Source: an uncultured Chryseobacterium sp. (GTDB lineage Bacteria > Bacteroidota > Bacteroidia > Flavobacteriales > Weeksellaceae). Taken from it: a stretch of DNA of 64,000 nucleotides. Positions 1-64,000 of this stretch are shown in pieces; position 1 is the first letter of the stretch; each line of letters opens with the position of its first letter. A program made the position numbers and the translations under genes. The notes beneath the pieces are model-generated. The model did no database searches. It saw nothing but the letters and a program-made list of their open reading frames with translations, and was not told the origin of the DNA. The stretch lies in assembly GCA_913778085.1 (NCBI GenBank), contig CAJYXJ010000014.1, forward strand, positions 124,001 to 188,000, read 5' to 3'.

Positions 1-449
1 AAATACTCGTGCTTTTTACCTCCAAACTGAATATGATAATATGGATGAATGTAAGAGAAGGCTAGCTCTCTCTCTTCTTTATCAAGGTGCCAAGTGCAAC
101 AATATTCTTTTTTTTGATTTTGTTCCGATTTAAAAAGGCTCACTTTCAAATCTAATGTATATTTAAAAAGTGGGTCTATTTTATCACTTAAAGTGTCCTT
201 TAACGCAAGTCTATTTTCCAAATCAATTTTACAAAAATGCATTTCATCTGGTTTTGCACCCGCAATTGCGCCTTTTAAATAAATACTAAAATTCTCTAAC
301 CGGTAATCAACCAAGTCTTTTGGGCTATTTTCTACTGTTTCAATTAAATTATTCAAACCAGTGAAATCACCATGGATATCATTTTCTGATATTATCTCTA
401 AAAGAAATTTCACGTCTTTCACATAATTTCTACGGCTCCATATTTCCAT
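1..449 (-). CDS. Unknown protein, third gene of GHKL-kinase/receiver operon (C-terminus beyond window)
   Basis: An open frame begins with ATG at 449 and runs off the left edge without a stop, giving about 149 residues. It starts three bases after the stop of the receiver gene, so it is almost certainly translationally linked to it. The visible protein has no signal peptide and no membrane segment. The first half is mixed charged helix. The second half contains two adjacent cysteines followed by Thr-Trp-His-Leu-Asp, then a conserved-looking SYIHPYYHIQFGGKKHEY stretch rich in His, Tyr and Gly, which could be a catalytic or ligand-binding loop. I do not recognise the family. Its position as the last gene of a signalling operon suggests it is the effector or output. 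Codon use is AT-rich, like the two genes upstream. Confidence 0.75.
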   Translation of the reverse strand, partial: MEIWSRRNYVKDVKFLLEIISENDIHGDFTGLNNLIETVENSPKDLVDYRLENFSIYLKGAIAGAKPDEMHFCKIDLENRLALKDTLSDKIDPLFKYTLDLKVSLFKSEQNQKKEYCCTWHLDKEERELAFSYIHPYYHIQFGGKKHEY

Positions 450-452
450 ATA

Positions 453-1505
453 TTATAAATATTTGCGCATTTCTTTTCTATCTAAATCACTTATAATTTT
501 ACTATATATATCAATATCGTCTAAGTAACCATCTATGGAAATGTAGTCTTTATCCTGCCAAGGTTTAAAATCTTCTTCTAATAATTCTATTCCATCAAAA
601 GGATCTAATGGAAGTTTTGTGTGTTTACAAATAGTCCAATAATTACTACTCAAGTTCTTATCGCTAGAAGTTACAACATTCAAATCTAAACCTGTTTTTT
701 CATTTATTTTTTTTACTCGTTCTTCAGCATTAAAATGTCTTAGTGAATATTTTTCATCAATTTTTAACATCCACCAATTATCAATTTTTGACATCCACCA
801 TCGGTTATATACTTCTGAAAATACACCTTTATACTTACAATCAGATATTTCCTCTATCAGTTTTACCCAGTTATTTGATTCTTTACTAACTCCAAGTCTG
901 GCAGATAAAATATCTTCTCCGATTAGTAAACCTGAACATCGGATTACATGCTCAAAGATAAACCTACTATATTCATAAACTGATTGATTACTATCATTTA
1001 AATAAATAAATAGTTTTGAATGAATTAAATTTTCTTCTATTTCTAATATTTTCGGTAAATCAAATTTTACTTCTAATATCTTTCTATAAGCTTTTACAAA
1101 TGCAATACATTTATTAATAAATTTCTGTGTATATTTTTTTGTTGCATTATCTTTCGTGATAGCATAATCAAAAAGGTCATGGCTTGTATAGTCTTTTCTA
1201 TAAGAATTAACAATGTTATCCTTATTAGACATTAATACAATAGGTCTTTCTTTGAGACCTTCAACAGCGGTCAATGATCTTAAAGTAGAGGCTATCGACG
1301 GAGCATTGCAATATTTTAGATTAGATCCTTCTGTTAAAATATAGTCTAGTAATACTAAATCTGGATTTACTGTTTTTATATCATTTATAATCAAATCAAT
1401 GTTATCAGAAGGAGGAAGAGACGTTATATTAAAATTTTCTCTTTCAAAAGTGAGATTTCTAGTTTCTGCTTCTAAATCTTCTATATATAATATTTTATAA
1501 GCCAT
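453..1505 (-). CDS. Response-regulator receiver protein with unknown C-terminal domain
   Basis: The 350-residue protein begins with a receiver fold: an early acidic pair in ILYIEDLEAE, the predicted phosphoacceptor Asp54 in DLVLLDYIL, a Ser after beta-4 (VLMSNKDN) and a Lys after beta-5 (YAITKDN). From about residue 150 to the end there is a helical, charged region with no DNA-binding motif I can identify, so the output is probably not transcription. Its start overlaps the end of the kinase-like gene (stop at 1495), which is strong evidence of translational coupling and a functional pair. The expected job is to receive phosphate from the adjacent double-GHKL protein. The C-terminal domain is unassigned. 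Confidence 0.8.
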   Translation of the reverse strand: MAYKILYIEDLEAETRNLTFERENFNITSLPPSDNIDLIINDIKTVNPDLVLLDYILTEGSNLKYCNAPSIASTLRSLTAVEGLKERPIVLMSNKDNIVNSYRKDYTSHDLFDYAITKDNATKKYTQKFINKCIAFVKAYRKILEVKFDLPKILEIEENLIHSKLFIYLNDSNQSVYEYSRFIFEHVIRCSGLLIGEDILSARLGVSKESNNWVKLIEEISDCKYKGVFSEVYNRWWMSKIDNWWMLKIDEKYSLRHFNAEERVKKINEKTGLDLNVVTSSDKNLSSNYWTICKHTKLPLDPFDGIELLEEDFKPWQDKDYISIDGYLDDIDIYSKIISDLDRKEMRKYL

Positions 1506-3798
1506 ATTTATCTAAATCTTTATCTGTAGCTGCGGGTACTTCGATACATATTGTAGTTGAATACCCATATTTTGGGTTATCTACAAATATTTTACCTCGA
1601 TAACTACTTAATATATCTTTTACTATTTTTAATCCTAGTCCTGTTCCAGTTATCTCATTTTTTGAATCTAAATCATCTAAAGTATTTGGGGACGATGTTG
1701 TGAAAAATTCTTCAAAGATACGATCTTTAATTTCTTCACTAATACCATCACCTGTATCAGAAAATCTAACAATTAGTTTATTTTCATTTTTACCACATTC
1801 AATATTGATTACTCCAATATTATTACTCCTTTTTATTGCCTTTTTTGAATTTGTAAATAAATTAAATAATATACTAGACCATTCCGATGGATGCATAGGG
1901 CAAGAGAATAAATAGTTCCCTACAATTTCCGGTTCTTCTAGTTTTATATCATTTTTAATTAAATCATTTTCAATTGTTTTCCAAAAAGTATTTATAGCTT
2001 TTTTTAAATCAATTGGTTTTAAGCTCCTGACAACATTTTGAGATATGACAGCATCAAAATAAGAAGTATAAGTATTAAATGATTCAATATTAGACTGTAG
2101 TAATGTTAACCTATTTAGTAGTATCTGATCATTATTTAGTTTTTCTATCAAAAAGCTAACATTTAAATCCATATTTAAAATATAATCTTTTACCTCATGT
2201 AAAAATAACCCGATTGTTAAACCTACACTACTTAACACCCGAAGCATTGATCTCTCTTTTAAAAGTTGATCTTTTTCTTCTTCTTGGGCTATGCGTAAAG
2301 CTTCAATTTCTTTTTTTACTTGGTCAATTTTTCTCTTTCTTCGCTTTTTTACCTCTATACTCCCTGATTCTTTTTCTAATTCTCTATCTAATTCTTCTAA
2401 TGTAAAAGCAATATTTTTTATTCTTACTTCAACAGTTTCATAAATTTTATTATTCACTGTTTGCCCCGAAACAATTTTAACATTTCTAACTTGCGCAATT
2501 TTTATTACGGCCGTCATTATTGTTCTATAGATAAAATTTCGTAATTGAATTAAAGCTTCATTTTCAACTAGTCCTTCTCTACTTGAGGTTTCATTAAAGT
2601 CATTATTTTCATCAATTAATTCAACAAAACCAAAAAAATTTAAATTTGAATGAACAGGTAGTATAGAACGTCGCTTAGTTGATTCATCTAATCCTACCCA
2701 ATCATTGTATGGCTCTCCATATGGCAATACTCTAAATCCATTTCTATAAAGTCGAATCCCTCCTTGAGTTCTTGCTAGCTTTCTAATACTAGTTTCTTGC
2801 ATCTTAGGAACCAAGTTCGAGTTATATATAAAGTAATAGGCTCTAAATTTAACATTTTTTAATTTAGAAAAAGGAACATCATCATTATCAGGATCACTAC
2901 TAATGTTTCCTATTTCGATTAAATTTAATTTCTTACTTTCTAATGAAAAAAGCCCATTTCCATTATTATCAACTTCTCCTTCGATTACAGCTGTAGCATG
3001 ATTATAAACCATAGTCTTTTCATCTGCAATATTTAATTGTCTTCCATTAATAATTTTTGAAAAATTGACTTTAAATCCTGGATCAATTGTATCGTCATCA
3101 TTTTCTTCTATTTCCGATAAAGGAAAAGGTTGTAATATATCTCCTACATAATTATATATTCTTTTTATTGATGCCTCAGACCATTTATCTTTTAAAAGTT
3201 CTATTTTGAGAATTGTTCCGGATTCTCTTGCCTTACTTATAGAATGAATTTTATTACTAACTGATAATAAATCAATATCATTAGAATAATCACTCCAATT
3301 TATTACAACAACCAAGGAATGGTTACTATTAGCTGTTTGTGTCGTTATAGTTAATTTTTCGCCTAACCTTTGAACGGCAAATCTACCAATTCCTTTTTGT
3401 CCTGCTCTTTTTCGCCTGTAAATATCAGATAATGGATTATGAATTTTTGCTGTTGATGAGATTCTCATAAAACCATTTATTAATTGATCTCTAGTCATTC
3501 CTGTACCATTATCTTCAATATATAATGTTCCACCAATACTATCTGAATTTTCAAATCTTATATTAACTTTCGTTGCATCTGCATCATAAGCATTTTTAAC
3601 TAATTCAGAAACTGCTGTTTCCTGTCTTGCTACTAGTTCACTGCCAAGTCTATCAATCACACCAGCATCAACACTAAAGCGAATATTATCATTATCAAAA
3701 GCTGCTAATTTCGTAGATAATTCTAAAATTTTCCCATAATTATTTGGTTCTTTTTTTAAAATTATTTCTAACTCTTCTCTTACTGATGCTTCGTCCAT
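1495..3798 (-). CDS. Double-GHKL ATPase: MutL/Hsp90-like N-terminus fused to histidine-kinase C-terminus
   Basis: The 767-residue cytosolic protein carries two separate GHKL ATP-binding domains. The first is MutL/Hsp90/MORC-like: ELVKNAYDADA near residue 66, DNGTGM near 97 and GQKGIGRFAV near 134. A long middle region leads into a charged coiled coil at about 465-510 rich in Lys and Glu. Next comes a histidine-kinase dimerisation-like helix with LFLHEVKDY near 528 (candidate phosphoryl His), then a kinase ATPase domain with an Asn box (LFNLFTNSKKA, about 655), DTGDGIS and GTGLGLKIVKDIL (about 725). No membrane or PAS segments are present, so the signal must be sensed inside the cell. It is the first gene of an operon with a receiver protein and an unknown protein. 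Such MutL-like/two-component fusions have been linked to genome-conflict islands; that role is inference here. Confidence 0.82.
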   Translation of the reverse strand: MDEASVREELEIILKKEPNNYGKILELSTKLAAFDNDNIRFSVDAGVIDRLGSELVARQETAVSELVKNAYDADATKVNIRFENSDSIGGTLYIEDNGTGMTRDQLINGFMRISSTAKIHNPLSDIYRRKRAGQKGIGRFAVQRLGEKLTITTQTANSNHSLVVVINWSDYSNDIDLLSVSNKIHSISKARESGTILKIELLKDKWSEASIKRIYNYVGDILQPFPLSEIEENDDDTIDPGFKVNFSKIINGRQLNIADEKTMVYNHATAVIEGEVDNNGNGLFSLESKKLNLIEIGNISSDPDNDDVPFSKLKNVKFRAYYFIYNSNLVPKMQETSIRKLARTQGGIRLYRNGFRVLPYGEPYNDWVGLDESTKRRSILPVHSNLNFFGFVELIDENNDFNETSSREGLVENEALIQLRNFIYRTIMTAVIKIAQVRNVKIVSGQTVNNKIYETVEVRIKNIAFTLEELDRELEKESGSIEVKKRRKRKIDQVKKEIEALRIAQEEEKDQLLKERSMLRVLSSVGLTIGLFLHEVKDYILNMDLNVSFLIEKLNNDQILLNRLTLLQSNIESFNTYTSYFDAVISQNVVRSLKPIDLKKAINTFWKTIENDLIKNDIKLEEPEIVGNYLFSCPMHPSEWSSILFNLFTNSKKAIKRSNNIGVINIECGKNENKLIVRFSDTGDGISEEIKDRIFEEFFTTSSPNTLDDLDSKNEITGTGLGLKIVKDILSSYRGKIFVDNPKYGYSTTICIEVPAATDKDLDKYGL

Positions 3799-4114
3799 TT
3801 AAGATTTTTTTTATAAGGAGATTAAAAATAAATAAAATGTAGTCTTTACCCTTTTTCAAATTATTTATTAAAATTTCCCCCATTGGTTATTAATACAAAT
3901 ATAAACATATTATAATAGCATAAAAATATCATGACCGATGAGTTGTAGTTGAAAGCGTTCGTTCAAATATTGACTTTACTACTTTCCCAACATGGATTTA
4001 TTGTGAACGGTTAGTATAATATTGTTAAGCAATCCTAATCCATCAATATTTAAAATATCCGTTTAATAATGAAATAAAAGACTATTTAGCATTATTAAGC
4101 ATTGTATATTTCCA
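3799..4114. other. AT-rich upstream region of the GHKL operon
   Basis: This stretch lies upstream of the minus-strand GHKL operon and should hold its promoter. I found no convincing TAnnTTTG box and no open reading frame of note. It is very AT-rich, like the operon itself. Confidence 0.4.
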
Positions 4115-4292
4115 TTATTGCATTTTTAATTCATCAATAAGTTCCACCGCCCATGAATTTGGGAATTTATCAATTAGCGAATAATAATGAAACTTCTCTG
4201 AAAGAACTTTCTTGCCTGTGTATAATACTGGGCTATTTGGCTTTTCATTAAGAAAGAAACTTAGGCTTTTGTTTGTAAACACTTCAATATTT
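4115..4292 (-). pseudogene. C-terminal fragment of a truncated gene at the island edge
   Basis: A minus-strand frame of about 57 codons ends with TAA at 4115-4117 and has no ATG; the frame is closed on its 5' side by a stop near 4293, directly at the start of the helicase gene. The peptide contains VLYTGKKVLSEKF and ends in DKFPNSWAVELIDELKMQ, with the feel of real protein rather than chance. It looks like the 3' end of a gene cut when the neighbouring AT-rich segment was inserted or when a deletion joined the two regions. The parent family is not recognised. Confidence 0.45.
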
Positions 4293-4311
4293 TATTACTT
4301 TTATTGCTACG

Positions 4312-6894
4312 ATGCAAAAAAACAATATCCCAAAATCTCAAGCCCTTTACATCGATGGTAAAGATAGGACCGATGAAATAGAAAGCTATACTTTCGAAGG
4401 GAACAAATGTTTGGTGATCTATAAAAACAATGGGAAGACGTATGCTTATCATCAGAAGAAAGTAAAAATCGTAAAGTCGGCCTTACAGAGTGTGGAGTCA
4501 GAGTCGGTTTTCAGTTATCTGAAGCAGATTGCGGAGGCGGTCGGGCTTACAACAGAGGAAGGCACTAATATCCTGGCTGATCACTACGACAAAATCCCTT
4601 TTATCCCGGAACATTCCGTTCTTTCGCACTACCTTAACCGGAAACAACCGGAAAAAGATCCGCACGCCTCTCCTATCGGGCTTTTTCCTTTCGGTTTTAA
4701 CCTGAGCCAGAAGAAAGGCGTGAATGAAGCATTCTCCCATCCCCTGAGCATCATCGAAGGCCCTCCGGGAACCGGGAAAACCCAGACCATCCTCAATATC
4801 ATTGCCAATGCGGTAATGAATAGTCAAAGTGTCGCGGTGGTTTCGAGCAATAATGCGGCTACCAAAAATGTTTTTGATAAGCTGGAGCGCAACGGCCTCT
4901 CTTTTATAGCCGCTCTTCTGGGAAACTCTGAAAAGAAGAAAGAATTCCTTGAGTCCCAGGCTGAGATCCCGGATCTGTCCGGCTGGCAGTTAACGGCAGA
5001 AGAAGCACACTCCCTTCAGGAGTCCAACACCCTGCTCTTTTCGCAACTTTCGGAAAAGCTTGAGCAACAAAACGAGTTGGCTCTGCTGAAGCGGCACATC
5101 GAAAATGTAGAAACCGAATACCGGCATTTCACCTCCTCCATAGCGGTACCGGCAGATCTGCGTTTTAAAAAGAACATCTCTTCCGGACAGCTTCTTTCCC
5201 TGTGGATCACGATTGAAGCGTATGAGGCGTCCGGCAAGAAATTCAACTGGTGGCGGAAACTGACCTTTCCTTTTCTCTATGGCGTACGGGACAAAACCTT
5301 TTATGAGCGGCCTTACCGGGAGTTGATCAGATCGGTTCAGGCTACCTATTATACCGTGAAAATTTCGGAGCTTACACTGAGGAAAGCGCAGCTGGAATCA
5401 GCATTGCAGGATTTTTCGTTCGGGGAGAAAATGAAAACCTATACGGAAATCTCGATGCAGCTCTTTAAACATGCTTTACATCAGAAATACCAGGAAAAAA
5501 AGCGTCCGCAATATACTGCCGGGGATCTGCATCTGAACTCAGAAGAATTCATCAGGGACTACCCGGTGATCCTCAGCACCGCCTACTCTCTCCGAAAAAG
5601 CCTTGACAAAAATACAGTTTATGATTTCGTCATCATCGACGAATGTTCGCAGGTCGATCTGGCCACGGGCGTGCTGGCCTTATCCTGTGCCAAAAAAGTG
5701 GTGATCGTAGGAGACCTGAAGCAGCTGCCCAACGTGGTGAATCCGGATACCGCCCTGAAAACAGATCTTATTTTCCAGTGCTACCAGCTTCCTGAAGCCT
5801 ATCGGTATTCCAGTCACAGCCTGCTTTCGTCGGTAACCGGATTATTTCCCGGGATCCCTAAAACGCTTTTACGGGAACATTACCGGTGCCATCCCCAAAT
5901 CATTGATTTCTGCAACCGGAAATTCTACCATAACCAACTGATTATTCTGTCCGAAGCCCAAACCGGCCGGGAGCCCCTGCTCGTTTACAGGACCGTCGCC
6001 GGAAATCATGCGCGGGACCGGATGAACCAGCGGCAGATCGATGTGATCGTAGAAGAGATTATCCCGCAGCAGAAACTGGAAACCGCAGACCTGGGCATCG
6101 TTACGCCCTACCGGAACCAGACCTCAGCCTTACAGCAGGCCTTCCAGGGAACATCCGTGAAAGCGGATACGGTAGATCAATTCCAGGGAAGGGAAAACGA
6201 TGTGATCATCCTTTCCACTGTGGATAATGAAATATCAGGCTTTACCGACCATCCCAACCGTCTGAATGTTGCCGTTTCAAGGGCCAAAGACCAACTGATA
6301 TTAGTGGTGAACGGGAATGAAAGTGAAAAAGACAACAACATCTCCGACCTGATCCGCTATATTGAATATCAGAATTTCACGGTTGTCCACAGTCAACTGC
6401 ATTCTATTTTCGATTACCTGTACAAAGGATATGAAGAGAAAAAGCAGGAGCTCTTATCCGGCCAGAAGCAAAAATCGGTATTCGACAGCGAGAACCTGAT
6501 GCATGTGCTGATCCGTGAAGTTCTGTCACAGAATGAATTTTCGAGGTATGATGCCGTCCTTCATCTTCCTCTTAGAAACCTAATCTCGGATTTTTCGAAG
6601 CTCAATGCCGAAGAAGAACAATATGCAAGGCATTATGCCACCCATCTGGACTTTGTCATTTATAACAAACTGGGTAAAAATCCGGTTCTGGCCATTGAAG
6701 TGGACGGCTACGAATATCACCGCAAAGGCAGCCGCCAAAACGAACGCGATGCCATGAAGAATAAGATCCTGGAAACCTACGGCCTTCCGCTGCTGCGGTT
6801 TTCGACGACGGGAAGCGGGGAAAGGGAGAAGCTGGTTGAGGCAGTTGTGAACAAAATTCCCGATTTTTTTCAGTTATTTTATTTCCTATCTTAA
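4312..6894 (+). CDS. Superfamily 1 DNA helicase with C-terminal DUF2726-type nuclease domain
   Basis: The 860-residue cytosolic protein has an SF1 helicase core: Walker A GPPGTGKT near residue 150, Walker B VIIDECSQ near 440, motif III-like VVIVGDLKQLPN, then HYRCHP, VDQFQGRENDVIILS and a LNVAVSRAKDQLILV box, as in UPF1/Dna2-like helicases. A long insertion between Walker A and B is helical. The last 120 residues contain LDFVIY, AIEVDGYEYH and a Lys/Arg-rich helix, matching DUF2726/Vsr-like PD-(D/E)XK nucleases (D, then ExD). It should unwind and cut nucleic acid. It is a single gene, in base composition like the rest of the chromosome and unlike the AT-rich operon to its left. A repair role or an anti-phage role are both possible. 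Confidence 0.85.
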   Translation: MQKNNIPKSQALYIDGKDRTDEIESYTFEGNKCLVIYKNNGKTYAYHQKKVKIVKSALQSVESESVFSYLKQIAEAVGLTTEEGTNILADHYDKIPFIPEHSVLSHYLNRKQPEKDPHASPIGLFPFGFNLSQKKGVNEAFSHPLSIIEGPPGTGKTQTILNIIANAVMNSQSVAVVSSNNAATKNVFDKLERNGLSFIAALLGNSEKKKEFLESQAEIPDLSGWQLTAEEAHSLQESNTLLFSQLSEKLEQQNELALLKRHIENVETEYRHFTSSIAVPADLRFKKNISSGQLLSLWITIEAYEASGKKFNWWRKLTFPFLYGVRDKTFYERPYRELIRSVQATYYTVKISELTLRKAQLESALQDFSFGEKMKTYTEISMQLFKHALHQKYQEKKRPQYTAGDLHLNSEEFIRDYPVILSTAYSLRKSLDKNTVYDFVIIDECSQVDLATGVLALSCAKKVVIVGDLKQLPNVVNPDTALKTDLIFQCYQLPEAYRYSSHSLLSSVTGLFPGIPKTLLREHYRCHPQIIDFCNRKFYHNQLIILSEAQTGREPLLVYRTVAGNHARDRMNQRQIDVIVEEIIPQQKLETADLGIVTPYRNQTSALQQAFQGTSVKADTVDQFQGRENDVIILSTVDNEISGFTDHPNRLNVAVSRAKDQLILVVNGNESEKDNNISDLIRYIEYQNFTVVHSQLHSIFDYLYKGYEEKKQELLSGQKQKSVFDSENLMHVLIREVLSQNEFSRYDAVLHLPLRNLISDFSKLNAEEEQYARHYATHLDFVIYNKLGKNPVLAIEVDGYEYHRKGSRQNERDAMKNKILETYGLPLLRFSTTGSGEREKLVEAVVNKIPDFFQLFYFLS

Positions 6895-6944
6895 GTCCAT
6901 CATTAAAATTTCCTGCAATAACAAATAGTTGCGAAGTCCAGTGC

Positions 6945-7048
6945 GGTTTTCCGCAAAACTGCGAATTAAGTATATGCGTAAAGTGAGATTTCTCGCCGGT
7001 CTTTTTCTCTGTGAATATTTTGGACTCAAACTTTATTTTTAAATACCT
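6945..7048 (-). pseudogene. Fragment related to the 89-aa orphan protein at 17.5 kb
   Basis: Read on the minus strand, this segment gives YLKIKFESKIFTEKKTGEK followed by SHFTHIL, almost the same as the C-terminal half of the intact small protein at 17522-17791 (DLKIKFESEIFTEKKTGEK then SYFTHIV). The upstream half of the gene and its promoter are missing and the reading frame runs on into unrelated sequence. It is therefore a dead partial copy. Confidence 0.7.
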
Positions 7049-7296
7049 GATCTAAAACTATTAGATACCTCCTTCTCATGTAATATTGCAGTTCAACAGT
7101 TTTACCCATATATTTCTTAATTCTAAAGATACAAACAGGCCAATTAGATAAAATAGCACAATTAGATGACTGCTCCATTTAAAACTAAATTCAAAACATT
7201 ACTCTTAACCTACTGTCCTGGATAATCGTAATGTTATTAGTTTATTTTTTGGAATAAAATAATAAAGTTGAAAAATTTTCCGTTCTATTATATTAA
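7049..7296. other. Intergenic, no gene seen
   Basis: AT-rich sequence between two gene remnants. No open frame, hairpin or promoter that I would defend. Confidence 0.4.
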
Positions 7297-7639
7297 TTAC
7301 AGCATATATTTATGAACAATAATGCTATCATTCTTATGAATACTGAAAATTAATTCACCTCTTTTTTTAATAATTGTATCACCTGCAGCTACTTCGGTCT
7401 TATATGAGCTCCACTATCTGTTATAATGATTACATTCACATGGTTTCTTCATAACTGGATGATATTCTTTCGTTTTGAACATTTCAGAGGTTATATGATG
7501 AAGGAGGTATTTCCACTACCAAAGACCACTCTTCCTCTGCAAGTCTTTTTGCATTATTTTGATGATCTATACGATTTGTGAAGAGAAAGAAAATCAGTAT
7601 GAGTATTAAACATATTATTGAGCCTATTTTGGTTTTCAT
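7297..7639 (-). pseudogene. Decayed small exported protein gene, possible immunity relic
   Basis: An ATG at 7639 opens a good N-terminal membrane or signal segment (MKTKIGSIICLILILIFFLF) and about 50 codons, ending at a stop. After a shift of frame the coding sense resumes (KEYHPVMKKPCECNHYN), meets an in-frame TAG, then reads GDTIIKKRGELIFSIHKND to a natural-looking TAA at 7297-7299. Two lesions in one short gene mark it as a pseudogene. It lies directly downstream of the RHS toxin operon and its lipoprotein, where spare or old immunity genes typically accumulate; that assignment is inference. Confidence 0.55.
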
Positions 7640-7713
7640 TTTACTTAATTTAGGTGACATCTACTTAAGTAATTTTGACAGCGATCTGTCTTTCCATTGG
7701 ATTGAATAACAAA

Positions 7714-7752
7714 AGATCCGTTTCACAACCAAAAAGTAAAACGGATTTTTTC
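7714..7752. terminator. Hairpin terminator downstream of the RHS operon
   Basis: The arms ATCCGTTT (7716-7723) and AAACGGAT (7739-7746) form a stem, followed on the plus strand by a run of Ts; the minus-strand side also ends in a T-rich stretch. It lies just past the end of the minus-strand toxin operon and may work in both directions. Confidence 0.6.
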
Positions 7753-7818
7753 TTATCTGCTATATGATGCAATCGTGCAGCAGCAGGTCATCTTGTACCT
7801 GCGTAGTAAGATTTTATT

Positions 7819-8505
7819 TTAGAAATTATTTATAATTTTCAAGGAGTCTATTATATTCCTTTTATAGTCTTTCAAAGAGATTTTTTCATCTCTATAATTA
7901 TACTTTTTTTCTATAATTTTTTGATTTGGACAATAAAATGACATTTTTATTCTATTTAGAAAAAATTCGTTATTCGTTTGTTTTATGAATATATCATATT
8001 CGAATTTACAACCCTGACCTTTATCTCCAATAAGGCTGAAGCCATCTTTTTCAGATCTTAAGAATTCACCTCCTTCCCACGTTGCACTTATTTCATTAGA
8101 AATTACATTTGCATATGTCCTGTAAATTCTACTTTCAGAACCGTCATTTTTTATAAAGACTAATAATCTGTCATTTATTTCTTTAGAATAGCATTCACTA
8201 AAGTTTCGTGTCATCGGAATCGAAGTGAAGGGATTTAAAATTGCAATAGTATCTGTGGCCCCATCATTATTAAAGTCATAAGGTATAAAGCTGCCAACTT
8301 CGTAGAAATTGGAAATTAATATTCCAAATCTTTTATAATATCCTTGTGCTAAATCAGAACAATGTTTAGATTTAGGATGAGAATATATCGATTTTAGGGT
8401 GTCAGTTTTAACTTTATTATCAGCTATTGATATTTTAACATTTTTCTTTGTACACGAAGCAATTAAAATAAGCAAAAAGCAAATCATTAAATTTTTGATA
8501 TTCAT
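7819..8505 (-). CDS. Lipoprotein, probable immunity protein of the RHS toxin
   Basis: The 228-residue protein starts with a lipoprotein signal (FLLILIASC), so the mature protein should be anchored by Cys at about residue 18 and face the periplasm or outer membrane. The rest is charged and mixed beta, with Asp-rich loops such as YDFNNDGATDT that resemble FG-GAP/EF-hand-like turns. It begins six bases after the stop of the RHS gene, the usual place for a cognate immunity gene. A periplasmic location fits the RHS tip, which looks like a peptidoglycan hydrolase. I do not recognise a named family. Immunity function is inferred from position and location. Confidence 0.7.
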   Translation of the reverse strand: MNIKNLMICFLLILIASCTKKNVKISIADNKVKTDTLKSIYSHPKSKHCSDLAQGYYKRFGILISNFYEVGSFIPYDFNNDGATDTIAILNPFTSIPMTRNFSECYSKEINDRLLVFIKNDGSESRIYRTYANVISNEISATWEGGEFLRSEKDGFSLIGDKGQGCKFEYDIFIKQTNNEFFLNRIKMSFYCPNQKIIEKKYNYRDEKISLKDYKRNIIDSLKIINNF

Positions 8506-8511
8506 AATATA

Positions 8512-11500
8512 TTATTTTTTTACCTTCCAAAAAATACTCATTCCTGCTGAAGAAGTACCTTGTAATTCAAAAGGTCGTTTCGAATTTCCTACGCCAGTCC
8601 ATCTACTTGTTGTATAGCACCATGGTCCACATTTTCCAGTTGCCGGGTTTATGGATGAAGATCTAAATACCGAGTTTAAGGACCAATTAGGATTTACTTT
8701 ATTATAATTCGTTTCAGCATTTCTAATGAAATTACCTAAAACATTTGACGTGATAGAAATATAGCTGTACTCTTTAAACTTATTATGATCCATTCCTTTT
8801 TTGAGGAAATCAATGCCATCCCATAGAACAGCCCCACCTGTTGGATCTTTACCTCCAGTTAAAACACTGATAACTGCAGATCTTGCACCATTTGCAGCAT
8901 CACTTCCATTTCCTGTTGACAAAGGAGTTGTTCTATCTGAAGATGAAGTTGTTGAATAATTACCATCAGTAAGCATCTGATATAAACCTTCATTTCCTTT
9001 ATAATTTACATCTTTATCGCCAACTGCATTATTTGCAACATGAGCAAGCATCAAGCTTTCCATTGGATTTCCAGAAGATTCAGCTTTAATGATATTTGAC
9101 ATAATTTGAAACTGTGAATGTGTGGTATTTAGTTCTTTAGCATTACTAAAGCTACCATCTGAATTTCTATTGTCAGCAACGTATACCTTATTATCATTTT
9201 TACCATCACTTCCTAGATATTTTCCCAATTTATTATAATAATCCCCGACAGGTTCCATACCATCTGGATCGATAAATATCACGGGATTATTGAAAGCATA
9301 ACTATAAGGGCTATGCATTGTCATTTTTTCCGCCAGCGGATCCACCACGCCCCATCTACCAATATCCGGCATATAGAACCGGGCTCCGTAATCATACATT
9401 CCCGTCTCCTGCAATTCCTTTCCGTTGTATTTATAGTTCTGATATCCTCCTAACGAACTCTTTAACCCTCCAATGTGATTTGATCCGAAGGCATAATAAT
9501 TATTCGTATCGGTTATTTGCAGTTCACCATTACTATCTTTCTTATAACTTACCCTTGCATTTCCCAGATGATCTCTATACTGGTAAATATAAAGGTTTTC
9601 TGTGAAACTGTAAAAACCTTCTGCCGTCGGCACAAAACTTAAAATCCAAGTAGAAGATGGTGTTAATGGCGGTTTTAATCCTCCGCCTGCTGGTAATAGT
9701 ACATCTTTCTGCTGAAATGCCTGCTCTTCATAAGCTACGCTGGTACGACACCAGGTACATTGTGTAGTTTCTGAAGAACTATACTGAAAGCCATCCAAGT
9801 AATCTGTCATATTTGTCGTTGTAGAATATCCTCTAGGACCAACATTTTTATAAGTTTTGCGCAGTTTAACTCCATCAGCGCGATACAAATGACTTAAAGT
9901 AACATTAGATACAGCTCCCGAGTTGTTTTCAATGATCTCGTAAGTAGTAGGTAAATTCAGATAATTATACCCTATCCAATCTATCCCTTTGTCCTTCATA
10001 TTGATCATACTTCCGTTCAGGTCATAGTCCATTACATTATTACCACCTTCATAACCTGTACTGTTAGGCATGTTCTCAATCACTTTATCCAGGCGGTTGC
10101 CGGTGTATTGATATACCAGGTCATCAATCAAAGTTGGCGTAGGAGAAAATACCTGTGGAGCAAATCTTTTTAAGGTATTGATATTTCCGTTCAAATCATA
10201 GGTTAGGTATTCATTAAAACTTCCGCTTACTCCCGTGCTCGGTTCCCTGTAATAAGAACTTGCGAGCCTGTTCAGCTTATCATAGTCATAATTATACCTT
10301 TTCATCAGGTTTTCTGAACCGTTATTCCAGTCTATCTCTGTAATATTGCCGTTGAATCTCCCTGCAGTAATATTTGAGGATATCGGATTATTATACCTAA
10401 GTTCATACCCAAACAGCTTCCCATTAAGGTTTGCCGGATCATTGATCTTGGTCATCCAGCCACGGATATTGTAAGAATAATCTACCGTTTGAAGACCGTT
10501 TCCTAATATCGTTCCACCCACTTTTTTATTACTCAGCTGGGAAAGCTCATTATAAGTATTCTGAGCCAGGATTTCCACAAAATTATTATCTACCTTATGC
10601 GTATGGGTTAAGAGTCTATTTTGGCTGTCATAAGTAAAATTCTCAGTAATAATTCTTTCTGTATCGGTATCCAATCTTTTATGATGAGTGATACTTTGCT
10701 GTACTATCCCGGCAAAATCAAGCATAGTTTCCACATTGGTATATCCGCCTAAGTGGTTAATGGAATGGGTTCTGACAGCTCTTCCCTTTTTATCGTACCA
10801 AGTATAGCTTTTCGTCCAGTTGTCATCTTCAATGTTTTTAACATAAGAAGCCACCGGTAAGCTTTTGGTGCTGACGGGAGAATTCTGGGTATCCTGAGGT
10901 AAAACATCCTGTCCTAAAATCTGGCTCGGTATTGAAGGAGTGCCTGGTGGATACGTATCATAGTAGTTGATACTCAAAACCTGGAGAATAGCAGTAGTAG
11001 GATACGTATTATTTCCATAATAAATATCCATTCCGTTTTTGGTAAAGCCTATGGCACTTGTCCTTTCCTCTGTCAGAGAAGCTGCTGTTACAGAATGAAA
11101 GTTTACAGCATCCTGAATATCCTTTCTTATATAAGTATTTCCTATTCCTGCTATAGCGGTATAAATAACACGTGATAATTTATCGTAACGGGTAAGCAGC
11201 CAGTTTCCCGAAGGTCTCATATTTGCATCCTGAGTCATAAATATACGGTCGGCTTTGTCATACACCATATACTCCCAACCCTTTCCGGGAATTTTCTTTT
11301 CGACCAATCTGCCCCTGCTATCGTATTTATATTGATAGCAAAGATCACCAAGTACCGTATTGGGATCTGTTTCAATAGCCGCTTTTGGGGAGATGACAAA
11401 AGCCAGTTGGTTGTATTCGTTATACACATAATAGGTATCTGCCTTTTCCGTGTCACTGATCATTTTTCTTACCAGCAGAACCTGGCCTTCCCCGTTTTTA

Positions 11501-12138
11501 AACTCAATGGTTATATTCCCGTCTTCATCGGTTACCGTATTTTTATACAGCTGCGCCGTCCCGTAATTTGTGCTTTGGCTTAACTCAGAGTTAGTGGCAC
11601 CATCTACCCATGTGGTAACCGTGGTGTATTTTTTAACCGCATCACCGGTGGTATTGGCATCATACCCAAACTGTACCGGTTTATTATCCCAGGCTGCACC
11701 CACCTGCTTTTGTTGAAGAACCCGGTCAAGGGGTGAGCTTTCCAGAATCTTTTCTGAAAAAGGTTTTTCGTTCGTATATACTCCTGTAGGGTCACCTACA
11801 GGAAAATATCCGGAAGTTTGCTGGGTATAAATGCCCCCGCCATTGGTTCCCTGCTGGGGAACAGGAAGGTAATCCAAAACCTGTCTTCCGAATCCGTCGT
11901 ATACAATGGGCGTTACTATATCTTTTCCTTGCGGAGACGCTTTAACATTAACAATCTGCTTAGGCCTTCCAAGACCGTCAAAATACTGAACGGTCTCAAT
12001 CTGTTTCGCCGTAGAGCTGCTTGTGGTGGTAGGCTCAAGATAGGTTCTGCTCTGGACATAGTTCTCTATTGTACTAAGCTGTGCCTGAATCATTCCAGAT
12101 ATAAAGATTGCACCTATAGGTATTATTATTTTCTTCAT
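8512..12138 (-). CDS. RHS-repeat polymorphic toxin (DUF6443-type) with cell-wall-hydrolase-like tip
   Basis: The 1208-residue protein has a signal peptide (IGAIFISGMIQAQ), then an N-terminal DUF6443-type region with YFDGLGRPKQ, many YD/RHS repeats (YNYRGWMTKI-like and YDKLNRLASSYY-like) and the conserved RHS core end near residues 915-960 (RFYMPDIGRWGVVDPLAE, then NNPVIFIDPDG). Everything after that is a variable tip of about 240 residues. It contains IIKAESSGN near 1015 and later SGSDAANGARSAV-like spacing and GGKDPTGGAVLW, a pattern like SleB-type cell wall hydrolases with Glu as catalytic acid. The tip is more AT-rich than the core, as expected for exchangeable toxin ends. Third gene of a four-gene operon; the next gene is the likely immunity lipoprotein. 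Confidence 0.82.
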   Translation of the reverse strand: MKKIIIPIGAIFISGMIQAQLSTIENYVQSRTYLEPTTTSSSTAKQIETVQYFDGLGRPKQIVNVKASPQGKDIVTPIVYDGFGRQVLDYLPVPQQGTNGGGIYTQQTSGYFPVGDPTGVYTNEKPFSEKILESSPLDRVLQQKQVGAAWDNKPVQFGYDANTTGDAVKKYTTVTTWVDGATNSELSQSTNYGTAQLYKNTVTDEDGNITIEFKNGEGQVLLVRKMISDTEKADTYYVYNEYNQLAFVISPKAAIETDPNTVLGDLCYQYKYDSRGRLVEKKIPGKGWEYMVYDKADRIFMTQDANMRPSGNWLLTRYDKLSRVIYTAIAGIGNTYIRKDIQDAVNFHSVTAASLTEERTSAIGFTKNGMDIYYGNNTYPTTAILQVLSINYYDTYPPGTPSIPSQILGQDVLPQDTQNSPVSTKSLPVASYVKNIEDDNWTKSYTWYDKKGRAVRTHSINHLGGYTNVETMLDFAGIVQQSITHHKRLDTDTERIITENFTYDSQNRLLTHTHKVDNNFVEILAQNTYNELSQLSNKKVGGTILGNGLQTVDYSYNIRGWMTKINDPANLNGKLFGYELRYNNPISSNITAGRFNGNITEIDWNNGSENLMKRYNYDYDKLNRLASSYYREPSTGVSGSFNEYLTYDLNGNINTLKRFAPQVFSPTPTLIDDLVYQYTGNRLDKVIENMPNSTGYEGGNNVMDYDLNGSMINMKDKGIDWIGYNYLNLPTTYEIIENNSGAVSNVTLSHLYRADGVKLRKTYKNVGPRGYSTTTNMTDYLDGFQYSSSETTQCTWCRTSVAYEEQAFQQKDVLLPAGGGLKPPLTPSSTWILSFVPTAEGFYSFTENLYIYQYRDHLGNARVSYKKDSNGELQITDTNNYYAFGSNHIGGLKSSLGGYQNYKYNGKELQETGMYDYGARFYMPDIGRWGVVDPLAEKMTMHSPYSYAFNNPVIFIDPDGMEPVGDYYNKLGKYLGSDGKNDNKVYVADNRNSDGSFSNAKELNTTHSQFQIMSNIIKAESSGNPMESLMLAHVANNAVGDKDVNYKGNEGLYQMLTDGNYSTTSSSDRTTPLSTGNGSDAANGARSAVISVLTGGKDPTGGAVLWDGIDFLKKGMDHNKFKEYSYISITSNVLGNFIRNAETNYNKVNPNWSLNSVFRSSSINPATGKCGPWCYTTSRWTGVGNSKRPFELQGTSSAGMSIFWKVKK

Positions 12139-12146
12139 GTAATTAG

Positions 12147-15100
12147 TTATTTATCATATTCAACTGAGAATCCAACGGTAGAAGTTGGCGAAGGAGCACC
12201 ACTCAAAGCATTAACAACAACATATCCATCCTGAGTTATTGTAACCCGCCAGTTTCCACTGTTGATATAGCGTATGCTTGATGGCCGGCATGCAGAACCT
12301 ATATATCCAACTGAAACCCCGCCACTGGTGTAACTCATACTCGATGGTGGATTTGCGCTGTATGTAAGTATCATCGAGATATGATTGGGACCGGTCTGCT
12401 GTATGGAACTATAATTGACATTTGCATAGTAATTTGGTGTAAAATCACATGAAATAAAACCACATGATCCATTTGCATTGGCTTCAGCCTGACCATTAGT
12501 TGATGCATCATTCTGTGCCATTAATGTTGCGTCTTCTGGACTTATAATGGACATATAGGTATTGGCAGGTATGGTATATGTGTAAGCCTGACCAACCATC
12601 CAGTTAGGACAGTTATTTTTGTAAAAAATTTTCGTGTATTTTTCGTTATAATGTTTTATCGGAGCGTAATTATATTTATACTCTTTAATGATGTTATCAT
12701 CAATATCTAAAATTCGATCCAATCTATTCGCATTATCATATTTGTAACTTTCGGTAAACCCGGAAGATGAGATAATACTCTTGACTCCAACGAGCGGTTC
12801 ATGTATATAAGTTTCAATAAAAAAAGATTTTAGCTCCGGTTTATTTTTAAAGTCATTTAATTTATTTAGTAATTCTGATTCTGTTGATGTGTTAGATTTA
12901 TTAACTATTTCAAGTTGTAAGTAAGAATTGGGATTGATCGGATCCAAATTGAAGGCTTGCATTATCTGAGCATAAGTAGCTCCTTTAATCACGGCTATTG
13001 GAAGGGTCTGATGATATCCATAGATTATAGTAGTAGGTATACCGGACATAGGCGTTGATTGGATTAAATTTTGCCTGTCATCATACAAATCATTCGTGCT
13101 TACGGTATGAACAGTTGCATTCTCAAAATTTGTTTCGGTAAATAATGAGTTATTTTCACTAAGCCTTTTAGAAGACAGTAAATATTTTGAAATGCCGAAT
13201 TTTGTATATATATTTTCAACAAGAGAATATTTTCCTGAATGATTTTTGCTGATACTCAAAATCGGATAGTTAACATTCTCATCAATCATCTGTTTATAAG
13301 TCAGCATTTTTTTTCCTGGATTATCAAGATTGGTAAATGTACAATTAGAAGTATAGCAAATGCTCTTTTTTAAAAGATCTCCCGGATAAAAAGAAAAGGA
13401 TGTATTTGTTCTTCCATTATTAACTCTTATCGTTTTAACAGGATGAGGATGCCAATATAAATAGTCTTTATTGAACTCAAATCCTACAATATGTGAATTA
13501 TTTAAAATTATTCCGGAGGAAAAGTATTCAGTTGTTGTTTCGGATGAAAGCACATAAGGCAGAACAGATACATAGGAGTATCGTAACTTTTTTTCACCTG
13601 TAGAATTGTTAATTGAACCTCCGATATAAACATAATAATTCTTGTCAAATATTTTACATAAGGTACAATTATCATCAGGATATTGAAGTATAGCATCTGA
13701 TAATCCTTTTAAAAAATTGGTGTATTTATAATCCGTAACAGAGATTAAGGAGTTGTTTTGATTATAAACACTCTTTCTTAACAACTTACCTCTTTCATAA
13801 GCCTTGGAGATATCTATTTCTTGATTATTAGGAATATTATAATTCTTAACACTTACCGTGTCAGGGTTAGTGATGTAATCTGAAAATTTATAAATAATCT
13901 TACCTTTTCCAGTATCTTCTGTTACTTCACTATAATTTATAACTGTGTTTGAATAACGGTTGTATTTTTTATCAGCTAAATCAATAAGAGATATATTTTC
14001 ACGTATACCACTGGAACTTCCGTAATCTAAATTATATGAATAGTTAGTAGTTTCAGGCTGGGCATCTTTTGATGTACGGAAAAGTTGTTTCTTAATTCGT
14101 GCTCCTCCTGTATCATTAAGCGGGTTTTGAACCAAATGTAAAAACGCCCCTCTGTAATCAAATGTACTTGTATTAGGTTCATATTCAAATTCGATCTCTC
14201 CGGTTGTGGGTAATATCACCTTTTTTAATAAACCTAAATCTCCATTTTGGTCCATATAGCCGATCGCATTTGTTCCTGCTGAATAATTAGGGAAATTATC
14301 TGTTTTTTGATAATTAAATATATATTTTTCACTATTATTCTTCTTAACTGAAGTTAAAAATGTTCTTTTATTAGTGCTTCCAAAATCTTTAATTTCAAAT
14401 TCATATTTATCAATTATTTTATTATTAAGATCTTTCAAATTAATTTCTTTCAAATAATAATTTGAAATTTCTAATGGGTTTGAGGTAATATTGTAAGTAA
14501 AGAATAAAGAACCTATATCATCTATGCTTATATTATCTATTGCAGCAATTTTTGTATAGTATTGTTCTTTACTAAGGGTCAGCAAATCTCCAATACTAGT
14601 ACTATTTGAAGATCTTGCATTAGCTATATAAAGATTGTCAGCAAGTAATGATGCTTTTGTTGGAAATTCATTATTAAATACTACATTTTTTGGATTTTTC
14701 TGTCCCTCTTTCACAAAATCAGCTAAAACCTGTTGAGATTGAGGAATATAATTAACAATGATTTGTCTTCCATCAGATAATTCTATTTTTGATAAATTCC
14801 ATCCTATAATATAATTATTCCGCGTTTTTGCAGTATACTGGTAACTATTATTTACCATACCTCCTGAATTATCGACATAGTCTTCAGTATATTCACTTTG
14901 AGCATAATTAATATCTAGCGTATTGTATTGACCACCAAAATAAAATTTATTACCCATTTCATCTCTGATCAGAATCTGTGAGAACCCTATCTCTTTTTTG
15001 AGATATTGACAACCTAAATTCTCTATTGAAACCGTTAATTTTGCCGTCTCACAATTTATAATAGGTTTCTTTTCATTATCAATAATAAAATATCCTTTAT

Positions 15101-15596
15101 AGCCAAAAAAATCAAAATAAAATTTTTCTGTAATAATGATTTTATCTATCGCATTAGTTATATTAGTTAATAAATCTTTTTTCTTAAACCCAGGCTTTAA
15201 ACTAGAATCAGTAGGTACGGGGCAATCTTGTTTATTTTCATTAGATAGTCCACCTGTAGCAGAATTTCTTAATGATAATAAATAATTTGATCCACTAAGA
15301 TTTTGTGTAGTTTCTCGACTTATTTTACCAATCGGATTAATACTCCAATTTAAACCAGACATACCAGGCTGCAATCCCGGTTTGAATCCATTTGAATCAT
15401 AATTTAGTTGAGATTTTAAGTTAATATTGCCAATTTTGATATCATATAATGGTACAAAATAACCTATTGATCCTGAATTTAAATTATGACTTACATTTAT
15501 ACCTTTAACCAAAGAATAATGATCAGCCGGTTTATCAATTTGGCAAAATATCTTGCAGGTTAAAAATATTGTTAGACAAAGTATTATTTTCTTCAT
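12147..15596 (-). CDS. Large secreted RHS/YD-like protein with DUF5977 domain
   Basis: The 1149-residue protein has a signal peptide (IILCLTIFLTCKIFC, cleavage near residue 19). The N-terminal part resembles the start of SpvB/RHS shells (GSIGYFVPLYDIKIGNINL, then GLNWSINPIGKISRET). Sparse YD-like repeats occur throughout, ending with GFTESYKYDNANRLDRI. Near residues 995-1045 is a DUF5977-like module with a Cys-Pro-Asn-Trp start, YTYTIPANTYMSIIS and GQAEANANGSCGF. The gene sits 8 bp upstream of the RHS toxin gene in the same orientation. This pairing recurs in flavobacteria; the protein probably forms part of the toxin shell or delivery platform. It does not carry an obvious T9SS sorting domain itself. 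Confidence 0.75.
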   Translation of the reverse strand: MKKIILCLTIFLTCKIFCQIDKPADHYSLVKGINVSHNLNSGSIGYFVPLYDIKIGNINLKSQLNYDSNGFKPGLQPGMSGLNWSINPIGKISRETTQNLSGSNYLLSLRNSATGGLSNENKQDCPVPTDSSLKPGFKKKDLLTNITNAIDKIIITEKFYFDFFGYKGYFIIDNEKKPIINCETAKLTVSIENLGCQYLKKEIGFSQILIRDEMGNKFYFGGQYNTLDINYAQSEYTEDYVDNSGGMVNNSYQYTAKTRNNYIIGWNLSKIELSDGRQIIVNYIPQSQQVLADFVKEGQKNPKNVVFNNEFPTKASLLADNLYIANARSSNSTSIGDLLTLSKEQYYTKIAAIDNISIDDIGSLFFTYNITSNPLEISNYYLKEINLKDLNNKIIDKYEFEIKDFGSTNKRTFLTSVKKNNSEKYIFNYQKTDNFPNYSAGTNAIGYMDQNGDLGLLKKVILPTTGEIEFEYEPNTSTFDYRGAFLHLVQNPLNDTGGARIKKQLFRTSKDAQPETTNYSYNLDYGSSSGIRENISLIDLADKKYNRYSNTVINYSEVTEDTGKGKIIYKFSDYITNPDTVSVKNYNIPNNQEIDISKAYERGKLLRKSVYNQNNSLISVTDYKYTNFLKGLSDAILQYPDDNCTLCKIFDKNYYVYIGGSINNSTGEKKLRYSYVSVLPYVLSSETTTEYFSSGIILNNSHIVGFEFNKDYLYWHPHPVKTIRVNNGRTNTSFSFYPGDLLKKSICYTSNCTFTNLDNPGKKMLTYKQMIDENVNYPILSISKNHSGKYSLVENIYTKFGISKYLLSSKRLSENNSLFTETNFENATVHTVSTNDLYDDRQNLIQSTPMSGIPTTIIYGYHQTLPIAVIKGATYAQIMQAFNLDPINPNSYLQLEIVNKSNTSTESELLNKLNDFKNKPELKSFFIETYIHEPLVGVKSIISSSGFTESYKYDNANRLDRILDIDDNIIKEYKYNYAPIKHYNEKYTKIFYKNNCPNWMVGQAYTYTIPANTYMSIISPEDATLMAQNDASTNGQAEANANGSCGFISCDFTPNYYANVNYSSIQQTGPNHISMILTYSANPPSSMSYTSGGVSVGYIGSACRPSSIRYINSGNWRVTITQDGYVVVNALSGAPSPTSTVGFSVEYDK

Positions 15597-15606
15597 TATA
15601 AATTTC

Positions 15607-17148
15607 TTACTTTTTAATTAGTTTGACACTCGCCTTTTTCCCATTATCCGTTTTCACCGACACCAGGTAAGCCCCCTGGACCAGTGGCTGCGTGTTAATC
15701 TTGGTTATTTTATTTTTTGTTTTGATGCTCTGAAGTTGCCTTCCGCCCATATCGTACATTACGATTTCGGCTTCTTTGAAATCAAAGCCGACTTCAACAT
15801 AAGTGTAGTCCGACACTGGATTCGGATAGATCTTAATATCCTGCTTCTCGATCAGCTGGTCAATCTGCTTATCGCCAAGCTTTACGATCTTCCAGTTCTC
15901 TTTACCGAGTTCCTCGGCGCTGGTTCCCGCAAGGATGATTGAGCCGTCGCGGTTCAGCTTTAGATCCGAAAGACGTTCCTCCCTTTTACTGGATTCTCCT
16001 TTAACATGCTTTCTCCATTGCTCATTGCCGTTCTGATCCAAGTACAGCATCCAGAACTTTTCATCATCCGTTTCGATCCTTCCCTCTGCCTGCGTGTAGC
16101 CACCCAGTAAAATTCCTTTAGTTGATTTATCATCCGAAGCATGCAGTACGCTCATACCCATTAATACATCCCGGTTTTTGAAATTGTAAGATTTCTGCCA
16201 GATCTCTTCGCCTCTTTCGTTTACGGAGATTAACCAAAGGTCTGTACCTTCTTCAAGACCTACCGTTTTATTCCCCGATCTTTCAGACCTGGATTCCCCA
16301 CCAATGATGTATCCGGTAGATGTCATTGCCAATGTTCTTAAATGGTCATCGCCTTTGCCTCCGAAATTCTTTTCCCATTCCACTTTGCCCTCTTTCGAAA
16401 GCTTAACCATATAGAAATCGCCTTCACCATAGTTCTCCGTCTTTTTTGAACCTCCCGCACTGCTTCTGGAATAAATGCCCAATAAAGCTCCGCCGTCAAT
16501 GGTCGGAATCATTTTTTCCACTTCGTCCAGTCCTTTTCCACCTAAAACAAGCTGCGAAGTTTCCTTTCCGTTTTTATCGAGTTTTACTACCAGCACATCT
16601 TTAGAGCCATACCCCTTTTCAGCATTCTGAATATTCCCGGCAATGTAAAATCCAAAATCCGTCGTCTGGATCACCGCTCTCGCCTCTTCATCTGAAGCAC
16701 TGCCAATGGTTTTCTGCCACAATTCGTCGCCAAATTCGTTTAGGCGGATCAGCCAAAAATCGCTGCCTCCTTTCGATTCTTCCTTCTTATCAAGGCCTTT
16801 TCCGCTGTAAGAAGTTCCGGCCAATAAAAAGCCGCCCTCCTGCGTATTGACCGTAGCGCTAAGCATGTCATGATTCTTTCCGGAAAAGTATTTTTCCCAG
16901 ACCTGTTCCCCCATTTGGTTTAATTTGACCAGGTGATAGTTGTAACCGCTATTCTGCTTATTGTCTGAAGAAATATTATGGGACTGGATACTGCTTCCCG
17001 AGATCAGGTATTGTCCGTCGATGGTTGTGGTAACCTGGCTTAAGAAATCCTGCGTTGATGACTTAATGTCTTTCTGCCACACTACTTCCTGGGCAGAAAC
17101 GCCCAGAGATATGCACAAAAACAGTGCACTCATGTAGAGTTTTCTCAT
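15607..17148 (-). CDS. T9SS type A sorting-domain protein with beta-propeller-like repeats
   Basis: The 513-residue protein has a signal peptide (LYMSALFLCISLGVSAQ), about seven repeats built around GGxDFWLIRLNxxGDELWQK-like blades, and a C-terminal T9SS domain at about 440-513 that starts with IYPNPVSDYTYVEV and ends in GAYLVSVKTDNGKKA and KLIKK. It should be exported by Sec, carried across the outer membrane by T9SS and held at the cell surface. It is the first gene of the RHS operon, 10 bp before the DUF5977 protein, so it may anchor or guide the toxin complex. It is less AT-rich than the two genes that follow. A good TAnnTTTG promoter lies just upstream. Confidence 0.87.
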   Translation of the reverse strand: MRKLYMSALFLCISLGVSAQEVVWQKDIKSSTQDFLSQVTTTIDGQYLISGSSIQSHNISSDNKQNSGYNYHLVKLNQMGEQVWEKYFSGKNHDMLSATVNTQEGGFLLAGTSYSGKGLDKKEESKGGSDFWLIRLNEFGDELWQKTIGSASDEEARAVIQTTDFGFYIAGNIQNAEKGYGSKDVLVVKLDKNGKETSQLVLGGKGLDEVEKMIPTIDGGALLGIYSRSSAGGSKKTENYGEGDFYMVKLSKEGKVEWEKNFGGKGDDHLRTLAMTSTGYIIGGESRSERSGNKTVGLEEGTDLWLISVNERGEEIWQKSYNFKNRDVLMGMSVLHASDDKSTKGILLGGYTQAEGRIETDDEKFWMLYLDQNGNEQWRKHVKGESSKREERLSDLKLNRDGSIILAGTSAEELGKENWKIVKLGDKQIDQLIEKQDIKIYPNPVSDYTYVEVGFDFKEAEIVMYDMGGRQLQSIKTKNKITKINTQPLVQGAYLVSVKTDNGKKASVKLIKK

Positions 17149-17194
17149 GTTCTTAGTGTTATTGAATTGCTAATTATTAATTTTAAAAACGCTG

Positions 17195-17202
17195 CAAAAG
17201 TA
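17195..17202 (-). promoter_or_regulatory. Bacteroidetes -7 box of the RHS operon
   Basis: TACTTTTG on the minus strand fits TAnnTTTG and lies 46 bp upstream of the ATG of the T9SS gene. I see no clear TTTG -33 partner. Confidence 0.55.
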
Positions 17203-17521
17203 ACCTTTTTATTTTATAATAACCCATATAAAATATAATATTATCTCATTTTGAGATAAAAGAAGAAAATTATTATATGGAAAAGCTATGAACGCGATGC
17301 GTAAAATTTGGCGTATTATTTTTCTATACCATACAAATACCAACCTATGCACCAAAATTAACTTATTTAAAAGCCTTTTCTGATAACAAAATGCTTCTAC
17401 TGTAAATCAAATATTACTCTATATGCAATAAAAGCAAGTATTCAATGTGGTATGCTAGAAATCAGCCTAGGTTTTCTTCAGATACTGTTCGGATGTTTCT
17501 CGGTAATCTCTTGGAAATTTG
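17203..17521. other. Intergenic, imperfect hairpin only
   Basis: No gene seen. A short inverted repeat TTATCTC/GAGATAA lies at about 17233-17251, followed by sequence that loosely resembles 34120-34170 (GAGATAAAA, then a GGAA.GCTATGA core). Confidence 0.35.
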
Positions 17522-17791
17522 CTAAATGTCATACAGAGGAGCAAATGCTCTTGCATTGCAACAGACTATATGTGTAAAATACGATTTCTCGCCGGTCTTT
17601 TTCTCTGTAAATATTTCCGATTCAAATTTTATTTTTAAATCCCAGACATCCCACTTTTCCATACCTATCTGGTATGGATCGAAAGTACATTTTACTTCAA
17701 AATGCTGCTTTTTATCATCGCCTTCAAATTCTACGACAATATAGTTTGTGTTTGGTTTCACCTCTTCCCGTATAGTCGCTCTCAGTTTCAT
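17522..17791 (-). CDS. Orphan 89-residue protein, family with two decayed relatives in this window
   Basis: A longer frame reaches 17830, but a TAnnTTTG box (TAACTTTG, 17806-17813) lies inside that extension, so I take ATG at 17791 as the start: MKLRATIREEVKPNT. The protein alternates hydrophobic and charged residues (YIVVEFEGDD, then FEVKCTFDPYQIG and DLKIKFESEIFTEKKTGEK), suggesting a small beta-rich cytosolic domain. There is no signal peptide or membrane segment. I do not recognise the family. Dead copies lie at 6945-7048 and 24470-24645, so the gene has been copied and lost repeatedly, which is typical of mobile accessory or toxin-immunity genes. Confidence 0.6.
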   Translation of the reverse strand: MKLRATIREEVKPNTNYIVVEFEGDDKKQHFEVKCTFDPYQIGMEKWDVWDLKIKFESEIFTEKKTGEKSYFTHIVCCNARAFAPLYDI

Positions 17792-17805
17792 AAGATCACT
17801 TTTGC

Positions 17806-17813
17806 CAAAGTTA
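17806..17813 (-). promoter_or_regulatory. -7 box fixing the start of the 89-aa orphan gene
   Basis: TAACTTTG on the minus strand matches TAnnTTTG. Transcription would begin a few bases before the ATG at 17791, leaving a very short leader and ruling out the longer reading frame. Confidence 0.55.
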
Positions 17814-18002
17814 TTTCGGCAATGCGACAAAACTTGACGTATTATATTTTAATTGGGATAAATTTTTTGATGTTTATCAAAACCTCTGAGAATGGGTTTT
17901 AGAACTATAAAATTAGACTCTACTGCTGATATCGGTAAAGATGTAATCATGCTACGCAAATGCAAGAACTGAATGATGGCAGATTAAGAAATTCACTTTG
18001 AT

Positions 18003-18080
18003 GGGCAGAACGGTTTCATTTCTGAACAATCATCATCAAAAGGTTCTACTCTACAAATAACTTTACCGGAATCTTGCTAG
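18003..18080 (+). pseudogene. Possible remnant of a histidine-kinase C-terminus
   Basis: A plus-strand frame reads QNGFISEQSSSKGSTLQI then a Leu-Pro ending, close to the usual end of a kinase ATPase domain (a GS.F.I.LP tail). The sequence before it is broken by stops. It is short, so the assignment is weak. The rest of 17831-18178 shows no gene. Confidence 0.3.
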
Positions 18081-18137
18081 AGGTATCACCTTTAGTATGT
18101 AAGGGTTTTCTTTCTGAGTATTACATAATTAATTACC

Positions 18138-18145
18138 TATATTTG
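18138..18145 (+). promoter_or_regulatory. -7 box of the AraC-family gene
   Basis: TATATTTG matches TAnnTTTG and lies 33 bp before the ATG at 18179. Confidence 0.5.
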
Positions 18146-18178
18146 AATCTTTTATACAATTTCTTTTGAATTAGATCT

Positions 18179-19282
18179 ATGTTAATAGAACATTTAGCTT
18201 TTTCCGGAATTCCGGCAGCGGTATTGTGCATAGGAATTATTTTATCAAAAAAGAAGATTAATAAATCCGATCGGTTTCTTATCTTCTGGCTTTTCATATG
18301 CAGTATTAATATCGCTTACTATTTATATTCGCCATCTGTTCCTGATTTTTTGCAGTCTTTGGGTTTTACTTTACCTGTTTTAAGTACAAGTATTCTGTAT
18401 TTATATGTAACAGCATTAACTTTTAATCTTCAATTTAAATCCACCGTAATCTTAAGAAGTATTCTGCCCTATGTGGTTTACAATCTTCTCTTTTTCTTGA
18501 TTACTATTTTTTTTGCGGAAATCCACTTTAACTATGGCAATCCCGGATTTTCTTCCGGTAATCATTCCGGGCTGTTGGGTATCATTACAGCTCCGATGGC
18601 CGTTGTTCCGATGGTCTACATTGTCTTATGTTTCTCCGCACTAAAAAGATATCAAAGACTGCTGCCGGAATATTATTCTTTCTCAGAAAAAATTAATTTG
18701 AACTGGCTGAAATATACCCTTATCTCTTTGATCACTCTTTTCATCATAATCTACAGCATCATTTTTATTTCTACAAGATTTCACTTTATTTCTCTCAATA
18801 AAACCTTCACCGTCGTCGCTGCCATTCAAAGCATCTTTTTATTATTCCTCATTTTTTTCAGCATTCGTCAAAGCCTGATCATTGGATACACGGTAATTCC
18901 GGAACAAGCCGAAAGTACTCCGCCAAAATACGTGAAACCTGATGAGAAACTTGATGAACTGGCAAAGCAACTTTTAATCTATATGGAAGATCAAAAACCG
19001 CATCTGGCCGAAGAACTTTCCCTTTATACTTTGGCTAAGGATCTGAATATTTCAGCCAACCTGCTGTCCCAGATTATTAACCAGAATTTAGGTACGAATT
19101 TTTATAAGTTCATTAATTCTTACCGCCTAAAAGAGGTTAAAAAAATGTTGAAAGATCCCTCATTTCATCAGTATTCGATCCTGGGTATAGCCTTTGAAGC
19201 CGGATTCAATTCAAAATCAACATTTAACAAGATCTTTAAAGAAGAAACCGGTATGACGCCTAGTGAATTTCGCAGGTCCTGA
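18179..19282 (+). CDS. Membrane-embedded AraC-family transcriptional regulator
   Basis: The 367-residue protein has about seven membrane segments in the first 235 residues (for example AAVLCIGIILS and FLIFWLFICSINIAYYL), then a cytosolic linker and an AraC/XylS helix-turn-helix pair at about 265-367 (LAKDLNISANLLSQIINQN, then ILGIAFEAGFNSKSTFNKIF and TGMTPSEFRRS). Membrane-anchored AraC regulators of this build are common in flavobacteria and probably respond to an envelope or extracellular signal. The next gene, a membrane protein 75 bp downstream, may be a target or partner. A short decayed match to its middle part lies at 25420-25478. Confidence 0.85.
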   Translation: MLIEHLAFSGIPAAVLCIGIILSKKKINKSDRFLIFWLFICSINIAYYLYSPSVPDFLQSLGFTLPVLSTSILYLYVTALTFNLQFKSTVILRSILPYVVYNLLFFLITIFFAEIHFNYGNPGFSSGNHSGLLGIITAPMAVVPMVYIVLCFSALKRYQRLLPEYYSFSEKINLNWLKYTLISLITLFIIIYSIIFISTRFHFISLNKTFTVVAAIQSIFLLFLIFFSIRQSLIIGYTVIPEQAESTPPKYVKPDEKLDELAKQLLIYMEDQKPHLAEELSLYTLAKDLNISANLLSQIINQNLGTNFYKFINSYRLKEVKKMLKDPSFHQYSILGIAFEAGFNSKSTFNKIFKEETGMTPSEFRRS

Positions 19283-19357
19283 TTAACGGTTCAGACGTCC
19301 TAATTTATCGAAACGGTCGTCTTAACAGGTCTTATTAAAGATTTTTGCAGAAAAAAA

Positions 19358-20005
19358 ATGGAAGCAATGTTACATTCTGCAAACATCATCACGCATATTA
19401 CGACAGGAATATTTGCGTTAATCATCGGATTCGTAATTCTAGTTAAAAAGAAAGGAACTGTTGTCCATCAGAAGCTGGGTAGATGGTTTGTATATGCAGT
19501 AGTTCTTGTCATATCCTCAGGGACTACAGGAGTCCTTATATTTAAGCGCAACTTATTTTTATTGGTCATTACCATTTTGGTCGGATATAATACCTATTCA
19601 GGAATCAGAAACATTAAAACCAAAACCAATGAATTTTCAGCGATCGATCTTTTAATTATGATTATTGCCATTTTCATAACATTCTACTTTATTTATCATC
19701 TTAACGTTATTGGTTTTTATTGGAATCCAATCATCATTTACGCAACAGTCGGCTATCTTTTTTCAGTCATTGCTTATGATCTTTTTCGATACTGTATTCC
19801 TAAATCTAAGTATGGCAATTTATGGCTATATGAGCATAGCTGCAAAATGATTAGTGCATTGGGAGGATTGCTGTCTGCATTTGTCGGAACGGTCCTTCCT
19901 GATTACAAACCTTACAGTCAATTTTTACCCTCGATCCTAATGACTGTCGTTATGATCGGTTTTCTTATAAACATAAAACAAAAACTAAAAAATAAGCAGA
20001 AATAG
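19358..20005 (+). CDS. DUF2306-like multi-pass membrane protein
   Basis: The 215-residue protein is almost wholly hydrophobic, with six or seven predicted membrane helices (TTGIFALIIGFVILV, then VYAVVLVISSGTTGVLIF and others). The first helix contains His residues followed by VHQKLGRWFVYAVV, a motif typical of DUF2306-type membrane proteins with heme-like or quinone-like helical bundles. No enzymatic motif is visible. It lies after the AraC regulator on the same strand. Function unknown. Confidence 0.7.
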   Translation: MEAMLHSANIITHITTGIFALIIGFVILVKKKGTVVHQKLGRWFVYAVVLVISSGTTGVLIFKRNLFLLVITILVGYNTYSGIRNIKTKTNEFSAIDLLIMIIAIFITFYFIYHLNVIGFYWNPIIIYATVGYLFSVIAYDLFRYCIPKSKYGNLWLYEHSCKMISALGGLLSAFVGTVLPDYKPYSQFLPSILMTVVMIGFLINIKQKLKNKQK

Positions 20006-20203
20006 TTTGAAGCATTGCACTATTTAATAAGGCTGTAGCCTGTTTCTCTTAAAAAATTCTACGTTCTGGAAAATCCAATTTTTCCTCATAACCTTAGCAG
20101 ATTATTATAAATATTGATACTCATATAGTACAGACCTGCTAAAATCCACATTGTCTTTTTATCTCTAGTAGAATATTAAAATATATTTGCAGCTGAAATA
20201 ATG

Positions 20204-22309
20204 CTATCCCATTTCCGGAAATTCTAAGGCTGTTTTATGATCATCTTTGATAACCAGGAAGGCATTAAATTTCTTCCCGCTTTTAGTTTTCATGTTTTTA
20301 ATCAGCGGCGTTTTCCCTGTCTTTATTAATACTGTGATATGATTGATGCTGAGCTGAATTCCGCATAGGGTTCTGAATAATATCCAACAGCATTGGGCAT
20401 CAGGGCATTTTACGATTTTATCTTTGATCATGAGATTTTGCTGCCGGCATTTCGGGCATCTTAATTCCGGGATATCTTCCTGGGGAATCTTGAGTAATAG
20501 CAGTTCATTGGTGATTTCTGTTGTGTAGCCTTGAATGTCACTGATGAATTGATTTTTGGTAAGTTCATTGTTTTCAATTTTATGCAGTGCTGTTTCCCAC
20601 TCTGCGGTCATTTCTACATTGGCTATTTTTTTGTCTTTGATGAGCTCGTAGACCTGCAGGCCTTTTGCAGTCGGAACCAATGTTTTGTTTTTTCTGATTA
20701 TGTAGTTTCTGCCGAGTAGGGTTTCAATGATGGAGGCCCGGGTGGCGGGAGTACCGATACCTATATTCTGAAGCATTTGCTGCTGATCTTTATTTTCGAT
20801 CTGCCGGCCTGCATTTTCCATTGCTGACAAAAGGTCCGCTTCTGTATAGAGTTTGGGAGGTACGGTGGTCTTCTCCCGCAGTTCAGCATTTGAAATTTTA
20901 ACCTCATCACCGATTTTCAATTCAGGAAGATCAATAAGCATTTCCGGATGGTTTGCGTTATGTTCCGTTGTATTGGAATCTGTACTGTCTGTTAGGATTC
21001 CCCTCACGGCCCGCCAGCCTTTGATGATTATTTTTGAGGCTCTGATATTAAATGGATAATGATGGACTTTGAGTGTTATGTGCGTGATCTCTTTTGAGCA
21101 ATGTTCTGACAAGGATTCCAGTAACCGGTACACTATCATCTGATAAATACTTTTCTCAACGGCGGTCAGAGCCGATGGGATTTTGGTAGTGGGCAACAAT
21201 CCGTGGTGATCGGTAACTTTTAGGTCATTGACCATGCGTTTATTAAAATTGCCAAATTTCAATGTTGCAATAGATGCCTTGAACTGATCGGTGCTATTAA
21301 GGGTTCTCACCAATTCAGGAATCTCTGCCCAGAGATCTTCAGGAATATATTTGCTGCCTGTTCGTGGATAGGTGATAAACTTTTTCTCATACAGGCTTTG
21401 TGCGGTCTGTAAAACCTCATCGGCTGAAAGCCCGAGTTTCCGGTTGGCTTCTTTCTGAAGCTCTGTCAGATCGAAAAGCAGCGGTGATGATTCTTTAACC
21501 GTGTCGACGGATACCTCCTCAATAGTAGCTTTACCCTCCCGTTCTATGGCTTTCAAAATTTGAACGGCCTGCTTTTCATCCTCCCAATATGCCTCTGACA
21601 GGCTTGTGAAATCTACATACTCTTTGCGGTGCTTGAGCTGAATCTGCCAGTATTTCTTTTTTTCGAAATCGTTATGGTCCCGAAATCTTTTGCAGATTAA
21701 AGCAAGCGTCGGAGTCTGGACCCTGCCTAAGGAGTAAACCTCATTGCCGGCTGCAATAGTTAATGCTTGGCTGGCATTGATTCCCACGAGCCAATCGGCT
21801 TCGCTTCTGGCTTTTGCAGCAGCGTACAGGCTGTCAAAGTCTGAACCTGGCCGGAGCTTTTTAAAGCCGTCGGTGATGGCTTTTTCAGTGAGTGAACTGA
21901 TCCAGAGCCGCTCGAATGGCTTGGTGCATTCCAGATAATCATAGATGTACCGGAAAATCAATTCCCCTTCTCTTCCGGCATCGGTTGCAACAATAATGCG
22001 GTTGCATTGATTGAATATGTTGTTAATCGTCTTCAGTTGTTTTAAAGCAGATGGATCCGGTTTATGGGTTTTCGATTGTTTGATTTTTCTTGGCGTCAGC
22101 TTAAATGGATTGGGAAAGATCGGTAAAGAGGCTTTATCAAAGCCTCTAATCCCATAATCTTCCGGCATTCCCAATGCCACCAGGTGCCCCAGTGCCCAGG
22201 TTACACAATAGCCGTTTCCTGTAAAGTATCCTTCTTTTTTTTCATCTGCATTGAGTATCAGTGCAATTTCCCTTGCTACATTTGGTTTTTCTGCAATTAT
22301 GGCCTTCAT
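20204..22309 (-). CDS. topB: DNA topoisomerase III, conjugative-transposon type
   Basis: The 701-residue protein is a type IA topoisomerase: N-terminal Toprim domain (AIIAEKPNVAREIA, then VATDAGREGELIF near residue 105), GRVQTPTLALI near 190 and the catalytic Tyr in KKFITYPRTGSKYIPE near 315. The C-terminus has a zinc-binding-like CPKCRQQN pattern. It relaxes and decatenates single-stranded DNA. It ends a three-gene minus-strand module with a DUF3945 protein and a small helix-turn-helix gene, the arrangement seen in Bacteroidetes conjugative transposons (CTnDOT-like). No transfer genes or integrase accompany it here, so the element is a remnant or this module was captured. Confidence 0.92.
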   Translation of the reverse strand: MKAIIAEKPNVAREIALILNADEKKEGYFTGNGYCVTWALGHLVALGMPEDYGIRGFDKASLPIFPNPFKLTPRKIKQSKTHKPDPSALKQLKTINNIFNQCNRIIVATDAGREGELIFRYIYDYLECTKPFERLWISSLTEKAITDGFKKLRPGSDFDSLYAAAKARSEADWLVGINASQALTIAAGNEVYSLGRVQTPTLALICKRFRDHNDFEKKKYWQIQLKHRKEYVDFTSLSEAYWEDEKQAVQILKAIEREGKATIEEVSVDTVKESSPLLFDLTELQKEANRKLGLSADEVLQTAQSLYEKKFITYPRTGSKYIPEDLWAEIPELVRTLNSTDQFKASIATLKFGNFNKRMVNDLKVTDHHGLLPTTKIPSALTAVEKSIYQMIVYRLLESLSEHCSKEITHITLKVHHYPFNIRASKIIIKGWRAVRGILTDSTDSNTTEHNANHPEMLIDLPELKIGDEVKISNAELREKTTVPPKLYTEADLLSAMENAGRQIENKDQQQMLQNIGIGTPATRASIIETLLGRNYIIRKNKTLVPTAKGLQVYELIKDKKIANVEMTAEWETALHKIENNELTKNQFISDIQGYTTEITNELLLLKIPQEDIPELRCPKCRQQNLMIKDKIVKCPDAQCCWILFRTLCGIQLSINHITVLIKTGKTPLIKNMKTKSGKKFNAFLVIKDDHKTALEFPEMG

Positions 22310-22325
22310 ATCTTTTAATTTTTAA

Positions 22326-23795
22326 TTATAGTTTACGGCCTCTGGATCGTACCGGTTTATTCTGTTGTTCTGCTTCCTGCTGTTTATTATTAGGTTGCTG
22401 TTGTTTGGCATTCAGCGGCTCTTTGATATTCTTGGTCGCTTCATTGGTCTTGCCATCGGTATTGACTGCTTTCTGGGTTTTATGGTCCTCAGCAGTCTCT
22501 GCTTTCTCCTTCAGTTTATTGGGATGGGTGAAAGAAAAATCGGTCTTGAAGGTTTCTTTATTGAACGTGATATACCCCTGGTAAGCTTTTCCCTTGTTGT
22601 CTGTAAGACCATCAACATAAATAGTCTCTCCCGCTTTGAATTTTTCATACTGTTTGTCGTTAAGCTTCTGGCCTCTGAAAACCCGTGGCGCTTCACCGTC
22701 CGTATTTTGGCTTTGCTGATCCGTTGTTTTTTGTACCTGATCGTGTTGCTGCTGTAGATCTCGTTTTTGATTGTTATTAAAAATAAATTCAACATACCGC
22801 TTATCTGCATTGAACTGGACAGTTGCATCAAACAACTCGCCTTTGGTAGAGGTCATCCCTTCAAGATATAAAGGCTTCCCTTCCAGCAAGGTCTGTTTTT
22901 GATGGTCATCCAGTTTTATCCCCTTGATTTCATCAGGAACTTTCATATACTCCGCACGGTAAGCGACCAGCTCGTTGGTCAGCCGGTCACGGCTGATAAC
23001 AGATGGAATGATTTCATCGGTTTTGGGATTAACCAGCTCCACTACCCTTCCCATATTTCCGTTCTCTCTGAGATTCTTTTTATCTTCCTCACTGAATTCG
23101 TGGCCCAAAAATTTCAGGTTGTAGTTGGGTTCCCTGCGGATGGCATGGAGCTGAATGGAAAGCCCGTCGGTATCGGAGGGCTGCAGGGAAAGGCGTACGT
23201 CCATTTTGCTGACCGCGCTTCCGAGCCGGATGGTCACCGGAATCAATGTATTGCTTTTAAAGCCTCTTAGCAAAGGATCTAAAGCATTGAGCTTTTCCAG
23301 TTTCTCTTTATTGAGACCAAGCTTCTCCATGGTCTTCCAGTCAATCTGTTCTGCGGAGTAACGGTACTCTGTTTCGGTGTTGGGTGTATTTTCCATTGTA
23401 TTCTGATTTTTTATTGGATTGTTCTCTTTAGGTACTGCTTCATGGTCCTTCGACTTTTCTTTTTCTTCAGATGCCTGGTCAGCATCCTGGTGGATATCTT
23501 TTCCGGTATTGACCGCATCGTACTCCAAAACTTTGAAAAAGTGGAAACGCGATGGGTTTTTAAGTTGCCTGTAAAAATTGGAGAAGAAATTGGAGACTAC
23601 GTCCCCATGCTTATCCACCCGGATTAAAGGCTCATCGTCTTTCCTGTTTTTAGAAGAATGCGTTTTCAGCGTTCTGCCTTTCTCCATTTCTTCAACCGTC
23701 TCAACCGTGTTGGTTTCTTTATCCAAAACCAATAGGGTCTCTGATTCAGGCAGGATTTCAGCAGGCGAATTCTGATCTTGAAGGTTCTCTTCCAT
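22326..23795 (-). CDS. DUF4099/DUF3945 conjugative-transposon protein
   Basis: The 489-residue protein has a disordered, charged N-terminus, a DUF4099-like domain at about 145-260 (YSAEQIDWKTMEKLGL, then LKFLGHEFSEEDKKNL), and two tandem DUF3945 repeats (IKLDDHQKQTLLEGKPLYLEG and QKLNDKQYEKFKAGETIYVDG). The last 70 residues are Gln, Asn and Lys-rich. The family is carried by Bacteroidetes integrative conjugative elements next to topB and probably assists DNA processing, but its reaction is unknown. It is 16 bp from topB on the same strand. No disruption is visible. Confidence 0.88.
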   Translation of the reverse strand: MEENLQDQNSPAEILPESETLLVLDKETNTVETVEEMEKGRTLKTHSSKNRKDDEPLIRVDKHGDVVSNFFSNFYRQLKNPSRFHFFKVLEYDAVNTGKDIHQDADQASEEKEKSKDHEAVPKENNPIKNQNTMENTPNTETEYRYSAEQIDWKTMEKLGLNKEKLEKLNALDPLLRGFKSNTLIPVTIRLGSAVSKMDVRLSLQPSDTDGLSIQLHAIRREPNYNLKFLGHEFSEEDKKNLRENGNMGRVVELVNPKTDEIIPSVISRDRLTNELVAYRAEYMKVPDEIKGIKLDDHQKQTLLEGKPLYLEGMTSTKGELFDATVQFNADKRYVEFIFNNNQKRDLQQQHDQVQKTTDQQSQNTDGEAPRVFRGQKLNDKQYEKFKAGETIYVDGLTDNKGKAYQGYITFNKETFKTDFSFTHPNKLKEKAETAEDHKTQKAVNTDGKTNEATKNIKEPLNAKQQQPNNKQQEAEQQNKPVRSRGRKL

Positions 23796-23893
23796 TTCTA
23801 AATATTTAATGAATGGGGTGAAATTAAATTCAGTGGCTTTATATTTTTAGAATAGGGTAGAAATACAACCTATTTGGCGGTTAGTGTCTCTGA

Positions 23894-24175
23894 TCAGGAT
23901 TTAAAGGATTCTCTGATGAGCTGATGGACATCGGATAGTTTGTAATAGAGCTTCCCACTGATGGTATAGTACGGGAGTTTTTTTTGAGTACGGTAACGCT
24001 GCAGTGATCTTGAGCTTATTTTAAGCAGCTGCAGGACATCCTGGTTATCCAGCAATTGCTCGCCGTCTACTTCGATCAACCTCGACTGGTTGTTTACGAT
24101 CTGTTCTTTCAGGATGTCGAATCGCTCCATGATCCGCTCCATCCAAACAATGAATTCTGTTCTTTCGATATTCAT
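23894..24175 (-). CDS. Helix-turn-helix (excisionase-like) DNA-binding protein
   Basis: The start is taken at the second Met, MNIERTEFIVWMERIMERFD (24175), because that opening is the usual one for this family; the first Met at 24217 adds 14 poorly supported residues. The 93-residue protein ends with a winged helix-turn-helix of the HTH_17/MerR-excisionase type (LLDNQDVLQLLKISSRSLQR, YRTQKKLPYY). It is typical of Bacteroidetes conjugative transposons, where such proteins control excision or expression of the topB module. A perfect inverted repeat lies just upstream at 24263-24286 and may be its operator. Confidence 0.85.
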   Translation of the reverse strand: MNIERTEFIVWMERIMERFDILKEQIVNNQSRLIEVDGEQLLDNQDVLQLLKISSRSLQRYRTQKKLPYYTISGKLYYKLSDVHQLIRESFKS

Positions 24176-24262
24176 ACTAGTGATTTTTGATGTTAATAGG
24201 TTTGAACAGTTGATCAACTTTATCGAGGTAAAATTGATTAATGTGAATCACATAAAATCACT

Positions 24263-24286
24263 ATCTTTTCGTAGTACCGAAAAGAT
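24263..24286. promoter_or_regulatory. Perfect inverted repeat upstream of the HTH gene, candidate operator
   Basis: Arms ATCTTTTCG and CGAAAAGAT enclose TAGTAC. The 24-bp site is centred about 100 bp before the HTH start. It could be an autoregulatory operator or an old attachment or recombination site at the element's edge. Confidence 0.5.
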
Positions 24287-24372
24287 TTTGCTGGCCGGAA
24301 TACGTGTTTTCTTAAAACGTGGCATACAATTGAATCTAATAACTTAGCAATCACAATACTTTATATGAAAAT

Positions 24373-24404
24373 AAAATCCTCGACTATTAGTTGAGGATTT
24401 TATT
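24373..24404. terminator. Hairpin terminator
   Basis: Stem AAAATCCTCGAC / GTTGAGGATTTT with a TATTA loop and one G-T pair. It has T-rich sequence on both sides, so it can act in either direction. It lies beyond the decayed minus-strand gene at 24470-24645. Confidence 0.65.
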
Positions 24405-24469
24405 GTATAGGTAAAGTGAAATCTTTTTCCAGGTTCAATTTAAAATAAGATGAGTAGATCCATTTGTCT

Positions 24470-24645
24470 TATTTACCTTTTTGTCCACAATATGTTTTCT
24501 CTGACTTAAATTTTATTTCTAATTCTTAAATATTTTTTTATTCATTTCTATATGGAGTGACGTTGAATTTTACTTTAAAATTCTCAATTTTATCATCTTC
24601 AAACCATATAAAGATAAGTTTGTATTTGTTTCTTCTTTTTCAGTA
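24470..24645 (-). pseudogene. Decayed second relative of the 89-aa orphan protein
   Basis: One minus-strand frame reads NKYKLIFIWFEDDKIENFK, then VKFNVTPYRNE, a stop, KNI, a stop, and ELEIKFKSEKTYCGQKGK. This tracks the intact protein at 17522-17791 (NYIVVEFEGDDKKQHFEVK, FDPYQIG, DLKIKFESEIFTEKKTGEK) over most of its length. Three in-frame stops show it is dead. Divergence is greater than for the fragment at 6945-7048. Confidence 0.65.
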
Positions 24646-24745
24646 TTCCCTTTCAAAACCGATAAATTATACACTTTAACATGGTAGCTTTGAGATAGGC
24701 TGCAATTTTGCAGTATACATTGCAAAATTTGAAAAATCTTTAGCT

Positions 24746-25225
24746 GTGAATATAATATTGTTTGAAGAAAATACTGCCCCGGAAACGATTGAAAAAAATA
24801 CAGAAAATTTAAAAATTGCCGAACTTAATCTTTCAGATTTCAATAAAAGGATGGATAAGGATTATGATCTTATTTGCAAATTCACAAATGAAAACCCTCG
24901 TTTCTTTCTAAAGCAGGAATTAAGATATCCGGAAAATACAAATACCATCGCAAGCCAGATCAATTGGCTTCTGATGTGGAACAGAGAAAAAAAGGACAGG
25001 GGTTACTTGAAGATTTTTTTTAATGATATTCAAAGAGATTTTGAAGAAATTAACCGATACCATTCCCCATACGTACAAAAAAATAACCTTTATTATAAGT
25101 TGGTTGAAAATTTTAAAAAGAAATATACGGATTATGCACCTTTGGGATTTTTAAATGAAGATGACGAAAGCTATATCAAAAGAGAGATCCATGAAAAATT
25201 TTTAAAGTATCTTGAGTCCTTGTGA
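24746..25225 (+). CDS. Unknown 159-residue protein
   Basis: The frame uses GTG at 24746, since no ATG lies nearby. A TAGCTTTG box at 24685-24692 could serve as its promoter. The protein is hydrophilic and helical with many Asn, Lys, Asp and aromatic residues, including INWLLMWNREKKDRGYLKIF and VQKNNLYYKLVENFKKKY. There is no signal peptide, membrane segment or catalytic motif that I can name. It is isolated, AT-rich and bordered by the conjugative-element remnant on one side and decayed sequence on the other, so it is likely accessory. I do not recognise the family. Confidence 0.55.
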   Translation: MNIILFEENTAPETIEKNTENLKIAELNLSDFNKRMDKDYDLICKFTNENPRFFLKQELRYPENTNTIASQINWLLMWNREKKDRGYLKIFFNDIQRDFEEINRYHSPYVQKNNLYYKLVENFKKKYTDYAPLGFLNEDDESYIKREIHEKFLKYLESL

Positions 25226-25419
25226 AAACTTGCTTCCCTTAATTGACTGATAAAATCATGATATGATCTCATTCTAAATTTGCAGCTGGGCTAATTTGTA
25301 CATGAATTGGATGATAAACTCAAATAATTATTTTGTCGATTCAGGCGTTTCATTCAGAAATATCTCATTGCTTCTTAAAATGTAAATATTGTGGGCTATT
25401 TTAAGAATGATGATCTATA

Positions 25420-25478
25420 GTGAAATACACCCTTATCTCTTGGATCAGTCTTTATTATATCAACTACATTATTTTAGC
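25420..25478 (+). pseudogene. Short decayed match to the AraC-family regulator gene
   Basis: Starting with TGAAATACACCCTTATCTCT, about 55 bp resemble positions 18709-18770 inside the AraC-family gene, where they encode KYTLISLITLF. It overlaps the 3' end of the minus-strand gene that follows. It seems to be the last trace of a paralog. Confidence 0.4.
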
Positions 25479-26807
25479 CAATACAATTCCCGTTATCAAG
25501 GCTACAATTGTAATGACAATCATTGTGATGTAGTGGTTATTACCCTTTTGTACTTCTGCTCTTAAGCGGATATTGTCCTGTGTGACATTTTCCAAATTAG
25601 CCTGTAATGACGCAGTCTTCTCATTGATGGCAGACTGCATATTTTTTTCCTGCATCGCTGCCATCTCTTTCTTATAATGGTCCATTTCCAGCGATCTCTG
25701 CTTCTGCTGCTCCTGAAAGTTTTTTTGCAGGTCTTCGATATGCCGGGCCGAATTCAACTGGAGTTTCTGAAATTCCTCATTTCGGACTTTAAGCTGATCC
25801 GTAAATGTTTTGGATTGGTTTTCCGCCTGTTCCTTGTATGCTTTCTGCGCTTCCGTAAATTCTTCATTCTTTTTTTTCAGTTGCCTTTCCAGCGTCTCAA
25901 CCTGTTGGGAAAACTGTGTTTTCACATCTTTCTTCACCTCGTCAATAAGAAGCGCTCTCGAATTCGAACGTTCTAGAGACAATTTTTCTGCAATACCATG
26001 GAGACCTGCACCATAATCATGAGGCAGGTGGAAACGTTTGTCGGCCAAACGATCCAAAAGTGTTTCATCAACCGTATGCCCGATGGCAGTTACCATCAGC
26101 GGTTCCATATTGATAAAATATTCCGATAAGATCAGGTCATTGAAGGTTTCCATACTCTGCCGGTCTCCTCCGCCTCTTACCAAACCGATAATGTCGTAGT
26201 TTTTCAGAGACAGCTCTTTCAAAGTGGAAAGAATTGCTGTCGATGAAGTAATGTTGCAGCTGTAATTGCTGATCTCAAAAAAAGAAGAGGAAACATCTAA
26301 TCCCTGTGCAAAATCTTTTTGCACAATCGCATTATTGCCGTAAATATTCGCGATCGTCACTTTAGCATTCAGAAGTAGCTTATCTCTGACAAGCGCTTCC
26401 AGATCTTTTGAACCTATCTCAAGTTTTTTCTGAATCAATTCGTATTTGTGGAGTTCTTCTTCCGAAATCGATTTCTCTTCCTGCTGAATAATTTCATCGA
26501 CCACGAAACGAAGCTCTATCGAAGAATTTTTAATACTTTTCTCAATGAAACCCCGCAAGGTATATATTTCATTATTGACGATTTTGCTGCGTAACAAGGA
26601 AGAAATCCTTATTCCCATTGATACGTGATCACTTTCTGAAAATAAAAGATCGTAATAGTAATTTCCATAGGCCTTACCCGCTCCATACGAGTACCGTCCT
26701 TTCAGGTAAATCAGATTGACCGTTGCATTAATTTTTAACGCATTGCTGAAAATCCCAATAACTGACGCAGGAGAATAAACCGGATAAGAAACTTCTTGTT
26801 CTGACAT
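25464..26807 (-). CDS. Exonuclease VII large-subunit-like protein with coiled coil and membrane anchor
   Basis: The 447-residue protein resembles XseA: an N-terminal OB-fold-like part (YSPASVIGIFSNALKINATV, LIYLKGRYSYGAGKAYGNYY, then TLRGFIEKS), and a catalytic-like region with GLVRGGGDRQSMETFNDLIL near residue 210 and VTAIGHTVDETLLDRLAD near 240, matching the RGGGS..DL..FN and GHE.D motifs of exonuclease VII. A long coiled coil spans about 285-420. Unlike normal XseA, it ends in a single membrane helix (MIVITIVALITGIVLAKIM). No XseB-like small subunit is next to it. The protein could act as a membrane-tethered nuclease; whether it still cuts DNA is open, as several family residues differ. 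Confidence 0.78.
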   Translation of the reverse strand: MSEQEVSYPVYSPASVIGIFSNALKINATVNLIYLKGRYSYGAGKAYGNYYYDLLFSESDHVSMGIRISSLLRSKIVNNEIYTLRGFIEKSIKNSSIELRFVVDEIIQQEEKSISEEELHKYELIQKKLEIGSKDLEALVRDKLLLNAKVTIANIYGNNAIVQKDFAQGLDVSSSFFEISNYSCNITSSTAILSTLKELSLKNYDIIGLVRGGGDRQSMETFNDLILSEYFINMEPLMVTAIGHTVDETLLDRLADKRFHLPHDYGAGLHGIAEKLSLERSNSRALLIDEVKKDVKTQFSQQVETLERQLKKKNEEFTEAQKAYKEQAENQSKTFTDQLKVRNEEFQKLQLNSARHIEDLQKNFQEQQKQRSLEMDHYKKEMAAMQEKNMQSAINEKTASLQANLENVTQDNIRLRAEVQKGNNHYITMIVITIVALITGIVLAKIM

Positions 26808-27129
26808 ATGAATGAATATCCTTTTTCAAATATTCCCTACAAAGATATTGCTATTTGTCATGAAATAAAAGATTCCGGGATATAATTAGATAGACTCAGC
26901 ATTTTGGCTGGCAATGGTCTTCTTGTTTTATGGATCATTGCTATAATTAATAGCCATCGATAATGCATGATCTCTGATGGCATATAGTTTGAAATGTCAA
27001 AAATGTATTGCTATAACAATCTGTTGATAATGTTATGAAAATTTAACCTGTCAGAGATCTACTAATCACAATTACATCCATCCTCCTATTAATGAACAAA
27101 AGGCCCATTAATCCCTAGTGGAATTAAAG
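26808..27129. other. Intergenic between convergent or tandem minus-strand genes
   Basis: AT-rich with no gene seen. A weak inverted repeat (ATTAATG/CATTAAT, 27088-27112) lies just after the Crp/Fnr gene end and may be a poor terminator. Confidence 0.3.
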
Positions 27130-27705
27130 TTAATAATAGATTTTACCCTCTTTTACAAGAAGTTTTCCATCCTGCTTCATTTTCCTGATTGCCCTTATGA
27201 TGGTCTCCACCCTCATTCCGGTAAACGAAGCGATTTGGTTCCGGGTATAGGGGACTTTGAAGCTGAACTCTGCTTTATAGCCGAATCGCATTTTTACAAA
27301 ATCTAAAAATTTAGTAACTCTTTTTACCGGATTGGTTTCAGATAAAAGGGAAGACATTAAATACCTGAAATGAAAACGTTCTGAAGTATACTTGTATAAA
27401 ATAGGAAATAAATCAGGCATTTCCGATAACATTTTCTGAAAATCTGCTTTCTTCAACTTAATGATCTCACATTGAGTCGCAGTGAGAGCGCTGATGCCAT
27501 AAGGTATCTCTGTAAACAGATAACTTTCTCCAAAACAGTGGCCGTCAAAAGGAATACCATGAATAAATTCATTTCCTTTTTCAGTAAAATTATTAAGCTT
27601 TACAAAACCACTTTTTATCTGGAAATAGAACTTTGAAGTTGTCCCCTCCCGGAAAACAAATTCCGAAGCATCATAAGACTGTATTACCGCACCATACGAA
27701 AACAA
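27130..27705 (-). CDS. Crp/Fnr-family transcriptional regulator
   Basis: The 191-residue protein has a cyclic-nucleotide-binding-type beta barrel at about 10-115 (FREGTTSKFYFQIKSGFVKL, then GHCFGESYLF) and a winged helix-turn-helix at about 140-191 (PYTRNQIASFTGMRVETIIRA). The cluster of cysteines that binds Fe-S in true FNR is absent, and the cAMP-contact Arg of Crp is not evident, so the effector is unknown. It is one of four paralogs in the window; the others are at 43.7-46.5 kb. It sits downstream of the secreted-protein gene at 28.0 kb but is not tightly linked to it. Confidence 0.86.
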   Translation of the reverse strand: MFSYGAVIQSYDASEFVFREGTTSKFYFQIKSGFVKLNNFTEKGNEFIHGIPFDGHCFGESYLFTEIPYGISALTATQCEIIKLKKADFQKMLSEMPDLFPILYKYTSERFHFRYLMSSLLSETNPVKRVTKFLDFVKMRFGYKAEFSFKVPYTRNQIASFTGMRVETIIRAIRKMKQDGKLLVKEGKIYY

Positions 27706-27952
27706 TATATTTCGCTTATCACCATAAATAATATGTTATTAGTATTTAAAGCCAAATATAATAAAATATGTAATGATCGTTTTTTAAAATTTGATGCCTC
27801 TGAAAAAGATATAAAAACGGCTAGTACATTTACTGAATGTTTAGTATGATGGATTAATTAAATTTAAATGTCCAAAAACATATATTCTCTTTACAGCTAA
27901 TCAGTACGTAATTCCTGGATTTTGCATTTCCCCTTCACCGGTATCAATACAT
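27706..27952. other. Intergenic, no gene seen
   Basis: AT-rich region holding the upstream part of the Crp/Fnr gene. No clear -7 box found. Confidence 0.3.
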
Positions 27953-27957
27953 ACAAA

Positions 27958-27987
27958 ATCGAAGGCCTCCCATAGGAAGCCTTCGAA
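27958..27987 (-). terminator. Hairpin terminator of the 181-aa secreted protein gene
   Basis: CGAAGGC (27960-27966) pairs with GCCTTCG (27979-27985), extended by TCC/GGA with one mismatch, and is followed on the minus strand by a T-rich stretch. It lies 40 bp past the stop of the gene. Confidence 0.7.
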
Positions 27988-28024
27988 ACACCAAATCACA
28001 AAATATTAATATGAAAAATTTTTA

Positions 28025-28570
28025 TTATAAAGCTGTTGCAGTATACGTTACTGTTTGTGTATACGTTCCGGCAGGTTTTCCTAAAATATCGGAAGATGAT
28101 GATTTCGCAGCCGGGATGGTATAATCCAGATTCAGGGTCAATGAACTTCCAAGCGGAGCATTTGATACTAAAGTCTGATCCGTCGCTGATAATACAACAG
28201 CGCTTTTTGTTCCACCCATGGTTCCTGCAGCGGTAGAAGGTTTTATTGTTAAAACATTTACTGGGATTACGTTGGTTCCGTTCATGAAATTAGCACCTCC
28301 TGCTTTTACTTTTACATTAAAGTTCTTTGTAGAAGTAACCTTTAAAGAGTTGGCTTTGGTAACGGTCTGATCCGAGTTATAATCTGCTGCCGTAGCGTAG
28401 TTGAAGTCAACGGTGTTCCCGATGGCTGTACTTCCCGCATCGATAGAGATCACATCATTCAGAGTAATGTTCACCGTTGTAGTTGCCGTGGTATTTTGAG
28501 CCTGAGCATTATTGGTTCCTAAGATGAATGCTCCGATAGTTAAAGCTGCGATTAAAATTGATTTTTTCAT
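28025..28570 (-). CDS. Secreted 181-aa beta-sandwich protein (copy 1), WxL/DUF4402-like
   Basis: The protein has a clear Sec signal peptide (ILIAALTIGAFILGTNNAQAQ). The mature part of about 157 residues is rich in Thr, Ala, Asn and Val: TTTVNITLNDVISIDAG, a KVTSTKNFNVKVKAGG strand pair and an ending GTYTQTVTYTATAL. This order (late-strand YTxTVTYT end) resembles WxL or DUF4402/pilin-like surface domains, but I cannot name the family with certainty. A nearly identical gene lies in the opposite direction at 36608-37153. The two also share promoter and upstream hairpin, so they are a recent inverted duplication. It may be a fimbrial or matrix subunit. Confidence 0.82.
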   Translation of the reverse strand: MKKSILIAALTIGAFILGTNNAQAQNTTATTTVNITLNDVISIDAGSTAIGNTVDFNYATAADYNSDQTVTKANSLKVTSTKNFNVKVKAGGANFMNGTNVIPVNVLTIKPSTAAGTMGGTKSAVVLSATDQTLVSNAPLGSSLTLNLDYTIPAAKSSSSDILGKPAGTYTQTVTYTATAL

Positions 28571-28750
28571 TATAGTAGTATTTATTTTTTAGACTTAATT
28601 AATTGTCCTCTTTTGAACATTACAAATCTACGGCAGCGGTAAAAGTTTCTTTGTAGTGGAACATGGAAGTTCATGTAGTAAAATAATTACAGGATGATCA
28701 TTTGGCTTAAATGAAAAAGCCCTCAACATTTAAATGCTGAGGGCTTATAT
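28571..28750 (-). repeat. Inverted copy of promoter-plus-hairpin segment, paired with 36440-36607
   Basis: The segment upstream of copy 1 matches the one upstream of copy 2 in reverse: a hairpin, about 87 bp of related sequence and the same TAGATTTG box followed by TAATGTTCAAAAGAG. Together with the gene this makes an inverted repeat of roughly 700 bp with arms 8 kb apart. Confidence 0.75.
28623..28630 (-). promoter_or_regulatory. -7 box of secreted protein copy 1
   Basis: TAGATTTG on the minus strand matches TAnnTTTG, 53 bp before the ATG. The same box and spacing occur at copy 2. Confidence 0.7.
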
Positions 28751-28751
28751 T
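28717..28751 (-). terminator. Hairpin terminator after the histidine kinase gene
   Basis: AAGCCCTCA pairs with TGAGGGCTT around a further CATTTAAATG palindrome. On the minus strand the stem is followed by five Ts. It separates the kinase gene from copy 1 of the secreted protein. Confidence 0.75.
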
Positions 28752-28810
28752 GTTGATGACATTAAATTGTAAAAAGCTGAATTCCGATGTGATCTTTTGA
28801 AAAATGTAAA

Positions 28811-31309
28811 CTAAATCAATACAGGTATTGTAAACCAAAAAGTACTTCCCTGCCCTTCAATACTCTCCAAGCCAATCTGTCCATTATGCCTTTCAATAAT
28901 TTCTTTGCAGATATACAGACCAATGCCAAAGCCTTTTTTATTTTTCATATCCTCACTCTCGACTCTGTAAAAACGATCAAAAATAAAAGGCTGGTCTTTT
29001 TCAGGAATTCCCATTCCTTTGTCTGTTACAGAAACATAGGCCATATTATTTTTGGTAACACATGCCACATTAATCGTACTGCCTTCAGGAGAATATTTAA
29101 CGGCATTGTTGATAAAATTGACAAGTACCTGCTCAATCTTATCTTTATCCGCTTCTACCGGAGTAAATTCTACCGGAGCAAATACAACCTGATGAGAAGT
29201 AATGGTTGCGAGTGATTCTTCTTCCGCGATACGTACCAGGTCAGCCATGTCAAACTCCAACCGGTTGAGACGTATTTTACCTTCACCCAGCCTTGCCACT
29301 TCCAGAAAGCCGTTGATCAATGCTTCCATACGTTTAACCTGCCTGCTCAACTTAATTACGGTATCAGAAACCATCTGGTCGTTATTTTTCTGTGCTTTTT
29401 TGCCCAGGAGATGAATATAGGCGCCTATTGCCGTAAGGGGATTCCGCAGTTCGTGGCTTACCATACCGATAAAATCACTCCGACGCTGCTCGTCCAGTTT
29501 CCGTTCGGTAATATCGGCCATGGTTCCGGAAAAATGCGAAACTTCCGGATTATTGATATTAGCGTAGAGCTTGCCTGTAGCATGTACCCAACGGAGTTTC
29601 TTATCGTGATAACCGATAACCGGATATTCCATATCAAAGGGCCGGCCTTTTGCAATGGTAGCCTCAACAGCATCAATAACCTCTTTCCTATGGGAAGGTG
29701 CGATGCGGATAAGAGCTGAAACATAAGGCATCTCTTCGTCTGCGTAATAGCCAAACAGTTCTTTCAGCCGGGATGAAGGATAGAATTCCCTTGTCTCTGC
29801 GTTGATATACCAGGTACCAAGATCAGCCGAGGATATTGCCATGCTTAAACTCTCTTCCTTTTCTTTAAGTTTCTGCTGTAGCAGATAACTTTCCGTAATA
29901 TCGGAAAAGCTGCCTATCGCTCCTGTAAGTACGCCGCCGTCACCAAATAAAGGGGTTGCATTCATGTGAAGGTATAACGGAGGTTCGCCATCTGCCTGAA
30001 CCAGGAAAATCTGATTGTAAATGGTTTTTCCTGTCGCGATAGCCTTGCTTACAGGATGTTCTTCGTGAGGCATCAGGGAGCCGTCTAGCCGGCGGTTAAA
30101 CCATTCAGAAGAACTGTTTTTTCTTTTCAGGATACTTTGACTGTCGATTTTAAGAATTTCGCGTGCGCGTTCATTGGTATATACAATATTTCCTTCATGG
30201 TCTGTAATACCGATGCCTTCTTTTACCGCGTCAAGTATGCTCTGTAGCCTGTCTTTGTTTTGAACCAGCTCCAGATTGGCCTGCTTCAGCAATTCTTCCG
30301 TCTCAGTAAGATGTTGATTGGATGATACCAGATTTTCATGGCTCAGTACCAGTTCCCTATTACTTTCCCTTAGTTGCTCTTCACTTTCTTTCAGCGCCGA
30401 TTTTGCGTTTATCTGTTCGGTGACTTCAACAGCCATATCGATGATGCCTATAATTTCACCATTTTCATATAAAGGTGCATAAGTAAAATTAAAGTATCCT
30501 GTTTCATAGCGCCCATTGCGGAACAGCCGCACAGCCGTCTCATTACCCTGCACTGGTTTTCCGGTACGATAAATATTTTGTAGGAGTTCAAATGCAGGCT
30601 GCCCCAGTAATTCAGGTATTGCCTCCAGAAGCGGTAATCCGATAATCTGTGGTTCCTTGTCGAGCAGCGCCAGCATAGAAGAATTTACAATATCAATTAT
30701 TAAGTCAGGCCCCCGAAAAATAATGATAGCTGCAGGGAACTGTTCAATAATGTTTTTAAAGCTTTCCCGGCTGTTATTTGCATTTTCAGACAGGATGGTC
30801 TTATCTTGTATATTCTTTTTATCGTTTATTTTATGATAAAGCAGTGAGACATCAACTGAATTATCAAAAGCAATATGTAATGCTTTCTTTTGAAAGTCAT
30901 TTAGGGTTCCCGATTTATCATCAATAACAGATAAAAAACCTATAATCTTTTCACCGGAATCCCGAAAAGGAATACAGGCAAAAAAACGGATGTCCTTATT
31001 TTCCTGCACGAAAGGATCAGAACTGAATCGGGTATCAGAATGTAAATCGTCTATCAATACCAAATCATTTTCCTTTGGCAAAATATCTTTGCAAAACGAG
31101 TGGTAAAGGTCTACATGATTCACTTTAATTCCATACTGACTGGTAACCCACTGATCAGCATTGCCTGTAAATGAAACCAGAGCGGCCGGAGTATGACAGA
31201 TAGCGGCGGCAAGTTCTGCCAGTTTTTTAATTTCCGTATCTATAATTGCATCTGAATCATAAGTGGCAACCAGCCTTTTTAATTCTTCTGCAGAATGAAT
31301 ATTTGCCAT
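28811..31309 (-). CDS. Multi-PAS soluble sensor histidine kinase
   Basis: The 832-residue protein has an N-terminal GAF domain (about 20-155, with FCKDILPKENDLVLIDDL), then three PAS/PAC units (about 185-300, 355-470 and 480-600), a HisKA domain with the phospho-accepting His in DFIGMVSHELRNPLTAIGAY near residue 616, and an HATPase domain with an Asn box (QVLVNFINNAVKYSPEG), VTDKGMGIP and GFGIGLYICKEIIERH. No membrane segment is visible, so it senses inside the cell. It is transcribed away from the single-domain receiver at 31572, with 262 bp between them, and the two probably form a phosphorelay. Confidence 0.9.
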   Translation of the reverse strand: MANIHSAEELKRLVATYDSDAIIDTEIKKLAELAAAICHTPAALVSFTGNADQWVTSQYGIKVNHVDLYHSFCKDILPKENDLVLIDDLHSDTRFSSDPFVQENKDIRFFACIPFRDSGEKIIGFLSVIDDKSGTLNDFQKKALHIAFDNSVDVSLLYHKINDKKNIQDKTILSENANNSRESFKNIIEQFPAAIIIFRGPDLIIDIVNSSMLALLDKEPQIIGLPLLEAIPELLGQPAFELLQNIYRTGKPVQGNETAVRLFRNGRYETGYFNFTYAPLYENGEIIGIIDMAVEVTEQINAKSALKESEEQLRESNRELVLSHENLVSSNQHLTETEELLKQANLELVQNKDRLQSILDAVKEGIGITDHEGNIVYTNERAREILKIDSQSILKRKNSSSEWFNRRLDGSLMPHEEHPVSKAIATGKTIYNQIFLVQADGEPPLYLHMNATPLFGDGGVLTGAIGSFSDITESYLLQQKLKEKEESLSMAISSADLGTWYINAETREFYPSSRLKELFGYYADEEMPYVSALIRIAPSHRKEVIDAVEATIAKGRPFDMEYPVIGYHDKKLRWVHATGKLYANINNPEVSHFSGTMADITERKLDEQRRSDFIGMVSHELRNPLTAIGAYIHLLGKKAQKNNDQMVSDTVIKLSRQVKRMEALINGFLEVARLGEGKIRLNRLEFDMADLVRIAEEESLATITSHQVVFAPVEFTPVEADKDKIEQVLVNFINNAVKYSPEGSTINVACVTKNNMAYVSVTDKGMGIPEKDQPFIFDRFYRVESEDMKNKKGFGIGLYICKEIIERHNGQIGLESIEGQGSTFWFTIPVLI

Positions 31310-31571
31310 GACAAATGCAATAAATAATTGATTACGTTTAAATAATTAAATACAAAGGTATAAAATATTACCTGAATCGGATTTAAAGTTTAATATCCTA
31401 CTAAGAATGACGCTAAATCAGCAGTATAGATAAAAAGTATTATTAACCAGAAACAAACTATTTCTAATCCAGATCCCGTAAATTAGCAACGTATAAAATA
31501 AATCATCAATCCTTTGCGTTACTATTATAAAATAATCAGTACAACGGCGCAAGATTTGGTAAAAGTAAAAA

Positions 31572-31934
31572 ATGAGAAAGATTTATATAGTGGAGGATGA
31601 CGAATCCATTAGAGAAATTCTGGAAATATTCTTAACATCTGAAAATTATGAGGTGGAATCATTCGGCTCTGTCGGGGAATTCACTGCAAGAGATTATACC
31701 GCATCCCCTGATCTTTATCTGTTTGATGTTATGCTGCCGGATGGATCAGGCATCGATCTTTGCCAACAGATCAAACTGGATGAATCGAGCAAGGATATTC
31801 CCGTAATTATGATGAGTGCGCACGCCGATCAGGAACAAGTGAAAAACCTGTGCCAGCCCGACGATCTTATCGCTAAACCTTTTGATATTGATTATTTACT
31901 TAAAAGAATTAAAGATAGCATTAGTTGGAATTAA
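31572..31934 (+). CDS. Single-domain response regulator
   Basis: The 120-residue protein is a complete receiver with nothing else: acidic pair in IYIVEDDESIREI, phosphoacceptor Asp52 in LYLFDVMLPDGSG, a Ser in VIMMSAHADQ and Lys102 in LIAKPFD. Single-domain receivers pass phosphate on or act by protein contact, not by binding DNA. It is divergent from the multi-PAS kinase gene, which is its likely partner. Confidence 0.9.
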   Translation: MRKIYIVEDDESIREILEIFLTSENYEVESFGSVGEFTARDYTASPDLYLFDVMLPDGSGIDLCQQIKLDESSKDIPVIMMSAHADQEQVKNLCQPDDLIAKPFDIDYLLKRIKDSISWN

Positions 31935-32185
31935 GGATCAGTATATTTTCTACGGTTACTAAACCGATCAAATTAAAATAATTATTGTATTATCGAAAGA
32001 AATTCCTCATTCCATTGTGGATATATGGATTTTATTCTATCAGATACTGTATTATCGAAGCCTTGTCTACTCACAAACAACTATGAAGTTTTTTTCTTTA
32101 ACTATAAATGATTTTTAATTTTATTAGTTTCTTTCCATCAGTTTATATAAGAGGTTGGTCAATAAAGATCTTTGATTTTATAAAA
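31935..32185. other. Short intergenic region between convergent genes
   Basis: No gene and no strong hairpin seen between the receiver gene (plus) and the DUF389 gene (minus). Confidence 0.3.
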
Positions 32186-33490
32186 TCATTTGTTAATGTT
32201 GATCAGAGCAATGTTCTTTTCCCTAATTCTTTCCTGAAGCCACCTTCTGAGTTGGGCATCGTCGATGTCATTACCTGAATAAAGCATTGTAAACTGCAGC
32301 CTTGCACTGTCTGTTTCCGGATATTGCTCAACTTTACCGTAAGAGATGTTACTTATCCCGGGATAAAGGATTTTTATTTCTTTGATGAGCGATGAATCTG
32401 AAATCTTGTAAGCATCCAGCTCCTGACGAAGCTTTGAAATCGTTACATCCTTCTCCGAAACATTGGTATCGAACTTATTGATCTCATTAAGGATCTGCGA
32501 CCTGAGATCGGTATCATCCTGACGGATATTCAGTTTCGTATTGGCAAGGCCGTTTTCTGCAAGCATCTTGTTATATGACGCAATTTCTGCCAGACTGAAT
32601 TTTTTATTCAGAAATGCAATATCAATAGTTTTTGGATTGGAATTATAGCTGATCTTTTTGTAAATAACCGTATAGCCATTATTCTCAAATTCTTTCTGGA
32701 CAAACTGTTCTGCCGTTTTCGTAAATTTTTTCTCACTGAAAAGGTTGTATGCCAGGTAAAAACTTGGCACGATCATAACAACAATAAGGATTGAAATTCC
32801 ATACCTGATTCTTTTTTCATACTTGTTATCAATTATAGAGGAAGGGTATTTCAGGAATTTTACAACAAAGAAAGTGGCGATACAGATGAAAAAACAGTTA
32901 ATGATATAAAGGTAAAAAGCACCGAAAAAAAATGAAAAATTGGAAGTGGCAAGGCCAAAACCGGCGGTACACAGCGGGGGCATTAAGGCCGTGGCAATAG
33001 CAACTCCGGGAATCGGGTTTCCTTTTTCAACCCTTGTAATCGCAATGACTCCAACCAGACCTCCGAAAAAAGCGATCAGGACGTCATAGATATTGGGAGC
33101 CGTCCGGGATAACAGTTCTGATTGTACATCTTTAAAGGGACTTAAGTAAAAATAGACAGCCGATACGGCAAGACTTACAAAAGTTGCGATCAGAAGGCTT
33201 TTGATCGATTTTTTAAGGAGCCTGAAATTATAGGTTCCCAAGGCGAAACCTGCCCCTACAATCGGTCCCATCAGTGGTGAGATCAACATGGCACCGATGA
33301 TGACAGCCGTGGAATTTACATTCAGACCAACGGAGGCAATAATAATGGCACACGCCAGAATCCAGAGGTTAGACCCGCGGAATGAAATATTTGAGATGAC
33401 ATTTTCCAGAACTTTGTCTTTGTGTTCTTCCCCATGATGAAGATTGATAAAATTGAAGATACTGTTTATCATTTGTCTGTCTGTTTGCAA
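32186..33490 (-). CDS. DUF389 family membrane protein
   Basis: The 434-residue protein has five or six membrane helices in the first 240 residues, including SNLWILACAIIIASVGLNVN, AVIIGAMLISPLMGPIVGAG and GVAIATALMPPLCTAGFG, the hallmark small-residue helices of the DUF389 (TIGR00341-like) family. The remaining 200 residues are soluble, mixed alpha/beta, with two similar modules. Function of the family is not known; an uptake or export role is often supposed. No operon partner is close. Confidence 0.88.
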   Translation of the reverse strand: MQTDRQMINSIFNFINLHHGEEHKDKVLENVISNISFRGSNLWILACAIIIASVGLNVNSTAVIIGAMLISPLMGPIVGAGFALGTYNFRLLKKSIKSLLIATFVSLAVSAVYFYLSPFKDVQSELLSRTAPNIYDVLIAFFGGLVGVIAITRVEKGNPIPGVAIATALMPPLCTAGFGLATSNFSFFFGAFYLYIINCFFICIATFFVVKFLKYPSSIIDNKYEKRIRYGISILIVVMIVPSFYLAYNLFSEKKFTKTAEQFVQKEFENNGYTVIYKKISYNSNPKTIDIAFLNKKFSLAEIASYNKMLAENGLANTKLNIRQDDTDLRSQILNEINKFDTNVSEKDVTISKLRQELDAYKISDSSLIKEIKILYPGISNISYGKVEQYPETDSARLQFTMLYSGNDIDDAQLRRWLQERIREKNIALININK

Positions 33491-33914
33491 CTTTTTAAAA
33501 TACTATAATTGATGACCCGTTGTTGAATTTAAAATACAATCCTACCTGTTAAACATGCGTAATGCTAACAAAAAACCCACCACTTACCACAAAAATAAAA
33601 ATTTATGTAAAATTTCACCTTCTTTTATAAGCAGTTTCCTGTCTAGTTCTATTTTGTAATAGCCTTGCTAATTTTTACTCTAATAATAATTTAACTCGGA
33701 ATGTGGTCCCTTATGCCATATTGTATCCGGGAAAACAATTTCATTACAAGTTCTTCGGATTTGCTTGGTTAAATTTGGCCATGCTGCTGAGCAGATTAAA
33801 TTCAAAAAAATAATTGGTTGGTATACTAATCCGTTTACAATGAATGACAAGTATGGTTGTAGGTCTTCATAAATGAAAAGTAATGGAATGCAAAAAGAAA
33901 AATTACTGAAAGCC
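33491..33914. other. Intergenic, no gene seen
   Basis: AT-rich with no recognised gene. One plus-strand frame stays open for about 40 codons around 33690-33810 but has no start and no homology I recognise. Confidence 0.3.
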
Positions 33915-33922
33915 TACTTTTG
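33915..33922 (+). promoter_or_regulatory. -7 box of the 49-aa membrane peptide gene
   Basis: TACTTTTG fits TAnnTTTG and lies 42 bp before the ATG at 33964. Confidence 0.5.
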
Positions 33923-33963
33923 CAGTAGCCTTAATCTTTCAAAATTATAAATCCGGTTTTAAT

Positions 33964-34113
33964 TATGGAAAAGAAGAAATCAGAATTGGTAAAAGTAATC
34001 GCAGGTTATATTATGGCACTTATAATTTTATTATTTATCGATCGGCAAAGATCATTACTTCTAAATAAAAGTCCCTTCCTTGCCGAAAGAGACCACACAC
34101 TTGTTAAAATATA
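33964..34113 (+). CDS. 49-residue single-pass membrane peptide
   Basis: ATG at 33964 opens a 49-codon frame to TAA. The peptide is MEKKKSELVK, then a membrane helix (VIAGYIMALIILLFI), then a basic stretch and a polar tail. A -7 box upstream and a hairpin terminator at 34304-34335 frame it as a real transcription unit. Positive residues on both sides leave the topology open. It lies just before the gene for an unusual receiver protein. No family recognised; it could be a small regulator of a membrane protein. Confidence 0.5.
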
Positions 34114-34303
34114 ACATTGAAATCTTATTTCGAGATAAAAATATAAAATTGTTGCTATTGGAAGCTATGACCAAAATCAATCAAATGACATATTTTATGA
34201 CTTCATCCATAAGAGACAACTAATTTTCCACCTACCTTTACAGGAAACAAAAAGCTAGACTGCTGTTAGGGACTACACACTTGTAATCAACACATATATA
34301 TTG

Positions 34304-34336
34304 ATCTCCGGCATAAGCTGGGGATTTTGTTTTTAA
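34304..34336 (+). terminator. Hairpin terminator after the small membrane peptide gene
   Basis: ATCTCCGGC pairs with GCTGGGGAT (two G-T pairs) and is followed by TTTTGTTTTT. Confidence 0.55.
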
Positions 34337-34501
34337 AAAGAACATTAATAAAAAACTTCTTTTTGACAAAATCGACCGGAAATTCTTTATAACTTAAGTC
34401 ATTTACAATATTAGTGATATTACTTTCCTAAAGGATATTCAAATAAATCATTATTTCTATACTTTGTGATATAGATCATAAACAGCGTTTCAGTATTACA
34501 C

Positions 34502-34509
34502 TACTTTTG
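34502..34509 (+). promoter_or_regulatory. -7 box of the Glu-site receiver gene
   Basis: TACTTTTG lies 18 bp before the ATG at 34528. It overlaps an upstream in-frame TTG, which therefore cannot be the start codon. Confidence 0.6.
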
Positions 34510-34527
34510 CAATTAGATAACAACAAG

Positions 34528-34980
34528 ATGAAAAATCATATTAACCAAATTAAAAGTAAATATCCTGCATACAGGAAGGGCCATATTGAAGATGATGCAT
34601 TAAAGGGGAAAGATATGCCAAATTCTATAGCAAAGAAAATATTGGTTATCGACTATAACGAAGCCATTCTCGACGTTATGAAAATGATTATTACGGATGC
34701 CGGATATACCTTTATTTCTCCGATGTCAGACCTTATACCAGAAAAAATATTTGACCTTCATCCTGATCTTATTTTTATTGAAGATCAGCTATATAATCTT
34801 CCACAAGGCCGAAAAATAAGCAAAAGTCTGAAAAGGTCTGCCTTAACTTTTTCAATCCCCATTGTAATGATGACCACTTCGATAGAATCAAAAGATCTTA
34901 TATCGGAATCTGAAGCTGATACCTTACTACTAAAACCATTTGATATAAACAATCTTGAAGCAATATTACATTGCTCCTAA
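34528..34980 (+). CDS. Atypical receiver-domain protein with Glu at the phosphorylation site
   Basis: The start is ATG 34528, because the promoter box covers the earlier TTG. After a 33-residue basic leader the 150-residue protein is a receiver: KKILVIDYNEAILDVM, then PDLIFIEDQLYN and LLLKPFD (Lys136). Aligned with the receiver at 31572, Glu85 stands where the phosphoacceptor Asp should be, and the second residue of the first acidic pair is Tyr. Such a protein would be unable to take phosphate normally or might mimic the phosphorylated state. It is monocistronic with its own promoter and a terminator at 35059-35086. Confidence 0.8.
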   Translation: MKNHINQIKSKYPAYRKGHIEDDALKGKDMPNSIAKKILVIDYNEAILDVMKMIITDAGYTFISPMSDLIPEKIFDLHPDLIFIEDQLYNLPQGRKISKSLKRSALTFSIPIVMMTTSIESKDLISESEADTLLLKPFDINNLEAILHCS

Positions 34981-35058
34981 AAACAATACCTAAAATCTCA
35001 CAAATATTATAACATGCTTCTTAAATTAAAACACTCACACCACTATATATTTTTTAAG

Positions 35059-35087
35059 TCCTCGGCATAGTCGAGGATTTTTTTTTC
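35059..35087 (+). terminator. Hairpin terminator of the atypical receiver gene
   Basis: TCCTCG and CGAGGA flank a seven-base loop and are followed by nine Ts on the plus strand, 79 bp past the stop codon. Confidence 0.75.
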
Positions 35088-35534
35088 AAAATACATAAGT
35101 AACTTTATTATAGAAAATTTTCCCTGCCTAATTGTCGATCAAATAGGTAATATAAAAATATAAATTAAAGTATTTGGTATAATATAAAAATTTGCATTCT
35201 GTTTAGACATCCCTGACAAATCTATTGCTTTATTAGGTAAAAAAATCATTTTAAAGACTGAAAAGGGACTAACACCAAGAATACCGGATTTAGTATTCTA
35301 TAAATCAAAAATACTTTTAACCATCAATTTGTTGCGCTGTCGGCTTGCCTTCCCTCAGAAACCTAACCGGGAACTGATGATAATCCTGAGATGACCATCG
35401 GCCTTCTATTTCTCGAGAAACTATCCGTACATAATCAGCTGATTATTTTTATCCCGGTTAACTTTTATATGATGGTGGTTTTAAAAATATTTAAGCTATC
35501 TATCTACTATAAGAATCGCCGTATTATGAAAACT

Positions 35535-35715
35535 TTACAAAAATAATTTCGATTAGAATAAATAGAATACATATTCTTTTTATTCCATATATTCGGTTAA
35601 TCACAGCTGAATAGTTCTTCTGGACCTATGATGCTTAGCCATATCTAATTATGTTATTACGGACATAAATTCCAAACTGCGTAAATATCGTTTTTTGAGA
35701 TTATTTACTGGCTTA
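35535..35715 (+). repeat. Dispersed intergenic repeat, copy A
   Basis: The core at 35556-35585 is a 30-bp imperfect palindrome starting GAATAAATAGAATAC. It is preceded by ACAAAAATAA and followed about 100 bp later by ATCGTTTTTTGAGA. The same order appears at 47450-47625; the core alone recurs inverted at 41659-41688. Confidence 0.6.
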
Positions 35716-36149
35716 ACAAATTTTCAATCATCTCTTTATTTTTTGCATTTTAAAAAATCTATAAACTTCATCAGGGAATACAGTGTCATACTATTTTTCT
35801 TCTGCAATATTTTTAATCCTAAAAGGTAAATAATTGAAGGCACTAGCTAAACTTCATTTAGTAAATCTACGTTATTTGAATAGTAGATAGCACCGTGAAA
35901 TCCATTAAAATTTTTAAAGATCAAATTGTCCTTCATATATTTTTTTAATATAAATTGAATTTCAAAAGGTGCTTAGAGCGAATGTTGTGGTTAAATACTA
36001 TAATTTTACACAACTAAAAAGTGATGCATGTAAGTATATGATTATAAAATGATATTAAAAACAGTTTGGATCTACGCCAGAAGAACAGAATAATCTTTAT
36101 AACTTTCAATAAATCTAAGGAAGCTATTCAGTCAGATATCGCACTATTA

Positions 36150-36254
36150 TATGGAATAAACAGAAAACATAAACTATTTATTCTATTAGTGTTTGTCTTT
36201 ATAAATTTTTCATATTCGCAGGTTTCCGGATTAGATGAATTTCTTTTAATCTAG
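36150..36254 (+). pseudogene. Signal-peptide-like gene start, probably decayed
   Basis: The frame reads INRKHKLFILLVFVFINFSY, then SQVSGLDEF and a stop. It looks exactly like an exported flavobacterial protein start ending at a Ser-Tyr-Ser-Gln cleavage site, but with ATA in place of ATG and no mature protein. A longer frame begins at 36066 but its first part shows no protein-like character. Confidence 0.3.
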
Positions 36255-36439
36255 AATATTTGTCTAACTGGCCAAATTAATCGCATGATGATAAAAAATA
36301 ATGATGATGTAAATTTACCAACCTATAAATATTTTTGAAAAAGTCTCAAAAGAATTTTTGAGACGCTCATTTAATCAACTTGCATATGAAAAGTAAATTA
36401 TACTGTCATTAGACTATAATTAGGAATTCAAATATATAT

Positions 36440-36480
36440 AAGCCCTTCGCACTTTTCTAAGTGTTAAGGGCTTTTTCTTT
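36440..36480 (+). terminator. Hairpin upstream of secreted protein copy 2
   Basis: AAGCCCTT/AAGGGCTT with an inner CACTT/AAGTG stem and a T-run on the plus strand. It occupies the same place as the terminator at copy 1, but no plus-strand gene precedes it. Confidence 0.65.
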
Positions 36481-36560
36481 TAAGCTAAATAGCTCGTATT
36501 GTAGTTATTTTACTACATGATCTTCCATTTTCCACTATACAGAAACTTTTACCGCCGCCG

Positions 36561-36568
36561 TAGATTTG
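36561..36568 (+). promoter_or_regulatory. -7 box of secreted protein copy 2
   Basis: TAGATTTG, 40 bp before the ATG, same as in copy 1. Confidence 0.7.
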
Positions 36569-36607
36569 TAATGTTCAAAAGAGAACAATTAAACAAGAAT
36601 ACTTATT

Positions 36608-37153
36608 ATGACAAGACATATCGCCATAGCAGCCTTATCTATCGGAGCATTCATTTTAGGAACTAACAATTCTTGTGCTCAGAATACAACGGCTACCACC
36701 ACTGTAAACATCACTCTAAGTGATGTCATCTCCATTGACGCGGGAAGTACGGCCATTGGGAATACAGTTAACTTTAACTATGCAACTGCAGCGGATTATA
36801 ACTCTGATCAGACGGTTACTAAAGCCAACTCTTTAAAAGTGACTTCTACAAAGAACTTTAATGTGAAAGTAAAAGCAGGAGGTGCCAATTTCATGAATGG
36901 AACTAATGTAATCCCCGTAAATGTATTAACCATTAAAGCAGCTACAGCTTCCGGAACTATGGGCGGGACAAAGAGCGCTGTTGTTTTATCTGCAACAGAC
37001 CAGACTTTAGTATCCAATGCTCCCCTTGGAAGCGCATTAACGTTAAACCTGGACTACACTATTCCGGCAGCAAAATCAGCATCTTTCGATATTTTAGGCA
37101 AACCGGCCGGAACGTATACACAAACAGTAACGTATACGGCAACAGCTTTATAA
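36608..37153 (+). CDS. Secreted 181-aa beta-sandwich protein (copy 2)
   Basis: The protein differs from copy 1 at only a small number of positions, mostly in the signal peptide (MTRHIAIAALSIGAFILGTN) and a few Ser/Ala exchanges such as AKSASFDILGKPAG. The mature domain is otherwise unchanged: TTTVNITLSDVISIDAG and the GTYTQTVTYTATAL ending. Codon-level differences are more frequent than amino-acid differences, which points to selection to keep the protein. It lies 338 bp before a tandem of three VGIGTxTP secreted proteins, unlike copy 1, which follows a histidine kinase. Probable surface or fibre subunit; family name uncertain. Confidence 0.82.
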   Translation: MTRHIAIAALSIGAFILGTNNSCAQNTTATTTVNITLSDVISIDAGSTAIGNTVNFNYATAADYNSDQTVTKANSLKVTSTKNFNVKVKAGGANFMNGTNVIPVNVLTIKAATASGTMGGTKSAVVLSATDQTLVSNAPLGSALTLNLDYTIPAAKSASFDILGKPAGTYTQTVTYTATAL

Positions 37154-37424
37154 TAAAAATATTATTTGCATCATGAAAAATTAATTTTTCAGCTTTCGCT
37201 TTGACAGAACTTGTATCATTATGACTCAATAGACATAGCCTAAAAGTTAGATGAAATCCCCTGCAAGCCTTTGCAGTAAATGCTGCTTAGAATAATGTAA
37301 TTTCCTAATCACAAAAGGCTGTATATCCGGTTTCAGTAATAAATAACATATTTTATCCTTCATTCTAATCTGAGTCGTGTTATCAGATGCGCTATTATAA
37401 AGATTGTTAAATAGGGTTTATAAA
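37154..37424. other. Intergenic upstream of the VGIGTxTP tandem
   Basis: No gene seen. A weak GAAAAATTAATTTTTC palindrome lies about 25 bp after copy 2 and may end its transcript. Confidence 0.3.
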
Positions 37425-37455
37425 TTTGATATTTGTGGTATCTGTTATATTTTTG
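37425..37455 (+). promoter_or_regulatory. Complete Bacteroidetes promoter of the VGIGTxTP operon
   Basis: TTTG at 37425-37428, a 19-bp spacer, then TATTTTTG at 37448-37455. This is the best full promoter match in the window; the ATG is 36 bp further on. Confidence 0.7.
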
Positions 37456-37491
37456 CCGCGGCTTTAAAAAAAATAAATCATACTTTTTGAT

Positions 37492-38400
37492 ATGAATAAA
37501 TTGTTTCTTTCTATTTTATTGTTTTCATCATTTTGTAAAGCTCAGGTCGGCATACAGACCTCTCAGCCTGATCCTTCTTCTGTACTGGAGATTAATACTT
37601 CAAGTTTGCCTAACGGAAGTAAGAAAGGATTTCTTGCACCCCGTGTTAATCTTTTAGGCTCACGTGATGTTCAGACCATTTCATCACCAGCCAATGGGTT
37701 ATTGGTTTATAACACGGCCAATGCCGGGACTTTTCCTAACGAGGTACACAGCAACCGGTTTTACTACTGGAACGGGACGGAGTGGGTCGATTTTGGAGTG
37801 ACATCCGTACTTCAGAATTTTATCAATAACAGAATTATCAGTATGAACTCGGGGGCTACGCAAACTTTTACCTACGCTTCCATTAATGGTACCAGTGCTT
37901 CTAATGGAGGTATACCGGTAAGTTTTGCAGATTCAGACATTGTGCTTAATGCCGGCAATATTGCCGTTAAATCCGGTGATACTTTTAAGATTAATATTAC
38001 GGGACTATATGAAGTTTCCGCATACATTAACTATAATCCGAACCGCACCAGCGTCGGATCTCCACAAAGAGGTTGTTTTCTTAATTTGAAACTGCAACTC
38101 TCCAATGATAATGGATCCACCTGGAGTGATGTTATCGGAAACCGGACGGCATGGGGAATCAAGACAAATAATCTTGTAAAGACTGCAGTACTAATTTCTA
38201 CACCAATTAACCTTACAGCCGGACAGACCATCAGGCTGGTGGTACAGAATCCTTTTGCCATAAGCGATGCATCGAGCCTTCATGGAGAAAATCCCACAAA
38301 TTTCCCTACAGCGCCTCTGCCAGCTATAATGGCTTCTTCCAAAACGCCTGTATCGAAAAATTTAACCCTTACCCTTCTTGATTATGACATTCAACAGTAA
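37492..38400 (+). CDS. Secreted VGIGTxTP-type protein 1
   Basis: The 302-residue protein has a signal peptide (LFLSILLFSSFCKA), a short N-terminal signature (QVGIQTSQPDPSSVLEINT, then KKGFLAPRVNL), a segment SPANGLLVYNTANAG leading to FYYWNGTEWVDFG, and a C-terminal beta-sandwich of about 170 residues with GLYEVSAYINYNPNR. The N-terminal signature is very common in flavobacterial surface proteins and often precedes variable beta domains. No T9SS tail is seen. It overlaps the next gene, which has the same architecture, so they form an operon and probably act together on the cell surface. Confidence 0.8.
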   Translation: MNKLFLSILLFSSFCKAQVGIQTSQPDPSSVLEINTSSLPNGSKKGFLAPRVNLLGSRDVQTISSPANGLLVYNTANAGTFPNEVHSNRFYYWNGTEWVDFGVTSVLQNFINNRIISMNSGATQTFTYASINGTSASNGGIPVSFADSDIVLNAGNIAVKSGDTFKINITGLYEVSAYINYNPNRTSVGSPQRGCFLNLKLQLSNDNGSTWSDVIGNRTAWGIKTNNLVKTAVLISTPINLTAGQTIRLVVQNPFAISDASSLHGENPTNFPTAPLPAIMASSKTPVSKNLTLTLLDYDIQQ

Positions 38401-39301
38401 ATTACATAAGAAAAAAAGTTTGTTTAAAATTCTGTTAATCGGCTTACTGTTAGTTGGAAATTATCTTTTTTCCCAAGGTGTTGGCATCGGTACAGCCACA
38501 CCTGATGCTTCAGCTTTACTGGACTTGGATGCAGGTTCTTTGCCGGCCAATCAAAAGAAAGGGGTTTTATTCCCAAGAGTAATTTTGCAGAACAGAACAG
38601 ATATAACTACCATTCCCAATCCAGCAGTGGGACTATTTGTTTATAATACGGCTAATTCTGCAACCGATTCACAGATTAGAGCTAATGTATTCTATTATTG
38701 GACAGGAACCAGCTGGGTAGATGTAGCCACATCGAAAACTTTTGAAACGGAACTCTATCCCCAGGTATTTATTGTGGCTAACCGGGGGAACCAGGAAATC
38801 AACAAAAGCGATTTTAATAGTGGTCAGAATGCAGTGGTAAATTTTAATCCAACCGGTACCGGTGCGATGTATGTAGATGTGGGAAACAGGGTTTCATTAG
38901 ACAATAATAATTTTAAAATATTATCCAGCGGAAGGTATGAGATCACGGGTTATGTTGGGTATAACCCATGGGTTTCAACCACCTGTACGACTTATGCTAC
39001 AGAGGGCAATTGTATTGCAGCACTGGATCTTATCATTCAAATTTCTACAGACAATGGAGCGACATGGACCAATATTTCAAAATCAAGCTCAGCCTGGGGA
39101 GTAGGGACGGGAGACAGGAACCGTTCAGTGATCATTACCCCCTTTGTGATTAATCTTCTGGAAAATAATTTGGTAAGAACAGTTATTTCTAAAGGTTCTG
39201 CGACAAACCACGGTACGTCGCCGGCCAGCAGTATACTTAATATAGAATCCGGGACCGGCCTGGCCTATTCCCGATTATTACGTCTCCAGAAACTTAACTA
39301 A
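38384..39301 (+). CDS. Secreted VGIGTxTP-type protein 2
   Basis: ATG 38384 is preferred over an in-frame TTG six bases earlier; either overlaps the preceding stop by less than 25 bp. The protein of about 305 residues has a signal anchor (ILLIGLLLVGNYLFSQ), GVGIGTATPDASALLDLDAG, KKGVLFPRVIL, VFYYWTGTSWVDV and a C-terminal beta domain with GRYEITGYVGYNPW. It has a pair of Cys in TTCTTYATEGNCIAAL not found in its neighbours, possibly a disulfide. It is a paralog of both flanking genes, derived by tandem duplication. Likely a surface-exposed structural or adhesive protein. Confidence 0.8.
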   Translation: MTFNSKLHKKKSLFKILLIGLLLVGNYLFSQGVGIGTATPDASALLDLDAGSLPANQKKGVLFPRVILQNRTDITTIPNPAVGLFVYNTANSATDSQIRANVFYYWTGTSWVDVATSKTFETELYPQVFIVANRGNQEINKSDFNSGQNAVVNFNPTGTGAMYVDVGNRVSLDNNNFKILSSGRYEITGYVGYNPWVSTTCTTYATEGNCIAALDLIIQISTDNGATWTNISKSSSAWGVGTGDRNRSVIITPFVINLLENNLVRTVISKGSATNHGTSPASSILNIESGTGLAYSRLLRLQKLN

Positions 39302-39320
39302 ATCTCAATATATAATCTAT

Positions 39321-40184
39321 ATGATTAATAAAATTAATACAGGTTTGTTATTTCTATTTTCTGCAATAACATTCGGGCAGGTCGGAATCGGAACTACGAC
39401 TCCAAACTCATCTGCTTTATTGGATATTTCCTCTTCTAATAAAGGATTTCTGCTACCGCGATTAAATTTAGCCGGCAGAAATGATATTTCTACCATTGCC
39501 AATCCTGCCAATGGCCTTATGGTTGTCAATCTTGGGGCCAATGGGACTGGGGGAAATGCTGTTTTTTCTAATTCCGTTTATTTCTGGCAAAATTCTATCT
39601 GGCAAAAATTTACAACATTGACAGAAATAACTTCTTATATACAAACCGGACAATATGTTTTAAGATCAACAGCTAACCAGACTTTTAATACCACTGAACT
39701 TAGCAATATTAACAGTAATGAAAATTATGAAGTGCCGGTAACCTGGTCTTCCAATGAGATAACCATTGACAATCCAGCAGATATTGAGCTTCTTTCTAAT
39801 ACAAATGAATTCAGAATAAAAACAACTGGCAACTATGTAGTGGTCGGTAATTTTAATTTCAATCCTTCCCGCAGTGTAGCTGCAGACAATTCAAACTATA
39901 CCTATGTGGCTTTTACCGTAATGAAATCTGTTAATAACGGAACATCCTGGACGGCAGTGGCAGGAACCGCTTTACCCTACGATGTAGGCGTTTCTAACCA
40001 GCTGCAGACTCTTATATTACCACGTACAATCTTAAATTTCAACAGTAATGACCGTATTAAAATTGTTATTACGCAGCCTGGATCTACCACGCCGGATTAT
40101 GGTGACGGCTCGGGAATAGTGAAGAAAGCAAATGAAGATTATACAAAATATTTAAGATTTAGGCGTATCTACAATATCAACTAG
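39321..40184 (+). CDS. Secreted VGIGTxTP-type protein 3
   Basis: The 287-residue protein has a signal peptide (INTGLLFLFSAITFGQ), then VGIGTTTPNSSALLDISSSN, KGFLLPRLNLAGRNDIST, NPANGLMVVNLGANG and a C-terminal beta domain with GNYVVVGNFNFNPSRS and VMKSVNNGTSWTAVAG. It begins 19 bp after its paralog. Conservation is high in the N-terminal signature and in the strand that ends YNP/FNPSR, and low elsewhere, as expected for surface proteins diverging in specificity. Confidence 0.8.
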   Translation: MINKINTGLLFLFSAITFGQVGIGTTTPNSSALLDISSSNKGFLLPRLNLAGRNDISTIANPANGLMVVNLGANGTGGNAVFSNSVYFWQNSIWQKFTTLTEITSYIQTGQYVLRSTANQTFNTTELSNINSNENYEVPVTWSSNEITIDNPADIELLSNTNEFRIKTTGNYVVVGNFNFNPSRSVAADNSNYTYVAFTVMKSVNNGTSWTAVAGTALPYDVGVSNQLQTLILPRTILNFNSNDRIKIVITQPGSTTPDYGDGSGIVKKANEDYTKYLRFRRIYNIN

Positions 40185-40235
40185 ATAATTATTAGTTAAT
40201 ATAAATATTCATCAAATTAAAAAGCGAAAGATAAT

Positions 40236-40544
40236 ATGCTGAATGTAATACATAAGTTAATGTTTTTACTTGAAATTGGTAATCATCAATTTGATAGTAT
40301 CCTTTGGAAAACCCGTCCTGAAAAGAGAAAAGCTCTAATTAATCATATTTTCAAATTTAAAATTCCAATTGGAAAAAGCAAAAAAGAAATCTGTGAACTT
40401 TTTGGAAATGATCCAAATATTTATATTTGTGGCACCTGGTCTTATCCTATAGAATTAGATAGATTTGGAAATTCAATTACATCATTATTGTTATATTTTG
40501 AAAACGAAATTGTAGTGAATATAAATTTGAAAGTAAGAAAATAA
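40236..40544 (+). CDS. Small BamE-like unknown protein
   Basis: The 102-residue protein begins 51 bp after the VGIGTxTP tandem. The second half (GKSKKEICELFGNDPNIYIC, then GTWSYPIELDRFGN and SLLLYFENEIVVNINLKV) follows the helix-then-strand pattern of SmpA/BamE-like folds, in which a short helix pair packs on a small sheet. There is no signal peptide, so it is not BamE itself. Similar small proteins serve as immunity or assembly factors in other flavobacteria, but I cannot assign a role. AT-rich. Confidence 0.5.
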   Translation: MLNVIHKLMFLLEIGNHQFDSILWKTRPEKRKALINHIFKFKIPIGKSKKEICELFGNDPNIYICGTWSYPIELDRFGNSITSLLLYFENEIVVNINLKVRK

Positions 40545-40659
40545 TATTTAAATATTATAACACCTTGCCAGGCATTTTATAAGCAGCTATTTCTTGTATT
40601 AGTCTCACAAAACGACTTAATAATATTTGATTTAATTCTGACTTGAAGTCGCTTAAAAA

Positions 40660-41149
40660 TTATATTTTAAGCTCATATTTATCTATTAAAAAATCATCAA
40701 CTTCTTCTTTCGTAGCCCCATTTGATAAAAAATATCTGTCTTGTTCATTCAATTCACAAATGCCAAAATTCTTAGCGGTACACCTGTAGAATATCCAGTT
40801 TTTCTTTCGGTAGATCAGGTGCAAGTTTCATTACTTCTGATTTACGGTAGTTTAATGTGCTTCTATATTGCGGAAGCTCTTCAATAATAGTTGGCCTATA
40901 ATTTTCGACTTTTTGGTTTCTTACTGATTTCAAAAAATCTGAAAGCATATCTTCAATGCAATTAACAGAAGCTCTTCTCAGCCTTGATAAATTAATATAT
41001 AATGAATCTTCTTCTGTTTCATCATCCACACCAGGAAAATTAAAACCAATTCGCTCTGTATCTACGTATTCATCTAAAAGATGTGCTACAACGTAAACCT
41101 GATAATAAAATTTTTCACCATTCTCATCCTTTTTTATAAAAGGATATTA
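40660..41149 (-). pseudogene. Decayed gene, fragment of a GHKL/Hsp90-like conflict ATPase family
   Basis: A minus-strand frame without a proper start (it opens after a stop at 41147) reads FYYQVYVVAHLLDEYVDTER then IGFNFPGVDDETEED, RLRRASVNCIEDML and LPQYRSTLNYRKSEVMKL to a stop near 40772. A second frame then gives NEQDRYFLSNGATKEEVDDF and stops at 40660. The first part resembles the middle of Hsp90-like ATPases in which a VVAxLLDExVxxERxxFNFP motif precedes a helical bundle. The protein lacks its N-terminal ATPase and is frameshifted. Assignment rests on memory of the family's motif. Confidence 0.45.
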
Positions 41150-41358
41150 AACAGCTATAAAATGATTACCATTTTATAATTCAAATGTATAAGCTAATTA
41201 ATAATAATCTTATGACTTAAGTTATAAACGAAAGAAATAATTTAAAAACATAATTTATACTTAATCTTACAATATGATGTAATGATTTTTGTTTAATGAT
41301 CATCTTAAATTTAAATCACCTAACTAAAATGTGTGTTTCATATTAAATTAAACTAAGA
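41150..41358. other. Intergenic, no gene seen
   Basis: Very AT-rich sequence without a convincing frame. Confidence 0.3.
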
Positions 41359-41630
41359 TCGATAGAAAAATTATTACTAATTTTTGTCTTTAGTTTTTGC
41401 TTCGCACAAAGTTTTGCGCAGACATTCGAAGTGAATTATTTGCCGTCAGTATATCTTGATGATTTTACGGGCAATTTAATTGTTAACCTTTCAAAGATTA
41501 TCAGGAATCAAAAAATGGTGTTGTTGGGGTTGATTTATTTTCCTGCTTTTGAAAATCGGTTAAAAATCTAAAAGCTGGAGATTCTTTTCTAATTAGCGAT
41601 GATGCTGTTTCTTATCCTAAAATTCTTTAA
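41359..41630 (+). pseudogene. Decayed exported protein gene
   Basis: A frame starting with ATA reads IEKLLLIFVFSFCFAQSFAQ then TFEVNYLPSVYLDDFTGNLI, exactly like a signal peptide and the start of a mature flavobacterial protein. The frame soon shifts and ends in stops, and there is no ATG. It is a truncated relic. Confidence 0.4.
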
Positions 41631-41658
41631 GATATTAACTACGAAGAATAATTTATAG

Positions 41659-41688
41659 AGTAAACAGAATATGTATTTCATTTATTCT
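41659..41688 (-). repeat. Dispersed palindromic element, copy B (inverted)
   Basis: The reverse complement (AGAATAAATGAAATAC... then ATATTCTGTTTACT) matches the cores of copies A and C, and the flanking TTCACGAAAATAAA matches theirs as well. Confidence 0.55.
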
Positions 41689-41848
41689 GTTGGTATTTAT
41701 TTTCGTGAACTTTAATTATTCACCGTTTTTTATATCAGGCAAATCTTGTTTTAATTTTCATTAAAAACATATTTCTGAGGCATTCAAGTATTCTATCTTA
41801 TTTTCTGGTGTACTTTTTGACAGGAGATCATTTGATAAACAAAGCTAT

Positions 41849-42907
41849 ATGAAAATCAAATCTCTTTTTTATACGGGTTCTTTACTTTTATTAGCCGGCA
41901 TCACTACTATACATTGCAGTGATCATAATGAAGGGAGCGAAGATACGATCAATGAGAACGCGCAAACTATATATGCAGCAGGCCGTGAGAATTATAAAGC
42001 CAAATACTGGAAAAACGGTACCGGCGTATCCGTAGGGACAAGTGCAGGAAGCTCCGAAGTGATGGATATGGCCGTTTCAGGTAATGACGTGCATGCTGTA
42101 GGCTATGAGATAAACGCTGCCGGAAAGTATGTGGCCCGTTATTGGAGAAATGGAACAGTGATTGATTTGACTGACGGATCCAGAGATGCATTCGCTAATG
42201 GCATTTTTATCAGTGGAAATGATATTTATATTGCAGGTCAGGAACTTAAACCCGGAGAAAGCACTTATGCTGCTAAGTATTGGAAAAATGGAGTTCCGGT
42301 AATATTAGCAGATAACGCTGAAAATGCAATAGCTTCCGGTATAGCCGTAATTGGAAGCGATGTTTATGTCATCGGTGAGCGCCGGATGCAGAACTGGCTT
42401 ACGCCAGTAACCTGTTATTGGAAAAACGGTCAGCGATCAGATCTTTCAGATCAGACTACAACTGCTTCGGAGCAGGATATTACGGTATCAGGTAATGATG
42501 TTTATATGATGTGGTCCGTGGTCTATAATACTTCAGGGCAGTTGCAAACCCGATACTCAAAAAACCTTTTATCACCGGTGCTAATCCAGGACGGAACTCC
42601 TGAAGCAGGCGGAACATCAATTGCTGTTGCAGGCAATGATGTCTATGTGGCCGGTACCGGCCTCTCTTCTAACGGGCAGTCTTTCGTTTCCAAATACTGG
42701 AAAAACGGCTTACCGGTTAGTGTAGGACAAGACGGTTCATTTGGCCTTGGCATTTGTATTTTAGGAAATGACATCTACATTTCAGGATACCAGCAGGTCC
42801 AGGGAGGCGGATCAGTAGCGACCTACTGGAAAAATGGAAAGGCACAACAGTTAACAGGGACTGCAGGCAGTGGGCTATTAAGGCAGATTATAGTAAAAGA
42901 GAAATAA
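41849..42907 (+). CDS. Probable lipoprotein with beta-propeller-like repeats
   Basis: The 352-residue protein has a lipoprotein-like signal (LLLLAGITTIHC) with Cys at about residue 24. Most of it is six or seven repeats of 40-50 residues, each with SGNDVYxxG and a KYWKNG or YWRNG motif, alternating so that the tandem pattern fits a beta-propeller or beta-sheet fold. Similar repeat proteins are common in Bacteroidetes but have no known reaction. It stands alone between a decayed region and the Crp/Fnr cluster. Confidence 0.72.
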   Translation: MKIKSLFYTGSLLLLAGITTIHCSDHNEGSEDTINENAQTIYAAGRENYKAKYWKNGTGVSVGTSAGSSEVMDMAVSGNDVHAVGYEINAAGKYVARYWRNGTVIDLTDGSRDAFANGIFISGNDIYIAGQELKPGESTYAAKYWKNGVPVILADNAENAIASGIAVIGSDVYVIGERRMQNWLTPVTCYWKNGQRSDLSDQTTTASEQDITVSGNDVYMMWSVVYNTSGQLQTRYSKNLLSPVLIQDGTPEAGGTSIAVAGNDVYVAGTGLSSNGQSFVSKYWKNGLPVSVGQDGSFGLGICILGNDIYISGYQQVQGGGSVATYWKNGKAQQLTGTAGSGLLRQIIVKEK

Positions 42908-43676
42908 ACAGGATAAGCCATATCTGCTTAAGGATAGTTCTATAAGGCTTATCTATGTAAGATGGCCTTTTTATATGATATGATATTTAAAAGAAGATTC
43001 CGGCATAAAACGATAATCTATGTGGTTATAATTATGCTATATTCTGTCAGCCTAAATAACTTTCCATTAATTTATTGATCAATAAAAAACTTTTTGTAAT
43101 ACCAATCAATTAATTATCTACCTTTAACGAAAGAAATTATAAGTTTATATATACGCCAGAGTTTGGACAGATAGAATTTACAGTTCCTTTGTTTGATCGT
43201 TTTGTGAAATTTATTTAAACTTTTTATCAATCCATAGGGTAATAACAAAATATTATTTTTATAATATTAGCAGATTTGCCATAATGCTCAAAACAGGAGT
43301 TGACGCTTTACAGGTTATCGATAGCTTTCTAAGTTCTGCATCAACCTCTCTATTAATACTGCCCAAAAATTCATTTTGGCTGGTTGCAGAGCGAACCTGT
43401 GCCCGTATATGTACAGGTGCTAATAATGTAATATCTGCTGGAGACTTTCTGCTTTTCAAAATACATCTACCAGCTCTTCGAATTGATGCTCTGAAAGAAC
43501 GTAAAGTTTATTATTACAGGTAATTCTTTTTTTTCGTTCATGTGATTTTGCTTCCTGAGACTATTTTATAATTGGCTGATTCTAAGTTATTTTTCAAAAT
43601 AAAAATCCTTTTTTGAAAAAGGAAACGAATAATTTTATAATTGGGATCATCCATGTGTCAGATATTCCTGGCGTTA
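42908..43676. other. Intergenic region, possible weak terminator
   Basis: GATAAGCC (42912-42919) and GGCTTATC (42946-42953) could form a long-loop hairpin after the lipoprotein gene. Between 43259 and 43523 both strands are open for 60-80 codons, but neither product resembles a known protein or has start signals, so no gene is called. Confidence 0.35.
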
Positions 43677-44276
43677 CTAATAGTAAACCCTCCCCCTGAC
43701 GATCTTTACGACGTTTTCGCTTTCCATTTTTTTGAGGATTCTGATGACGGTCTCTATACGCAGGCCGGTGAGCTGGGAGAGTTCTTTTCTGGTGTACGGA
43801 ACTTTATAAGGAGTACCGGGTGTGGCATGCTGATTTTCTTTCAAATGATCCAGAACCGTCAATAGCTGGTGGGTGGCATCTTCGGAGGTGAGGCTGTTGA
43901 GAAAGGTATAGCTGTAGTAGCTTCGTTCGGCACAATTTCTCAGAAAATCCAGCTGGATTTCAAAGTCGGACTCCAGCAGTTTTAAGAATTTGGAATACTG
44001 CAGCTTCAGTATAACGGAATCTTTGGTTGCCACGGCCGCTACAGGATATCGCTGGTGCTTGCAGAACAGGAAAATCTCCCCGAAGGAATCGCCTTCTTTA
44101 TGAAAACTCTGGATGAATTCTTCATTTTTATTTTTAAAGTTAGCAAGCTTAATATTACCTTTCTTAATCTGGAAGTAATATTCCGGCGCATCATCTTCCT
44201 TAAAAATTATCTCGGATTTCTGCACATGAAGCGTTTCCGCTCCAAAAGTAATGAGTAAATCTTGTTTGATGGCCAT
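43677..44276 (-). CDS. Crp/Fnr-family regulator, cluster member 1
   Basis: The start MAIKQDLLITFGAETLHVQK (44276) is chosen by alignment to the two neighbouring paralogs; an upstream Met adds 18 poorly supported residues. The 199-residue protein has a cyclic-nucleotide-binding-type barrel (FKEDDAPEYYFQIKKGNIKL, then GDSFGEIFLF) and a helix-turn-helix with PYTRKELSQLTGLRIETVIR. FNR-type Fe-S cysteines are absent. It points away from cluster member 2. Confidence 0.87.
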   Translation of the reverse strand: MAIKQDLLITFGAETLHVQKSEIIFKEDDAPEYYFQIKKGNIKLANFKNKNEEFIQSFHKEGDSFGEIFLFCKHQRYPVAAVATKDSVILKLQYSKFLKLLESDFEIQLDFLRNCAERSYYSYTFLNSLTSEDATHQLLTVLDHLKENQHATPGTPYKVPYTRKELSQLTGLRIETVIRILKKMESENVVKIVRGRVYY

Positions 44277-44729
44277 AATGCTCATTAAAATAATTCCATA
44301 TGATACTTTACTGCTTACGCAAATACTCAAGGATTAGGGAGCAGCATACACGCAAAACGATACAAATATACAATCAAAATTTTTGTTTAATTATGATTTT
44401 AGTCAGAGAGAAACGGACAAAGATGTATTTAAGATGTTGATTACCGGAGCGAATGTAAGGATAATATGGTATATGTATCCATGATCTGAAATCACATAAG
44501 GTTCATCCATAAAACTCAATAAGTTGAAAGTCACCGCCCCTTTTTTACAAATATGATCTACATCATATTTACAAAGTGTTGAGAGCTGTACCTTTGACGG
44601 GCCCAAATTGTTTTTTGGGCTCGACTTTATGATATTTCTTTCCACTTAAAAAAACAATACTTAAGCTTATCAATACATGCGACACAGTATATGGTGAAGA
44701 GGAAATATTAAAAAATTAAAACTTTAAGT
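44277..44729. other. Divergent regulatory region between two Crp/Fnr genes
   Basis: About 450 bp upstream of both genes. A GGGCCCAAATTG...TTTTTTGGGC hairpin lies at about 44599-44623 (GGGCCCAAA / TTTGGGC-like). No gene called. Confidence 0.35.
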
Positions 44730-45326
44730 ATGTGCATTAGCGAAAAACTTTTGCGTTCAGCAGGAGCGGTAGAACAGCATTACAGGAGCGGCAATTATAT
44801 ATTCCGCCAAGACTCCTTTCCACAGTTCTACTTCTACATTCTGGAAGGTGATGTGAAACTTACCAACTATGCGGAAGATGGCAAAGAATTCATACAGGAC
44901 ATCATTCACGGGAAAGCAGGCATAGGGGAAGCGATGCTTATTTTGGGGAAAGTGTATCCGGTACATGCCATTGCGCTTTCAGACTGCACCTTTCTGAAAC
45001 TAGCCCGCAACCAGTTTTTCCAATTGCTTCAGGACAACCCTTCCGCTTTTAAGGAAATATATACCGCCCTGGCCCAAAGTACCTTTGAGAAGCAGACCCT
45101 GATGCACACCATCACCAGCAAGAGTGCTGAAGACCGGCTTATTGAAATCATGGACCTTATGAAGGAAGCCCAGGCCAAAAAAGATAAATTTTCCCTGGAA
45201 ATTACCTATACCCGGCAGCAGCTGGCCTCGCTTACCGGGCTTTCGCTGGAAACCACCATCCGGATCATCAAGAAGATGGAAAAAGAAAATACCATCAAAC
45301 TGGAGGGAAGAAAAATTTTATACTAA
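44730..45326 (+). CDS. Crp/Fnr-family regulator, cluster member 2
   Basis: The 198-residue protein shares MCISEKLLRSAGAVEQHYRS and FRQDSFPQFYFYILEGDVKL, then GEAMLILGKVYPVHAIAL, with its neighbours, and has the helix-turn-helix YTRQQLASLTGLSLETTIRI. It is most like cluster member 3. No Fe-S cysteine set is seen. Less AT-rich than the surrounding sequence. Ligand and targets are unknown. Confidence 0.88.
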   Translation: MCISEKLLRSAGAVEQHYRSGNYIFRQDSFPQFYFYILEGDVKLTNYAEDGKEFIQDIIHGKAGIGEAMLILGKVYPVHAIALSDCTFLKLARNQFFQLLQDNPSAFKEIYTALAQSTFEKQTLMHTITSKSAEDRLIEIMDLMKEAQAKKDKFSLEITYTRQQLASLTGLSLETTIRIIKKMEKENTIKLEGRKILY

Positions 45327-45640
45327 AACCCTTTCCGGTTAATCGGCGGATGTTACGGATTTTTTTTGATCCCTCCTCAGCTGTGTTCTCGGACCGGCAG
45401 GCCAGGTAATTCCGATAATGAAATTCCAGCGAATCTTTCATGGAATAAAAACCTGAAAGCAAGCATTCTTCTCACCTTTCGTCCGAAATGGTAATTATTT
45501 TTGCAGAGCCAACCCATATTCCGGACAGGCAGCTCAATCTTTTATCCATTATTTTCAAAAGTAGTTGCAGGTAATTCAATACCTTCACGGCAGTTCTCCT
45601 AACCGGTTATTTGAGACAGGGGTTCAGAAAATGCCGGGTA
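45327..45640. other. Intergenic, no gene seen
   Basis: Comparatively GC-rich sequence after cluster member 2 without a convincing gene or terminator. Confidence 0.3.
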
Positions 45641-45668
45641 CAGGCAATACCGGTTCCGGTATTGCCTG
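45641..45668. repeat. Perfect 28-bp palindrome between convergent Crp/Fnr genes
   Basis: CAGGCAATACCGG at 45641-45653 is the exact reverse complement of CCGGTATTGCCTG at 45656-45668, with TT between. There is no T-run. It could be a cruciform-forming element, a bidirectional transcription barrier or a symmetric protein-binding site. Confidence 0.75.
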
Positions 45669-45889
45669 GCGGTCTTCAGGATCAAGGCTTCTTTGGCTGC
45701 ACTTCGGCAACGCCGCCTAAATCGCTGGTGAATCATTTACATAACCCTGACTGTTTTCCTTTTTTACCGGCTCCAGGCGATAATCCTTCCTACAATCCCG
45801 GTTGCGCCCGTAACCAAAACCATAAGCCTCTTTCAAAAATTTAATTGAACCGAAATAATGATCATTCCGTAAGAAGTTATGCATCTGAG
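45669..45889. other. Intergenic, no gene seen
   Basis: Ends just before the minus-strand Crp/Fnr gene 3. A small plus-strand frame at 45611-45844 spans the palindrome and reads like non-coding sequence. Confidence 0.3.
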
Positions 45890-46486
45890 TTAATAATAGA
45901 TTTTCCGGTTACGGATTTTCAGCAGCTTGCATTCTTCCATCTTTTTCACGGCCCGGATGGTGGTCTCTACACAGAGCCCGGTAAGCGAGGCGAGCTGCTG
46001 CCGGGTATAATCTATTTTAAATGAATACTTGTCCTTGTTATCCTGCGACTCCTTCATCAGGTCCATCATTTCGGTCAGCCGCTCGATGGCGCTCCGGCTG
46101 GACATTTTACGCATATGCACAAACTTGTTATACGTTTTTTCCGATAATGTAGTGCAGAACTCGATGGGAATCTGCGGATGCCGCCCCATCAATTCCTTAA
46201 ATTTTTCCTTGGAAAGCTTCAGTACTGTGCATTCTGTGAGCGCAATGGCATTCACGGGATAAGGCTTTTCCAGAATCAGCATAGATTCCCCGAAGCATGA
46301 ACCGCCAGAAAATATATTCTGAATAAGTTCCTTACCGTCGCCGTTGTAATTGTTGAGTTTTACATACCCTTCAACGATGTGATAATAAAACCTGGGCGCA
46401 TCATCTTCAAAGAAAATATATTGTCCGGAATGAAAACGCTCTTCCCTTGCTCCGATAGAATACAGTAGCTTTAAATCGATAGACAT
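45890..46486 (-). CDS. Crp/Fnr-family regulator, cluster member 3
   Basis: Start MSIDLKLLYSIGAREERFHS (46486) is set by alignment to member 2; a longer frame to 46615 adds 43 residues of non-protein character. The 198-residue protein has FFEDDAPRFYYHIVEGYVKL, GESMLILEKPYPVNAIAL and YTRQQLASLTGLCVETTIRA. It shares the most identity with member 2, facing it across the palindrome at 45641. The genes probably arose by duplication and inversion. Confidence 0.88.
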   Translation of the reverse strand: MSIDLKLLYSIGAREERFHSGQYIFFEDDAPRFYYHIVEGYVKLNNYNGDGKELIQNIFSGGSCFGESMLILEKPYPVNAIALTECTVLKLSKEKFKELMGRHPQIPIEFCTTLSEKTYNKFVHMRKMSSRSAIERLTEMMDLMKESQDNKDKYSFKIDYTRQQLASLTGLCVETTIRAVKKMEECKLLKIRNRKIYY

Positions 46487-46865
46487 AATAATGATTTTGT
46501 GGTGTGTTTTAATCTTACTCCCTGCTTTTAAGCAGAAATCCAATATTTTTAACTGCGTGGTCAAACATTTTACAATAAAAAATTTTAATCTGTCAATCTT
46601 GGTATTGTAATCCAAAACAGGCTGTTGATATTAATAAAAACAACTGTTGACATATTTATTCATCTATTATTAATTGTGATAATACCATTCAAAGATATAT
46701 GTATTGGATATGACACAATATGACACTGATCATAAAATTAGCATTTCGTCATTTTTTGTGGCACATTATTAAATATTAAGTACCACATTTTCAATTATAG
46801 AATAATTATAAACAAATAAAAGTATATATATATACAAATAACAAACTCTTAAAAACACATACGAT
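46487..46865. other. Upstream region of Crp/Fnr gene 3
   Basis: AT-rich with no other gene. Probably contains the promoter, but I find no strong -7 box. Confidence 0.3.
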
Positions 46866-46887
46866 GGGCTTCGGCCCCGCTCAGCCA
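46866..46887. repeat. GGCTTCGG...GCTCAGCC interspersed palindromic repeat
   Basis: GGGCTTCGGCCCCGCTCAGCC has the form of the GGCTGAGCGGNGCCGAAGCC palindromes scattered through many flavobacterial genomes. It stands out as GC-rich in an AT-rich stretch. A GCCCCGC here also pairs with GCGGGGC at 46939-46945. Confidence 0.45.
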
Positions 46888-47449
46888 CAGGAATGTATTT
46901 TTGCATTGAAAAATCTCCAAAGGATTTATAGGGATAGTGCGGGGCTTTGGATGGCCTAACAGTGCGCGTATATATAGTTTAGTTTTAATTAAAATAGCTC
47001 CTTATCTAAGCAGAATATAAGTCCAGACTGACATTAACGGTATGTCACCCTAAGGCTCCCAAGGGATTTTCACAAGGCGTTAGTGGCTTTGAAGCATTCA
47101 GCCACCGGATCGTCGTTCATTAAAACTAGAGAGTATAAAAATCAAATATTTTTAAAAACTTTTACCGTAAAATCCATCTTTTACTTTTCGGTTGAAGCCC
47201 TTTCCGCGATCAGCTATGCGGCGTCGAGGATCTTTTTGAGCTGGAGGCACGGGATAATCATACTCCTCTCCTCTTCATACATTTAATCTGAAAGTGAGAA
47301 ATAGGCTACTGCCCGATAAGAAATCATTTTTTTGATGAAACCTGATAAGCAAAGTATGATATTTCCGTTAGACTTGACTAGCTTTACAAATCTTCCGGAT
47401 GAAAGAAGACCTATCTAATACGGAAACCTGCGAATCATAAAAGATTCAC
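46888..47449. other. Gene-poor region
   Basis: A 67-codon plus-strand frame at 47083-47286 lies in a locally GC-richer patch, but neither strand gives a recognised protein. It may hold the remains of an old gene. Confidence 0.35.
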
Positions 47450-47625
47450 AAAAATAAAAAATAATAGAATAAATAGATACATATTCTGTTTATTTCATAT
47501 AATAAAGCGATATATCCAGCCGGATAGTTTTCCATAGATATATTGAAGCGATATCGATAGTTTTGTTCTTTCGGAACTACAGTCAGCACTGTTTTGAATA
47601 TCGTTTTTTGAGACAATTTCTAATA
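47450..47625 (+). repeat. Dispersed intergenic repeat, copy C
   Basis: Core GAATAAATAGATACATATTC and on to TTTATTTC at 47467-47496, preceded by TTCACAAAAATAAA and followed by ATATCGTTTTTTGAGA at about 47600, in the same order as copy A. Confidence 0.6.
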
Positions 47626-47678
47626 TAATCAAAATTTTGAGTTATAATAAATATTTTTGAAATATAGAACATTAGCCA

Positions 47679-48962
47679 CTAATTATTCAACTTTCTTTCC
47701 TCAAGATTCCTTAGATGGTATGATGCAAATCCTGAAAATGCAACCAAGCCGCTGAGAATCCCGACGCTTACAAACAGTCCGCGTAATCCAAGCCATTCCC
47801 CCAGAGGTTTGGCTACCATCAATCCAACCGGTGCGGCCAATGCCATTATCATATTTAAGAGCGATAATACCCTTCCCTGGATCTGGTTAGGAATAACGGT
47901 CTGCAGCAATGCCGTTAAGGGAGCGTTGGCGAAAATGAAGGTAAAAGAGCTGATCATTCACCAGAAAGCCGCGGTCCAGAAGAGATTGGCAGGCATCAAG
48001 GCAGTAAGGCTGACGGCAAAACAGGACAATCCCAATCCGGTAAGGATCCAGGTCATTTTTCGTTTAGGTGCCATGATCGTTACTAAAATACCTCCGGCCA
48101 CCATTCCTGCGCCGGCAAGCCCTTCCATCAGTCCGACTTCTTCCACGCCGCCCTTGAAATGTTCTTTTACCAAAAGCGGCACAAAGGTGAAAGTCGGCAT
48201 AATGACCAGCACAATGCCGCCCAGCAGCAGGAACAGTCTTTTTAGTCCGGAGTCTTTCCAGACCAAGGCAATGCCTTCGCCGAGTTCGGAGATGATTTCT
48301 CTCAAAAACGGCGCCTTGCTTTTTTCTTTCATGAACTGCGGAATTGTAAAAAAGAACAGCGGTACAATGCCCAGCAGGGCTGTAAAAACATCAATGCTCA
48401 ATGCCCAGCCCAAAGGCATGGCAGTAATAGCAAGGGCTCCAAGCGGGGCACCGGCGACAAGGGTTGCTCCCATCAGGATCTGGTTCAGGCCTGCAGCCCG
48501 CGGAAGAAAATCTTCGGGGACCAGCATGGCGCTACTCGCCTCTACGGCCGGAGACTGAAAAGCCTGCATGGCACCACGGATACCCATCATCAGGTAAATA
48601 TGCCAGAGCTCAACATAATCTGTCAGAAACAGGATAACCAGAAGAGCCACACAGAATGCGCTGATGACATCCACAAGGATCATAATCACTTTCCGGCTGT
48701 AGCGGTCTGCCATCACCCCTCCCACCGGACTTAGCAGTGCCTGCGGAAGAAGGGCCACCGTTCCGGCCACGGCCAGATTACCTACACTCCCGGTGGTATC
48801 GGCAATCCACCACATGAGAACAAACTGAGTGAGCGCAGAACCAATGATGGAAAGGGCCTGTCCAGAGAAAATAAACCAGTAGCGTTTCTGCCAGTTGGTT
48901 CCGGGCAATATCGTTTCAGTAAGCGGTCTTTCTTCAGGCAGCTTATCAGGTTTTGATTTCAT
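47679..48962 (-). pseudogene. MFS transporter interrupted by an in-frame TGA
   Basis: A major-facilitator protein starts at 48962 (MKSKPDKLPEERPLTETILP, then WFIFSGQALSIIGSALTQF). It has the MFS loop DRYSRKV near residue 85. The first part ends at a TGA at 47958-47960 right after TAAFW. The same frame continues without a gap (MISSFTFIFANAPLTALLQT, then PNQIQGRVLSLLNMIMALA, the second-half signature) to a stop at 47679. With Trp at the TGA the protein would be a full-length 427-residue, 12-helix exporter of the MDR/enterobactin-exporter kind. Either a recent nonsense mutation or a sequencing error. It ends the RND operon. Confidence 0.85.
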
Positions 48963-48988
48963 AAGATTTATCGTTTATAGTACGCTGG

Positions 48989-49744
48989 TTACCGGTCCAG
49001 CCACAATTTAAACTGAGGAATTTTGATCCGGCTTACCATCACTTGCGCCTGATGATCCCTTTTCAGAACGATTTTCAATTTATCATTGAAATATTTATTG
49101 ATGGTGTCGATACTCCCTATATGAAGGATATATTGGCGGTTTACCCGGAAAAAGAACTGCGGATCCAGCTGCTCTTCCAGCTCCTCCAATGTATACGGAA
49201 CGGAAATGGAAGTTCCGTCCAAGAGGTGGAAATAAATGTTTTTATTTTCAAGACAGATGTAATCAATCTCTTCCACCGGAATTACTTTATAGGTTTCCCG
49301 GTAATGCAGCAGGAAACGGCTTTTATAAGTTTTCTCCCGGGTACGGAACATTTCCATGATGGCACTGATCTCATCTCCGGAAATTTTCGGCTGTACCCGT
49401 TTTACCTTTTCCAGTGCCTCTTTCAATTCCTCCTTTTCGATAGGTTTGAGCAGATAGGCAGCACCGTAGACCTTAAAGGCCTGTAATGCATACTCATCGT
49501 AAGCCGTTGTAAAAATAACGGGTGAATTGACTTTTACCCGGTTAAAAATTTCAAAAGACAGTCCGTCCGCCAGCCGGATATCCATAAAAATGACATCGGG
49601 TTTAGGATTCGCTTCCAACCACTCTACGCTTTCCTGTACGGTAGGCAGTATGTCCAGCAGGAGGGCTTCAGGATCCGTTTTCCCTACCAGGCTTTTCAGC
49701 AGTGCTGCGTTATGGGCTTCGTCTTCTATGATCAGGTAATTCAT
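48989..49744 (-). CDS. LytTR-family response regulator
   Basis: The 251-residue protein has an N-terminal receiver (NYLIIEDEAHNAALLKSL, phosphoacceptor Asp55 in VIFMDIRLADG, Lys in YLLKPIEKEE) and a C-terminal LytTR DNA-binding domain (about 145-251, with LHYRETYKVIPVEEIDYICL and FFRVNRQYILHI). It should bind DNA when phosphorylated by the LytS-type kinase encoded just upstream (11 bp gap). Both lie inside the efflux operon, so they probably control it. Confidence 0.92.
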   Translation of the reverse strand: MNYLIIEDEAHNAALLKSLVGKTDPEALLLDILPTVQESVEWLEANPKPDVIFMDIRLADGLSFEIFNRVKVNSPVIFTTAYDEYALQAFKVYGAAYLLKPIEKEELKEALEKVKRVQPKISGDEISAIMEMFRTREKTYKSRFLLHYRETYKVIPVEEIDYICLENKNIYFHLLDGTSISVPYTLEELEEQLDPQFFFRVNRQYILHIGSIDTINKYFNDKLKIVLKRDHQAQVMVSRIKIPQFKLWLDR

Positions 49745-49755
49745 TGTTCCGTTTT

Positions 49756-50859
49756 TTAAATGTTCAAAAGCGGCAGCAGCACTTCAAAAGAACTCCGGGT
49801 TTCTGTAATTTCCGGCAGCTTACCTTCCAGCAGCTGGTACCGCTCTTTGATATTCTTCAGACCCATACCGGTACTTTTATAATCGATATTGATGCGTTGA
49901 AGATTATTTTTCACGATAATCTTACCGTTATTATCACTTTCGATCGATAAATACAAAGGTTTTTTCAGAGTAGACATATTGTGTTTAATAGCGTTTTCCA
50001 GCAGCAGCTGCAACGTAACAGGCGGAATACCTTTCCTTCTGTCTGCTTCCGACACATCAACAGTCAGATGAATGGTTTCACCGTGCCGGATTTTAATGAG
50101 GTGGAAATAAGTTTCCACGAATTTCAGTTCTGCATCCAGTGAGACAATGTCTTTTTTACCGGTAGTGAGGATATACCTGTAAACTTTTGAAAGGCTGGAC
50201 AAAAACTCCTGTGCAGCTTCTTTATTGATCTCGATGAGCTGGGTCAGGATGCTGAAGTTGTTGAACAGGAAATGAGGATCCAACTGCAGCTTTAAGACCT
50301 CCAGTTCGGCCTGCAGGGCATTTTCCCTGAGCTGGTGCGACAGGATTTCCAGCTTATTGGTTTCGGTAACCTCCGATTTCCATTTTTCGAAAAAGAAAAA
50401 GGAATTGTAGAAACTGTTGACAAAAGCAGCGACTACGATATTCACCACCAGGTAATTCCGGACGTCTGTTTCCATTTCTCCGCCTCCGCCTGCAGATTCC
50501 GGCCAAAGCTGCTCGTAAAATACATTTTCCAGGTACAGCAGCAGGAACATGCAGGCGATGACCACACCGGTTGTCAGGATAAAATGGGCCAGGATATTAT
50601 CTTTCAGGCTGCTTTTGCTATTGACCCATCCGGACAGTACCCGGATGATCCCAAAAATGGCAGCATACATGGCAATCCCTCCGGTGATGGTGATCCAGAT
50701 TTCTGTCCACCGTGCCTGGGTATAGAAATTCCACCATCTGCTTTGCGGATTCAACAGGTACTGGATCAGATTTGCCAATGCCATTGAAACCGGCACTCCG
50801 CTCCACTGAAAAATGATTTTCCACATCGATCCTGACTGGTTTTTCAAATTGCTGCCCAT
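49756..50859 (-). CDS. LytS/YpdA-type sensor histidine kinase
   Basis: The 367-residue protein has four membrane helices in the first 160 residues (for example WITITGGIAMYAAIFGIIRV and AHFILTTGVVIACMFLLLYL), a His-kinase box with QLDPHFLFNNFSILTQLIEI near residue 195 and an HATPase domain with LLLENAIKHNM and GMGLKNIKERYQLL. This is the His_kinase type paired with LytTR regulators. Its gene starts the base after the stop of the outer-membrane-factor gene. Confidence 0.92.
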   Translation of the reverse strand: MGSNLKNQSGSMWKIIFQWSGVPVSMALANLIQYLLNPQSRWWNFYTQARWTEIWITITGGIAMYAAIFGIIRVLSGWVNSKSSLKDNILAHFILTTGVVIACMFLLLYLENVFYEQLWPESAGGGGEMETDVRNYLVVNIVVAAFVNSFYNSFFFFEKWKSEVTETNKLEILSHQLRENALQAELEVLKLQLDPHFLFNNFSILTQLIEINKEAAQEFLSSLSKVYRYILTTGKKDIVSLDAELKFVETYFHLIKIRHGETIHLTVDVSEADRRKGIPPVTLQLLLENAIKHNMSTLKKPLYLSIESDNNGKIIVKNNLQRINIDYKSTGMGLKNIKERYQLLEGKLPEITETRSSFEVLLPLLNI

Positions 50860-52254
50860 CTAATTTCCGCCTAAAGATTTATACAAAGCAAGATAAGTAT
50901 TTATTTCCTTCTGCCGGGCAGCCGTGTAGGCCAGTTCCGCCTGGAAAGCACTTTGCTGCACCGTCAATACCTCCAGGTAATTCGCTTCGCCATATTTATA
51001 CAGCAGCTGTGCATCGGAAATGGCTTTATCCATTGCTTTTTTTCGGTTGTTCACTTCATCCAGCTGTTCTTTTACCCGAATGATGTTGCTCATGGCGGTA
51101 CTCACTTCTTCTACGGCTGTCAACACCGATTTCCGGAACGTATGTACCGCTGCTTCCCGCTGATGAACCGCCTGTTCGTAACCCGAACGGATGCTTCTCC
51201 GGTTGAAGACCGGCTGTGTGAGCCCGGCCGCAGCAGTCCCGAATAGGGATCCCGGAATGGAAAACCAGTTGGCCAGGTTGGTGGCATTGGAACCGCCCTG
51301 CGCCGTAATCTTCAGGCTCGGATAAAATTCAGTCCTGGCGATGCCTACCTTTGCGGAAGCGGCCTGCAGCAGTAATTCCTGCTGTTTTACATCGGGGCGG
51401 TTAGCCAGGAGGCCAGCAGGAATACCGGTTTCAAGTTTTTCGGTAAATGCATGATTATTAAATTGCCCTGACCGTTTTACTGCATCGGGATAATTCCCAG
51501 CGAGCGTCTGCAAGGCATTTTCCTGGACCTTGATGCTGCTTCTGATCTCCGGGATCAGGGCGCGGGTTTCTGCCAGTTGGGCTTCGGCCTGTTTAATGGC
51601 CAATGTCGTTACATCCCCTACTGAGTACTGGATTTTCAGCATCGTAACGGTTTCCTGCATACTTTTTTCCACCTGCTGCGTGATGCTGAGCTGCTCATCG
51701 AGGCTTAGCAAATTATAATAGGCTTGGGCCGTCTGTGCCACCAGCTGTACCCGCAATGCCCTCCTGTTTTCAGCCCTGCTGAGATAATTCGCGAGCGATT
51801 CTTCCCGCTGCTTTTTCAGCTTGCCCCAGAAATCAACATCCCAGGAAACCACCGGTGCGAAATTATACTCCTGGAAGATTACGCCGCCACCGAAGGAAGC
51901 CTGCATGCTGTTTTTAGACAGGCGCTGTATTCCCGTATTCACCTGCAGGCCGATATCGGGAAGGTAATTCAGCTTTACACTTTTCAGCTGGGCTTCCAAG
52001 GCCAGGATTTCCTCTGAAGCAATCAACAGATCCGGATTTTTAGCCATTACCTGATCCAGCAGGGTAAGCAGTTCCGGGTCTTTGAAAAAGTCACGGTACG
52101 CAGGAACTTCAGCTGTTTTTATACTGTCCGAAGTCTCATTGAATGATGCCGGAAGATTAAGCTCCGGCCTCTGATAATCCCGGGTCACTTTGCAGGACTG
52201 TAATACTCCGAAAAAAATAACGGTTACTAAGCTATATTGGGTGAGTCGTTTCAT
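50860..52254 (-). CDS. RND efflux outer-membrane factor (NodT/TolC-like lipoprotein)
   Basis: The 464-residue protein has a lipoprotein signal (VIFFGVLQSC) and the alternating long-helix architecture of OEP/TolC-family channels, with two repeat halves (DPELLTLLDQVMAKNPDLLI and AQAYYNLLSLDEQLS, then NRPDVKQQELLLQAASAKVG and LPQ-like GSLFGTAAAGLTQPVF). It forms the trimeric channel across the outer membrane for the RND pump whose gene overlaps its start by 23 bp. Confidence 0.92.
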   Translation of the reverse strand: MKRLTQYSLVTVIFFGVLQSCKVTRDYQRPELNLPASFNETSDSIKTAEVPAYRDFFKDPELLTLLDQVMAKNPDLLIASEEILALEAQLKSVKLNYLPDIGLQVNTGIQRLSKNSMQASFGGGVIFQEYNFAPVVSWDVDFWGKLKKQREESLANYLSRAENRRALRVQLVAQTAQAYYNLLSLDEQLSITQQVEKSMQETVTMLKIQYSVGDVTTLAIKQAEAQLAETRALIPEIRSSIKVQENALQTLAGNYPDAVKRSGQFNNHAFTEKLETGIPAGLLANRPDVKQQELLLQAASAKVGIARTEFYPSLKITAQGGSNATNLANWFSIPGSLFGTAAAGLTQPVFNRRSIRSGYEQAVHQREAAVHTFRKSVLTAVEEVSTAMSNIIRVKEQLDEVNNRKKAMDKAISDAQLLYKYGEANYLEVLTVQQSAFQAELAYTAARQKEINTYLALYKSLGGN

Positions 52255-55200
52255 CTTTCTGATTTTTATTGATTGATACCTTATTCTGCAGCCACTGGAA
52301 TACCATATACAGCACCGGGATAATCATTACGCCCAGGATCACGCCGCTCAACATTCCTCCGGCAGCACTGATGCTGATGGACTTGTTCCCCATCGCCGTT
52401 CCGCCTTTGGCAAACATCAGCGGGATCAGCCCGGCGATAAAGGCAAAGGAAGTCATCAGGATCGGGCGCAGGCGCATTTTTGCTCCCGCAATCCCTGCTT
52501 CAAATACAGACAGGCCTGCTCTGTGCTGCTGAACGGCAAATTCCACGATCAGGATGGCATTTTTAGCTAAAAGTCCCACGAGCATAATGAGCGCGATCTG
52601 GACATAAATATTGTTATCGATACCGGCAAATCCCGTAGCGGTAAAAACGCCTAAAATTCCTGTCGGCAATGACAGCATCACCGCCAACGGCAGCAGGTAA
52701 CTTTCATACTGCGCGGCAAGCAGGAAGTAGACAAACAGTATACTCAGTCCGAAAATAAAGATCATCTTCGAACCGGAATTCCGTTCCTGTAAACTCAGAC
52801 CTCCATATTCATAGCTGTAGCCTTTCGGAAGTTCTTTTTGGAGCACTTTATCAATCACACTCATCACCTTTCCGGTACTTGCTCCTCCGGCAGCATTCGT
52901 ATTCACCGAGATGCTGTTGTAGAGATTATACCGGCTGATTACCTGCGGGCCGTAGACTTTTTTCAGGCTGACCAGCGTAGCTATCGGAACCATTTTATTG
53001 TCACGGTTACGGATCATTATATTGTCCAGCGACGCTTCGTTTTTCCTGAACTCTGCCTCAGAACGTACATTCACGCGGTATAATCTCCCGAACCGTATAA
53101 AATCAGTGGTCTGGGAACCGGTAAGGTACAGCTGCATCACATCCATAATTTCTTTTGGCGTAAGCCCCAGCTGCTGGGCTTTGTCTTCATCCAGTACCAC
53201 TTCATACTGCGGATAATCACTCCGGAAACTGGTAAATGCAGTCCCGATCTCCTGCCTTTTGCTTAACGCATCAATTACTTTTTTGCTGACCTTTTCGAAA
53301 TTGGCAATGCTTCCCGAAGCCCGGTCCTGAAGCACAAACTCCACCCCGCCGGCATTTCCGAATCCCTCCACTGCCGGGTTCCTGAAAATCATAAATTCCC
53401 CTCTAATTTTACCTTTCACGGCAGACTGTATTTTTTCCATTACCTTATTCATATCCGATACTGCTCCCCTGTCTTTTGGATTTTTCAAAGTAATGAATCC
53501 CATTGCGGAATTGGGTGAAGCCGCTGAGCTGAAAAGATTAAAGCCTGAAACCGTACTGATGCTTTTCACTTCAGGCATGCTGCGGACAATCCTGGTAGCT
53601 TTTTCCATTTCCTTTGTAATGTACTGAAGGTTGGCACCGGCCTGAAGGTTGACGACAAAAGTCAGGTTGTTATCATCTTCTTCCGGTATAAAACCTTTTT
53701 GGGCATTGCTCATCAGGAAGAAGGCACCGAAAGCAATGAGGGCCAGAGCACCCAAAGCAATAATTTTCCTTTTACCCAGAAACCGGATCGCTCCTACATA
53801 TTTATCCGTCAGCCGTTCGAAGCTCGCATTAAAAGCCCCCGCAAACCTTTGGGTAAACTTTTGAGGCTGGCTTTCATGATGCGGATGCTTATTCTTCAGC
53901 AATAAAGCACACAAAGCCGGACTTAAAGTCAGGGCATTAACAGCCGAGATCAGAATGGCAATGGCCAGCGTGTAGGAAAACTGCTTGTAAAAAACGCCGG
54001 CCGGACCTTCCATAAATCCTACGGGAAGAAATACGGCCGACATCACCAGGGTAATCGAAATAATGGCCCCGCTGATCTCGCTCATGGCTGAAGCGGTAGC
54101 AGCCCTTGCATTTTCACCCGTTTCTTCCATTTTCGCGTGGATGGCTTCCACTACCACAATGGCATCATCCACCACAATTCCGATAGCCAGCACCAACGCA
54201 AACAGGGTCAGCACATTCACCGAAAAGCCTATGAGGTACATGAAGAAAAAAGTACCGATGATGGACACGGGAACGGCAATAGCGGGAATGATAGTCGACC
54301 GGAAATCCTGCAAGAAAACCAGCACGACGATAAATACCAGGATAAAGGCCTCGATCAGGGTGGATTTCATCTGTGAGATGGACGCATCCAGACGGTCTTT
54401 CGTGTTCTGGATGATCTCGAACTTAATGCCGTCCGGCACCTGCGACTGAAACTTTTTCAATGATTCCTGTACTTTGATGGCGATCTCATTGGCGTTGGAA
54501 CCGCTGGCCTGGATCACGGAAAAGACCACTGAAGGTTTCCCGTCGGTAAAGGTATCGCTGGAATAATTCGACAGCCCGAATTCAATCCTGGCTACATCCG
54601 TCAGCCGCAATACGGAGCCGTCTGTTTTGGAGCGGAGGATGATCTTTTCAAATTCTTCAGGTTTGTTCAGTTTTCCTTTATACCGCAAGACGTACTGCAG
54701 CTGTGCATCCGATTCTTCTCCGAGGCTTCCCGGCGAAGATTCAAAGCTGTAATTCTGGATAGCCGTTTCCACATCGGAAGGCACCAGACCATACGCAGCC
54801 AGTTTCGAGGGATTGATCCAGACGCGGACGGAATAGTCTTTGGCGCCGAATAAGCTTACATTTCCCACTCCGGGAATCCTTTTCAGTTCGGGAACCAGGT
54901 TGATGTTGGCATAATTCTGAAGAAAGGCCTCGTCATACAGCTCCGGTTTTTCACTGTTGATATTCACGACCATCAGGTTGCTGGTCTGCTGTTTGGTTGT
55001 GGTAAGCCCCAGACGGATGACTTCCGCCGGCAGCTGGGCATTCACCTGGGCGACGCGGTTCTGTACATTAACGGCCGCCTGGTCAGGGTCCACCCCCTGC
55101 TTAAAGATGACGGTAACGGAAAAACTGCCGTCGTTGGAAGCCGTGGACGTCATGTACTGCATATTTTCCACCCCATTGATGGCCTGCTCCAGCGGCGTAA

Positions 55201-55384
55201 CTACCGATCGGATCACACTTTCCGCATTGGCACCGGGATAAACACCGGAAACAAAGACGGTAGGCGGGGCAATTTCAGGAAACTGCGTCATCGGGATGCG
55301 CTGCAGGCCTACAATGCCCAGCAGCACCAGTATAATGGAGATCACCGTAGAGAGTACTGGTCTTCTGATAATTTTATTGAACAT
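52232..55384 (-). CDS. RND multidrug efflux pump, HAE1/AcrB-like
   Basis: The 1050-residue inner-membrane protein has 12 predicted helices and the two large periplasmic loops of HAE1 pumps. It starts MFNKIIRRPVLSTVISIIL, has the paired proton-relay Asp residues in GIVVDDAIVVVEAI of helix 4 and the matching Lys in GLLAKNAILIVEFA of helix 10, and the conserved PLPTGI-like loop. It uses proton flow to export drugs, detergents or other amphiphiles together with the adapter and outer-membrane genes beside it. Length is normal for the family. Confidence 0.95.
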   Translation of the reverse strand: MFNKIIRRPVLSTVISIILVLLGIVGLQRIPMTQFPEIAPPTVFVSGVYPGANAESVIRSVVTPLEQAINGVENMQYMTSTASNDGSFSVTVIFKQGVDPDQAAVNVQNRVAQVNAQLPAEVIRLGLTTTKQQTSNLMVVNINSEKPELYDEAFLQNYANINLVPELKRIPGVGNVSLFGAKDYSVRVWINPSKLAAYGLVPSDVETAIQNYSFESSPGSLGEESDAQLQYVLRYKGKLNKPEEFEKIILRSKTDGSVLRLTDVARIEFGLSNYSSDTFTDGKPSVVFSVIQASGSNANEIAIKVQESLKKFQSQVPDGIKFEIIQNTKDRLDASISQMKSTLIEAFILVFIVVLVFLQDFRSTIIPAIAVPVSIIGTFFFMYLIGFSVNVLTLFALVLAIGIVVDDAIVVVEAIHAKMEETGENARAATASAMSEISGAIISITLVMSAVFLPVGFMEGPAGVFYKQFSYTLAIAILISAVNALTLSPALCALLLKNKHPHHESQPQKFTQRFAGAFNASFERLTDKYVGAIRFLGKRKIIALGALALIAFGAFFLMSNAQKGFIPEEDDNNLTFVVNLQAGANLQYITKEMEKATRIVRSMPEVKSISTVSGFNLFSSAASPNSAMGFITLKNPKDRGAVSDMNKVMEKIQSAVKGKIRGEFMIFRNPAVEGFGNAGGVEFVLQDRASGSIANFEKVSKKVIDALSKRQEIGTAFTSFRSDYPQYEVVLDEDKAQQLGLTPKEIMDVMQLYLTGSQTTDFIRFGRLYRVNVRSEAEFRKNEASLDNIMIRNRDNKMVPIATLVSLKKVYGPQVISRYNLYNSISVNTNAAGGASTGKVMSVIDKVLQKELPKGYSYEYGGLSLQERNSGSKMIFIFGLSILFVYFLLAAQYESYLLPLAVMLSLPTGILGVFTATGFAGIDNNIYVQIALIMLVGLLAKNAILIVEFAVQQHRAGLSVFEAGIAGAKMRLRPILMTSFAFIAGLIPLMFAKGGTAMGNKSISISAAGGMLSGVILGVMIIPVLYMVFQWLQNKVSINKNQKDETTHPI

Positions 55385-55396
55385 ATCCGGAAGGTT

Positions 55397-56539
55397 TTAT
55401 TGAACGGCTTTTGGCGTAATGGTAGAATTTTCAGGAATGGAAGCCAGCTCGTTGGCCACGATCCGGTCGCCCGGTGCAAAGCCTGATTTCAGCAGGTAGA
55501 AATTTCCCGACCGTGTAAAATCTTTTAAAGCCTTCCGGGTCACTTTATTCTGACGGTTCACCAGTCCCACAAATATCTTGTCCTGTACTTCATAGGTAGC
55601 AAGCAAAGGAATTTTATAAACATTCTGCTGAATTGTTTTCAGCACGATCCGCCCGGTGTTACCGGTCCGGAGAAGGCCTTCGGGATTCGGAAAGGAAGCA
55701 CGTAGCGATACGGAACCGGTGTTCGGATCGAACTGTCCGTCCATCATGTCGATTTTTCCGGCGTGGCTGTAGGGTTTGCCATCTGCGAGCAGTAAAGTAA
55801 TGTCCCGAAAGCCTTTCAGTTTTTCGATCAGGGTTTTTCCGGGGCGGGTGGCATTGATGTTCAGGATTTCCTTTTCGGGAAGCGAAAAGTAGACATAAAT
55901 TTCACTTACCTGCGACAAGGTAGTTAAAGCCTGCGCATCATTGGGTCCTACCAGTGCGCCGATCCGGCTGGGAATCCGGCCAATGTAACCGCTTACCGGG
56001 GCTTTGACGATAGAAAATCCCACATTAAGATCAGCCGAGGCAACAAGGGCCTGCTGCTGTTTCACGGAAGCGAGCGCATTGTCATAATTGGCTCTGGCTT
56101 TCCGGTACTGGAAATCGGCCACGACTTTATTATCCGTCAGCACTTTATATTTATCCAGTTCCAGTTTTGCAGATGCTAATTGTGATTTTGCCATTCCCAA
56201 TGCCGCCGACGCCGTATTTTTCTGCTCCCGGTATACATTGGCGTTGATCCTGAATACAGGTTGTTCGGCTCTTACATAAGCGCCTTCATCCACATAAATT
56301 TTGTCGATGTACCCGCTGATCTGCGGCCGCAGCTGTACATTGTCCTTACCTTGCAAGCTGGCAGGAAAGGTTTGCTCCACCACCGCTTCTTCCGGATCAA
56401 GGGTTATGATTTCTGCCTGAACAGGTTCTGCCTGCTCGGTCCTTTCCTGATCTTTGCTCCCGCCGCAGCTTATGAGAAATACTGCAAAGGCTGCCAGGAA
56501 TCCTGTGTTGAGAGTTTTAAAATATTTTTCTGGTTTCAT
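55397..56539 (-). CDS. RND efflux membrane fusion protein (adapter lipoprotein)
   Basis: The 380-residue protein begins with a lipoprotein signal (FAVFLISCGG). It has the barrel-sandwich lipoyl motif (LRPQISGYIDKIYVDEGAYV), a coiled-coil hairpin (about 100-165), the second lipoyl half (IVKAPVSGYIGRI) and beta-barrel and membrane-proximal domains. It bridges the RND pump and outer-membrane channel. First gene of the operon, directly behind a TAGCTTTG promoter box. Confidence 0.94.
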   Translation of the reverse strand: MKPEKYFKTLNTGFLAAFAVFLISCGGSKDQERTEQAEPVQAEIITLDPEEAVVEQTFPASLQGKDNVQLRPQISGYIDKIYVDEGAYVRAEQPVFRINANVYREQKNTASAALGMAKSQLASAKLELDKYKVLTDNKVVADFQYRKARANYDNALASVKQQQALVASADLNVGFSIVKAPVSGYIGRIPSRIGALVGPNDAQALTTLSQVSEIYVYFSLPEKEILNINATRPGKTLIEKLKGFRDITLLLADGKPYSHAGKIDMMDGQFDPNTGSVSLRASFPNPEGLLRTGNTGRIVLKTIQQNVYKIPLLATYEVQDKIFVGLVNRQNKVTRKALKDFTRSGNFYLLKSGFAPGDRIVANELASIPENSTITPKAVQ

Positions 56540-56563
56540 TCCGCTCTGTCTTATATTTTAAGG

Positions 56564-56571
56564 CAAAGCTA
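56564..56571 (-). promoter_or_regulatory. -7 box of the efflux operon
   Basis: TAGCTTTG on the minus strand matches TAnnTTTG and ends 25 bp before the adapter's ATG. A TTTT rather than TTTG occupies the -33 position. Confidence 0.55.
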
Positions 56572-56927
56572 CCGCTGCACTGCGTGCGTTAAAACCATTT
56601 TATAACTAAAATGCGGAAAATGGCGGGTGAAATGTAAAAATTTGGTAATGAACTAGAATGCTATCGACTACAGAATGATCACCCCCTCTCTCCCCTTTCA
56701 ATTGATATCATTCTTGTATTAAAACATTTTATGATATTAATGATCCAGCTTTAATCAAGCTATAATAAAATATTTAGAATACCGGAAAAATCATCTAGAT
56801 CTACAGGTTATTACTAAGTTTATCATTTTTATATAGACTTAAATTTATTGTCTTTTTTATTGAAAGATTGTACCCACTTACATTTTGAGTCCAATTTCGT
56901 CTTAAAACATGTCTTATAATAATAAAA
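56572..56927. other. Intergenic upstream of the efflux operon
   Basis: No gene seen. Any operator for the LytTR regulator (two spaced direct repeats) should lie here, but I cannot point to one. Confidence 0.3.
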
Positions 56928-56952
56928 CCTTTTCCAACGGTGCAGAAAAGGC
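56921..56952 (-). terminator. Hairpin terminator of the phosphonoacetate-hydrolase-like gene
   Basis: CCTTTTC (56928-56934) pairs with GAAAAGG (56945-56951). On the minus strand the stem is followed by TTTTATTATT. Confidence 0.65.
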
Positions 56953-57033
56953 TACTATAAAAATTCGTAATTTTCAAAAAACACAATCTTTCTTCCTGGA
57001 ATCAACTTTCTTAGGATACAATATTCTTAAATT

Positions 57034-58233
57034 CTAATTATACAACCAAGATGCTATTTTATAGTTAGAATCGAAATAAACGGCAGGAGGTGCTTTTTTA
57101 GCATTGTAAATAAATAGAGGCACTTTGGCCTCATAAGGTGAACCATGGCTTCTATAATGTTTATCTTGCACTTCAGTTTCCTTTCCATTCAGATCTCCAA
57201 AAACGGTGCTTTTGTCAGCAATTACCATAAAATCTCCAATTCTTGATGGCATTAGATCATACTTTTTCGCTGCTTCTTCTCGCGTAAGTACCGATTCAAC
57301 ACCTTTTGTAGCCAACAATACTTTTTTGACGGCTTTCTTATCTGATTTATCATTGAGATAAATGTAGGCAGCACCACCCAAGCCTTTATGATGTTTTATA
57401 TATTTATCCTTCTCAGGAGAAATAGCAATTTTAATGGGTGTATTTTTATTTTTACAAACTTGTGCAAGATCGATGCCTCTATTTTTATGATTCATTCCAT
57501 GATCGGCAGTTAGTAAAATAGCAGCGTCAGGTGCGGCTTTTACTAATTCACCAATTAATACATCAATGTGATGCAGAAAGTCCTTTGAATCTTTTTCTTC
57601 AGGCGCCCACATGTGCATTGGATAGTCCGTTGAATGAATATAAATGAGTCCAATATCTGGATTTTCTTTGATCGTTTTGATTGCTGCATTAAATATCCAA
57701 TAGGATATCTCTTTCGAATAGACAGGAGGTGCCATTCCTAGTTCTTTAGTCCAATTATCAGTTGCAGCGCCGTCGCACTCTGGGCAGAGGGCGATTTCAG
57801 TATGTGTACCCATTACATCAATGGTTTTCTTCTTGCTTGAAAATAATGCAGAACGAATTCCGAGTTTTTTAGCTTTTTCAAAAATGGTCGGAGTCATTAC
57901 CAGATCCGGACTTTCGATATACTCTTCCAATCCTGTAGACTCATTAAAATAAACATTGCCTGTTATTCCATTAACAGCAGGAGTTGTACCGGTGGCAATA
58001 GAAATATTGTTTACGTTTGTTACTGCAGGCATTAATGAAGGAACGATTTTGTAGATTCCGTTCTTTTCGATTTTGTTTAAGTTAGGCATATCACTACTGC
58101 GATAATAATCCTCCCCAAAACCGTCCATCATAATCATAATAACTTTCTGAGGTTTTGTCTGTGCATTTAAAGCAGTCGCTGACAATGTGAAGATAGTTGA
58201 AATGTTAAATAGAGTTTTTTTGAGCGTTTTCAT
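57034..58233 (-). CDS. phnA: Exported phosphonoacetate-hydrolase-like enzyme (alkaline phosphatase superfamily)
   Basis: The 399-residue protein has a Sec signal peptide (LFNISTIFTLSATALNAQ). Its active-site order fits phosphonoacetate hydrolase: metal Asp in IMMDGFGEDY, nucleophile Thr in LMPAVTNVNNISIATGTTPA followed by NGITGNVYFN, STDYPMHMW and LLTADHGMNHKN (metal Asp and His), RIGDFMVIADKSTVFGDLNG and KHYRSHGSPYEAKVPLFIYN with the last His. Close matching to the PhnA family in MPxxTNxNNxSIxTG and RSHGS.YE is what supports the name. PhnA is normally cytosolic; this one is exported. A LysR regulator gene follows, as PhnR does in pseudomonads. Substrate remains to be shown. Confidence 0.75.
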   Translation of the reverse strand: MKTLKKTLFNISTIFTLSATALNAQTKPQKVIMIMMDGFGEDYYRSSDMPNLNKIEKNGIYKIVPSLMPAVTNVNNISIATGTTPAVNGITGNVYFNESTGLEEYIESPDLVMTPTIFEKAKKLGIRSALFSSKKKTIDVMGTHTEIALCPECDGAATDNWTKELGMAPPVYSKEISYWIFNAAIKTIKENPDIGLIYIHSTDYPMHMWAPEEKDSKDFLHHIDVLIGELVKAAPDAAILLTADHGMNHKNRGIDLAQVCKNKNTPIKIAISPEKDKYIKHHKGLGGAAYIYLNDKSDKKAVKKVLLATKGVESVLTREEAAKKYDLMPSRIGDFMVIADKSTVFGDLNGKETEVQDKHYRSHGSPYEAKVPLFIYNAKKAPPAVYFDSNYKIASWLYN

Positions 58234-58330
58234 TTTATACTTTTATCAGAATAACTTGCTGTAAAAGTAGCTCAAGATGAATGATGTAACAAACGAGTTA
58301 TTTTTGTCTTCCCCAACTTTTTTTCATGCT
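58205..58330. repeat. Direct repeat, left copy: hydrolase start, promoter and LysR 3' end
   Basis: About 125 bp closely match 63600-63725, in the same orientation. The repeat contains the first codons of the hydrolase, its promoter and the last ten codons of the LysR gene. Confidence 0.85.
58262..58293 (-). promoter_or_regulatory. Promoter of the phosphonoacetate-hydrolase-like gene
   Basis: On the minus strand TTTG (58290-58293), a 20-bp spacer and TACTTTTA (58262-58269) resemble a Bacteroidetes promoter with one mismatch. The same two boxes and spacing are kept in the repeat at 63656-63687. Confidence 0.6.
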
Positions 58331-59200
58331 TTTAATTGCCATTCCGATATCTTTAAGAAACATTGGATCATAATTGGCTTTGCGATATGCCAAATATATT
58401 TGGCGATGTATACCTCCTTCTTTCAGTGTGATTTTTCCAATATTTTTCCAAAGCAGTTTTTGTGCAATTTCAGTTTCAGAAATAAATCCTATCTGGCCCT
58501 TTTCAATTATAAAATAGGATAGAAGTGATTCGTTATAGTTGAATGAATTAGTGACTGGAAAAAGCAAACCATTATCCTGAAAATATTTATTGACGGTTTC
58601 TTGTGTCGCAGATCCCTTTTCCCTGGCAAAGAGATTTTGTGTCAGCAATTCTTTAGCAGAAATAGTTTTTCCTGCAAAAACATGATCTAAATGGCAGACA
58701 GGCCATATAATGTCTGTAGCAATTGGCACATAGACAAGCTCTGGAGCCAATGTTTCAGAAGCAACAATTCCATAGTCTATTTCTCCGTTTTTTAGTAAGC
58801 TTTCAGTAGAAGATGAGTTTCCTGCATGTATTTCCAATTCCGTTTCGGGAAACTTTTCAGAAAGGTATCTCGTGATACTTTCCAGGGCTGACTTTGTAAT
58901 TGACGATCCTGAGCCCAGTCTGATCTTTTTATAGGTGTGAGTCTTTAAAGTATTGATTGCATTTTCCAGCAGGGAATAATCATTTATTAAATTTAAAATG
59001 TTACCCAGTAAACTCTCTCCAATAGGTGTTATCGTTATTTGATTCCCTTGGCGATGGATTAATTTTAGTTCCCATGTGGATTCTAAATCTTTGATAGACT
59101 TACTGACAGCAGACTGCGTTATAAAAAGCTGCTCCGCAGCTTTTGTAAAATTTTTTGTTTTACAGACGGTTACAAATATCTTGAGTTTAAAAAAATTCAT
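58298..59200 (-). CDS. LysR-family transcriptional regulator, PhnR-like by context
   Basis: The 300-residue protein has an N-terminal winged helix-turn-helix (FFKLKIFVTVCKTKNFTKAA, then FITQSAVSKSIKDLESTW) and a LysR substrate-binding domain from about residue 90 (KIRLGSGSSITKSAL, then GEIDYGIVASETL). It ends MKKSWGRQK. It lies directly upstream of the hydrolase gene in the same direction, and LysR regulators classically activate phosphonoacetate hydrolase genes in response to the substrate. The lipoprotein and receptor genes further upstream may also belong to its regulon. Confidence 0.88.
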   Translation of the reverse strand: MNFFKLKIFVTVCKTKNFTKAAEQLFITQSAVSKSIKDLESTWELKLIHRQGNQITITPIGESLLGNILNLINDYSLLENAINTLKTHTYKKIRLGSGSSITKSALESITRYLSEKFPETELEIHAGNSSSTESLLKNGEIDYGIVASETLAPELVYVPIATDIIWPVCHLDHVFAGKTISAKELLTQNLFAREKGSATQETVNKYFQDNGLLFPVTNSFNYNESLLSYFIIEKGQIGFISETEIAQKLLWKNIGKITLKEGGIHRQIYLAYRKANYDPMFLKDIGMAIKSMKKSWGRQK

Positions 59201-59619
59201 TGCAAGATTTTAACCGCCCAATTTAATGCTATTTCCTGAGGCTAAATTCAACGATATATTATACTATCATTAATTAATTGTTACATTTAATACGAGTTTT
59301 ATCTAATCATTTTTAAGGGTGTAAATTCCGATAGTTTTGTAAATAAAATATTTTGAACAAGAATACCCAACTATTATTTTATAATTTCTGAATATAATTT
59401 TTTTATTGTTTTGATGTTAATTAATTTCAAAATGATTTACATGAAATTTAGCTATAGGTTTTTAATATAATGTCTTTTTTAAACTAGAATCATTAAATTT
59501 TTTACGCCTTCTTTTAAAGTTCATAAGATTTGTTTGATACCATCACATTTTTGGTTTCACATAGCAAAAAGCAAAAAGTTTTTAAATTATTATTTAAAAA
59601 ATAATAATATCCATAAAAT
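59201..59619. other. Intergenic upstream of the LysR gene
   Basis: Very AT-rich with no gene seen; contains the promoter of the LysR gene, not resolved. Confidence 0.3.
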
Positions 59620-59656
59620 AATCACGTTCGGAAAAGTAACCTTCCGAACGTGATTT
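59620..59656. terminator. Strong bidirectional terminator
   Basis: A 14-bp perfect stem, AATCACGTTCGGAA (59620-59633) with TTCCGAACGTGATT (59642-59655), flanked by A and T runs. It follows the lipoprotein gene. Confidence 0.85.
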
Positions 59657-59678
59657 TTACTTTAACATAAAAAATATT

Positions 59679-60905
59679 TTAATTCATCGCATCAGCAGTA
59701 TCGTAACTTGTAAGCCCTGTCCAGCCTTTTGCCCAATCTGGTAATGCTGTGCCGTTCCCGGCACCCAGGGCAGTAGTACTTGTGGTAAATGTTCCTGAGA
59801 GATCCGGACCTGTATTAGCTGGAGCTACCGCTTTAGACTTCCATGGAGTAGCAATATTAACCATCCTAATATTGGTAATGCGCATGCCACCTTGGAACCA
59901 GTTGTACGTTCTTGTGGTTTCGAAATCAATACCTGTAGAGAAATTTGCCATAACAATATTGTCAAACTGACCGTTAGACCCTGCTCTGATTTTAATAGCC
60001 TGAGATTCTGACCCTCCGGAATTTCCTAAAAAGGTAGCGTTGCTGATGGTTGGGTTTGAAGCTCCATTTCCGAAAGTAGTATCTGCATTGGTATCTTGAG
60101 TATCACCTTCAATACATCTATTTCCAGGTTCAGCATTAGATTGATATACTTTTTTCCTGGCAGCATAAATGAAGCTTGTAGTTCCTTTATAACCTTCAGT
60201 CCAGTCAAAGGAATCGTCACCAACTCCGGTAATGACAATATGGTCCAGATTTGGGCTACCACCAAAACATTCGATACCATCATCAGCACCGTCTGTCACA
60301 TAGATGTAAGAAAGAGTAGTACCACTACCTACACCGAACAGAGATAAACCGTTGAATTCTTTTTCCGGGCTGTACTTAAATCCACTGTCTTTAATCACAA
60401 CATATCTAATTACTCCGGAATTGTCGTTATTATCGGTGCCGCCATAAGTTAAATCTCCTAATTCTGAAGTGGCAGTACCCGCTGAACTTCTGTTTGATGG
60501 TGCATTTCCTAAAATTACAATACCTCCCCAGTGTCCCTGTTTGTGTGAAGTCCCTTCGAAAATTACAGGGTTGGCTGCAGTACCGTTTACAAAAAGTTTT
60601 CCTCCTCTGTCTACGATCAGATAATTCGCTCCTTCAGCTACTGTGATTCTCGTACCCTGAGGAATAATAAGGCTGGCTCCGCTTTCTATCAACACCTTTC
60701 CGGTAATTGTATAGGTTTTAGAAGGATCCAAAGTAACTGTTGTTCCGGAGATAATTTTTCCTTTAAAATCATCAGGATTAAGTGTGGAAGCATTTTGAGA
60801 TGAGTTATTATCTTCACTGTCATTACTGATACACGAGATTGCAGTTGATGAAAATGCGGTGGCTAATGAAAAGCATAATAATGCTTTAACAATGTTTTTT
60901 TTCAT
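59679..60905 (-). CDS. Beta-helix lipoprotein, partner of the TonB-dependent receptor
   Basis: The 408-residue protein has a lipoprotein signal (TAFSSTAISC, Cys near residue 25). A short linker rich in Ser and Asn leads to a parallel beta-helix: repeated turns such as GGKLFVNGTAANPVIFEGTS, GGIVILGNAPSNR and GGSPNLDHIVITG. It is probably exposed at the outer membrane and helps to catch the ligand of the receptor encoded 18 bp upstream. The pair is typical of Bacteroidetes lipoprotein-receptor systems other than SusCD. It has no recognisable enzymatic site. Confidence 0.82.
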   Translation of the reverse strand: MKKNIVKALLCFSLATAFSSTAISCISNDSEDNNSSQNASTLNPDDFKGKIISGTTVTLDPSKTYTITGKVLIESGASLIIPQGTRITVAEGANYLIVDRGGKLFVNGTAANPVIFEGTSHKQGHWGGIVILGNAPSNRSSAGTATSELGDLTYGGTDNNDNSGVIRYVVIKDSGFKYSPEKEFNGLSLFGVGSGTTLSYIYVTDGADDGIECFGGSPNLDHIVITGVGDDSFDWTEGYKGTTSFIYAARKKVYQSNAEPGNRCIEGDTQDTNADTTFGNGASNPTISNATFLGNSGGSESQAIKIRAGSNGQFDNIVMANFSTGIDFETTRTYNWFQGGMRITNIRMVNIATPWKSKAVAPANTGPDLSGTFTTSTTALGAGNGTALPDWAKGWTGLTSYDTADAMN

Positions 60906-60923
60906 AACTATTTTTATATTTTT

Positions 60924-63395
60924 TTAAAATTTATAAAATATACTGATTCCCAACTGACGACCTTTTGTATAATCTTTATGAATAAAAGTTTGGGTTGTAT
61001 TTTCCTGTTCTATTTTGAAATGAGGATTTAGAAAGTTTTTGGCAGAAATACCAATTCCTATTTTATCTAATGTCAGTGAAAGATTTAAATCTACAATATC
61101 TCTTGCAACTTCATAAAAGTTTCCGATCCCCGTGGTTCCTATTGAATATAGATTTTTACCTACCCTGGAATAAGAAACCACCAAGTCTAATGTATTCACG
61201 TCCTTCCATTTGTAATGATATCCTATGTTTGCATTGGCAATAAAATCTGAAACTCCCTGTATATCATCTTTTCCAGTATTAAAGACAATTCTTTTCCCGC
61301 TATTTTCTGCAGAAATCTCATCTTCACTTTTATATTCCTGCTCAGAATGCATATATGTTGCGTTAATGAATGTGTAGATTTTTGAACGGTTCCAAGAGTA
61401 AATGTCTTTTCTGAATTCTGCTTCAGCCCCCAAAATATATCCCCAGTTTGAAATGTTGAAGTAACTCATGTCACTCGGCGTAGCACTCGCATAATTCGTT
61501 CTTGCAATTGCATTCTGAATATATTTTCCAAAAGCGGATACCGATATCAATTCACCGGATTTAGGAAACATTTCCCATTTAAGGTCGAAGTTGTAGTTAT
61601 CAGATGCGTAAAGATCAGGATTTCCATAAGTGTTGGTGGTTACGTCGTAATATGCTATCGGAATAAGTTCTTTTGCCTGTGGTAAAGTATAAGTTTTGGA
61701 GAAAGACAATCTTAAATTTTGCTTGTCATCAACGCTGTATTTGGCATTTAATGATGGTAAAAATTTGTTATACACTTTAGTCTTTCCACCTTTATCTGCA
61801 ATAGGATCTACCCAATTAATAAGCATTCCGACGTAATCGAAACGTGCACCTGCCTGTATGATTAATTGATCTGAAAGTGTAAAATCTGCATTCACCAAAC
61901 CAGACTGCAAACTCTGTTTTACGGTATAGTAAAAAGGATCAAAAATTTTTGTACTTGGCTGGAAAGTTTGGTAAGTGAAGAGAGTATTATTAGCTGGATT
62001 AATAAAAACATCAATATTGGCAGGATCTACTTTGGGAGCTACTCCAACGAAGTTTAACCCAATTGTCGTATACTCGAATCTTCTGTCTTTGTATTGACCA
62101 TCATATCCTATAGCGATCTTTACTCTGTCAAAAGTCTTGGAAAGGTAAGCATGTCCTAAAACGGTTTCATCCTTCAGATCATCAAAATACCTGTGGTTGT
62201 TGATGGCACTTCCTGCAAGTAAATTAAGATTTTCAGCATCAATTGTGTTTTGTAGACGATCCGGTCTTTTGCTTCTAAGTATATTATAGCCCAAAGCCCA
62301 GTCTGCTACCCATGTAGCCGCAACTTTATGGGTACCAAATAACTGATTGATCCATAAGTCTGTAATTTTATTGTCACCTCTCTTGATGATTACATTTCTA
62401 TCTAAATCATTTACATACCCCTGATATATTTTTGCCGACTGAGAAGAAGAATGGATATAATTTGAAGTGATCGTAATTTTGTTGTTTGTATCCAATTTAT
62501 ACGCTAAATTAACCAAACCGGTAGTGTTACTCTTATATAACGAACGTTCTATATTGTTATAATTCTTATCCGGGTTGTTATTGGCAAAATATAAACCTTC
62601 CTGTCCCTTGCTGAATTCATAAGAATTTTCAAAACCTCCATAGGCGAAGAGTGAGAATTTACCGAAATTTGCTCCACCTTCTAAATTAAAATCAGTATTG
62701 AAAGGATTTTGTGCATTTTTATAATTCCATTTTGTAGTAAATGGGTAGGTTTGATAAGGATTTCCTTTAATAAAAGTACTTTCTCTAAATCCAAAAAATC
62801 CTGGTCCACCATCCTGAAGCTTGAAGTCTTTCTTTTCAAAAGTCTGTAAATTAATGCTGCTTCCCAAACCTATTTTAAAATGAGGTTTTCCAGAATGTTC
62901 TCTAGAAACAATATTAACATTTGCTCCTCCAAAATCTCCAAGAATTTTAGGATTGTAGACCTTATCTAAAGAAATATATTCAACCATTGAAGTTTTAAAA
63001 ATCCCGAGGCCGATGTTTTTATATTCAGGATCGTCAGACGGTATCGGTAAACCGTTTAAGGTTGTGCCGTTATATCTGTCACCAAGTCCACGCACAAATA
63101 TTTGCCCATTACCCTCAGATTTTTGTGTTCCGGTAGCTTTAGTAACTGCAGTTGCAGCATCGGATACACCCTGTTTGGCCAACTGTGCATATCCTACTCT
63201 TTCAATGACTTCAACAGATTTTTTCTGTATTTGGATTAGGTTCGATTCCGTTCCTTTTTTAGTACTTCCCTTAATAATAACACCCTCGATCTCCTTTTCA
63301 GATTTTGTGGTGTCAGATTTTTTTTCCTGAGCGTATATTACAGCACCTGTTGATGTTAATAACATAACTGCAATACTGATTTTTCTAAAGTTCAT
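60924..63395 (-). CDS. TonB-dependent outer-membrane receptor
   Basis: The 823-residue protein has a signal peptide (IAVMLLTSTGAVIYAQ), a TonB-box-like start, a plug domain (VGYAQLAKQGVSDAATAVTK, then IFVRGLGDRYNGTTLNGLPI) and a large C-terminal beta-barrel ending YTKGRQLGISIFYKF. No N-terminal carboxypeptidase-like or SusC domain is present. Expected to import a ligand too large or scarce for porins, powered by TonB. Together with the lipoprotein, LysR and hydrolase genes it may serve a phosphonate or other phosphorus compound; that is inference from neighbourhood only. Confidence 0.9.
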   Translation of the reverse strand: MNFRKISIAVMLLTSTGAVIYAQEKKSDTTKSEKEIEGVIIKGSTKKGTESNLIQIQKKSVEVIERVGYAQLAKQGVSDAATAVTKATGTQKSEGNGQIFVRGLGDRYNGTTLNGLPIPSDDPEYKNIGLGIFKTSMVEYISLDKVYNPKILGDFGGANVNIVSREHSGKPHFKIGLGSSINLQTFEKKDFKLQDGGPGFFGFRESTFIKGNPYQTYPFTTKWNYKNAQNPFNTDFNLEGGANFGKFSLFAYGGFENSYEFSKGQEGLYFANNNPDKNYNNIERSLYKSNTTGLVNLAYKLDTNNKITITSNYIHSSSQSAKIYQGYVNDLDRNVIIKRGDNKITDLWINQLFGTHKVAATWVADWALGYNILRSKRPDRLQNTIDAENLNLLAGSAINNHRYFDDLKDETVLGHAYLSKTFDRVKIAIGYDGQYKDRRFEYTTIGLNFVGVAPKVDPANIDVFINPANNTLFTYQTFQPSTKIFDPFYYTVKQSLQSGLVNADFTLSDQLIIQAGARFDYVGMLINWVDPIADKGGKTKVYNKFLPSLNAKYSVDDKQNLRLSFSKTYTLPQAKELIPIAYYDVTTNTYGNPDLYASDNYNFDLKWEMFPKSGELISVSAFGKYIQNAIARTNYASATPSDMSYFNISNWGYILGAEAEFRKDIYSWNRSKIYTFINATYMHSEQEYKSEDEISAENSGKRIVFNTGKDDIQGVSDFIANANIGYHYKWKDVNTLDLVVSYSRVGKNLYSIGTTGIGNFYEVARDIVDLNLSLTLDKIGIGISAKNFLNPHFKIEQENTTQTFIHKDYTKGRQLGISIFYKF

Positions 63396-63429
63396 TTCTT
63401 TTTTAATAATTTGACAACTTTTTTATATG

Positions 63430-63627
63430 GATTTTCATTGAGAAAGATTTAGGTAGCGTCACGATAACCTTTACAATATTTTTATATTTACCCTTCTCCT
63501 TGGAAATCGTAATTTTAAGAGGCGTACACTTATGTAAAATCGACAACTCTATTGTTAAGGATTATTTTAAAGTTGTGTAATATAATGACAGTTGAGATGG
63601 TAAATAGCTTTTTTTGAGCGTTTTCAT
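63430..63627 (-). pseudogene. Decayed second copy of the phosphonoacetate-hydrolase-like gene
   Basis: ATG at 63627 begins MKTLKK like the intact gene, with a one-base shift soon after. The next recognisable part reads TPLKITISKEKGKYKNIVK, matching TPIKIAISPEKDKYIKHHKG near the middle of the intact protein, so most of the gene between has been deleted. It is broken and lies upstream of the receptor gene on the same strand. Confidence 0.7.
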
Positions 63628-63725
63628 TCTATACTTTTATCAGATTAATTTGCCGTAAAAGTAGCTCAAGAGAACAAACGTAGCAAACGAGTTATTTTTG
63701 TCTTCCCCAACTTTTTTTCATGTGA
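63600..63725. repeat. Direct repeat, right copy
   Basis: Matches 58205-58330 at nearly every position. It includes the start codon, the TTTG-N20-TACTTTTA promoter (63656-63687) and the MKKSWGRQK ending of the LysR gene (63694-63723) without the rest of that gene. Confidence 0.85.
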
Positions 63726-64000
63726 GAATTTTTAATTGTAGCAATATATAATTTTGGATAACTGTGAAAAATTTTAAAAAAAAAGTTAAAAATAGATTGA
63801 CTATTCAGATGATTTAAAAAGTTTTACAAATCAAATCTGGGACATTATTTATTATTATATATTGCAGAGATTCGAAAACAAAATTATACTTTTGAATACC
63901 TTAAAGAACAAAATATTTTAGCACACCAGGAAACAATAAATTAAATAAGTGTTACCATTAATAACATTTTGAATAACCTAGTCAAATTTCCATGATAAAA
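63726..64000. other. Right window edge, no gene seen
   Basis: Strongly AT-rich, no frame or hairpin that I can support. Confidence 0.35.

Follow-up and report, generated by a model that had tools for sequence, protein, structure and literature searches.

Gene content of the locus

The window, a stretch of 64,000 nucleotides from an uncultured Chryseobacterium sp., opens with three adjacent genes on the reverse strand, encoding a double-GHKL sensor kinase (HK), a response regulator (RR) and a third protein, designated C (Table 1). The original prediction described these genes as a three-gene operon that ends against a truncated gene. The gene set proved to be real, but C is cut only by the window edge: completing it from the flanking sequence, as had been proposed, yielded an ORF of 236 aa on the same contig. 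Additionally, a 634-aa gene for an Eco57I-type adenine methyltransferase (MTase; Eco57I 1.8e-30, MTase_II 9e-108) begins 2 bases past C, in the contig beyond the window and on the same strand, and therefore the operon comprises at least four genes rather than three, the gene order of the core unit being HK-RR-C-MTase. Genes of the DUF262 and HEPN families come after the MTase on the same strand and could be effectors in this genome; neither family turned up at the loci in the initial comparison. No C5 MTase was found among the scanned genes of this operon, and SspBCD genes were absent from the 19.5 kb around it.

Table 1. Features of the operon within the window
Feature	Position	Strand	Evidence or remark
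HK, 767-aa double-GHKL sensor kinase	1495..3798	-	HATPase_c_3 1.7e-24, HATPase_c 8e-25
HK aa 60-187, N-terminal HATPase_c_3 (MutL-like)	3238..3621	-	Pfam and conserved residues
HK His534 codon, predicted phospho-acceptor (H-E-[VI])	2197..2199	-	Invariant across rows
HK aa 642-756, C-terminal kinase HATPase_c	1531..1875	-	Pfam and conserved residues
RR, 350-aa response regulator	453..1505	-	Receiver fold from structure model and structural alignment
RR Asp54 codon, predicted phosphorylation site	1344..1346	-	Invariant in 48/48 rows
C, first 149 of 236 aa	1..449	-	Rest to G000:C14:123739, outside the window; complete ORF L002:11739-12449
C motif H121-x-D123	81..89	-	Invariant in 45/45 rows
C motif H135-P-x-Y-H139	33..47	-	H135, P136, Y138 and H139 in 45/45 rows

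Conserved features of the sensor kinase and the response regulator

The residue counts rest on 46 (HK), 48 (RR) and 45 (C) of 49 rows. HK is built of a MutL/paraMORC-like ATPase, a middle region, an H-box and a kinase ATPase, so that HATPase_c_3 and HATPase_c lie within one kinase, adjoining a receiver gene. By sequence, it matches both MutL and histidine kinase structures, in agreement with the earlier suggestion that a MutL/Hsp90-type ATPase is joined to a histidine-kinase core. It also resembles the BbrUII/HgiDII restriction enzymes, at 79.9 bits, under the model's cut-off of 550, and HEF_HK (PF19191) was not among the Pfam families with E up to 1. In the N-terminal ATPase, N69, D96, G98, G100, G136 and G138 were invariant in 46/46 rows, and in the kinase domain N650, D681, G683, G685, G718, G720 and G722 were kept in 45/46, the sole exception being the HK of L024, which is devoid of the C-terminal kinase part. 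In the H-box, His534 was invariant in 37/37 copies of an earlier set and in all 46 rows of the larger one, and together with E535 it is preserved across very divergent copies.

RR consists of a receiver and a helical C-terminal domain without a named family. The receiver assignment, already made in the original prediction, held: the fold was recovered by a structure model followed by structural alignment, D10, D54 and K118 were invariant in 48/48 rows, and position 93 is Ser in 44 rows and Thr in four. No Pfam family, including any DNA-binding domain, was found for RR at E up to 1; its C-terminus, called non-DNA-binding in the original prediction, may be so. The hallmarks of a two-component pair are thus present, namely a phospho-acceptor His and kinase ATPase in HK and an acidic pair, Asp and Lys in RR.

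The kinase plan could be an inherited one with a non-working phosphorelay. In that case HK, as is the case for other GHKL ATPases of restriction systems, would use ATP in a DNA-dependent manner to move or load RR and C. MORC, MutL and BbrUII-like ATPases are not known to employ phosphotransfer. In VcSduA the GHKL part and the nuclease are both required for phage defence, according to the relevant passages of PMC12137116. However, H534, E535, the second ATPase site and RR D10, D54 and K118 are invariant in very divergent copies, a pattern not easily explained in the absence of phosphotransfer, and this alternative is considered highly improbable.

The third protein

No Pfam, NCBIfam or PADLOC family was assigned to C above cut-off, and its structure, modelled as had been suggested, matches no solved fold. 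The His/Tyr/Gly-rich motif noticed earlier corresponds to H135-P-x-Y-H139, and the HxD/HPxYH core is invariant in every row long enough to include it. The next conserved stretch, beyond the window, is P160-R161-x-x-H164, with P160, R161 and P166 in 45/45 rows and H164 in 43/45. No nuclease motif was found in C and no DNA-binding domain by Pfam, and family searches named no recognisable restriction nuclease in HK, RR or C. Since C displays neither a nuclease motif nor a known fold, the killing step is a guess.

Conservation of the unit and exchange of modification partners

HK, RR and C were found in this order and on one strand in 49/49 distinct loci, of which L044 and L045 are identical and so not independent; the count includes five broken loci in which remnants persist. 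A short-pattern scan gave at least 37, a lower bound given its reliance on short patterns. When a search was seeded with C only, 11 of 297 genomes were matched and HK and RR lay beside C in all 11. A further search of 395 genomes gave eight matches, six of them short, weak (19-29 bits) and uncounted, and two full, in the window's own genome and in G506. Neither of the outcomes named beforehand as counting against the original prediction, genes that do not stay together in other genomes or homologs confined to housekeeping contexts, was obtained. The flanks differ between loci and the operon has crossed phyla; together with the invariant phosphorelay residues, these observations go part of the way towards the mobile or defence island that had been proposed, in which a phosphorelay would drive a putative non-transcriptional effector.

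The same MTase family was observed downstream in 40/49 loci, and inverted in one more. In four loci (L050, L078, L079 and L080) the SspBCD phosphorothioation genes lie upstream instead, and in three, on phage-like contigs, another, weakly related MTase occupies the upstream position; in the remaining locus the contig ends before any partner is seen. PADLOC identified SspC (1320 bits), SspD (4.5e-91) and part of SspB at L015/L050, and SspB (2.2e-106) at L078; it was run on the L015 Ssp genes, L078 SspA/SspB and L079 SspA, and the remaining Ssp genes were recognised by their resemblance to the L015 proteins. In the part of the neighbourhood that was scanned, no gene was named as SspE. At L079, PbeA, another phosphorothioate-linked gene, adjoins the operon, so restriction there may involve more than HK-RR-C. 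A tree of 42 of the 48 loci then in the set (L023, L024, L028, L034, L046 and L051 left out, L093 added later) needs two partner changes, the minimum possible for three states.

Because HK-RR-C travels together beside different DNA-marking enzymes, it looks like a defence switch that distinguishes marked self from foreign DNA by handing on a phosphate, and the linkage to a methyltransferase, along with its exchange for phosphorothioation genes, makes it the likely restriction side of a system for DNA modification. Transcription is the usual target of two-component systems, and the pair might merely regulate the modification genes, with C as a co-regulator acting jointly with RR on a promoter; the authors who described a sister system speculated that its signalling controls restriction-modification (R-M) systems (PMC8011034, in the portion consulted). 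Nevertheless, Pfam reveals no DNA-binding domain in RR or C, the modification genes that accompany the pair differ in their chemistry and lie upstream in some loci and downstream in others, a MutL-like ATPase replacing a small-molecule sensor fits DNA sensing, and no separate restriction enzyme recurred beside the unit in the neighbour comparison. A purely regulatory role thus seems unlikely.

Selection and covariation within the operon

The operon genes are under purifying selection, with dN/dS of 0.03-0.22 wherever computable among eight chosen pairs (22/32 gene comparisons, many with dS above 1). Similarity was further compared between genes in 34 of 48 loci, leaving out the six loci excluded from the tree, L040, L045 and six loci with other partners. 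MTase similarity tracks the N-terminal ATPase of HK (partial rho 0.47) and not its kinase half (0.03), and C retains some correlation with the same ATPase (0.35). Crossovers replacing the middle of the operon would also yield the covariation between ATPase and MTase.

RR and C also covary in similarity (partial rho 0.63), as would be expected if the executioner were the C-terminal domain of RR and C an adaptor, specificity or self-protection protein. That domain is confidently modelled and conserves R203, W237, C293 and W316 in 48/48 rows. However, the invariant His and Asp residues of C are typical of catalytic or metal sites, and an executioner role for RR is regarded as rather improbable.

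A proposed phosphorelay-triggered restriction module

Computation showed that the genes are linked, that the modification partner changes, that the catalytic residues are intact, that RR has a receiver fold and that selection is purifying. The reading that we consider reasonably likely is that HK-RR-C supplies the restriction, or output, side of a defence system that depends on DNA modification and is triggered via a phosphorelay. The modification half would mark self DNA: in the window's genome the linked MTase would methylate adenines, and in other genomes SspBCD would phosphorothioate the backbone. The N-terminal MutL/paraMORC-like ATPase of HK may engage DNA and respond to unmarked target sites, upon which the C-terminal kinase domain would autophosphorylate His534 and pass the phosphate to RR Asp54. 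Phosphorylated RR, via its helical C-terminal domain, would then activate C or work jointly with it, and foreign DNA or the infected cell would be destroyed or blocked, C being the putative effector and the role presumably anti-phage.

A role for MORC-like ATPases in restriction islands was noted in 2008, in the part of PMC2292703 considered, and the present module opens it to a direct test through a single histidine or aspartate. That one and the same trio of genes adjoins an adenine methyltransferase in some genomes and phosphorothioation genes in others gives concrete reason to think that its ATPase domain reads self marks. Restriction is usually pictured as sensing and cutting within one complex. 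A more specific proposal, put forward tentatively, is that one protein recognises and another destroys, with a phosphorelay connecting the two. In this scheme the MutL-like ATPase would read the absence of a methyl or phosphorothioate mark, the phosphorylated receiver would license C as a previously undescribed His/Asp-based effector of unmatched fold, and the RR-C output cassette would be swapped without regard to the sensor and the modifier. If true, a phosphorelay between sensing and cutting would make it possible to amplify, delay or reset the response.

Comparison with known systems

Detocs employs a two-component kinase and regulator whose immune output is non-transcriptional. The kinase and regulator are common to HK-RR-C, whereas in Detocs the regulator carries the effector as a fusion and, to our knowledge, there is neither a modification gene nor a MutL-like ATPase. 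PADLOC, whose library may hold no Detocs model, named none when given HK, RR and the portion of C inside the window. Another parallel is VcSduA, a Shedu protein with an N-terminal GHKL ATPase thought to gate the defence nuclease; it is described in the consulted part of PMC12137116 as a single protein with a PD-(D/E)xK nuclease, without kinase core, receiver or modification gene.

The MORC/paraMORC GHKL ATPases found in R-M systems (Iyer et al. 2008, PMC2292703) likewise have a MutL-like GHKL ATPase and share operons with DNA methylases. In that family an S5-type domain comes after the ATPase; of this pair of features, the HATPase_c_3 match and the MutL similarity of HK represent the ATPase. 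However, their usual neighbours are SFII helicases and REase-fold nucleases, and section 4 and the matching passages of that paper mention no histidine-kinase fusion, receiver or two-component system. In the Ssp systems (SspABCD with SspE or SspFGH), SspE is a PT-dependent effector (PMC13251355, as far as consulted). In four relatives HK-RR-C takes the expected place of the restriction effector after SspBCD, whereas in the window's operon an MTase is present and Ssp genes are lacking.

A sister system is HEF_HK/Response_reg_2 (PF19191/PF19192), a two-component-like system predicted near restriction genes (Bellieny-Rabelo et al. 2021, PMC8011034). According to the sections consulted, its kinase is soluble, and it shares with the present system a kinase that begins with HATPase_c_3, continues with an H-box and ends with HATPase_c, an adjoining receiver and nearby R-M genes. 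In fact, the present HK profile matches the HKs beside five PF19192 genes (80-121 bits), these being five of six PF19192 matches examined, with C5 MTase and Vsr genes recognised by eye; a search of 148 genomes did not find PF19192 in the window's own genome. On the other hand, the present HK and RR match neither PF19191 nor PF19192, the five sister RRs are longer (534-598 aa versus 350 aa), the present RR profile does not detect them, and no C occurs at those five loci. Additionally, PMC8011034 stresses, in the parts considered, C5 cytosine MTases, Vsr and HNH, and the terms phosphorothio-, PAPS, Eco57I, phage and defense are without mention in its main text, whereas the present system has an Eco57I-type MTase or SspBCD. 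Judged from sequence comparison, HK-RR-C is a sister to the kind predicted in 2021, distinct in its Pfam models and in the added C.

Organization of the operon and its surroundings

The window covers positions 124001-188000 of its contig. The original prediction placed at the start of the window a three-gene operon of interest that ended at a truncated gene. The operon is real. The genes of the double-GHKL sensor kinase (HK), the response regulator (RR) and the third protein (C), or pieces of them, were detected one after another, HK first and C last, on a single strand at 49/49 loci. However, it is not complete as three genes, since the decisive fourth, encoding a methyltransferase (MTase), lies past the window edge, and it is this edge alone that cuts C. 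The predicted AT-richness unlike the neighbours was also found, with 27% GC from the HEPN gene to HK against 52% in the flanking SusC gene and 47% in the helicase gene on the other side.

Features of the operon, its surroundings and two related loci
Feature	Coordinates	Strand	Length	Remark
HK		minus	767 aa	First of three genes at window start
RR		minus	350 aa	At window start with HK and C
C		minus		At window start; incomplete only through window edge
MTase, Eco57I-type		as HK-RR-C	634 aa	2 bases past C
GmrSD_N/DUF262 protein	L002 (operon stretch):7979-9718 (window -4021 to -2282), with HEPN gene	as HK-RR-C	348 aa	Beyond MTase
RiboL-PSP-type HEPN protein	see preceding row	as HK-RR-C	228 aa	Beyond GmrSD_N/DUF262 protein
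150-aa protein		opposite	150 aa	Beyond HEPN gene; weak likeness to R-M control proteins (2.4e-4)
SF1 helicase, DUF2726 nuclease-like end	window 4312-6894	plus		GC 0.47; adjoins AT-rich island
Two very large DUF6443 + DUF5977 proteins, Por_Secre_tail protein	window 8512-17148	minus		Likely secreted-protein cluster
TopB-kind topoisomerase, DUF3945/DUF4099 protein	window 20204-23795	minus		Typical of Bacteroidota conjugative elements
PbeA-like helicase, AAA/SMC-like ATPase	L079:11166-17844			Near SspA, beside SspBCD-HK-RR-C
Genes	L080:2111-8871			Similar in size to the L079 genes

The DUF262/GmrSD_N protein matched NsnA (2.5e-71) and PD-T4-2_A (9e-55) in PADLOC. Since neither its family nor that of the HEPN protein was seen in the other loci of the first comparison, the two genes look like separate defence cargo. 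The SF1 helicase carries AAA_11 and AAA_12 and resembles MkoA/MkoC and Hhe over part of its length.

Conservation of HK-RR-C

With RR as the seed for most loci, relatives were found in 7 of 198 related genomes (own genome included), at 37 loci of the genome collection, in three viral contigs and on one plasmid, giving, with the window and further stretches, 49 distinct loci. Five are broken (L023, L024, L034, L046, L051), and in L028 the contig stops within C (19 bits). Because RR had seeded most loci, a second search was seeded with C alone; C was found in 11 of 297 family members, adjoined by HK and RR in all 11. In this tabulation of homologs and neighbours, which the original prediction had proposed, no protein cluster besides HK, RR, C and MTase occurred in more than five of the first 40 loci (L015 and L050 being one and the same place), and thus the genes around the operon differ from locus to locus.

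Full-length matches are rare, at 2 of 395 genomes of the phylum, its own being one. Hosts comprise Bacteroidota, Pseudomonadota and one planctomycete bin, and in the tree the copies from Pseudomonadales group as sisters with those of the planctomycete. The HK-RR-C proteins of L044 and L045, whose metagenome bins are assigned to Chryseobacterium gleum and Chitinophaga pinensis, are identical, through either recent transfer or binning error. AbiE-type toxin-antitoxin pairs lie directly upstream of HK in L021-L023, L035, L037 and L038, being DUF6088/AbiEii and DUF6577/AbiEii in L021 and L035; L022, L023, L037 and L038 carry members of these same clusters.

A changing modification partner

An MTase of the window's family follows C in 40 of 49 loci; it is inverted in L024, and the contig ends in L028. 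In four loci (L050, L078, L079, L080), SspB-SspC-SspD instead of MTase lies directly upstream of HK, from a 22-base overlap up to 6 bases before it. PADLOC recognised SspC (1320 bits), SspD (4.5e-91) and the SspB end (1.9e-24) in L015/L050; L078 has SspB (2.2e-106) with SspA nearby, and L079 a nearby SspA (DndA-like too) and PbeA. In three phage-like contigs (L053, L054, L093) an MTase stands upstream of HK, barely recognised by the present MTase profile (13-22 bits); in L053 and L054 Pfam shows it to be Eco57I-like.

Two partner changes are needed on a tree of 42 loci, the minimum for three states. The Ssp group is set apart by a branch (support 99), and so is the pair with an upstream MTase (100), which unites two long branches and is less certain. 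HK-RR-C is constant whereas the chemistry of the DNA mark is variable, which is the strongest argument for function.

Mosaic evolution

Some pairs, for example L018/L074, L021/L022 and L039/L043, are alike in HK, at 79-92% depending on the segment, and in MTase, at 69-87%, whereas the intervening RR (44-53%) and C (26-63%) differ. Across 34 loci, by a permutation test that ignores relatedness of loci, MTase similarity went with the HK N-terminal ATPase when the kinase half was removed (partial rho 0.47) and not with the kinase half when the ATPase was removed (0.03); C similarity went with the kinase half (0.69) and less with the ATPase (0.35). These sequence comparisons suit a sensor that would be tied to the mark and an output cassette that would be exchangeable, and a crossover replacing the operon's middle would leave the same pattern. 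The fastest-changing segment across loci is the N-terminal half of C (first 110 residues), for instance at 40% in L044/L049 against 83-94% for HK and 92-95% for MTase.

Predicted machinery

As predicted, HK joins a MutL-type ATPase to a histidine-kinase core: an N-terminal ATPase resembling MutL and, below the model's cut-off, BbrUII/HgiDII restriction enzymes precedes H534, the predicted phospho-acceptor, and the kinase ATPase. Neither the first ATPase site nor H534-E535 varies across the 46 rows that could be used, and the second site is absent only from the shortened L024. RR is a receiver by structure (model and structural alignment), with D10, D54 (the predicted phosphorylation site) and K118 in 48/48 rows and a helical, conserved C-terminal half. 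The model of C is mixed alpha/beta (pLDDT 82). Of its His/Tyr/Gly-rich motif, claimed as novel, H135, P136, Y138 and H139 stood in 45/45 rows, as did H121, D123, P160, R161 and P166 (H164 in 43/45). Family and fold searches with C gave no match. dN/dS was 0.03-0.22 wherever computable (8 pairs).

Relation to known systems

Experimental precedent for GHKL ATPases working with nucleases in phage defence is described in PMC12137116. A 2021 study (PMC8011034) predicted, beside R-M genes, a two-component-like pair whose kinase is built on the same plan. Its Pfam domains, HEF_HK and Response_reg_2, were not found in the present HK and RR, nor was Response_reg_2 in their own genome. In the window's relatives, the 2021 system lacks C and its response regulators (534-598 aa) are unmatched by the present RR profile, but the kinases beside them are recognised by the HK profile (80-121 bits). 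Therefore, kinship of the kinases is clear from these profile matches, and likeness in working is claimed while membership is not. The present system is a hitherto undescribed variant of a kind already predicted.
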